Shown here one piece after another: positions 1 through 35,262 of a stretch of 35,262 nucleotides of DNA. Position 1 is the first letter of the stretch. Each line of letters starts with the position of its first letter. The notes below the pieces were generated by a model. The model was not told the DNA's origin. It saw only the letters and a program-made list of their open reading frames with translations, and did no database searches. Source of the DNA: Alphaproteobacteria bacterium (GTDB taxonomy: Bacteria; Bacteroidota; Bacteroidia; Chitinophagales; Chitinophagaceae); assembly GCA_030053915.1 (NCBI GenBank), contig JASGCT010000022.1, forward strand, positions 1 through 35,262, read 5' to 3'. A program made the translations under genes and the position numbers.

Positions 1-124
1 CCTTTTGAGTACGTTTTAAATTTTCAGCGACATATTGTCTAAAACGCAGTTCATCAGATGGAAATCTGGCTTTTTGTAATTCTATGGTTACGAGTTCTTT
101 AGTGTTATTGTCGTGTAAAATTGC
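1..124 (-). pseudogene. Fragment of a PD-(D/E)XK nuclease-family protein, runs off the left edge
   Basis: Reading leftwards on the minus strand from about 124, the frame gives ILHDNNTKELVTIELQKARF, then a stretch containing DELRFRQYVAENLKR. The IELQKA core followed by an LRFR.Y motif resembles the Bacteroidota PD-(D/E)XK nuclease/transposase-like proteins, in which E-x-(Q)K is part of the nuclease core. Those proteins normally have roughly 80-100 residues before this motif. Here the upstream frame is open only back to a stop at 257-259, has no ATG, and is made of the repeat array at 121-250. The gene is therefore probably 5'-truncated or uses a non-ATG start. The similarity is recalled from family patterns, not searched, and the C-terminal part lies outside the window. 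Confidence 0.4.
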
Positions 125-250
125 GTCTCTGCGGTGAAAACCTCTGCGCCTCTGCGTCTCTGCGGTGAAAAATTGCGTCTTTATGGTGAAAAACCTCTGC
201 GTCTCTGCGTCTCTGCGGTGAAAAAATCTTTGCCCTTCTACAGTAAAAAA
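121..250. repeat. Array of CTGCGTCTCTGCGGTGAAA-type repeats
   Basis: Near-identical copies of the unit end in GCGGTGAAAA at about 123-140, 151-172 and 194-226. Degenerate copies lie at about 173-193 (GTCTTTATGGTGAAAAA) and 230-250. The 194-226 copy also contains an internal doubled CTCTGCGT. On the minus strand the unit reads TTTCACCGCAGAGACGCAG. Short G/C-rich elements of this type are, from general knowledge, scattered through genomes of several phyla, often beside small nuclease-like genes. Unit spacing is irregular and there are no distinct spacers, so it is not a CRISPR array. Its base composition stands out sharply from the AT-rich surroundings. Confidence 0.8.
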
Positions 251-262
251 TAGCCTCTAAAA

Positions 263-2854
263 TTACAAAGTATATTTAATTTCAAAATATATAATTCTGC
301 CTTGCAAAGGTGTTCCAACAAATTCACGAACAGGAACGTCAAAAATATTTGAAGCTGTTATTGTAAATTGAGTTGCTTTATTAAAATAATATATAACACT
401 TGCATCAGTATTAAAAAAATTACCTAAGGGTCCATAGTTATAATTTTTTAAATAATACCTGGCTTGGTTGGTGATAGGACTAATACCACCATATACTTGA
501 CCTCTTGCACCCTCACCAGATTTAGTGGCTATCTGACTACCACTATAAAAATCATAGGCAGGTAAATATCTAAAGGTAAAATTAAATGATAAATTTTTAC
601 ATACCAAATCATTTAAATTCAATTGTGCTGTAGCTCTATGATTGGGCGCATTTAACGAACGTTCTTCTAAAGAAACATAACCATCTTTATTCGCATCATT
701 TCTTAAATTATAATCTTTAATGTCGCTATCAAAAAAACTATAATTTAAACTCGCATTTATTTTATTATTAAATATATAATTCAAACCACAATCTAAGCCC
801 CAACTATGCACTAAACCATAATTTAAATAAGAACTAAAACTGGCATTGTTCGTTAAAATACCTTCAGAATTTATGATGCCAGGAAACGCTAAGTCGCCTA
901 CAGGAATTGAGGTATTTCCAACTGTTAACACGCGGCCTGAGATACTGATTGCCGGGCTTAGAAAATTTCGAGATTTACTAAAATAAATATCTGCATCTAT
1001 CGAAAATTTTCTTTTAAATGTATTCTTATAGCCCAATTCTATAGTTTCTATACTTTCCACTTGTAATTTAGGAAAGGTCATATACTCGGCAGGGTTATTA
1101 ATATTTCCTCCGTTGGGTAGATAGGTTAAACCATCAACACTACCATAGATAAAACCGTAAATAGCTGCTTTTTGAAAAATTATTATTGGGGCGGCATTAG
1201 CAAAACTATACGATAATCGAATACTTGCCACGTCATTAAGTTTTTTAACCAATGAAAATTTAGGAGCAAACAACCACTTAAATTTATTGTGGTAATCAAT
1301 TCTACCCGCTACAAATAATTTCCATTGTCTAGAGAAGGTTTTTTCTATTTGAAGTCCAAGACCGGTTTGCGTTACAATATAAGGTGTTGCAGAATCTAAA
1401 ATATTGGTACCATAAGTTCTCGGAATATCTTGGGAAAAACTAAAATCGGTAATGATATTTAAACCATATTGAGGCACAATAAAGGTTCGTTGATATTCGG
1501 CATTCCAACGTTTCGCATCGTCTATAACCGCATCGCGTTTTGCTGAAAATTTTTGGGCTGTAACAGGATCTAACCTACCAAAAGAAGGAAATAATGGATT
1601 GTTGGGGTTGGTAATAATGCTCGTTGTTCTGTTATAATAATCTCGAGTGTATCCAAAAATATTGGTAGCTTCTTCATTGGCACCAGTAAAATAAACTTGA
1701 AAAAAATTTTTAGGATTAACCCATTTAAATTGCCAATAATAAATGCGCCAATCGTTTACATAGATCCTGCCTGTATTATTGGGTAAAGTATATTTATTGT
1801 CGCTATATCCAGCATTAAATACCAATCTATTTTTAGTATTTATTTTATAATGTAACCCAAATTCTGTTTTAAAATGAATAAATTTTCTTTGGTCACCAAT
1901 TTCAGGAATAGCCACAGGTTGCGTGTTATTTGAATATGGAAAACCGCCAGCATATACCGTATCAACAAAATCAAAATTGTAACCCGTTGTATATTCAATA
2001 GTATATTTATAAGCCCATTTTTTATTAATAACTTGAGCCCAACGTAGTCTGGGACTATAAATATTTTGAGAACCAAGTGTTAACGCATAAATCAAGCCCG
2101 GCGATTCAAAAGGATCTTTAGTAATAATATTTAGAACACCATTATGGGCATTAGGTCCATATAAGGCAGAATTAGGACCAACCACAAATTCTATCCTATG
2201 AATATCTTCTTTTACAACAGACGATAAATTACCCATTGGAATGCCTAAAGACCCCGGAATATTTGATATTCTACCATCATTGATTTGAATAATCTTAGCA
2301 TTAAAAGCATTATTAAAACCGCGTGTATTTATTTGATAACTACTAATCCCATTTTTTACAACCTCAACCCCCAAAAAATTACTATATAAATTACTTCCAA
2401 AAGGCGATGCAATATTATTTAAATCTTTCTCTTTTACTATATCTATTAAACTTGGTGATTGAGAAATTTTCTCTGGACGCCTGGAAGCAGTTACCACAAT
2501 ATCATCGTTTACTGTTAAGCTTGGAGATAAATTAACCACAATTATACTATCGTTTGTGATTAGAAACATGATATCTGAATATCCTAAACGTTGTACAATT
2601 ATTTTTGAATTTAAATAAGCGGAAACCTTGATCTGTGCTAAGCCAATATCGTTGGTTTCGGTAAGTGGTTTATGATTAGAAGATAAAATTGTTGCATAAG
2701 GAACAGGTAATTTGGTATTCATATCTTGAACTAAAATGGTTACATTTTTATTCAGGGATTGTCCTAAACCAATCAGTGAAAACAACATGACAAAAAACAA
2801 AACGAAAGCTCGTTTTAAAAAATTCTTTAAAAGTAAAAATTTAAATAACATCAT
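263..2854 (-). CDS. TonB-dependent outer-membrane receptor
   Basis: An 863-residue protein, typical in length for an outer-membrane TonB-dependent transporter. It takes up an unidentified large ligand (siderophore, vitamin or oligomer) using energy passed on by TonB. A hydrophobic N-terminal signal sequence (residues about 5-32) is followed by a carboxypeptidase-regulatory-like beta domain (about 36-110). The plug starts near VVTASRRPEKISQSPS and includes the signature stretch VVGPNSALYGPNAHNGVLNI. The rest is a beta-barrel rich in aromatic and alternating residues, ending IYFEIKYTL. It is the last gene of a four-gene minus-strand unit, starting 6 nt after thyA. No SusD-like partner is adjacent, so a polysaccharide-utilisation role is not supported. 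The substrate cannot be told from the sequence. Confidence 0.9.
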   Translation of the reverse strand: MMLFKFLLLKNFLKRAFVLFFVMLFSLIGLGQSLNKNVTILVQDMNTKLPVPYATILSSNHKPLTETNDIGLAQIKVSAYLNSKIIVQRLGYSDIMFLITNDSIIVVNLSPSLTVNDDIVVTASRRPEKISQSPSLIDIVKEKDLNNIASPFGSNLYSNFLGVEVVKNGISSYQINTRGFNNAFNAKIIQINDGRISNIPGSLGIPMGNLSSVVKEDIHRIEFVVGPNSALYGPNAHNGVLNIITKDPFESPGLIYALTLGSQNIYSPRLRWAQVINKKWAYKYTIEYTTGYNFDFVDTVYAGGFPYSNNTQPVAIPEIGDQRKFIHFKTEFGLHYKINTKNRLVFNAGYSDNKYTLPNNTGRIYVNDWRIYYWQFKWVNPKNFFQVYFTGANEEATNIFGYTRDYYNRTTSIITNPNNPLFPSFGRLDPVTAQKFSAKRDAVIDDAKRWNAEYQRTFIVPQYGLNIITDFSFSQDIPRTYGTNILDSATPYIVTQTGLGLQIEKTFSRQWKLFVAGRIDYHNKFKWLFAPKFSLVKKLNDVASIRLSYSFANAAPIIIFQKAAIYGFIYGSVDGLTYLPNGGNINNPAEYMTFPKLQVESIETIELGYKNTFKRKFSIDADIYFSKSRNFLSPAISISGRVLTVGNTSIPVGDLAFPGIINSEGILTNNASFSSYLNYGLVHSWGLDCGLNYIFNNKINASLNYSFFDSDIKDYNLRNDANKDGYVSLEERSLNAPNHRATAQLNLNDLVCKNLSFNFTFRYLPAYDFYSGSQIATKSGEGARGQVYGGISPITNQARYYLKNYNYGPLGNFFNTDASVIYYFNKATQFTITASNIFDVPVREFVGTPLQGRIIYFEIKYTL

Positions 2855-2860
2855 AAAAAA

Positions 2861-3655
2861 TTAAATGGCTACTACACCTTTGATGGGTGGGTGATGTACA
2901 TAATTTACAAGTTCAAAATCCGAGAACTTAAAATCAAAAATATTGGTTATTTGGGGGTTGATTTTCATTGTGGGTAGATGATATGGTATTCTAGACAATT
3001 GTAATTGTGCTTGTTCTAAATGGTTTAAGTACAAATGCGCATCGCCGAAACTATGTACAAAGTCGCCTAATTCTAAAGAGCAGACTTGCGCTATCATCAT
3101 TGTAAAAAGCGAATATGAGGCTATATTAAATGGAACGCCTAGGAATACATCGGCACTCCGTTGATACAAATGACAACTTAATTTATTATTTTGAACATAA
3201 AATTGAAACAAAATATGACATGGTTGAAGTGCCATCTTAGGTAAATCGGCAACATTCCATGCTGAAACGATTAAACGGCGGCTATTGGGCGTATTTATAA
3301 TATCATGTATCACTTGAGTTATTTGGTCGATAGTACTACCATCGTAATTTTGCCATGAACGCCATTGATGACCGTAAACAGGACCTAAATTTCCAGATGC
3401 ATCTGCCCATTCATTCCAAATTTTAACGCCGTTATCTTGTAGCATTTTAATATTTGTATCGCCATTTAAAAACCACAATAGTTCATAAATAATACTTTTA
3501 AGATGCACTTTTTTAGTAGTAACTAAAGGGAAGCCCTCGGCTAAATTAAAACGCATTTGATACCCAAAAATACTTTTAGTGCCAATGCCTGTTCTATCGC
3601 CTTTTTCAACACCTTGTTCAATAATCGTATTTAGAAGGGTTAAATAATTTTGCAT
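2861..3655 (-). CDS. thyA: Thymidylate synthase ThyA
   Basis: Converts dUMP to dTMP using methylene-tetrahydrofolate, in the cytoplasm. The 264-residue length equals that of the E. coli enzyme. The catalytic cysteine is Cys146 in [14 protein letters not shown], the same number as in E. coli. Also visible are the N-terminal folate/phosphate region ([18 protein letters not shown]), the dUMP phosphate-binding RR pair ([11 protein letters not shown]), the [19 protein letters not shown] block and the C-terminal VAI. It starts 2 nt after the proline dehydrogenase stop and sits in a packed minus-strand operon. No dihydrofolate reductase gene, the usual neighbour, is present in the window. Confidence 0.97.
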
Positions 3656-3657
3656 AC

Positions 3658-4851
3658 TTAACTTAATCTTTTTTTCAATTCATTTGTGATGAGTGTTATC
3701 TCTTGAGCACTTTGCTCAGAGATACTGGAATTTTCGTTGGCACGCCGCATTAAATAAGGGATCACCTCGGCTATTGTACCGTAAGGAAGGTATTTAGACA
3801 CATTGTATCCAGCTTTTGCTAAATTAAAACTGATGTGATCTTTCATACCAAACAATTGTGAAAAATAAACTCTTGGGTCGTTATTTTTAATGCGGAGGGC
3901 AGCCATTTTTTGTGATGCAAATAAACAACTTTCTTCGTTATGAGTTGCCACAATTACCGAAATATTATTTATGTTTTTTAAGGCATAATCCACTGCGGCA
4001 TTAAAATCTGAATCCGTTTTTTCTTTATTGATATTAATAGGCGAAGGGTATTTATTTTGATTAGCCCGATGCCTTTCTTTTTCCATATAGGCGCCACGAA
4101 CAATTTTTGCACCTAAAATAAAGCCATTTTTTAGAGCAATCGCTTGATGATTCATTTTAAAAAAATCTAAACGGTCATTTAAATACATTTGATAGGTACC
4201 ATACACAACAGCTTTATCTTTATTAAAGTGTTGCATTAATTCTATACATAATCGGTCTATAGGATCTTGAATCCAAGACTCTTCGGCATCTATTAAAACA
4301 CTGATATTTTTTTTTGCGGCTAAATCTACTATCGCATAAGCTCTATGCCTTACCTGATTCCACAATGCGCTTTGCGTTTCAAAGTCGTTAATACCGCTTC
4401 TTAAACGAGGGGATTGGTCTAATCTTTCAAGGAGTTTAACATGACATAAGCCACTAATTTTAATACAAATAAATGGAAAATAATCTTTGGTACTTGCATA
4501 TTCAATCGATTTTAAAAATTGTTCAGTAATTTCATCAAAACCATGCTCATCATTTTTGCCTTCGGTGCCATAATCAAGCATTGACGTTACACCAAAATTA
4601 TAAATTTTAGCCGCTGTAACATCCACAGAGTCTAAATCTGTGCCACCAACAAATTGTTTATAAATGGTTTTTTTGATTAAATATTTTATGGGCAATTTTA
4701 TTCTTAAACAATTAACTATCAACCATCCACCTATTTTATTGAGGAAAGGGTTTCTTAAAATTTGAAACATTCTTTTGGACAATCTTAATTCTGAATTGGA
4801 TTTATATTGATAGGCATTTGCGGTATTTTCTAAATTTAAAATTTCTGACAT
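3658..4851 (-). CDS. Proline dehydrogenase (monofunctional, FAD)
   Basis: Oxidises L-proline to pyrroline-5-carboxylate with FAD, the first step of proline catabolism. The 397-residue protein has the TIM-barrel signatures of the family: [43 protein letters not shown], the [17 protein letters not shown] stretch, and the C-terminal [21 protein letters not shown], whose double Arg binds the proline carboxylate in this family. It is a monofunctional enzyme: there is no C-terminal aldehyde dehydrogenase domain as in PutA, and no such gene is nearby. It lies between the M1 aminopeptidase and thyA with 2-nt gaps on each side. Peptide and proline breakdown would make sense alongside the aminopeptidase, but that link is inferred. 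Confidence 0.93.
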
Positions 4852-4853
4852 AA

Positions 4854-7370
4854 CTATGGGTTTTTAATGATAAATTCTAAGTAATTGACTAATTCGGTTT
4901 GATTTTGTTTTACCTTTGATGCAATAAGCGGCTGAAAAACTAAATTATTTAAGTAATCTTCAATTTGATTCCGGTACGAATCTGGAAAACTTTTCTTAAA
5001 AACAATAAGCGCTTCAACGCCTTTTTTCATATTATCCAATCCATTAATTGCGGCTAAAAAGTTGCCAATGGGTGCAACTAAATTAAATTTTTCGAGATCT
5101 AAATTCATGTTTGTAAAACGATTCAAAATAAAATCAAGATTCGTTGAATCTTTGGTATTAATTATGATATTTAAAGTTGTTGAAAGTAATTTTTTTTTGA
5201 TTTTTTGGTTCATGAAAGACTTCGCCATTTTTAAGCCCTCTACAGAGTCTATTAAATAAACACCTTGTAATGCCGCACCTGATATGGTATAGGAAGAATC
5301 ATCAATCAGTTTTTTTAATAATGAAAGGTATTTGAGAGATTTTTGTTGTGCAATTATTTGAACTGCCAGGTCGCGAACCGTATAATAATATTTTGGATTT
5401 TGAGCAATTGATATGATATTTGGAAGATAAGCAGAGTCAAAATAGTTACCATTTAAAGATTTTAAAGCTAATGCTTGAATGGCATGGAAGGTGTCTTTTT
5501 TAAAAACTTCAAACATAAAATCTCTAACTTCTTTATTAGATAAATTTTTAGCTAAAACCTCGACAGCTTCACGTCTATCCAAATAATTTAAAGCATGCTG
5601 ATATTGAAATATATATTCTTGCCAAGATTTATTTTCCTTTTTAGTCCAAAGCGTTGTTTTTTCTGGGTCAATATTAACCAAATCTGGCTTACCGAAGCAC
5701 CTAAATTCAAAGGTATCAAATTTATTTTTAGCGTTAATGCTAAACCGTTCTTTGTTATTATTTGAATAAATATCAATTTGAAGTGGTAAAATAAAAAGTT
5801 TCTTTTGTTTTTGTTCAATAAAAATTTTTAGTGTATTATTATCTAAATATTTGTAATCCAATTTTACATCAGGATGCCCGCTGCCAAAATACCATTGATT
5901 AAAATACCAATTTAAATCTTTACCACTTACCTCTTCTAAAGCCAATCTTAATTTATGAGCATTTCCAGTTCCAAATCTATTTTGATTTAAGTATTTTGTT
6001 AAACCACCAAAAAATGCGTCATCGCCAAGAATCCCTCTTAACATGTGTAAAATGCGTCCGCCTTTTTGATAGCTAACTACATCAAACATATCCTCTTGAT
6101 TTTTATAATAAAAGCGTACTAAGTCTTTTTCCTTTGCAGTAGGGTCGCTTAAATAGGCACGCATCGAGTTAAAGTTTTCAAACTCTGCAAAATCTTTACC
6201 ATATTTATATTCTAACCATAATAATTGCGAATAATCGGCGAAACTTTCGTTAACTGTTAAGTTACTCCAACTCTCGGCAGTTGTTAAGTCGCCAAACCAA
6301 TGATGAAATAATTCGTGGGCAATTACAGTTTCCCATTGATTGGCATCTTTTAGTTCTCGGGCATCTTGTTGGGCGCTTTCTTGGTGTAAAACGGCTGTAG
6401 TATTTTCCATGGCGCCACTTACATAATCTCTGGCTACCATTTGTGAATATTTATTCCAGGGATATTCAATGGCAAGTCGTTTTGAAAAAAAATCGATCAT
6501 TTCTGGTGTGTTTCCAAAAATTTTACGAGCCACAGGTTCATAGTCCTTTTCAATGTAATAGCTAACCTCTTTCCCTTTGTAATTATCTTTAACAATCGCA
6601 AAATCGCCAATACCTAAAAACATTAAATAGGGGGCATGTGGCATATCCATTACCCAATAATCTGTTTTAAATCCATCTTTTTTATTTTGTTTGATGAGTT
6701 TTCCGTTTGATAAACTCACAAACTGTTCAGGGTAAGTAAGTATAAATTCTTGGGTAAGTTTTTGATTATTTTTATCTACAATTGGAAGCCAAACAGACGT
6801 ACCTTCAGTTTCGCCTTGCGTCCATATTTGCCTTGGTTTGTTTAATTCAGTGCCAAGTGGATTAATAAAATAAAGCCCTTTGGCAGAGGTGATGGCTTTG
6901 CTACCATTGCCTTTATATTGATTGGGTTTTGCGGTATAATGGATATAAAGTTTAATGGTATCTTTACGTGAATAAAAACGTGGTAATTTTATGTGAAGCT
7001 CTAACGAGTCGTAAGTATATTGAAGGTCTTCATTATTTTTTTTAGTTACAAGTTGAAGTGCGTGAATATCCATACCTTTGGCATCTAATACTATTGAGTC
7101 GGTTGCGTATAAATGTGGTAACATAGTCAGCCATGCCTTGCCATTTAGTTGAGACTTAGAATAATTAAAACTGGCTTCTAATTTAACATGTTTTAAATCG
7201 ACATACTTAGTAGGTACGGCACGGTATATTTTTAATTCTGAGTTCTTAGAGTCAGCCATCTCAGTATTAGTCGATTCTTGAGAAAATACATTCTCGATGT
7301 TACATAAAAAAATACTCAATACAATAATAATGTTAACATGTAACTTTAAAAACATAGATTTATATTTCAT
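4854..7370 (-). CDS. M1-family metallopeptidase (exported aminopeptidase)
   Basis: An 838-residue zinc aminopeptidase of the gluzincin M1 family. It carries an N-terminal signal sequence (about 1-31, ending NVFSQ), so it acts outside the cytoplasm. The substrate-binding GAMEN motif is at 319-323. The zinc site is HELFH at 352-356, with the third ligand Glu375 in NESFADY, giving the expected HExxH-x18-E spacing. The M1 N-terminal beta domain (about 55-260) precedes it. The C-terminal part (about 600-838) is helical, with HEAT-like spacing. It is the first gene of a minus-strand unit with proline dehydrogenase, thyA and the TonB receptor. A weak -7-like element (TAACTTCG on the minus strand, about 7394-7401) lies upstream. 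Confidence 0.95.
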   Translation of the reverse strand: MKYKSMFLKLHVNIIIVLSIFLCNIENVFSQESTNTEMADSKNSELKIYRAVPTKYVDLKHVKLEASFNYSKSQLNGKAWLTMLPHLYATDSIVLDAKGMDIHALQLVTKKNNEDLQYTYDSLELHIKLPRFYSRKDTIKLYIHYTAKPNQYKGNGSKAITSAKGLYFINPLGTELNKPRQIWTQGETEGTSVWLPIVDKNNQKLTQEFILTYPEQFVSLSNGKLIKQNKKDGFKTDYWVMDMPHAPYLMFLGIGDFAIVKDNYKGKEVSYYIEKDYEPVARKIFGNTPEMIDFFSKRLAIEYPWNKYSQMVARDYVSGAMENTTAVLHQESAQQDARELKDANQWETVIAHELFHHWFGDLTTAESWSNLTVNESFADYSQLLWLEYKYGKDFAEFENFNSMRAYLSDPTAKEKDLVRFYYKNQEDMFDVVSYQKGGRILHMLRGILGDDAFFGGLTKYLNQNRFGTGNAHKLRLALEEVSGKDLNWYFNQWYFGSGHPDVKLDYKYLDNNTLKIFIEQKQKKLFILPLQIDIYSNNNKERFSINAKNKFDTFEFRCFGKPDLVNIDPEKTTLWTKKENKSWQEYIFQYQHALNYLDRREAVEVLAKNLSNKEVRDFMFEVFKKDTFHAIQALALKSLNGNYFDSAYLPNIISIAQNPKYYYTVRDLAVQIIAQQKSLKYLSLLKKLIDDSSYTISGAALQGVYLIDSVEGLKMAKSFMNQKIKKKLLSTTLNIIINTKDSTNLDFILNRFTNMNLDLEKFNLVAPIGNFLAAINGLDNMKKGVEALIVFKKSFPDSYRNQIEDYLNNLVFQPLIASKVKQNQTELVNYLEFIIKNP

Positions 7371-7492
7371 GATAAATATTTAATATTTAACGGCGAAGTT
7401 AATAAATTTTTATTAAAGAAACTCTTTTTATTAGGATAAAATTAAAATATTTTATTAAAAAAAAAACTTGAAAAGATGTTGGTATTTTTATT

Positions 7493-7921
7493 TTATTGAA
7501 TTTCAATCATTTCAATATCAAAAATTAAATTTTCACCGGCTAAAAAATGATTGGCATCCAAAGTAATATGATCGTCGTGGATTGCTATAATTTTTACGGT
7601 AAAATTTCGCCCCTCTTCGTCCATCATATTTAATTCCTTCCCAATTTCTGGGTTGTTGTCCTTAGGAAACTTATCCTTAGGAAACTTAAATATCATGTGC
7701 TCTTTTTTAGCGCCATAGCCTTCATTAAAAGGTATTTGAATCGTTTTATGTTCGCCAACTTTCATGCCTTCAACACCTTTATCAAAACCAGCAATCATTT
7801 GCCCAGCACCAACTTTAAATCCTAAAGGTTGTCGTCCTTGACTGCTATCAAAAACATGCCCATTTTCTAGTTTTCCTGTATAATGTACCTTTACATTATC
7901 ACCTTTTTTAACAATACTCAT
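7493..7921 (-). CDS. SlyD-like FKBP-type peptidyl-prolyl isomerase
   Basis: Catalyses cis-trans isomerisation of Xaa-Pro bonds and acts as a folding helper. With the ATG at 7921 the protein has 142 residues, starting MSIVKKGDNVKVHYTGKL. A TTG codon 18 nt further upstream would lie inside a promoter-like box, so the ATG is preferred. The FKBP fold is shown by VHYTGKLENGHVFDSS, GAGQMIAGFDKGVEGMKVGE and the FDIEMIEI end. An inserted segment of about 60 residues (from about EGYGAKKEHMIFKFPKDK to ANHFLAG) matches the insert-in-flap chaperone domain of the SlyD class. No signal peptide and no histidine-rich metal-binding tail are present, so it is probably cytosolic. It is divergent from the glcD-like gene. 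Confidence 0.92.
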   Translation of the reverse strand: MSIVKKGDNVKVHYTGKLENGHVFDSSQGRQPLGFKVGAGQMIAGFDKGVEGMKVGEHKTIQIPFNEGYGAKKEHMIFKFPKDKFPKDNNPEIGKELNMMDEEGRNFTVKIIAIHDDHITLDANHFLAGENLIFDIEMIEIQ

Positions 7922-7965
7922 AATATTTATTTTACGCAAAATACATAAAATTATTTAAAAAATTG

Positions 7966-7973
7966 TATTTTTG
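7966..7973 (+). promoter_or_regulatory. TAnnTTTG -7 box before the glcD-like gene
   Basis: TATTTTTG matches the Bacteroidota -7 consensus TAnnTTTG exactly and lies 4 nt before the ATG at 7978. Transcription would start at or next to the start codon, giving a nearly leaderless mRNA. No convincing -33 TTG element is visible. Confidence 0.5.
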
Positions 7974-7977
7974 CATA

Positions 7978-9363
7978 ATGAAACGAAATCATATAACATT
8001 TTTTGAAAATTTGATAGGAAAACAGAATGTTTTTACTGATAATGACGTATTAGAAAAATATAGTCATGATGAAACCGAAAACATTTCTATTTTACCTAGT
8101 ATTGTTTTAAAACCTTGCACAACTTTAGATGTAAGTGGTATCATGAAATACTGTTTTACCAATAACTTATGCGTTACGCCTAGAGGGGCGGGTACTGGAT
8201 TAAGCGGTGGCGCTATACCCATACTAAATGGCATTGTATTAAGTTTAGAAAACATGAATGCCATTATTTTAATTGACGAAAAAAATCTTCAAGTAACCAC
8301 CCAACCGGGTGTTATTACCGAAGTTTTACAAAATGCTGTTAAAGAAAAAGGACTTTTTTATCCACCCGATCCAAGTAGTCGTGGCACTTGTTTTATAGGC
8401 GGCAACGTGGCAGAAAACAGTGGCGGTCCCAGAGCCGTTAAATATGGTGTAGTAAAAGATTATGTCCTCAATTTAGAAATAGTGCTTCCCAATGGTGACG
8501 TTATGTGGACCGGTAGCAACGTCTTAAAAAATGTAACCGGATATAATATAACCCAACTTATTGTTGGAAGCGAGGGTACTTTAGCTATCATCACTCAAAT
8601 TGTGTTAAAACTTATTCCAGCCCCAAAACATGATCTTGTTTTGATGGCACCATTTAAGAGTGTTCATAAAGCCGCAGAAGCCGTAAGTGCCATTTTTAGA
8701 GCCGGATTTATACCAAGTGCCTTAGAACTTATGGAAATAGATGCCATAAAAATTACGCAAGAATTTGTACCTAATTCAATAATTCCCGTTCATGACGATA
8801 TTTTAGCCCATTTAATAGTTGAGGTAGATGGGAACGACCTAGAAAAACTTTTTTTAGATATGGAAAAAATTTCTGAAGTTTTAGAATCTTTTGATGCCAC
8901 TGAGGTTTTATTTGCTGAAACCGCCCAACAAAAAGATGAACTTTGGAAATTTAGAAGACGCGTTGCTGAAATCGTTAAAAATAACGGCTATACTATCGAA
9001 GAAGATACCGTAGTGCCACGCTACTATTTGCCACAATTAATTGAAGCCATGAAATTTTTAGGACAAAAGCACGGATTTAAAGTTGTTTGTTATGGCCACG
9101 CTGGAGACGGAAATTTGCATATCAGAATAAATCACCCAACAATTAAAAATAGTTATCAAAATCCAATAATGGAAACTATTTTAACCGAACTTTTTGAAGA
9201 AGTGCAACGATTAGGAGGTACCATCTCAGGCGAACATGGTATTGGTTTAATTCAAAAAAAATATCTACCTATTGTATTTAATGATACCCAAATTCAACTT
9301 CATAAAGCCATCAAGAATGTGTTCGACCCAACACATATTTTAAACCCTAATAAAATATTTTAA
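7978..9363 (+). CDS. FAD-linked oxidase, GlcD/D-lactate dehydrogenase family
   Basis: A 461-residue cytosolic flavoprotein of the GlcD/vanillyl-alcohol-oxidase superfamily that oxidises a 2-hydroxyacid such as glycolate or D-lactate. The N-terminal FAD-binding domain shows TPRGAGTGLSGGAIP, FIGGNVAENSGGPRAVKYG and NVTGYNITQLIVGSEGTLAI. The C-terminal cap shows CYGHAGDGNLHIRI and GGTISGEHGIGLIQKKYLP, whose His and Glu belong to the active site of this family. The ATG at 7978 is chosen because a TTG 15 nt upstream sits just before a promoter box. No GlcE or GlcF subunit genes follow, so it may work alone or with an unlinked iron-sulfur partner. The exact substrate is not decidable. Confidence 0.92.
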   Translation: MKRNHITFFENLIGKQNVFTDNDVLEKYSHDETENISILPSIVLKPCTTLDVSGIMKYCFTNNLCVTPRGAGTGLSGGAIPILNGIVLSLENMNAIILIDEKNLQVTTQPGVITEVLQNAVKEKGLFYPPDPSSRGTCFIGGNVAENSGGPRAVKYGVVKDYVLNLEIVLPNGDVMWTGSNVLKNVTGYNITQLIVGSEGTLAIITQIVLKLIPAPKHDLVLMAPFKSVHKAAEAVSAIFRAGFIPSALELMEIDAIKITQEFVPNSIIPVHDDILAHLIVEVDGNDLEKLFLDMEKISEVLESFDATEVLFAETAQQKDELWKFRRRVAEIVKNNGYTIEEDTVVPRYYLPQLIEAMKFLGQKHGFKVVCYGHAGDGNLHIRINHPTIKNSYQNPIMETILTELFEEVQRLGGTISGEHGIGLIQKKYLPIVFNDTQIQLHKAIKNVFDPTHILNPNKIF

Positions 9364-9371
9364 ATTACACG

Positions 9372-9923
9372 TTGAGTTTGGTTCTATATTTAAAAAAAAT
9401 TGTTATTATTATATTGGTTTTAAACGCCTTATCATTAAAGTCCCAAAATCCTTGGTACTGGGGTGGCAACTTTTCACTTGGGCTAGGTGATGGCACCTTT
9501 AATGTAAACTTAACACCCGAATTGACAAAAACTATTTCCAGAGTTTTGGATATGGGTTTCGCATTAAATTTCGGCTATCTTAAAAATTCAAATAGTAATT
9601 TTGAATATCAAAAAATCAGCTATGGTATGGCAGTTATTTCAAGATTGTGGATAGCCCAACATGTAGTTATTTCTTTAAATCCCGAGTATAATTGGTTACA
9701 TGTTACAACAAAAGATCCTAGTACTCAATTACAAATAAAAACCTTTGCCCAAGCCCCAAGTATTTTAGTTGGAGTAGGCTATGGTAGTAGAGACATTGGC
9801 GATAAAGTATTTTTTGTCTCTGTTTTATTAGATATTTTAAACGACCCGAATTCACCATATTATACGGGTGGTGTTAAACTCCCATTTTTTAGAGCTGGTT
9901 TTGGATTATATTTAGGTAGATAA
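9372..9923 (+). CDS. Small secreted/outer-membrane beta protein of unknown function
   Basis: Not recognised. The 183-residue product has an N-terminal hydrophobic signal (YLKKIVIIILVLNALSLKSQ) followed by alternating glycine- and aromatic-rich beta strands (GNFSLGLGDGTF, MGFALNFGYLK, SILVGVGYGS, FRAGFGLYLGR). This suggests a small outer-membrane beta-barrel or barrel-like protein. The frame has no ATG before the signal peptide. The best start is the TTG at 9372, 8 nt after the glcD-like stop, or the TTG two codons later. It is probably co-transcribed with the oxidase gene. Nothing in the sequence says what it binds or transports. Confidence 0.7.
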   Translation: MSLVLYLKKIVIIILVLNALSLKSQNPWYWGGNFSLGLGDGTFNVNLTPELTKTISRVLDMGFALNFGYLKNSNSNFEYQKISYGMAVISRLWIAQHVVISLNPEYNWLHVTTKDPSTQLQIKTFAQAPSILVGVGYGSRDIGDKVFFVSVLLDILNDPNSPYYTGGVKLPFFRAGFGLYLGR

Positions 9924-9989
9924 TGACATCAATTAAAAGTATTCTAAATTAACATATAACGATTTGTTTCTTTGGTAAACGTATTAGGA

Positions 9990-10883
9990 TTACATGATAT
10001 AAAATTCATGGGGTTCAATATGATTAGGAATATCATTTTCTTTTAATAACTCTTTGATATTTATTTCAATTTTTCGAGTAATCGTCTTTATTGGCGTATC
10101 ACTTGGTGAATTTTGAAAGGGGTTTTGTAATTGTATGGATGACCGTTCTAATAAGAAAAATATTGACGCAATAGCAACGATTAACACTAACTCAAAAGCT
10201 AAAGGATAATCATGAAAAGTTATCGTTAAAATTACAATAAAAACATAAATTGCCCAATGCAAATATTTTCTATAGCCTGCTGGAAATACTGTAGATTTTA
10301 TGCGTTCGCACATTCCCTGATACGTTATAAAATTAGCTAAAATATCATTGATTTTAACATAAGAGTAAGTGTCTATTTGATCAGTATCTCGTAACCTCGA
10401 AATATGTTCAAAATTTTGCTGCATGATTCCTAATGGTTTAATGCTATAATTTACCAAATCCTTAAAATCCGCCTTGCTTAAATAGTCTGAAACATTATCA
10501 ATAGGATTTTGATTTCTCAATGTTTGACCTAATGAATACAACCAAGCAATATGTCGATACGCAATAATTTTGATTTCTTTGTTGTTACCCTCTTTTATAT
10601 GTGCATTCATTAATAAAATTAAATTTCTGCTATCATTTACAATACTACCCCAAATCTTACGTGCCTCCCACCAACGATCATAGGATTGACCAATTTTAAA
10701 AGATAATAAAATTGAAATTGCAGAACCAATAAATGCAGGTATAGAAGGATTAAGGTCTGGTATTAAATTATGAAATTTCCATGACAAGACATTGGTAGCA
10801 AAAATTACTATAGCCACAATAAACATATCCTTTCTTATAATTCCTAAGTTATAACTTAAAGGGAATTTTTTATCTAATAACAT
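9990..10883 (-). CDS. Bestrophin-family (UPF0187) membrane channel
   Basis: A 297-residue inner-membrane protein of the bacterial bestrophin family, which forms pentameric ion channels. The diagnostic block is the SYDRWWEARKIWGSIVNDSRNL stretch at about 67-88. Transmembrane segments lie at about 20-38 and 47-64, with a further hydrophobic pair around 212-245. The family length of about 290-300 residues is respected. It is convergent with the preceding small secreted protein and stands alone on its strand, with a -7-type promoter box at 10909-10916. The ion specificity (chloride in eukaryotic members, cations reported for one bacterial member) cannot be told here. Confidence 0.92.
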   Translation of the reverse strand: MLLDKKFPLSYNLGIIRKDMFIVAIVIFATNVLSWKFHNLIPDLNPSIPAFIGSAISILLSFKIGQSYDRWWEARKIWGSIVNDSRNLILLMNAHIKEGNNKEIKIIAYRHIAWLYSLGQTLRNQNPIDNVSDYLSKADFKDLVNYSIKPLGIMQQNFEHISRLRDTDQIDTYSYVKINDILANFITYQGMCERIKSTVFPAGYRKYLHWAIYVFIVILTITFHDYPLAFELVLIVAIASIFFLLERSSIQLQNPFQNSPSDTPIKTITRKIEINIKELLKENDIPNHIEPHEFYIM

Positions 10884-10908
10884 ATTCTTAGTGCCTTTTT
10901 AATTTTAG

Positions 10909-10916
10909 CAAAGATA
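10909..10916 (-). promoter_or_regulatory. TAnnTTTG -7 box for the bestrophin gene
   Basis: On the minus strand the sequence reads TATCTTTG, an exact match to TAnnTTTG, followed by C. It lies 25 nt upstream of the ATG at 10883. No clear -33 element is visible in the AT-rich flank. Confidence 0.5.
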
Positions 10917-11143
10917 TTATTTTATTTTTAATATTTTTATTTTATTTTATAAAATTTATTTTTTCTGCTTCCTGTTTTAAATACGCAACTATTTTTTGGG
11001 TAACTTTATGATTGATAAAAAGTGCAAAGTTTCAGATTTTAAACGTATCATAATATAACCTCAGATTTTGTAAATTAAAATAAGCGAAACATGTTTTTAT
11101 AATTTTTGAAAAAATAAAATATGAAAACTTCATATATAATACG

Positions 11144-11151
11144 TAATTTTG
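11144..11151 (+). promoter_or_regulatory. TAnnTTTG -7 box for the HsdR-N-like gene
   Basis: TAATTTTG followed by C matches the Bacteroidota -7 consensus. It lies 35 nt before the ATG at 11187, leaving a short leader. A -33 TTG at ideal spacing is not obvious. Confidence 0.45.
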
Positions 11152-11186
11152 CATTGTAAAACATAAATCAAATATTTTTTTTTAAC

Positions 11187-11612
11187 ATGACGTTTAAACC
11201 CAATTTTAATATTAATAATAATACAAAACCGGCTAAAATATTTGATATTGTTAGAAAAAAATGGGTGGTGTTAACACCCGAAGAAACAGTTCGACAATAC
11301 TATATTCACCAATTAGTTTATGTTTTAAAATACCCCCCCTCTTTAATTTCTGTTGAAAAAAAAATTAAATGTAATCAAAAATTATTACGTTACGATATAG
11401 TGGTTTATAAAGAACGAAAGCCTTGGATTTTAATTGAATGTAAGTCCCCCGAAATGAGTTTAAATGAAAATGTACTTAGTCAAGTCTTTAATTATAATTA
11501 TTTTTTAAAATCTAGTTATTTAGGTATCGTTAATGGAAAAGAAGCCCATTATTTTCAATTTAATGCCCAAGGAAATTTAATAAAATTAAACGAACTGCCA
11601 AATTTTTCGTAA
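11187..11612 (+). CDS. Solo HsdR N-terminal-type PD-(D/E)XK domain protein
   Basis: A 141-residue protein matching the N-terminal nuclease-type domain of type I restriction R subunits, standing alone. The PD-(D/E)XK core is visible as Asp70 (LLRYDIVVY) and Glu84-x-Lys86 (PWILIECKSP). There is no helicase domain and no HsdM or HsdS gene nearby, so it is not part of a restriction system in this window. Stand-alone proteins of this type are common single-copy genes in Bacteroidota with no settled function. It is followed after 10 nt by dxs, and its stop codon forms the first bases of the dxs promoter box. Confidence 0.8.
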   Translation: MTFKPNFNINNNTKPAKIFDIVRKKWVVLTPEETVRQYYIHQLVYVLKYPPSLISVEKKIKCNQKLLRYDIVVYKERKPWILIECKSPEMSLNENVLSQVFNYNYFLKSSYLGIVNGKEAHYFQFNAQGNLIKLNELPNFS

Positions 11613-11617
11613 ATTTG
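11610..11617 (+). promoter_or_regulatory. TAnnTTTG -7 box for dxs
   Basis: TAAATTTG, followed by C, lies 5 nt before the dxs ATG at 11623. Its first three bases are the TAA stop codon of the preceding gene. Transcripts from it would be leaderless or nearly so. Confidence 0.45.
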
Positions 11618-11622
11618 CGTTT

Positions 11623-13527
11623 ATGATGGAAAATTTAGAATTATTAAAAGGGATAGATTCACCTGAAGACCTAAAAAAAATTCCTAAAAAGGAGCTTGCA
11701 AAGGTCTGCGATGAATTAAGACAATTTATTATAAATGTGGTAAGTATTCATGGGGGGCATTTTGCCGCTAGCTTAGGGGTTGTTGAACTTTCAGTTGCCT
11801 TACATTATGTATATAATGCACCCTTCGACAACATCGTTTGGGATGTAGGACACCAAGCCTATGGTCATAAAATTTTAACCGGACGAAAACATAATTTTCA
11901 AACTAATCGTAAATATAAAGGTCTTAGCGGTTTCCCTAAAAGGTCTGAAAGTGCTTACGATGTTTTTGGCGTTGGACACTCATCTACTTCTATTTCAGCC
12001 GCTCTTGGCATGGCATTAGCAAATAAATATCTTGCAGAACCTAAAAAGAACGTGGCTGTTATTGGTGATGGCTCTATGACCGCGGGAATGGCTTTTGAAG
12101 CCATGAATCACGCAGGTTCCACCGATGCCGATGTGCTGATTATTCTAAACGATAATTGTATGAGTATCGACCCCAATGTTGGTGCACTTAAAGACTATCT
12201 TACTCAAATTTCAACCTCTACTGTTTATAATAAAATGAAAGAAGATGTGTGGCATTTTTTAGAAAAATTACCCATTGGTGGCAACTTTACCAAAGAAAAA
12301 ACAAGCCAAATTGTAGCGTCTATCAAAGGCATATTACTTAAACAATCAAACTTATTTGAAGCCCTTAATTTAAGGTATTTTGGTCCCATTGATGGTCATA
12401 ATATTACTAAACTTGTTGACACTCTTGAACATATTAAAAAAATTCCAGGTCCTAAAATATTACATATTTTAACTGTTAAAGGAAAAGGCTACGAGCCTGC
12501 CGAAAAAGAACAAACAAAATGGCACGCACCAGGTTTATTCGATAAAGTTACTGGCGAAATTTTTAAAAAAACACATGTAAACCCCCAACCCCAAAAATAT
12601 CAAGATGTTTTTGGACATACAATTTTAGAACTAGCACAACAAAATTCTAAAATATTTGGTATAACCCCAGCCATGCCCAGTGGCTCGTCACTTAAAATGA
12701 TGATGGAAGCCATGCCGCATCGGGCTTTTGATGTTGGCATTTGCGAACAACACGCCGTAACTTTAAGTGCTGGCTTAGCTACCCAAGGGCTTAAAGTGTT
12801 TTGTAATATTTATTCAAGTTTTATGCAACGTGCTTACGACCAAGTTATTCACGATGTGGCTATTCAAAAATTACCCGTAATTTTTTGTTTAGACCGAGCC
12901 GGCTTAGTAGGTGAAGATGGACCTACGCATCATGGATGTTACGATTTAGCTTATTTTAAATGTATTCCTAATATGATTATTGCCGCACCTATGAACGAAC
13001 ATGAACTTAGAAATTTGATGTTCACGGCGCAACTCGAAGATACCAACGTACCATTTGTAATTCGCTACCCAAGAGGTGAAGGTGTTTTGATAGATTGGAA
13101 AAATGCTTTCCAAAAAATTGAAATTGGCACCGCCCGTTGGTTAAAAAAAGGCACCCAAGTAGGGATTATAAGTTTAGGCCATCCAGGAAATTTTGCAAAC
13201 CATGCTATTCATAAATTACCAGCACATTATTCTATTGGGCATCTCGACCTACGATTTCTTAAACCCTTAGATGAAAAAATATTACACGAATTTTGCCAAT
13301 CCTGTCAATCAATTATTACTATTGAAGATGGTACTATTTTAGGCGGCTTAGGTTCTACAATAGCAGAATTTTTACAACAAAACAATTACCAAAATAAACT
13401 TATTATGCTAGGTATTCCTGATAAAATAATAGAACACGGTAGCCCGCTTGAACTTTATCAAGAATGCCAATTTGACGTGGATTCAATTTGTAAAACAATA
13501 ATAAATTTGTATGGAGAAGACAAGTAA
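11623..13527 (+). CDS. dxs: 1-deoxy-D-xylulose-5-phosphate synthase
   Basis: Thiamine-diphosphate enzyme joining pyruvate and glyceraldehyde-3-phosphate, the first step of the non-mevalonate (MEP) isoprenoid pathway. The length of 634 residues is normal for the family. The diphosphate/Mg-binding motif is GDGSMTAGMAFEAMNHAG (148-165), with its Asn in ILNDNCMSI. HVIWD-type residues appear as NIVWDVGHQAYGHKILTGR. The pyrimidine-domain glutamate is in VGICEQHAVTLSAG, and GLVGEDGPTHHGCYDL is the second-domain signature. The start may be the ATG at 11623 or 11626. Its end overlaps the guaB-like gene by 17 nt, indicating tight coupling of the two genes. Confidence 0.97.
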   Translation: MMENLELLKGIDSPEDLKKIPKKELAKVCDELRQFIINVVSIHGGHFAASLGVVELSVALHYVYNAPFDNIVWDVGHQAYGHKILTGRKHNFQTNRKYKGLSGFPKRSESAYDVFGVGHSSTSISAALGMALANKYLAEPKKNVAVIGDGSMTAGMAFEAMNHAGSTDADVLIILNDNCMSIDPNVGALKDYLTQISTSTVYNKMKEDVWHFLEKLPIGGNFTKEKTSQIVASIKGILLKQSNLFEALNLRYFGPIDGHNITKLVDTLEHIKKIPGPKILHILTVKGKGYEPAEKEQTKWHAPGLFDKVTGEIFKKTHVNPQPQKYQDVFGHTILELAQQNSKIFGITPAMPSGSSLKMMMEAMPHRAFDVGICEQHAVTLSAGLATQGLKVFCNIYSSFMQRAYDQVIHDVAIQKLPVIFCLDRAGLVGEDGPTHHGCYDLAYFKCIPNMIIAAPMNEHELRNLMFTAQLEDTNVPFVIRYPRGEGVLIDWKNAFQKIEIGTARWLKKGTQVGIISLGHPGNFANHAIHKLPAHYSIGHLDLRFLKPLDEKILHEFCQSCQSIITIEDGTILGGLGSTIAEFLQQNNYQNKLIMLGIPDKIIEHGSPLELYQECQFDVDSICKTIINLYGEDK

Positions 13528-14665
13528 ATTTCAAATAAATGAAGGTTTAGCTTATGATGATGTGTTGTTGAAACCATCTTATAGCGAGATTCATCCCACT
13601 TTAGTGAATACTACATGTAGTTTAACACCTCATGTTACTTTACAAATACCACTCATTTCATCAGCAATGGACACCGTAACCGAAGCCCCAATGGCTACCG
13701 CACTTGCCATACTCGGTGGCATTGGCATTATTCATAAAAACATGACCATTCAAGAGCAAGTTAAACACATCCAAAAAGTTAAAAATTACCTTAAAATCAA
13801 AACAAATTTGCTTAAAATGTCTAAACAAGCAGCTATCGATAAAAATGGAAAATTGCTGGTTGGAGCGGCTATTGGCATTACGTCTGATGCCATTGACAGG
13901 GCTAATTTATTAATAAAAGCCGGTATCGATATTTTGTGCATTGATAGCGCGCACGGGCATTCCAAACCGGTCATTGAATTAGTAAGCGCCATTCGAAAAA
14001 AATTCCCCTATTTAAGTATTATCGCTGGTAACGTTGCTACCAAAGAAGGTGCTTTAAGTTTAGCCAAAGCTGGTGCCAATGTTATTAAAGTGGGCATTGG
14101 TCCAGGTTCAATATGTACTACCCGTATCGTAACCGGTGTTGGCATTCCTCAAATAACAGCTATCTATGAAGTAGCACAAGAACTAAAAAAATCAGCTGTT
14201 TCCTTAATTGCTGATGGAGGCATTAAATATTCGGGTGATATCACCAAAGCCATAGCCGCTGGTGCCGATGCTGTGATGCTCGGCTCTGCCTTCGCTGGCG
14301 TTGAAGAAAGTCCTGGAAATATCATTGAATTACAAGGTTATAAATATAAATCATACCGCGGCATGGGTAGTTTAGGCGCCATGAGTGCTGGAAGCTCAGA
14401 TCGATATTTTCAAGATAATAAAACCCCCCAAAAACTTGTCCCTGAAGGTGTTGAAGGGCTCGTTGTATTCAAAGGAAAATTGGAAGAAGTGGTAACGCAA
14501 TTTGTAGGCGGACTTCGTTCCGGAATGGGATACTGCGGCGCTAAAAATTTACAAGATTTAAAAAAAGCTCAATTTATAAAAATTACAAATGCAGGCTTGA
14601 TTGAAAGCCACCCGCATCAAATTATGATTACTCAAGAGTCCCCCAATTATTTTAAAAAATATTAA
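13511..14665 (+). CDS. guaB: Inosine-5'-monophosphate dehydrogenase lacking CBS domains
   Basis: Oxidises IMP to XMP with NAD, the committed step to GMP. The catalytic loop [20 protein letters not shown] (about 195-214) contains the nucleophile Cys202. Also visible are [10 protein letters not shown] at the N-terminus, [44 protein letters not shown] with SSDRYF, and the flap [21 protein letters not shown] and the long flap separate it from GMP reductase. At 384 residues it is about 100 shorter than usual. The Bateman (CBS pair) module that normally sits after residue 90 is replaced by a short linker ([20 protein letters not shown]). Catalysis should be intact, but purine-nucleotide allostery through CBS domains should be lost. 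It overlaps the dxs end by 17 nt. Confidence 0.93.
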
Positions 14666-14671
14666 GAATTT

Positions 14672-15868
14672 ATGAAACAAACCTTTTTCTGCTTATTGGT
14701 TTGGTTTAGCCTTAATGTAAACGCACAACATGTTTATATATCACCTACGTATTGCCAAAAAACAACTATCAGTATTCTGTATTTTCAAGAAGGTAGCGAA
14801 ATTTATACAACATGGGGACATACCGCTTTACGCGTAATTGATAGCAATAATAATACCGACTATGTTTATAATTTTGGCACCTTTAGTTTCGAACAACCCA
14901 ATTTTGTGTCAAAGTTTGCAATGGGAGACCTTGACTATTATGTTTCCATTGCTACTTATAAAGATTATTTAAATTTTACAAAAACCGAAAATAGAGGTTT
15001 GTCCGAAATTGTTCTGAATTTAGATACTATTAAAAAGTCGAACCTTTTAACCAACCTTATTACTACTTATACGTATAATCCCCACTATAAATACGATTTT
15101 CTTTACGACAATTGTGTTACCCGTGTTAACCAAATTTTGCACCAAGCAAACGTGTATCAATTTGTGCTTCCTATAACAAAAATCGCCTCGTATCGTGACG
15201 CAATTTTATACTATCCCATTTCACAAAATAAACATGCACTTGCATTTGGAATTAATATATTATTAGGTGCTAAAGCTGATGTAAAACTAACTGATTCTAC
15301 GTATAATTTTTTGCCATATTTATATCATAATCAATTGTTTAATATGAATATTAACGAAAATTTTATTCTACAAGAACACACCGTTTTGCCATTTAATATT
15401 TTACATCGACTTTATATCGACCCAATTGTTTTTATTTTACTCTTTCTTACAATTTGGATACTTTATTTATTATCGGTTAAACGGAATAGAACCTTGTTTA
15501 TTTTAAGTAAAATTATTATCTTTTTTTACAGTTTCATTGGTTTATTTATAGTCTTTTTTTGGTTCGTATTCAATCATAAAGCCTGCGACAATAATTATAA
15601 TATACTTTGGGGAAATCCTTTATACATTATTTTAATGCTGTTAACTAAAAAGTATAATGTTGCTTGGAAAATTTTAGCTAATACCATGTTTATCGGATGC
15701 CTCCTGTTTTTCATCTTTGCCATTGATTTTAAACAATATAACCTACAACTTTGGTTGCTAAACATCATTCAATTGTTCATTGGATTCTATTATTGGAGAA
15801 GCTATAAAATTTTAAAAAGGAAATTTAAAATCCCAGAATTTATTCAACAGAGAACTTTAAAAAAATGA
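14672..15868 (+). CDS. DUF4105 / Lnb-type membrane protein
   Basis: A 398-residue protein with a signal sequence (about 1-19), an extracytoplasmic domain (about 25-235) and five or so hydrophobic segments in the C-terminal half (about 245-375). The soluble domain has EIYTTWGHTALRVID, YNFGTFSF and KYDFLYDNCVTRVNQ. The conserved His and Cys of these blocks are typical of the DUF4105 domain. That domain has been connected with a lipoprotein N-acyltransferase (Lnb) in Bacteroides, and the His/Cys pair would fit a cysteine-type acyl transfer. Membership is inferred from motifs, and the enzymatic role here is untested. It starts 6 nt after the IMP dehydrogenase stop. Confidence 0.75.
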   Translation: MKQTFFCLLVWFSLNVNAQHVYISPTYCQKTTISILYFQEGSEIYTTWGHTALRVIDSNNNTDYVYNFGTFSFEQPNFVSKFAMGDLDYYVSIATYKDYLNFTKTENRGLSEIVLNLDTIKKSNLLTNLITTYTYNPHYKYDFLYDNCVTRVNQILHQANVYQFVLPITKIASYRDAILYYPISQNKHALAFGINILLGAKADVKLTDSTYNFLPYLYHNQLFNMNINENFILQEHTVLPFNILHRLYIDPIVFILLFLTIWILYLLSVKRNRTLFILSKIIIFFYSFIGLFIVFFWFVFNHKACDNNYNILWGNPLYIILMLLTKKYNVAWKILANTMFIGCLLFFIFAIDFKQYNLQLWLLNIIQLFIGFYYWRSYKILKRKFKIPEFIQQRTLKK

Positions 15869-15894
15869 AAGTACGATTTTTAAAATAAATTTTG

Positions 15895-15902
15895 TAATTT
15901 TG
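15895..15902 (+). promoter_or_regulatory. TAnnTTTG -7 box before queD
   Basis: TAATTTTG followed by C lies 13 nt before the queD ATG, in the 47-nt gap after the DUF4105 gene. It would start the downstream unit queD to trpF. No good -33 element is seen. Confidence 0.45.
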
Positions 15903-15915
15903 CAAAAAAACATTT

Positions 15916-16326
15916 ATGCTTTATCTCACCAGAATTGAAACTTTTAACGCCGCTCATAAGTTGTTTAACCCAGAACTATCTGATCTCGAAAATGACGAGA
16001 TATATGGTATTTGCGCAAATAAAAATTGGCATGGACATAATTACGAACTCTATGTTACAATTAAAGGTAAGGTAAATCCCAAAACAGGATTTATTTTCGA
16101 TTTAAAAAAATTAAGCCAATTTATCCAAATGCATGTTATTAAAAAATACGACCACAAAAATTTAAATCTTGATGTACCAACGCTTCAAAACATCTTATGT
16201 AGTACCGAAAATATCGCCTTAGCTATCTGGAACGACTTAGAAATACATCTACCCGAAGGCGTTAAATTACATGCTATCAAACTTTACGAAACCAATAAAA
16301 ATTATGTTGAATATTATGGAGAATAA
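15916..16326 (+). CDS. queD: 6-carboxytetrahydropterin synthase (QueD/PTPS family)
   Basis: A 136-residue zinc enzyme of the 6-pyruvoyl-tetrahydropterin synthase family. QueD converts dihydroneopterin triphosphate to 6-carboxytetrahydropterin on the way to queuosine. Zinc ligands are His14 (FNAAHKL) and the pair His39/His41 (NWHGHNY); the catalytic Cys33 lies in YGICANKNWHGH. YETNKNYVEYY closes the active site. The QueD role is favoured over a mammalian-type PTPS by the compact bacterial size, but no queC, queE or queF gene is adjacent to confirm it. The end overlaps the start of the DUF2165 gene by 11 nt. Confidence 0.88.
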   Translation: MLYLTRIETFNAAHKLFNPELSDLENDEIYGICANKNWHGHNYELYVTIKGKVNPKTGFIFDLKKLSQFIQMHVIKKYDHKNLNLDVPTLQNILCSTENIALAIWNDLEIHLPEGVKLHAIKLYETNKNYVEYYGE

Positions 16327-16840
16327 GAAAACTAATGTTTCCAGTTTTCAAAAACTAAATATCAGGATAATTCAATCCATGCTCTCGCTTTTTATGGGTA
16401 TCTATTTCTTCATTATTTTTTTAGGAAATATCACCGATTATAATGCTAACTACTTTTTTGTAAAAAATGTACTTTCTATGAAAGAAGTATTTAACCCCGA
16501 AAATAACGCTTGGCGTTCTATCACAAATTCAACAATGCATAAAATTATGTATAATTTTATAATTTTAACTGAATGTGTTTGTTGTTTTTTATTTATCTTT
16601 GGCTTTTTAAAAATGCTAAAAAATATACACACACCCAATTTTATCAAACAAAAACAAGCTACTTTAATTGCTTATTTTATTACACTAACTCTTTTTTTTC
16701 TTGGATTCATTTGCATCGCAGGCGAATATTTTTTAATGTGGCAAGCCAAGTCTTATAATGCCCAACCAACAGCTTTTATGGTAACTTTAATCGCTGCAAC
16801 TTTTTTAATAATCCACCTACATGAAACTTATGAATTTTAA
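16316..16840 (+). CDS. DUF2165-family small membrane protein
   Basis: A 174-residue integral membrane protein with four hydrophobic helices (about 20-40, 75-95, 110-135, 150-168). Family-type signatures are LGNITDYNANYFFVKNVLSM after the first helix, AWRSIT, and GEYFLMWQAKSYNAQPTAF between the third and fourth. Its function is unknown in general. The ATG at 16316 is preferred because it gives the normal family length. In-frame ATGs at 16304 and 16271 would extend the protein further into queD with a non-hydrophobic tail. It overlaps queD by 11 nt and is followed after 9 nt by the FN3/DM13 gene. Confidence 0.82.
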   Translation: MENKKTNVSSFQKLNIRIIQSMLSLFMGIYFFIIFLGNITDYNANYFFVKNVLSMKEVFNPENNAWRSITNSTMHKIMYNFIILTECVCCFLFIFGFLKMLKNIHTPNFIKQKQATLIAYFITLTLFFLGFICIAGEYFLMWQAKSYNAQPTAFMVTLIAATFLIIHLHETYEF

Positions 16841-16849
16841 TTTTTTTTT

Positions 16850-18514
16850 ATGAATACACAAAACACATTTTCTTTTAATCTATTAAAATATAAGCCTTTT
16901 CTTGGTTATAGTTTAGTTTTTGTACTTTTATTGGCTTATTCTTGTACAAAATTTGTAGGCTTAAACCAAAATTCTGATATTGTTTACACCCCTTCCATAA
17001 AAACAGATTCTGTTATTAATATCACCAATCAATCTGCCCAAATTTCTTTTTCCATTATAGACTCAGGAAACCTCCCTATTATTAGTAAAGGCATTTGTTG
17101 GGATACTACCAATAACCCTACTGTACTCGATAGCGTTTATTATTCAAAACTCAATAGTAAGTCGCAATCTATTATCATTCAAAGTTTAAACCCACAAACT
17201 ACTTATTATGTTAGAAGCTTTATCGAAAATGAAGTCGGGTTTCGCTATGGAAATCAAATATCGTTCACTACAAATGCAACCTATATCCCACCAACCGTTC
17301 TAACCAGAAATGCCACCAATATATCTGCCAATTACTGCGCAATAACTATCAAAGTAACTAAAACTGGGAGTTTGCCAATTTCTAAATATGGTATTGTTTG
17401 GGCATCACATTCACAACCCACATTTAATGATTCTATCAAAATTACAAGCTATAATACCGATAGTTTAACCAAAGGATTTTTTAATTTAATGCCCTCACAA
17501 AACTACTATTTTAAAAGCTTTGCAATAAATAATAAAGATACTATTTTTGGTAATGAAGTTACAGTTAGAACTTTAGACCAAAACCCTGAAATTTCAGTCT
17601 CTGAAGCTGAAAATATAACAACCAATTCAGCACAAATTCATGTTTTTTTAAATATGGGCACTGTAACACTTTTAGCCAAAGGTGTCTGCTGGAGTACCAA
17701 TCCTAACCCCTCACTCAACAACTATTTCTCTAAAGACCCTACAACTACTAACGAAAATTTTATTGCAAACTTAAATAATTTAGTCGCAGCGACTACTTAT
17801 TACTATCGCGCTTTTTTTATTACAACTACAGATACAATCTATTCACAGCCCGACCAAAGTTTTACCTGCCTACAAATAACATCTTTACCAACAACCAGAA
17901 CCCTTTCAATATCAATGATCACAGGTAACTCAGCCCAATTTAGTGGCACTGTTGTCTCAAATGGTAATGCCCCCATAACCGAAATGGGTTTTTGTTATAG
18001 CAAAACACCCACACCAAGCCCATCTAACGGCACTTGCGTTGTAACTAATTCTATCAATGGCAATAATTTTAACTATACCGCCACAAATTTAGATAACCAA
18101 GCCACCTATTATGTTAGGGCTTATTCTAAAAATAGCGTTGGAACATCTTATGGCAGCGACTCAAGTTTTACAACCATTAATGCTAACCTATATCAAAATT
18201 TATACAGCGCCAATTTTACAAATAGCCCCAACGTTTCAGGCACAGCAATTATTCAAGTAAATGGTGCCATGCAATACCGTGTTTTTTTAACCAATAATTT
18301 TACCTCAACACAAGGTCCTGATATTCACGTATTTTTATCTCCAACCGCCCAGCCCGTTATTGGTCAAGCCATCGATTTAGGTAAAATTAAAAGCACCTCC
18401 GGAGATCAATATTATACCATTACTGGTAGCCCCAATTTTAATACGTTTAAATACGTCTCTTTACATTGTGTACCCTTTAACCACTTTTGGGGCGCCGCTA
18501 AAGTAGTGCCATAG
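16850..18514 (+). CDS. Lipoprotein with four FN3-like repeats and a C-terminal DM13 domain
   Basis: A 554-residue cell-envelope protein. A hydrophobic N-terminal segment ends in LLLAYSC, a plausible lipobox with Cys32. Four FN3-like repeats of about 100 residues follow. Each has a GICW/GIVW/GVCW/GFCY motif and most end in a TTYYVRAF-type strand and a GxxYG turn. The last 100 residues match the DM13 domain: SGTAIIQVNG, NNFTSTQGPDIHVFLSP, IDLGKIKSTSGDQYYTI and a terminal HCVPFNHFWGAAKVV with the conserved Cys. DM13 has been proposed as a redox or heme/electron-transfer domain, but this is unproven. Its place directly before trpE (8 nt) probably reflects shared transcription rather than shared function. 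Confidence 0.8.
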   Translation: MNTQNTFSFNLLKYKPFLGYSLVFVLLLAYSCTKFVGLNQNSDIVYTPSIKTDSVINITNQSAQISFSIIDSGNLPIISKGICWDTTNNPTVLDSVYYSKLNSKSQSIIIQSLNPQTTYYVRSFIENEVGFRYGNQISFTTNATYIPPTVLTRNATNISANYCAITIKVTKTGSLPISKYGIVWASHSQPTFNDSIKITSYNTDSLTKGFFNLMPSQNYYFKSFAINNKDTIFGNEVTVRTLDQNPEISVSEAENITTNSAQIHVFLNMGTVTLLAKGVCWSTNPNPSLNNYFSKDPTTTNENFIANLNNLVAATTYYYRAFFITTTDTIYSQPDQSFTCLQITSLPTTRTLSISMITGNSAQFSGTVVSNGNAPITEMGFCYSKTPTPSPSNGTCVVTNSINGNNFNYTATNLDNQATYYVRAYSKNSVGTSYGSDSSFTTINANLYQNLYSANFTNSPNVSGTAIIQVNGAMQYRVFLTNNFTSTQGPDIHVFLSPTAQPVIGQAIDLGKIKSTSGDQYYTITGSPNFNTFKYVSLHCVPFNHFWGAAKVVP

Positions 18515-18522
18515 TCGTTTTT

Positions 18523-19920
18523 ATGAATTACCCAAACACAATTCTTAATGTCAATACCCAAATTTTAAGGGCTGATATTTTTACCCCTGTTTCAGTTTAC
18601 TTAAAACTAAGAGACCTATACCGTGATGCCATTTTATTAGAAGCCACCGATTTTAAAGCTTTAGAAAATTGCTGGTCGTTTATCTGCCTAAACCCTATTG
18701 CCGGATTTGAAATTACTAATTTTAATCGCTTCGAATTTAAACGCCCTAACCAACTTCCAGAACAACACGACATAAACCCAGACTTTAATCTAAACGCCGA
18801 ACTACAAAATTTCATGAACTCATTTAGTTTTCAAAATAACCCTACAAAATATCAATATTCGCAAGGACTCTATGGCTATTTCTCTTACGAAACCATTGGC
18901 TTTTGGGAACATCAAAACTTAGTAAAACAACAAAGCCCTAAAATACCTATCACCCGATTTAGATTATATAAATTTGTGATTGCCTTTAATCATTTTAACC
19001 ACGAAATGATTTTATTCGAAAACGCCCTTCCCAACGAAAATTCAGAACTCAATTTTTTAGCAAACCAAATTGCTAACGCCTCCTTTGTTGAATATCAAGC
19101 AGAAGTTGCCGAAAACACAAGTTCAAATATTTCTAATGAAGAGTATCTGTCAATGGTTCAAAAGGGTATTCATCATTGCCTAAAAGGCGATGTCTTCCAA
19201 ATTGTGCTCAGCCGCAGTTTTCAACAAAAATTCAAAGGCGATGACTTTGACATATACCGCAAACTTCGCTCCATTAACCCTTCACCATTTTTATTTTATT
19301 TTGATTATGGTAACTATCGCATCTTTGGCTCATCGCCCGAAGCTCAAATCATTGTCAAAAATAATACCGCTACCATTCATCCTATTGCCGGTACATTTAA
19401 AAGAACTGGCAACGAAGCCCACGACAATCTTAAAGCCGCAGAACTTCTTAAAGACGAAAAAGAATTAGCTGAACATATTATGCTGGTTGACTTAGCCCGG
19501 AATGACCTCAGCGTCTTTTGCCATCAAGTAGATGTTGTAAAACTGAAACAAATTCAATATTACAGCCACGTCATTCATATTGTAAGTGAAGTGAAAGGTC
19601 ATTTTTCTAAAGATGTATCTTCTTTAGATTTATTCTCAAAAACCTTCCCAGCCGGCACATTAAGCGGTGCACCTAAAATTAAAGCCATGCAACTTATTAA
19701 TGCACTCGAAACAACCCCAAGAGGCTTTTATAGCGGTAGTATTGGCTTTTTAGGCTGCGATGGCTCTATCAACCAAGCTATTATGATCCGAACAGCCCTA
19801 AGCCAAAATAATACCCTTACCATACAAGCTGGCGCTGGTATTGTTGCCAAAAGTAACCCCGAAAGCGAATTAAACGAAGTCAATACCAAATTACAAGCCC
19901 TTAAAAACGCCATGCTATGA
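18523..19920 (+). CDS. trpE: Anthranilate synthase component I
   Basis: Converts chorismate and ammonia to anthranilate, the first step of tryptophan synthesis, as the large subunit with TrpG. The 465-residue chorismate-binding fold shows GDVFQIVLSRSF, SPFLFYFDYGNYRIFGSSPE, HIMLVDLARNDL, TFPAGTLSGAPKIKAMQLI and IQAGAGIVAKSNPESE. The PIAGTFKRTG motif has Ala where aminodeoxychorismate synthase (PabB) typically has Lys, which supports TrpE. Its stop overlaps the trpG start in an ATGA arrangement, indicating translational coupling. No leader peptide with tandem Trp codons was seen upstream. Confidence 0.95.
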   Translation: MNYPNTILNVNTQILRADIFTPVSVYLKLRDLYRDAILLEATDFKALENCWSFICLNPIAGFEITNFNRFEFKRPNQLPEQHDINPDFNLNAELQNFMNSFSFQNNPTKYQYSQGLYGYFSYETIGFWEHQNLVKQQSPKIPITRFRLYKFVIAFNHFNHEMILFENALPNENSELNFLANQIANASFVEYQAEVAENTSSNISNEEYLSMVQKGIHHCLKGDVFQIVLSRSFQQKFKGDDFDIYRKLRSINPSPFLFYFDYGNYRIFGSSPEAQIIVKNNTATIHPIAGTFKRTGNEAHDNLKAAELLKDEKELAEHIMLVDLARNDLSVFCHQVDVVKLKQIQYYSHVIHIVSEVKGHFSKDVSSLDLFSKTFPAGTLSGAPKIKAMQLINALETTPRGFYSGSIGFLGCDGSINQAIMIRTALSQNNTLTIQAGAGIVAKSNPESELNEVNTKLQALKNAML

Positions 19921-20504
19921 AAATTTTAGTCATTGATAACTACGATTCTTTTACCTATAACTTAGTCTATTTAATTAAAGAAATTCGTCCTACAGATATT
20001 ACCACAGTATGGCGTAATGATACGTTTAAAATCGAAGATGTCAAAGATTTTGATAAAATTTTACTCTCACCCGGACCTGGCATACCAAAAGAAAGTGGTC
20101 TCCTTTTAAAAACTATCATTGAATACGCCCCAACCAAATCTATTTTGGGTGTCTGTTTAGGGCTTCAAGCCATCGGCGAATGCTTTGGTGGCACGCTTCA
20201 TAACCTCGATGCCGTATATCATGGCATACAAACCGACATTAACATCCTGCCCAATACCAATCCAAAATATCTTCAACTTTATAACAATATACCGCCAACT
20301 TTTAAAGCAGGACGCTACCACAGTTGGGTCGTCCAAAAAAATAATTTTCCCGCCGAAAACCTTACCATTACCTGCGAAGATAATGATGGCTATATTATGG
20401 GAATGCATCACAATGTTTACGATGTTCAAGGTGTGCAATTCCATCCCGAAAGTATTCTAACCCCTCATGGTAATATCATGCTCAAAAATTGGCTGCAACA
20501 CTAA
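19917..20504 (+). CDS. trpG: Anthranilate synthase component II (glutamine amidotransferase)
   Basis: Class I glutamine amidotransferase subunit that releases ammonia from glutamine and channels it to TrpE. Length 195 residues. The oxyanion block is LLSPGPGIPKESGLL. The catalytic triad is Cys80 (GVCLGLQAIGE), His176 and Glu178 (VQFHPES). Its gene starts inside the trpE stop codon, and pairing with the PIAGT-type TrpE assigns it to tryptophan rather than folate synthesis. A dual trpG/pabA role cannot be excluded. Confidence 0.95.
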   Translation: MKILVIDNYDSFTYNLVYLIKEIRPTDITTVWRNDTFKIEDVKDFDKILLSPGPGIPKESGLLLKTIIEYAPTKSILGVCLGLQAIGECFGGTLHNLDAVYHGIQTDINILPNTNPKYLQLYNNIPPTFKAGRYHSWVVQKNNFPAENLTITCEDNDGYIMGMHHNVYDVQGVQFHPESILTPHGNIMLKNWLQH

Positions 20505-20606
20505 AAATAATAGAATCATGTCGTATCATTATCATTTTATTTTTCTGTGTTTAAACTCACGAAATAGAACAATTTTTGATAATAAAAGTCTAAATAATTA
20601 ATAAGC

Positions 20607-21590
20607 ATGAATCCCAATTATTTTAACAATTCTTTAAGCCAACAGGAAGCGGAATCGCTAATGAATTGTATAGTAGATGGCAGTTTTAACGAATTTCAAA
20701 TTGCCGCTATCTTAGGAAAATTCACCAATCGTAACCTAACCCTCGACGAGTTAAAAGGATTTATAATAGCACTCAAGAATAAAATGCTTCCTGTACATTT
20801 AAACCAACCTAATTTAATTGATATTGTTGGCACCGGCGGCGATGGTAAAAATAGTTTTAATATCTCTACTTTAGCCTGCTTTGTAGTTGCTGGGGCAGGA
20901 TTTAAAGTTGCTAAACACGGTAATTTTGGAGCCTCAACGCATTTTGGAGCCTCTCATATCATGCAATTTCTTGGTTATCAATTTTCTAACGATTCCAATA
21001 AACTTCAAGCTGAAATAGACCAAGCTAATGTTTGTTTTTTGCACGCCCCACTTTTTCACCCAGCACTGAAACAAGTTGCATCTATCCGTAAAAGCCTCGG
21101 CTGGCGCACCATTTTTAACTATTTAGGACCCTTACTAAACCCCGCCACGCCTTCCATGCAACTCATCGGCGTCAATAACCATAGTACCCAAAGACTATAC
21201 AATTATTACTTGCAACAAACCAAAGCTCATTTTGCCATTGTCCACTGCTTAAATGGTTACGATGAAATTTCGCTTACCAACGAAACCAAAATTTTAACAA
21301 ACCAGGATGCCTTAGTTTTACACCCAAGTTTTTTTACTAAAATGAAAATAAATCCAGAACATCTTTTTGCTGAAACACAACCACAACAAGCTTCCCAGCA
21401 TTTTATGAATCTATTAAAATCTAAAACACCCAACCCACAAAATCAAGTTGTTATCGCCAATGCTGCCTTAGCAATCCACATTGCCCAACCACAACACAAC
21501 TTGGCAAATTGCTTTGAAATTGCCTCTGAAGCTTTATACAGTGGCAAAGCCTTAGCTTGTTTAGAAAAATTATTAAACTTACAAAAATAA
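20607..21590 (+). CDS. trpD: Anthranilate phosphoribosyltransferase
   Basis: Transfers a phosphoribosyl group from PRPP to anthranilate. The protein has 327 residues. The PRPP loop DIVGTGGDGKNSFNIST is intact and followed by VAKHGN. RKSLGWRTIFNYLGPLLNPA is the family signature of the anthranilate channel. The segment after KHGN reads FGASTHFGASHIMQ, same length as in homologues but with several positions unlike the usual RSVSSKSGSAD-type loop. The gene follows trpG after a 102-nt gap in which no strong promoter or terminator is seen, and precedes trpC by 4 nt. Confidence 0.94.
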   Translation: MNPNYFNNSLSQQEAESLMNCIVDGSFNEFQIAAILGKFTNRNLTLDELKGFIIALKNKMLPVHLNQPNLIDIVGTGGDGKNSFNISTLACFVVAGAGFKVAKHGNFGASTHFGASHIMQFLGYQFSNDSNKLQAEIDQANVCFLHAPLFHPALKQVASIRKSLGWRTIFNYLGPLLNPATPSMQLIGVNNHSTQRLYNYYLQQTKAHFAIVHCLNGYDEISLTNETKILTNQDALVLHPSFFTKMKINPEHLFAETQPQQASQHFMNLLKSKTPNPQNQVVIANAALAIHIAQPQHNLANCFEIASEALYSGKALACLEKLLNLQK

Positions 21591-21594
21591 TGTT

Positions 21595-22380
21595 ATGAAT
21601 ATCCTCGAAGAGATTATCAGTCATAAACACCAATCCTTACAAAACCAATGCCTTATTAATATCGAAATCATAAATAACCCCGTTCCAAAACAAGAAAAAT
21701 ATTCTTTAAAAAACACATTGTTGCAAACCACCAAACCATTAATAATTGCCGAATTTAAACGCAAATCTCCTTCAAAAGGAATTTTAAATGACCAGGCTAA
21801 TGTATCTGATGTCGTTAATGCCTACTATCAAAACGGCGCATCCGCTATTTCCGTCTTGACTGACGAAACCTATTTTAAAGGACATATCAACGATTTAAAA
21901 CAAGTCAGCCATCTACCAATCCCATTTTTACGAAAAGATTTTATCATTCATGAATCGCAAATCGATGAAGCCGCCGCCGCAGGCGCAAGTATTATTCTGT
22001 TAATAGCCGCCTGTTTAACGAAACAAAGACTAAAAGAATTAGCAATTTATGCAAAATTACACAAGTTAGAAACCCTCTTAGAAGTCCATACCCAAGCCGA
22101 ATTAGATGCAATGAATGATGCCATAGATATCATCGGTATCAATAATAGAAATTTAAAAACCTTTGAAGTTAATCTTAAAACTTCTCAAGATATTGCCCCC
22201 TTAGTACCCAAAAATATCCCCTGCATTTCCGAAAGCGGTATTAAAACTATTCACGACATTCAAGCTCTTTTTGAAAACGGCTGCCATGGCTTTTTAATCG
22301 GTGAACAATTTATGTCTCAAACTGCACCGGCACAAGGATTTATCAACTTTATGACCGAATTAAATACAAAGTTTAACTAA
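21595..22380 (+). CDS. trpC: Indole-3-glycerol-phosphate synthase
   Basis: Closes the indole ring to give indole-3-glycerol phosphate. The 261-residue TIM barrel has the family motifs IIAEFKRKSPSKG (catalytic Lys pair), ASAISVLTDETYFKG, LRKDFIIHESQIDEAAAAGA, IIGINNRNLKTFEVNL and CISESGIKT. It is a separate protein, not fused to TrpF as in enteric bacteria. Neighbour gaps are 4 nt to trpD and 6 nt to trpF, so it lies in the same transcript. Confidence 0.96.
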   Translation: MNILEEIISHKHQSLQNQCLINIEIINNPVPKQEKYSLKNTLLQTTKPLIIAEFKRKSPSKGILNDQANVSDVVNAYYQNGASAISVLTDETYFKGHINDLKQVSHLPIPFLRKDFIIHESQIDEAAAAGASIILLIAACLTKQRLKELAIYAKLHKLETLLEVHTQAELDAMNDAIDIIGINNRNLKTFEVNLKTSQDIAPLVPKNIPCISESGIKTIHDIQALFENGCHGFLIGEQFMSQTAPAQGFINFMTELNTKFN

Positions 22381-22386
22381 TGTATC

Positions 22387-23022
22387 ATGAGCATGAAAAT
22401 CAAAGTCTGCGGATTAACTTGCCTGCCCCAATTATACTATTTAGATGCTTTAAATATCAACTTCTTAGGGTTCATTTTTTACGAACCCTCACCTCGATAT
22501 GTTTTAAAATATAATTCTCTAAAAAACCTACAAAACTTAAACCTAAAACACGCTCAAACTGTTGGCGTTTTTGTTGATGAAAATATTGATATACTTATAA
22601 ATATTGCTAATAAAATTGGTTTAAATTGTATTCAATTACACGGCAACGAAAATCCAGATTATTGCATGGTTTTAAAAAGTAAAGGATTCCAAATTATTAA
22701 GGTTTTTAAAATAGATTTACAAGGAAATTTAAATAACGATTATTTTAAAGATTTTGAACCTTGGTGCGATTATTTTATGTTCGATACCCTAACCCCAAAA
22801 CAGGGTGGGGCAGGGCAATCCTTCCCATGGCATACCATACAGAACCTCCATTTTAACCGCCCTTATTTTTTAAGCGGTGGCATACAACTATCTAATATTC
22901 AAGATATTAAATTCCTGCCACATCAACCCTTTTCAATTGATATTAACTCTAAATTTGAATGGACACCAGGCTTTAAAAATACCTCTAAAATTATACAAGC
23001 CCTTGAAATATTAAGACAATAG
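22387..23022 (+). CDS. trpF: Phosphoribosylanthranilate isomerase
   Basis: Isomerises phosphoribosylanthranilate to the carboxyphenylamino-deoxyribulose phosphate used by TrpC. The 211-residue barrel starts KIKVCGLT (the catalytic Cys of the KICG-type motif). It continues with NFLGFIFYEPSPRYV, VGVFVDE, CIQLHGNE, the catalytic Asp region YFMFDTLTPKQGGAGQSF and FLSGGIQLSNI, and ends FSIDINSKFEWTPGFKN. The start may be the ATG at 22387 or 22393. It is the last trp gene here; trpB and trpA, which often follow in Bacteroidota, are missing. Its last 12 nt overlap the convergent ketosynthase-like gene. Confidence 0.94.
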   Translation: MSMKIKVCGLTCLPQLYYLDALNINFLGFIFYEPSPRYVLKYNSLKNLQNLNLKHAQTVGVFVDENIDILINIANKIGLNCIQLHGNENPDYCMVLKSKGFQIIKVFKIDLQGNLNNDYFKDFEPWCDYFMFDTLTPKQGGAGQSFPWHTIQNLHFNRPYFLSGGIQLSNIQDIKFLPHQPFSIDINSKFEWTPGFKNTSKIIQALEILRQ

Positions 23023-23550
23023 ATAAAAATCTAATTCCCAATCATGATGACCACGATATTCAACCCAACCACCTAAAACATATTTACTCTTATTGTCTTT
23101 TAAACATAAGCGCGCCATCTCCCTAAAAAAAGTTACATCAAATTGCTCCTGAATCAAAAATAATATTTCAGCTTTAAAACGATAGGCAATGGCTATCTCA
23201 GACAAACAAATATTAGGTAAAGTATTCACAAACATTGCAGGACTAATATGTTGTGCGCCATCCTGCATCAATTTCGCATGTTCATTATCGGCATGATAAC
23301 TACTCATAGAATTCATACCTATTAATGAAACATCTTGACAATTAAGAATATATCTATTATATTGTATTAAAAAACTCGCCCCTAAATAAGCTAATTTACC
23401 TAAAAAATCCATTTTGTAAAATTTTGGATAATCTAAAGCCAAAAATTGATACAGCCCTTTAAAAATATCCATATTATCTAAACTTTTTATGACTATTTCC
23501 GTTTCATTATAAAAAATGTTTGTTTGCTTAATTTGAATTCTGGCTTCCAT
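23011..23550 (-). CDS. Small ketosynthase-like protein of the flexirubin/aryl-polyene cluster type
   Basis: A 179-residue protein resembling the short beta-ketoacyl-synthase-like proteins annotated as 3-oxoacyl-ACP synthase in Bacteroidota flexirubin (dialkylresorcinol/aryl polyene) clusters. The family-type blocks are YPKFYKMDFLGKLAYLGASF (41-60), the Ser/Asp stretch IGMNSMSSYHADNEH and ISPAMFVNTLPNICLSEIAIAYRF (102-125). It covers only part of a thiolase fold and shows no ketosynthase active-site cysteine in a recognisable motif, so it is probably a non-catalytic partner. No acyl carrier protein, acyltransferase or other cluster gene lies in the window. The assignment rests on remembered motif patterns. 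Confidence 0.55.
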   Translation of the reverse strand: MEARIQIKQTNIFYNETEIVIKSLDNMDIFKGLYQFLALDYPKFYKMDFLGKLAYLGASFLIQYNRYILNCQDVSLIGMNSMSSYHADNEHAKLMQDGAQHISPAMFVNTLPNICLSEIAIAYRFKAEILFLIQEQFDVTFFREMARLCLKDNKSKYVLGGWVEYRGHHDWELDFYLLS

Positions 23551-23616
23551 ATTGCAAATATCCCATTTTTTTTATAATAAATTACGAATTTTGACATTTT
23601 TTTATCTTTTTATTTG

Positions 23617-23624
23617 TAACTTTA
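23617..23624 (+). promoter_or_regulatory. Possible -7 element before the DinB gene
   Basis: TAACTTTA differs from TAnnTTTG at the last base and lies 13 nt before the ATG at 23638. A TTTTGAC stretch at 23589-23595 could serve as the -33 element, with 23 nt between its TTG and the -7 box, slightly long. Confidence 0.35.
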
Positions 23625-23637
23625 CAAAATTTTAATT

Positions 23638-24132
23638 ATGATAAAACAAGTTATTATAGGTGAGTTTAAACTGGAAACAGAAAGTACACGCAAGCTATTA
23701 AATGCAATTCCTGATGATGTTTTAACCTATCGTCCCCAACCTAATTTATGGTCTATTGCCGAATTAGCCAGCCACATCGCCGAAACCTATAATTGGTATG
23801 AAGGCACTTTTAATCAGGATGAATTTGATATGGCAACCTATAAATACGATAAAGGCGATATTAGTAAAACAGCTCATATTGTTGCTAAATTTGAAGAAAA
23901 CGTGGCTAAAGCTACCCAAGTACTCGACGGTTTTCAAGAAGTGAGCTTAATGAACCAATGGACTATGAAAATGGGCGATAATATCTTAATGCCTCCTATG
24001 CCTAAATATAATGTGATACGTGGGTTCTTATTTAACCACCTCTACCATCATCGCGGGCAATTAGTAAGTTTATTACGTGTGAATGGTTGTAAAGTGCCCG
24101 TTATGTATGGTAATACTGCCGACAGCAAATAG
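23638..24132 (+). CDS. DinB-family (four-helix, metal-binding) protein
   Basis: A 164-residue soluble protein of the DinB/YfiT superfamily. It has the typical start with a helix, then NAIPDDVLTYRPQPNLWSIAELASH, where His46 is the first metal ligand, and the C-terminal FNHLYHHRGQLVSLLR, where His134 and His138 complete the metal site. Members include thiol-dependent S-transferases such as bacillithiol transferases and many uncharacterised proteins; the substrate is unknown here. It is a single-gene unit divergent from the ketosynthase-like gene and convergent with eutC, leaving only 24 nt between the stops. Confidence 0.87.
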   Translation: MIKQVIIGEFKLETESTRKLLNAIPDDVLTYRPQPNLWSIAELASHIAETYNWYEGTFNQDEFDMATYKYDKGDISKTAHIVAKFEENVAKATQVLDGFQEVSLMNQWTMKMGDNILMPPMPKYNVIRGFLFNHLYHHRGQLVSLLRVNGCKVPVMYGNTADSK

Positions 24133-24157
24133 AACAAATATCTTCACAGAATTTGTT
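24133..24157. terminator. Weak inverted repeat between convergent DinB and eutC genes
   Basis: AACAAAT (24133-24139) and ATTTGTT (24151-24157) are exact inverted repeats around an 11-nt loop, between the two convergent stop codons. The stem has a single G:C pair. It may be a bidirectional terminator, but the match could be chance in AT-rich DNA. Confidence 0.3.
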
Positions 24158-24897
24158 TATAAATTATTTTTGGAAACATACGAACATTTCAACGTTACGC
24201 CTGATGTTTTTTGCCTTAACATTTCTAAACACAATTCGTAACACTGCTCACTTGCTAATTTTATAGATAATCCTAAAGGATGAATGTTAGATATACATTG
24301 CCTACACTCATCTGTTTTACCAACTTCTGGTTGATATATTAAATACAGCCCCAAACTATCCCTAACCGTCAAACCGGGTCGCTCACCAATAATCATAATG
24401 GCTATGTTGGCTTTTAAATAATAGCCAATTTCATTTTCCACAGCAACCCTTGCCTGATCTACAATACATAGCGGCGCCAAACTCAATTTATTTTTGGTAA
24501 AAATACGCCATAAATTTTTTACTAAAACCGCCGCATAGTTTTGAACTGCCTCTGATGATAAACCATCGCCAATTATTATTGAAATATCACACCGTTGCGG
24601 TTTTAATTTCAATAGCTGATTCTTAGAATGCTTATCAAGCCTCCTTCCCAAATTGGGATTTAATAAATAATCGTTTCGATTGCGAACCTGAGTATGTAAT
24701 AACAAAACCCGACTGATGTTGCTCAGTTTTAATGCCAATTCTGAAACGACTAATGGACTATTGACCGCCATTTTTGCTAAGGCTAAGCCTAATTTGAAAT
24801 TTAAGACGGCTGGGGTCGTTAACGAAACCCCAGTTTCTGGTAAAAATATTCTGGCGATACTTTTGGGTACCTCAGGTTGTGCTGAAACTGGTCTCAT
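24157..24897 (-). CDS. eutC: Ethanolamine ammonia-lyase small subunit
   Basis: Small subunit of the adenosylcobalamin-dependent enzyme that splits ethanolamine into acetaldehyde and ammonia; it forms part of the cobalamin site. At 246 residues it is shorter than the roughly 295 of E. coli, because the non-conserved N-terminal arm is missing. Conserved blocks include SIARIFLPETGVSLTTPAVLNF, DISIIIGDGLSSEAVQNYA, IVDQARVAVENEIGYYL, IMIIGERPGLTVRDSLGLYL and TDECRQCISNIHPLGL. It follows eutB with a 4-nt ATGA overlap, consistent with stoichiometric co-translation. Confidence 0.94.
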   Translation of the reverse strand: MRPVSAQPEVPKSIARIFLPETGVSLTTPAVLNFKLGLALAKMAVNSPLVVSELALKLSNISRVLLLHTQVRNRNDYLLNPNLGRRLDKHSKNQLLKLKPQRCDISIIIGDGLSSEAVQNYAAVLVKNLWRIFTKNKLSLAPLCIVDQARVAVENEIGYYLKANIAIMIIGERPGLTVRDSLGLYLIYQPEVGKTDECRQCISNIHPLGLSIKLASEQCYELCLEMLRQKTSGVTLKCSYVSKNNL

Positions 24898-26276
24898 GTT
24901 AATAATTTTTGGGCTAATTTTTTGGAAGTACTTGGTTTTATAATATATTGATTGTTATCGTCAAAAATATGATGCTGCCTCAACCAATTGGCAAACTCTG
25001 GCGCCGGCACTTTACCTAAAACTTTTCTAAGATATAAGGCATCATGAAAAGAAGTAGATTGATATTGAAGCATCGTGTCTTCAGAACCAGGCACCCCCAT
25101 GATATAACTGCAACCTGCAACGCCAATAATAGTTAATAAAACATCTAAATCGTCTTGGTCCATTAAAGTATGATTGGTATAACATATATCTAAACCCATA
25201 TTCAAACCTAATAGCTTGCCACAAAATAAATCCTCTAAAGCCGCCCGCACGATTTGCTTTTCATCATATAAATATTCGGGTCCTATAAACCCAACCACCG
25301 AATTCACCAAAAAAGGCTTAAACTTTTTGGCAACACTATATGCCCTTGCCTCACAAGTTTGCTGGTCGATTCCATGATGCCCATCCGCCGATAATGCCGA
25401 ACCCTGACCCGTTTCAAAATACATAATTTGACGTGAATTGCCATTACGTTTTAGTTCTAAGCCCATGTGATATACCTCATCTAATAACCCCAATGATATC
25501 CCAAAACTAGCATTTGCTTTTTCAGTGCCAGCAATAGACTGAAATATTAAATCTATAGGCACTTGTTGTTGAATCATTTTTTTGGTATCCAAAATATGCC
25601 CCAAAACACAGGATTGAATCGGAATCGTAAATTTTTGCCGAAGCCTCTCTAACATATTAATTAAAATAATATGTTGCTTGATGTTTTGTGAGGCCGGATT
25701 AATCCCAACCACCGCATCACCATTGCCATGCAACAAACCATCAACTATAATTTTTAGGATTTCTTGTGGATTATCTGTAGGATGGTTGGGTTGCAAGCGT
25801 GTGGCTAAGCTATTGGGCAACCCGATGCTAGTCCTAAATTGTGTAATATTTGAAATCTTTTGCGACACGAGTATTAAATCTTGATTCCGCATAATCTTAG
25901 ATACCGCCGCCGCCATCTCGGGCATAATGCCATCTGCTATTGAACGTATAATAGCACCATCTGTATTTGTTGCTAATAAAAAATCTCTAAATCCGCCAAT
26001 CGTTAAATGCTTGATTTTTTGAAAAGCACTGGGCTGATGTGCGTCAATTATCAATCTACTCACCTCATCTTTTTGAGGATCTATTATAGGGTCTTGTATA
26101 AAAATCGTTAATGGCAGATCTGCCAGAACTATTTGAGCCGCAACTCTTTCAAGTTCATCAATCGCCGCAACCCCTGCTAAAAGATCGCCAGAACGACAGG
26201 GACTGGCCTTTGCTAAAACAGTTTTAAGGTCTTCAAATGTATAGTTATGTTGATATAAAATTGTTTTAAATGCCAT
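24894..26276 (-). CDS. eutB: Ethanolamine ammonia-lyase large (catalytic) subunit
   Basis: Catalytic subunit of ethanolamine ammonia-lyase. The 460 residues align almost number-for-number with the E. coli enzyme: Arg160 and Gln162 in TRLQPNHP, Asn193 in VVGINPA, Glu288 in MYFETGQGSALSA, and Asp363 in LGLDICYTNH. All substrate-contacting residues therefore appear intact. The eutBC pair stands alone: no EutA reactivase, no EutD/E enzymes, no EutH permease and no microcompartment shell genes are present within the window. Acetaldehyde handling must therefore be encoded elsewhere. A -7 box lies upstream at 26300-26307. The start ATG at 26276 gives the normal N-terminus. Confidence 0.97.
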   Translation of the reverse strand: MAFKTILYQHNYTFEDLKTVLAKASPCRSGDLLAGVAAIDELERVAAQIVLADLPLTIFIQDPIIDPQKDEVSRLIIDAHQPSAFQKIKHLTIGGFRDFLLATNTDGAIIRSIADGIMPEMAAAVSKIMRNQDLILVSQKISNITQFRTSIGLPNSLATRLQPNHPTDNPQEILKIIVDGLLHGNGDAVVGINPASQNIKQHIILINMLERLRQKFTIPIQSCVLGHILDTKKMIQQQVPIDLIFQSIAGTEKANASFGISLGLLDEVYHMGLELKRNGNSRQIMYFETGQGSALSADGHHGIDQQTCEARAYSVAKKFKPFLVNSVVGFIGPEYLYDEKQIVRAALEDLFCGKLLGLNMGLDICYTNHTLMDQDDLDVLLTIIGVAGCSYIMGVPGSEDTMLQYQSTSFHDALYLRKVLGKVPAPEFANWLRQHHIFDDNNQYIIKPSTSKKLAQKLLT

Positions 26277-26299
26277 TATTAAATATTTATGTGAATCGC

Positions 26300-26307
26300 C
26301 AAAATTA
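26300..26307 (-). promoter_or_regulatory. TAnnTTTG -7 box for eutBC
   Basis: On the minus strand TAATTTTG is an exact consensus match lying 23 nt before the eutB ATG. No clear -33 TTG at the proper distance is visible, and no B12 riboswitch-like structure fits in the 161-nt divergent gap. Confidence 0.45.
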
Positions 26308-26396
26308 CTATTTTTTGACTAAAATTATTTTTTTTAACATAATTTTAACTTTTGTAAAAAAAATTATTTTTTTTTTTTTATTTTTAAAAAAAATAT

Positions 26397-26404
26397 TATC
26401 TTTG
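26397..26404 (+). promoter_or_regulatory. TAnnTTTG -7 box for the SUMF1-domain gene
   Basis: TATCTTTG followed by CA matches the Bacteroidota -7 consensus. It lies 33 nt before the ATG at 26438, downstream of a 13-T run (26367-26379). This is the cleanest promoter element in the right part of the window. Confidence 0.55.
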
Positions 26405-26437
26405 CACTCTATATTATAAAATTTAAAATAAATATTT

Positions 26438-27586
26438 ATGAAAAAAATCATGTTCAGTATTTTAAAATTATTCGTTTTTTCTGCCTGTTTTATAGTGCTA
26501 GAAACAACAAAAGCTCAAGTAACAAATGCTATTAGGGTAACCAATGGTACTATCACACCTCAAAATCCCCGTGTTATTGCTGGACAATCTATCACTTTTA
26601 GTTATACCGGAAACACAGGTTATGTTTTAGACACTGTTTTATTAACCGACCAGTCCGGAACACGGTTAATTACCAATGCCCCTAATAGTATTACAATTAA
26701 TAATGTTGATATGAACACCAGACTTTGGGTAAAATATAAACCTGTTCAGCCAAGTGCACTCAGTCTTACCAAAGTTTTTAAAAGAAATGGTTTTCCCGAC
26801 TCAACGGTTACCGAACATATTATCAGCCAAATTACCCAATTTCCTGCTGTCATAACTAATTTTTTAAATGATTTTGTGTTTATACCCGGCGGCACCTTTG
26901 TTATGGGTGCAACTCCTAAACAACTTCAGGCTAATGGAGATCAATACTCAGTGTGGTGGAGTGGTCCAGCTACCCAAGCAGTAACTTTATCGCCCTATTA
27001 TATAAATAAGTACGAAGTTACCCAAGCACTCTGGAAAGTAATTATGTCTAATCAAAACCCCAGTGTCTATTTAGGTGATAACGACCCTGTTGAAAATGTA
27101 AGTTGGGATGATGTTCAAACTTTTATTGCTAATTTGAATGCCTTAACTGGCCGCAATTTCCGATTACCAACTGAGGCGGAATGGGAATTTGCCGCCCGAG
27201 GTGGTAATCCAAACTCAACTGTAATAGATCAGTACTATTATGCTGGCGGTGACGTGGCTAATAACGTAGGTTGGAACTATTATAATACCAACTCCGGTTC
27301 AAGACACCAAGCCGTTGGTCAAAAAGCGCCTAATTTAGCGGGCTTATACGATATGTCTGGTAATGTTTATGAATGGTGTAACGATCAAAATGGTAATTAT
27401 AGTTCAACCCTTGTTACCGATCCCAATCCCTATTATGGCAATAACGTAGCTTATAATTATAATATTAGAGGGGGCGCTTATTCCTTCGGTACCAATAATA
27501 GTGCTTTAAGAGTAAGTTATAGGTGGATAGCGTCACGCAATTCAAGACAGCCCTTTTGGGGATTTAGATTAATTGAAAAAAGATAA
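26438..27586 (+). CDS. Secreted protein: divergent InlB-type repeat plus FGE-sulfatase (SUMF1) domain
   Basis: A 382-residue exported protein. A signal peptide (1-27, ending TTKAQ) is followed by one divergent InlB B-type repeat (about 29-100: NGTITPQNPRVIAG, NTGYVLDTVLLTD). After a linker comes a full FGE-sulfatase fold (about 146-382): FVFIPGGTFVMGA, YYINKYEVTQALWKVIM, NPVENVSWDD-like PVENVSWDDVQ, FRLPTEAEWEFAARGG, LYDMSGNVYEWCND, RGGAYSF, and FWGFRLIEK. The copper-binding/catalytic cysteines of true formylglycine-generating enzymes are absent near LRVSYRWIASRNS. It is therefore probably a binding or structural domain, as in GldK-like and lectin-fold relatives, not a sulfatase activator. 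It lies 126 nt before the giant surface protein, which shares the InlB-type repeat. Confidence 0.88.
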   Translation: MKKIMFSILKLFVFSACFIVLETTKAQVTNAIRVTNGTITPQNPRVIAGQSITFSYTGNTGYVLDTVLLTDQSGTRLITNAPNSITINNVDMNTRLWVKYKPVQPSALSLTKVFKRNGFPDSTVTEHIISQITQFPAVITNFLNDFVFIPGGTFVMGATPKQLQANGDQYSVWWSGPATQAVTLSPYYINKYEVTQALWKVIMSNQNPSVYLGDNDPVENVSWDDVQTFIANLNALTGRNFRLPTEAEWEFAARGGNPNSTVIDQYYYAGGDVANNVGWNYYNTNSGSRHQAVGQKAPNLAGLYDMSGNVYEWCNDQNGNYSSTLVTDPNPYYGNNVAYNYNIRGGAYSFGTNNSALRVSYRWIASRNSRQPFWGFRLIEKR

Positions 27587-27712
27587 ATTACTAAAAGATG
27601 CTGTTTATTTTTAAAAATTCTCTTATTTTAATTATTATTTTTTATAAAACTAAACTACTGTTTTCAAAACCATTTAACTCATAAATTGATTTTAAAAATA
27701 TAAGCTTAATCA

Positions 27713-30700
27713 ATGTCAAATAAATTTAAAAATATTTTTTTAAGAATTAACATACGAATATTTTTTATCATTTTAGTGATTTGTATATTTAGTTCTAAAG
27801 TGAATTGTCAAACAATTACTTTAAATACTCAAATTGAACAAGTACCACCAGCCGATACCTTAAACTTAATTAGCGGGGCTGATAATTATCGATTTAATTA
27901 TACCACGCCTGATGGCTATTATCTTCAAATTGTAACTTATAATGGTAACATAGTTCGTAACGATTCGGTTAATGGATTTACAGTATATCACGTCGCGTCA
28001 AACCAAAATCTTCGTTTAGAATATGTTAAAATATCTGAATACTCAATTCTACTAAAAACAGTACTTGATACTCAAATTAATATTGTTCAATTAGGATTAG
28101 CCCAACCGTACCGATATCAATATGCACCAATTAATGGTTATTATTTAGATAGCGTCAATTTAAGAGGTGTAAATTATAGCCACGATTCTACCAACGGCTT
28201 TACATTCGAGGTTCAAAATAACCTCAACGCTTTAAAGCTAACCTATGTTAAAGGATTGATTATTCTTAATACCCAAGTAGAAACACTGCCTCCGCTTAAT
28301 GTTATAAACTTCTTACCTGGCGTTAATAAATATCGTTTTTTATATAGTCCACCGCCTAATTACAATTTAGATAGCCTAAAAATTAATAATGTTATTGGAA
28401 ATAACGATTCAACCACCGGATATACAGTAACCAATTTTACTACAAACCAAAATTTAACACTTTTTTATCAATTTGTGTACCCCAATTCTTTTGTCTTACG
28501 TACCTTATCCGACCAATATCAAACCCCTGTACTGGAATTACCCTATAATGATAGGTATCGTTTAACGTATACACCGCCCTATAGTTATTATTTAGACCAG
28601 CTATTCTATAATAAAAGTCTCTTCAATAAAGACTCTATCTATGGTAGTGCATCTTATTATAGCATAAAATTTCAAACCGGATTTACTATTTACAATTCAG
28701 CAGGCGGTAATCAAAATATAACTTTAGTTTATCAGTATTATAACCCTAATTCTTTTGTGTTAAATACTATTACTGAAAACCCCATACTTCAGCCTTTAAT
28801 TTTTTATTATAATGGACCGGTTCGTCTTACTTATAACCCGCCCTTAGAATATTATTTAACAGATGTTAAAGTGAATAACAGTAACCCTATAAGCGGCAGT
28901 GCCGATTCTGTCAATAGTTTTACCTATCGTTTTGCTACCACAAACCAAACTAATATAATATTAGACTATCAATATGTCACACCAATTGTTATCAGATATT
29001 CAAGAATTACCGATATTGCCTCGCGTGATACTACTTATCAATTTTTCTATCGCAATCATGTCTTACCAAATTATACCTTTATCAACAATATCCCAGCAGG
29101 ATATGCTTTCGACAGCCTCGTATATAATAATGTCCGCCGAACAGACGCCAATATTAATACACAATTCTCTGTTTCTAATTTGAATACCGATGCCACCATT
29201 CGCTTATATTATCACCGCCTCTATTATAATATTGCTACATCTGCCAACACCGGCGGCACTTTAACACCTGCTAATAATCGTGCTTATTACGACTCAAACT
29301 ATACCTATTATTTTACTCCCAATACCAACTACCGTGTAGATAGTGTGTTTATCAATGGCAGTTTTATGCCAAACCTCAATGCTAGCTCAAGTTATACTTT
29401 TAACCGCATTCGTACTAATAATGCTATTCGTGTTGTTTTTAGAAGATACGTTTTTGATATTACAACCACTACAAATATAGGTGGTACTATCACGCCATCA
29501 CATAATGCAATCTTAGATAACTTTGACACCATACATTTTTCAGCCAATATTGGCTATGTTATAGATAGTTTACTTGTAAATGATGTTAAAACTAATTTTG
29601 GAAACGGCTACCTGCGTTTGGGACCCATCAGAGCCTCACAAACTATTTCACTCTTTACTTCAAGACAAAAATTTACATTTAATATAGCCAAAATTAATAC
29701 AAATTTAAATACCACTAACACTTTTGATACCACTATTTATTATGATTCGTTTTTTTCGGTAAACTTTACACCGCCATTAGGCTATGTGTATGATAGTATT
29801 ATTGTAAATGGTACGCAATTAAACAATTGGTCAGAAACGATAAATTATGATAGCGTTCGTCAGAGTTATGATATAAAAGCTTATTTTTCGCTCAAGAAGT
29901 TTCAAATTACAACGAATGTGAATATACCACAAGGTAGTATTACACCCTCTTTTATTACAAATTATGGAACTTCAATAAATATAACCTATACTGCCACTAC
30001 AGGTTATACCATTGATAGCGTCAAAGTTAACAATCAAATTTTATCTAATTTTGGTAATACCTACACCAATAATAATGTTACAGAAAATATTAGTATTGAA
30101 GTCTTTGCTTCCAGAACTAAATTTAACCTCATTACCTCAGTAAATATTCCTGCTGGCGGCACCATTTCACCGTCAACTACAATTTTTTATGATAATCTTT
30201 TTGTGGTTAGCTATAATGCCAATAGAGGATATACAATGGATAGTGTTATGATTATTAATGGTTTAGATACCATAACCCTATATTCTGGAAATTCCATACC
30301 TTTTTTTAGTGTCAGAAATAATATTATAGTAAATTTATTTGTTACGCCGATACCTGTTAATATTAATGCCAGGGCGAATGTGAATGACCGAGGGACGGTT
30401 AATAGTGGTTCCAGTTTCTATGGTCAAAGCTTTACTTTAAATATTCAGGCTAACAATGGTTATTTTATAGATACTTTAAAAATAGGTTCGGCATTTTATG
30501 TGATTCCGTTTCATAGAACCAGACTAAACTATACCATTAATAATATTGTGGCTGATAGCCAAGTTATTGTTATTTTTGATAGTGTTGGCGTTGTGGATCG
30601 AGACCATGATGGACTTATTGACATTTACGCTATAGAACAACTAAATAATATACGTTACGATGTGTCGGGTGCTCGATATAAAGAAAGTGTTATCGACGAA

Positions 30701-33700
30701 GGTGATAATTTAGGATGTCCGGACGGCGGATGTTTTGGATACGAACTTACTAATAATTTAAACTTCTTAGATACTAATAGTTATTTAAGTGGTGAAATTG
30801 ATACTAATTATATTAGAAATCAGGGTTGGAAACCCATTGATGATTCGGTTGGATATTCCTTATTCTTAAATGGCAATAATTTTACAATTTCTAACCTATA
30901 TATCAATGCAACTAAAGATAGTGTAGGATTATTTGTTTATTTAGATAGCGCTAGAATACTTAATTTAAATTTTAGTAATGTGTTTGTAAGAGGGGTTAAT
31001 AAAGTTGGGGTTTTAGCAGGTGTTATTAACAATTCAACTATACAAAATATCAATGTACTTAATAATAACGATACCAATACAATTGCATCCATCTCAGGAC
31101 AAGCCCAAATAGGTGGTTTAACGGGGGTTTTAAAAGATAGTTCGATTGTAAATTCTATTCATATATTAAGCACTTTAAGCGGTACAAACAGAATTGGGGG
31201 TATCGCAGGAAGCGTTCAAAATAATGCTTTAATTAATAATAGTTATTCTAGGGTATTTATTGATGGCGGTAATACCATTGGTGGCATTGCTGGTGTTGTT
31301 TTAGATAGTTCTTTTATATTTACGTCATATAGTCAAGCTTATCTAAAAGGGGATTCTATTTTAGGTGGTTTAACAGGTTGTTTAATAAATAAATCTAGTA
31401 TTGGGAATTCATTTTTTATAGGAGACTATCGTCCAGAATTTAATATTGTTCAAAATATTTCTAGTACCATGCCAAGTTTATTAGGTGGTCTTGCTGGTGT
31501 TGTAAACAATCAATCTACAATTTCTAATTCTTATGGACGTTCCATAAATATTAATGGTAATAACCAAATTGGTGGCTTGGTAGGTATTTTAGACCAATCT
31601 AGTGGTATTGTAAATACTTATGTTACTGAATCAAAAGTACAAGGGATTAGTAAAGTAGGCGGTATTGTTGGCGTAGCCCAAAATTCAAGTCAAATTAATA
31701 ATTCATATAGTACTGCCATTGTTAAAGCGTCGTCTAATGTTGGAGGTATTGCTGGTGTGAACCTGAGTGCTAGTGCTATAAATGTCTATTGGGATACTGT
31801 AACATCTTTACAAAACACCGATGCTTTAAGTACTACACAAGGCTTGTCGTCTCAAACTTTAAAAGATAGCTCTGGACTTGTTAAAAACTTAGGTAACCAA
31901 TTTGTTTATAATAGCATACCAGGATCATTTTATCCCAAATTATTAAGTACCGAAGATGGTAGTTTAATTAATGCTCAAGACACCTTGGTTGGACAAAATG
32001 CAGGTAATTATTCTAATATTTTTATTATATGGAATAACCAAGATCAAAATTTTGAAGCATTTAATAATCTGGCTAGTATTGATAGTTTTATAATATTATT
32101 AGATACATTACCTAAACTTATGACATATTTAGATACTGTATCAGGTGAAAATAGTAGTTATGTTTATCAAATTTCTAATTTTAAACCTGAGACTTATTAT
32201 TATAAAATTTATAATACAGGTTCTCAAATTTACACAGATATTATAAGTTATACATATAATCCACCTTTATATAATATTATAACAAGTGCAACCCCGGGTA
32301 GTACCATAGATCCGAGTTCTACTGCTTATTTATATAATAATGTGGATGTTAATTTTAATGTTGACCCTGCTTACAATTTAGATAGTTTGGTTGTTAATGG
32401 ACATGTTATGTTATTACCCAACAGTCCCTATAACATAAATTCAATATATAGTAATCAATCCATTTCTTTATATACGTCACGCAGTCAATATAGTATTTTA
32501 ACACAACAAAATGTGCCAAATTCTGTTATTATATCGCCTTCGGTATCCACTATATTATTTGATAGTATGTATCAAGTAACTTTTACACTGAATGCTGGAT
32601 ATAAATTAGACAGCGTTATTGTTGATGACAATAAAGTAATGGCATTTAATAGCTATACGTTTAGCAATATTCGTGAAAACCATTATATTACAGTATTTGC
32701 TTCGCTTTCCAATCAAAGCATTACAACGTCAAGCAACTCAATTGCAGGATCTATTACGCCGTCATTCACACCACTTTATGGCGATACGGTTGACATTGAT
32801 TATGCTGCTAATTACAATGCCACCATTGATAGTATATTAGTGAATGGTGTTAAACAAAATCAAATTCAGAATGATACAGGCACCATAACACTTATAGCGA
32901 ATCAAAACTATTCTATTCAATTATTTAGTCATTTCAATGTAACTCAAATAACAACCATCGAAGCAACAATTGGTGCAAACATTAGTTCTAGTAAGCAATC
33001 TTTAACCTATTTTGATACTGCTAATATTGTATTTAACCCATCTGTTGGTTATATATTAGATAGTGTTGTATTAAATAATGTTAAGCTACCAATTCGTCTT
33101 GATACTTTGTTCTCGCCATTTAGTTATGCTCTTTACAATCGTTTTGGTAATGATACGTTTAAAGTATATGCTTCTCGACAGATCTTTAATGTGTTTAAAA
33201 CATATCATAATAGTTCGCTTAGTACTATTATTTCGGCAAATTATAAAGTGTATTATGATTCTTCTATAACTTTAGAATTCCCTAGGGGTAGCGGTGATTT
33301 CATAGATAGTATTTATATAAATTATGTTAAAGAAAAACCACCTTATCAATATCCGCATGTATTTGATACCATAAAATCTTCAAAAAGTATAGATATCTTT
33401 TATTCTGTTAGACAATTTAATGTAATAACCCATACCAATAATAATGGTGGTAGTATTTTAGGACCTTCACAGCCTGTTAATTATTTTTCTGATATTAGTG
33501 TATATTTTAGAGCCTTGCCTGGTTATAAAGTGGATAGTTTAGTTATCAATGGTAAAGATACAATTTTGAATGATACGGTTAACTTTTATAATTTATTGGT
33601 TGATAAAGACTATGATATAACTTTATATACGTCTAAGTTAGGTTATCAATTATATAAAAATTCAAGTTCAGGTGCTCAAATAACATCAAATAAAACGAGA

Positions 33701-35262
33701 TTTGCAACTGGAGACCAAGACAGTTTGTTCTTAAACGCTTCACGTGGTTATAAACTGGACAGTTTAGTTATTTATGATAGCAGTTCCAATTCTGCAATAA
33801 CTATTTTAAACCCCGGATCGAATTACGTTATTGATAGTTTACCAGCTGGTAATGTTTTGGTAAGTTTGTATGCCAGTCTTCAATTGAATCAAGTTTCAGT
33901 TAATTTAAACAACCTTGCTGGCGCTCAATATACACTTGAAAATGATAGTATCGGTTTAGATTCTTTTGCTGTTGTAAATTTGCAATTAACACAAGGTTAT
34001 TTTATCAATGCTGTGTATGTTAATAATATATTAATACCTACCCCAACAAATTCTACTATCTTAGTTAAAAATACCGATGGTACCGATTTAAATATTTATA
34101 TTGATTTAGAAAGAGAACTCAATGAAATTATTATTACCAATAGAGATCCTAATTTAGGTTTTACTCCTGATAATCTTTATGCTTATTATGGTTCAACTTC
34201 GCTTGTAAGTGTCGTAGCTCAAATTGGTTATGTCATAGATTCTATAGTTGTTAATGGTCGATTAATTAAAATTCCTTCGCAATCTCCATTTTATACCTAT
34301 ACCTTTAATAATGTTCGTGGTGATTCTACTATAAATATTAGTTTTAAACGTAAAGGTTTATACACCATTTCAACAACTATAAATTATGGTGGTTCAATTA
34401 CATCAACAACCTTAGTGGATACTGGAAATAATTTTACTGTAACATATATGCCTTATTCTGGTTTTAAAGTGGACAGTGTTTTTGTAGATAATATTTATGT
34501 TAAAGACTCATTTAAATCTTATACCTTTTATAGTCTCAATAACGACCATACCATTGTAGTTACATTTAAAAGTTTATATTATAGTTTAAGCGTCAATAAT
34601 TTTAATTTAAACATTACTAATTTAATTTGTGCTAATGCTAATAACGGTGCGTTAAATATTTCTGTAAAAGATACATTATTAACCTATATTTATAAACTTG
34701 CTTCAAGGTCTAAAAACGATACCTCATCAGCCAATACCCAAACATATTCTGGATTATCGGCTGGTGTTGATAGTATCGAAATATGGACAACAGATACCAC
34801 CGTAAATCATGTTAAATTTGCTTTTACTATAACCCAACCACAACCTATTTCGGCTTATAGTTATGTACAAACAAACGATAAATTATTACAACTTAATTTA
34901 GCAGGTGGCACCCTTTATACCATTCATTTAAACAATAAAACTTGGCAAACAACTGAAAGCATCAATACCATTCAATTAAATTCAGGTATCAATATTATTC
35001 ATGTTACTGACGAAAAATCTTGTTTAGGTTCTTATTCCGATACTATTTTAATTATTGATAATGTGGTATTATATCCCAATCCGGCTCAAAATTCAGTACA
35101 TATTAATTTAGGCGATTTTAGTGTTCTAGATGTTTTAGTAACTATTGAAATCCTAAATGAAAGAGGTGTTTTAGTTAAACGTCAACAATTTAATACTCAA
35201 GATCATGTTAATTTAGATATTTCAAATTTACCGAATGGTATTTATTTTGCTAAAATAATTGG
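27713..35262 (+). CDS. Giant T9SS-secreted surface protein with InlB-type and GLUG repeats (3' end outside window)
   Basis: One frame stays open from the ATG at 27713 to the window edge: 2,516 codons with no stop. A signal peptide (about 1-33, ending KVNCQ) is followed by six degenerate repeats of 70-80 residues (about 35-503, to nt ~29222) with a YYLDSL-type centre. Next come six divergent InlB B-type repeats (nt ~29224-30590), each with GGTITPS-like and GYxxDSxxVN motifs. A DRDHDGLIDIYAIEQLNNI segment introduces about nine GLUG-like repeats (nt ~31003-31800; IGGIAG... NSYS, ending INVYWDT). More InlB-type repeats follow (nt ~32270-34570), then a degenerate SprB-like segment (LICANANNGALNISV, TITQPQPI). 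The end is a type A T9SS sorting domain (VVLYPNPAQNSVHINL ... LPNGIYFAKII); only the last few residues are likely missing. It is probably a cell-surface adhesin. Confidence 0.93.
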   Translation, partial: MSNKFKNIFLRINIRIFFIILVICIFSSKVNCQTITLNTQIEQVPPADTLNLISGADNYRFNYTTPDGYYLQIVTYNGNIVRNDSVNGFTVYHVASNQNLRLEYVKISEYSILLKTVLDTQINIVQLGLAQPYRYQYAPINGYYLDSVNLRGVNYSHDSTNGFTFEVQNNLNALKLTYVKGLIILNTQVETLPPLNVINFLPGVNKYRFLYSPPPNYNLDSLKINNVIGNNDSTTGYTVTNFTTNQNLTLFYQFVYPNSFVLRTLSDQYQTPVLELPYNDRYRLTYTPPYSYYLDQLFYNKSLFNKDSIYGSASYYSIKFQTGFTIYNSAGGNQNITLVYQYYNPNSFVLNTITENPILQPLIFYYNGPVRLTYNPPLEYYLTDVKVNNSNPISGSADSVNSFTYRFATTNQTNIILDYQYVTPIVIRYSRITDIASRDTTYQFFYRNHVLPNYTFINNIPAGYAFDSLVYNNVRRTDANINTQFSVSNLNTDATIRLYYHRLYYNIATSANTGGTLTPANNRAYYDSNYTYYFTPNTNYRVDSVFINGSFMPNLNASSSYTFNRIRTNNAIRVVFRRYVFDITTTTNIGGTITPSHNAILDNFDTIHFSANIGYVIDSLLVNDVKTNFGNGYLRLGPIRASQTISLFTSRQKFTFNIAKINTNLNTTNTFDTTIYYDSFFSVNFTPPLGYVYDSIIVNGTQLNNWSETINYDSVRQSYDIKAYFSLKKFQITTNVNIPQGSITPSFITNYGTSINITYTATTGYTIDSVKVNNQILSNFGNTYTNNNVTENISIEVFASRTKFNLITSVNIPAGGTISPSTTIFYDNLFVVSYNANRGYTMDSVMIINGLDTITLYSGNSIPFFSVRNNIIVNLFVTPIPVNINARANVNDRGTVNSGSSFYGQSFTLNIQANNGYFIDTLKIGSAFYVIPFHRTRLNYTINNIVADSQVIVIFDSVGVVDRDHDGLIDIYAIEQLNNIRYDVSGARYKESVIDEGDNLGCPDGGCFGYELTNNLNFLDTNSYLSGEIDTNYIRNQGWKPIDDSVGYSLFLNGNNFTISNLYINATKDSVGLFVYLDSARILNLNFSNVFVRGVNKVGVLAGVINNSTIQNINVLNNNDTNTIASISGQAQIGGLTGVLKDSSIVNSIHILSTLSGTNRIGGIAGSVQNNALINNSYSRVFIDGGNTIGGIAGVVLDSSFIFTSYSQAYLKGDSILGGLTGCLINKSSIGNSFFIGDYRPEFNIVQNISSTMPSLLGGLAGVVNNQSTISNSYGRSININGNNQIGGLVGILDQSSGIVNTYVTESKVQGISKVGGIVGVAQNSSQINNSYSTAIVKASSNVGGIAGVNLSASAINVYWDTVTSLQNTDALSTTQGLSSQTLKDSSGLVKNLGNQFVYNSIPGSFYPKLLSTEDGSLINAQDTLVGQNAGNYSNIFIIWNNQDQNFEAFNNLASIDSFIILLDTLPKLMTYLDTVSGENSSYVYQISNFKPETYYYKIYNTGSQIYTDIISYTYNPPLYNIITSATPGSTIDPSSTAYLYNNVDVNFNVDPAYNLDSLVVNGHVMLLPNSPYNINSIYSNQSISLYTSRSQYSILTQQNVPNSVIISPSVSTILFDSMYQVTFTLNAGYKLDSVIVDDNKVMAFNSYTFSNIRENHYITVFASLSNQSITTSSNSIAGSITPSFTPLYGDTVDIDYAANYNATIDSILVNGVKQNQIQNDTGTITLIANQNYSIQLFSHFNVTQITTIEATIGANISSSKQSLTYFDTANIVFNPSVGYILDSVVLNNVKLPIRLDTLFSPFSYALYNRFGNDTFKVYASRQIFNVFKTYHNSSLSTIISANYKVYYDSSITLEFPRGSGDFIDSIYINYVKEKPPYQYPHVFDTIKSSKSIDIFYSVRQFNVITHTNNNGGSILGPSQPVNYFSDISVYFRALPGYKVDSLVINGKDTILNDTVNFYNLLVDKDYDITLYTSKLGYQLYKNSSSGAQITSNKTRFATGDQDSLFLNASRGYKLDSLVIYDSSSNSAITILNPGSNYVIDSLPAGNVLVSLYASLQLNQVSVNLNNLAGAQYTLENDSIGLDSFAVVNLQLTQGYFINAVYVNNILIPTPTNSTILVKNTDGTDLNIYIDLERELNEIIITNRDPNLGFTPDNLYAYYGSTSLVSVVAQIGYVIDSIVVNGRLIKIPSQSPFYTYTFNNVRGDSTINISFKRKGLYTISTTINYGGSITSTTLVDTGNNFTVTYMPYSGFKVDSVFVDNIYVKDSFKSYTFYSLNNDHTIVVTFKSLYYSLSVNNFNLNITNLICANANNGALNISVKDTLLTYIYKLASRSKNDTSSANTQTYSGLSAGVDSIEIWTTDTTVNHVKFAFTITQPQPISAYSYVQTNDKLLQLNLAGGTLYTIHLNNKTWQTTESINTIQLNSGINIIHVTDEKSCLGSYSDTILIIDNVVLYPNPAQNSVHINLGDFSVLDVLVTIEILNERGVLVKRQQFNTQDHVNLDISNLPNGIYFAKII

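What the first reader, a model, noticed from the sequence alone, without database searches (positions are those of the whole stretch)
26438..27586. InlB-type repeat fused to a cysteine-less SUMF1 fold, next to a giant protein with the same repeat
The secreted 382-residue protein carries the same kind of GTITPxN...GYxLDTV repeat that builds the 126-nt-downstream giant protein, here as a single copy in front of an FGE-sulfatase domain. The catalytic cysteines of formylglycine-generating enzymes are not visible. A shared repeat in adjacent secreted genes suggests a two-component surface system. In it, the SUMF1 protein could bind or anchor the giant fibre, as GldK-like proteins do structurally in the T9SS. 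No published pair of this kind is known to me.
Basis: partly seen in the sequence, partly recalled or inferred. Interest (0 to 1): 0.6.

Follow-up and report, generated by a model that had tools for sequence, protein, structure and literature searches.

The report
Secreted lectin-fold protein with one repeat
The gene encodes a secreted, non-enzymatic binding protein of the same fold as known hypervariable bacterial binding proteins, with a common repeat in front; sitting next to a giant protein with that repeat is unremarkable here, because the genome holds about 300 copies of it.

Summary
The anatomy is confirmed. ORF 26438-27586 has a signal peptide, one InlB-like repeat (residues 36-101) and a SUMF1/FGE domain (144-379) without the catalytic cysteines. 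The next gene, 126 nt downstream, has about 22 such repeats and a T9SS sorting tail.

The proposed two-component system is not supported. The same genome has 305 of these repeats in 31 genes, and those genes often cluster. P0001's repeat is closer to repeats in several other genes than to its neighbour's (best neighbour rank 13 of 304). The N-terminal cassette has no match in 395 other genomes of the order. None of 104 related SUMF1 genes is fused to such a repeat, and none in the 16 same-order loci inspected lies beside a repeat gene. The real GldK lies elsewhere.

By sequence and predicted fold the SUMF1 domain is closest to TvpA, the Treponema variable protein of a diversity-generating retroelement (DGR): Z 30.7, against about 26 for FGE and PorK. 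Two sister genes carry DGR variable regions, the genome keeps a broken DGR, and a same-order genome has an intact-looking one. P0001 itself has no variable region.

Best reading: a fixed, non-catalytic lectin-fold ligand-binding protein with a shuffled N-terminal cassette.

The parts
26438..27586 (+). P0001: secreted InlB-like repeat + SUMF1/FGE-fold protein, 382 aa
26438..26515 (+). signal peptide, predicted cleavage TTKA|QVTN (Bacteroidetes Q-rule)
   Evidence: read from sequence, hydropathy; rule from PMC5837995; no signal-peptide program was run
26543..26740 (+). single InlB-like repeat (residues 36-101)
   Evidence: predicted all-beta, mean pLDDT 83
26741..26815 (+). linker 'SLTKVFKRNGFPDS' shared with two GH19 chitinases and an ORF on contig C141: part of a shared N-terminal cassette
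26867..27574 (+). SUMF1/FGE-type C-type-lectin fold, catalytic cysteines absent
27467..27571 (+). segment equivalent to the FGE active site and the DGR variable region (residues 344-378); not template-like
27713..35262 (+). P0002: giant protein with about 22 InlB-like repeats, cut by the contig end
30581..32212 (+). P0002 segment without repeats, reads GLUG-like (not scored by Pfam)
   Evidence: read; no Pfam hit
35069..35257 (+). T9SS C-terminal sorting domain of P0002 (PF18962, positions 1-62 of 75)

Best explanation
P0001 is a Sec-secreted, non-catalytic ligand-binding protein. Its SUMF1 domain is an FGE-subtype C-type-lectin (CLec) fold of the TvpA kind, with the C-terminal segment (residues 344-378) forming the binding face. 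It is a sequence-fixed cousin of the DGR variable proteins in this genome's own SUMF1 family. The N-terminal InlB-like repeat plus linker is one of several interchangeable N-terminal parts in that family (others: PEGA, fn3-like, kinase-like) and probably serves as a stalk, spacer or docking module. The adjacent giant is one of many repeat-built T9SS surface proteins. Shown: domains, missing Cys pair, predicted fold, family membership, lack of template-like DNA, genome-wide spread of the repeat. Inferred: the ligand-binding role, the location after Sec export, the role of the repeat.
For: Best PDB match by sequence and by structure is TvpA: 1.2e-19 single sequence, 4.2e-65 profile, Foldseek rank 1 at 4.7e-17, Z 30.7, 1.5 A, 216 residues, 35% identity, against Z 26.9 PvdO, 26.2 PorK, 25.9 FGE. 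The quick tree separates P0001 and the 12 other non-Gld SUMF1 domains of the genome from true FGE and GldK/GldJ (support 98); within it P0001 is sister to C44/C131/C21/C42/C110/C31 with support 81 only. C20 and C110 members end in variable regions matching one template, with mismatches concentrated at template adenines (12/31 vs 5/97, p 1.6e-5; 13/29 vs 7/96, p 1.2e-5). A same-order genome has SUMF1 target, accessory gene, full-length RT and template, with 16 of 17 mismatches at A. [quoted passage not shown] FGE-sulfatase is a frequent DGR target domain (PMC4159848). Cassette sharing with GH19 chitinases.
Against: P0001 has no template-like variable region (62 of 121 bases match against 93-94 of 116 in true variable regions), so ligand binding rests on fold and kinship alone. 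It lacks both a T9SS sorting tail and a convincing lipobox, so surface exposure is not shown. The FGE fold also serves as a protein-docking hub in PorK (PMC12421860), so a scaffold role is not excluded. The tree was the quick one, with many weakly supported forks.
Confidence: 0.68

Rival explanations
1. One reading: P0001 and P0002 form a two-component surface system in which the SUMF1 protein binds or anchors the giant fibre through the shared repeat.
For: Same strand, 126 nt apart. The only other repeat+SUMF1 fusion found in the genome (C31) also lies 12 nt from a repeat+T9SS-tail gene, and the repeat+GH19 pair on C20 precedes one too. The PorK FGE fold is a docking hub (PMC12421860).
Against: Repeat genes cluster anyway: 13 of 31 have a repeat neighbour, 9 of 27 outside the two loci in question, so two of two is expected about one time in nine (arithmetic). 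P0001's repeat ranks P0002's best copy 13th of 304, and C31's repeats rank their neighbour 28th to 160th of 300, whereas most of the C20 tandem's repeats rank a neighbour first or second, so the test can see local kinship. No counterpart in 395 genomes or in 104 SUMF1 genes. Most repeat+T9SS giants have no such partner.
Confidence: 0.1
2. P0001 is a scaffold or docking protein of the periplasm working like GldK/PorK, unrelated to the giant.
For: PorK is within the structural match list (Z 26.2) and GldK is the top NCBIfam hit (76 bits). A Sec signal without sorting tail fits the periplasm.
Against: Far below the GldK cut-off (350 bits). The genome has its own GldK before GldL/M/N-like genes on C149 and a GldJ on C126, which fall outside P0001's group. 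TvpA is the clearly closer fold.
Confidence: 0.12
3. P0001 is an enzyme of the wider SUMF1 superfamily with another chemistry (PvdO-, EgtB- or OvoA-like).
For: PvdO is the second-best structural match (Z 26.9).
Against: All such NCBIfam models score far under their cut-offs. No DinB-like domain as in EgtB/OvoA was found by Pfam. Kinship is with DGR variable proteins.
Confidence: 0.07

Closest known systems
TvpA, Treponema denticola DGR variable protein (PDB 2y3c)
   Same: FGE-subtype CLec fold throughout, no FGE cysteine pair, C-terminal segment at the same place; Z 30.7, 1.5 A, 35% identity
   Different: P0001 has no adenine-mutated variable region or linked retroelement, has an N-terminal InlB-like repeat, and has a plain Sec signal in place of a lipoprotein signal
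Formylglycine-generating enzyme (SUMF1, PDB 1y1e, 2q17)
   Same: Fold (Z about 25.5, 2.4 A)
   Different: The active-site cysteine pair is missing; separate from true FGEs in the tree
GldK/PorK of the T9SS ring (PDB 9mzu)
   Same: Non-catalytic FGE fold (Z 26.2), same phylum
   Different: No convincing lipobox, not in the gld operon, below the family cut-off; the genome has a separate GldK
Divergent InlB B-repeat (PF18998, Flg_new_2)
   Same: GTITP...GYxLDSV motif; a sister gene in the genome passes the Pfam cut-off
   Different: P0001 and P0002 copies fall below the cut-off; membership rests on intermediates

Membership tests
Formylglycine-generating enzyme | SUMF1/FGE fold (PF03781) | tested here: met
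   E 1.5e-37; Z about 25 to FGE structures
Formylglycine-generating enzyme | catalytic cysteine pair | tested here: not met
   Cys only at 17 and 314; signature absent, present in 7 control FGEs
DGR variable protein (TvpA type) | FGE-subtype CLec fold | tested here: met
   TvpA top match, Z 30.7
DGR variable protein (TvpA type) | variable region matching a template with adenine-specific differences | tested here: not met
   The only template found matches C20 and C110, not P0001
DGR variable protein (TvpA type) | cognate reverse transcriptase | tested here: not met
   Only a truncated RT remnant in the genome, on another contig; the MAG is 95% complete
GldK/PorK | equivalog score | tested here: not met
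   76 bits against a cut-off of 350
GldK/PorK | gldKLMN operon | tested here: not met
   The genome's GldK lies on C149 (L076) followed by GldL/M/N-like genes
GldK/PorK | lipoprotein signal | tested here: inconclusive
   A Cys in the hydrophobic stretch (FSAC) but a hydrophobic tail follows it; TTKA|Q fits signal peptidase I; read by eye
Divergent InlB B-repeat | PF18998 above cut-off | tested here: inconclusive
   P0001 no hit, P0002 11.6 bits; related gene on C20 30.5 bits; repeats join by profile
T9SS cargo | C-terminal sorting domain | tested here: not met
   P0001 ends with the SUMF1 domain; P0002 has PF18962 at 39.7 bits

The most novel reading that the evidence does not exclude
In this lineage secreted effectors without a T9SS tail (SUMF1 lectin folds, GH19 chitinases) carry one or a few InlB-like repeats as docking tags that attach them to neighbouring repeat-built, T9SS-exported giants, a kind of repeat-mediated surface assembly. 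It would cover the loci on C134 (window), C31 and C20.
Probability: 0.1. Interest if true: 0.65.

Novelty: new variant of a known kind. Interest (0 to 1): 0.3.

Why it matters
It adds an N-terminal architecture (InlB-like cassette) to the non-catalytic FGE-type lectin folds, and places it in a genome where the same domain family includes DGR-diversified members and fixed ones. That makes it a usable case for asking how such binding domains are recruited, shuffled and frozen after a retroelement breaks. The claim of a dedicated giant-fibre anchoring pair is not borne out.

Tried and rejected
GldK-like T9SS role: below cut-off, separate GldK present. Active FGE: no cysteine pair. P0001 as a current DGR target: its 3' end does not match the template. 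Search of genome contigs with P0001 alone found nothing; with the SUMF1 alignment it gave 80 SUMF1 loci, none carrying the fusion. Fold search with the repeat model gave no match better than E 0.13, so the repeat's fold is not assigned. A mixed alignment with repeats and SUMF1 domains misaligned and was dropped. The careful tree did not finish; the quick one is quoted. Adjacency in relatives was inspected gene by gene only for the 16 same-order loci; for the 80 genome-contig loci only the presence of repeat genes was listed (one weak hit, not a fusion).

Full report
Check of the observation. The ORF at 26438-27586 encodes 382 residues, and the next ORF starts 126 nt downstream and runs off the window at 35260. 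The window is the whole contig C134 of a 2.7 Mb assembly (95% complete, 166 contigs), so the giant protein lacks its last residues. Pfam places FGE-sulfatase at residues 144-379 (1.5e-37) and a T9SS sorting tail on P0002. A repeat profile grown from the P0001 N-terminus gives one copy in P0001 and 22 in P0002.

Cysteines. P0001 has Cys 17, inside the signal peptide, and Cys 314 in the conserved EWC. The FGE signature is absent, while seven SUMF1 proteins of related genomes carry it. The profile alignment to solved FGEs puts their cysteine pair in the segment where P0001 reads RGGAYSFGTNNSALRVSYRW.

The repeat is genome-wide. The P0001 N-terminus finds 116 hits at E up to 1 in its own genome. 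On the fetched stretches the profile counts 305 repeats in 31 genes, many of them giants of 2500-6200 residues with T9SS tails. The closest relatives of the P0001 N-terminus are two GH19 chitinases on C20 and a truncated ORF on C141, which share the repeat and the linker KVFKRNGFPDS. By pairwise score P0001's repeat ranks the best copy in P0002 only 13th of 304. As a control, most repeats of the tandem genes on C20 rank a neighbour first or second, so the method does detect local kinship where it exists.

Adjacency. Thirteen of 31 repeat genes have another repeat gene as a neighbour. A second repeat+SUMF1 fusion, on C31 and cut by the contig end, lies 12 nt from a repeat+T9SS gene. Outside the two loci 9 of 27 repeat genes have such a neighbour, so two of two would be expected about 11% of the time (my arithmetic). 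This is suggestive at most. The remaining SUMF1 genes have no repeat gene as immediate neighbour; those on C110, C42 and C20 follow a PEGA-type gene instead (PEGA by Pfam for C20, by eye for the other two).

Relatives. No other genome of the 396 searched in the order matches the P0001 N-terminus at E 1e-4. In 96 loci from other genomes, holding 104 SUMF1 genes, there is no fusion to the repeat; one weak repeat hit occurs in an unfused gene of L085, and in the 16 same-order loci no SUMF1 gene has a repeat gene beside it. No genome of the same genus is held, so adjacency in close relatives could not be tested.

What the SUMF1 domain is. The best solved relative by sequence is TvpA. The AlphaFold model is confident over most of the domain (many blocks of pLDDT 90-98) and matches TvpA at Z 30.7, 1.5 A over 216 residues with 35% identity, about four Z units above PvdO, PorK and FGE (Foldseek also ranks TvpA first). 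TvpA is a DGR variable protein of FGE-type CLec fold (PMC6328139). The N-terminal repeat, modelled alone, is all-beta, without a reliable fold match.

The DGR link. On contig C20 a SUMF1 gene ends in a variable region, followed by an accessory-type start fused to the C-terminal half of a reverse transcriptase (YMDD present, in-frame stop, first half missing) and a template. A second variable region ends the 1073-residue SUMF1 protein on C110. Differences fall on template adenines (p about 1e-5 each). The C31 fusion is 91.5% identical to the C110 target over 165 residues but its 3' end is missing. A same-order genome has a complete-looking element: SUMF1 target, accessory gene, 343-residue RT frame, template with 16 of 17 mismatches at A. 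P0001 itself has no such region.

Mechanism. I conclude that P0001 is exported by Sec (TTKA|Q fits the Q-rule, PMC5837995) and works as a fixed ligand-binding lectin-fold protein, with the repeat as spacer or dock. Shown are anatomy, predicted fold, kinship and absence of catalytic and template features; binding and location are inferred.

Novelty. The InlB-like+SUMF1 architecture was not found outside this genome, and my one paper search on the combination found no report of it. Each part is of a known kind, so I rate it a new variant of a known kind with modest interest.

Noticed in passing
L063 (G000:C20) 816-1977, minus strand: Decayed diversity-generating retroelement: template 816-944, variable region 1850-1977 in a PEGA+SUMF1 gene, RT reduced to its C-terminal half with a stop.
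   Followed up: partly
L065 (G000:C110) 825-949, minus strand: Second variable region from the same template, in a 1073-residue fn3-like+SUMF1 protein on another contig.
   Followed up: partly
L193 (G046:C106) 4572-7335: Complete-looking DGR in a same-order genome: SUMF1 target, accessory gene, RT with YMDD, template; 16 of 17 mismatches at adenine.
   Followed up: partly
L068 (G000:C31) 1-6086, minus strand: Second repeat+SUMF1 fusion (1268+ residues, cut by the contig end), 12 nt after a repeat+T9SS gene; its SUMF1 domain is 91.5% identical to the DGR target on C110.
   Followed up: partly
L063 (G000:C20) 4543-11293: Tandem of two repeat+GH19 chitinase genes and a repeat+T9SS-tail gene; several of their repeats are each other's closest relatives.
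   Followed up: partly
whole genome G000: Large expansion of InlB-like repeats: 305 copies in 31 genes, single genes up to 6213 residues, about 183 kb of coding sequence in a 2.7 Mb genome.
   Followed up: partly
window 24157-26276, minus strand: Two genes directly upstream, divergently oriented, read like ethanolamine ammonia-lyase small and large subunits (eutC, eutB); judged by eye, not searched.
   Followed up: no
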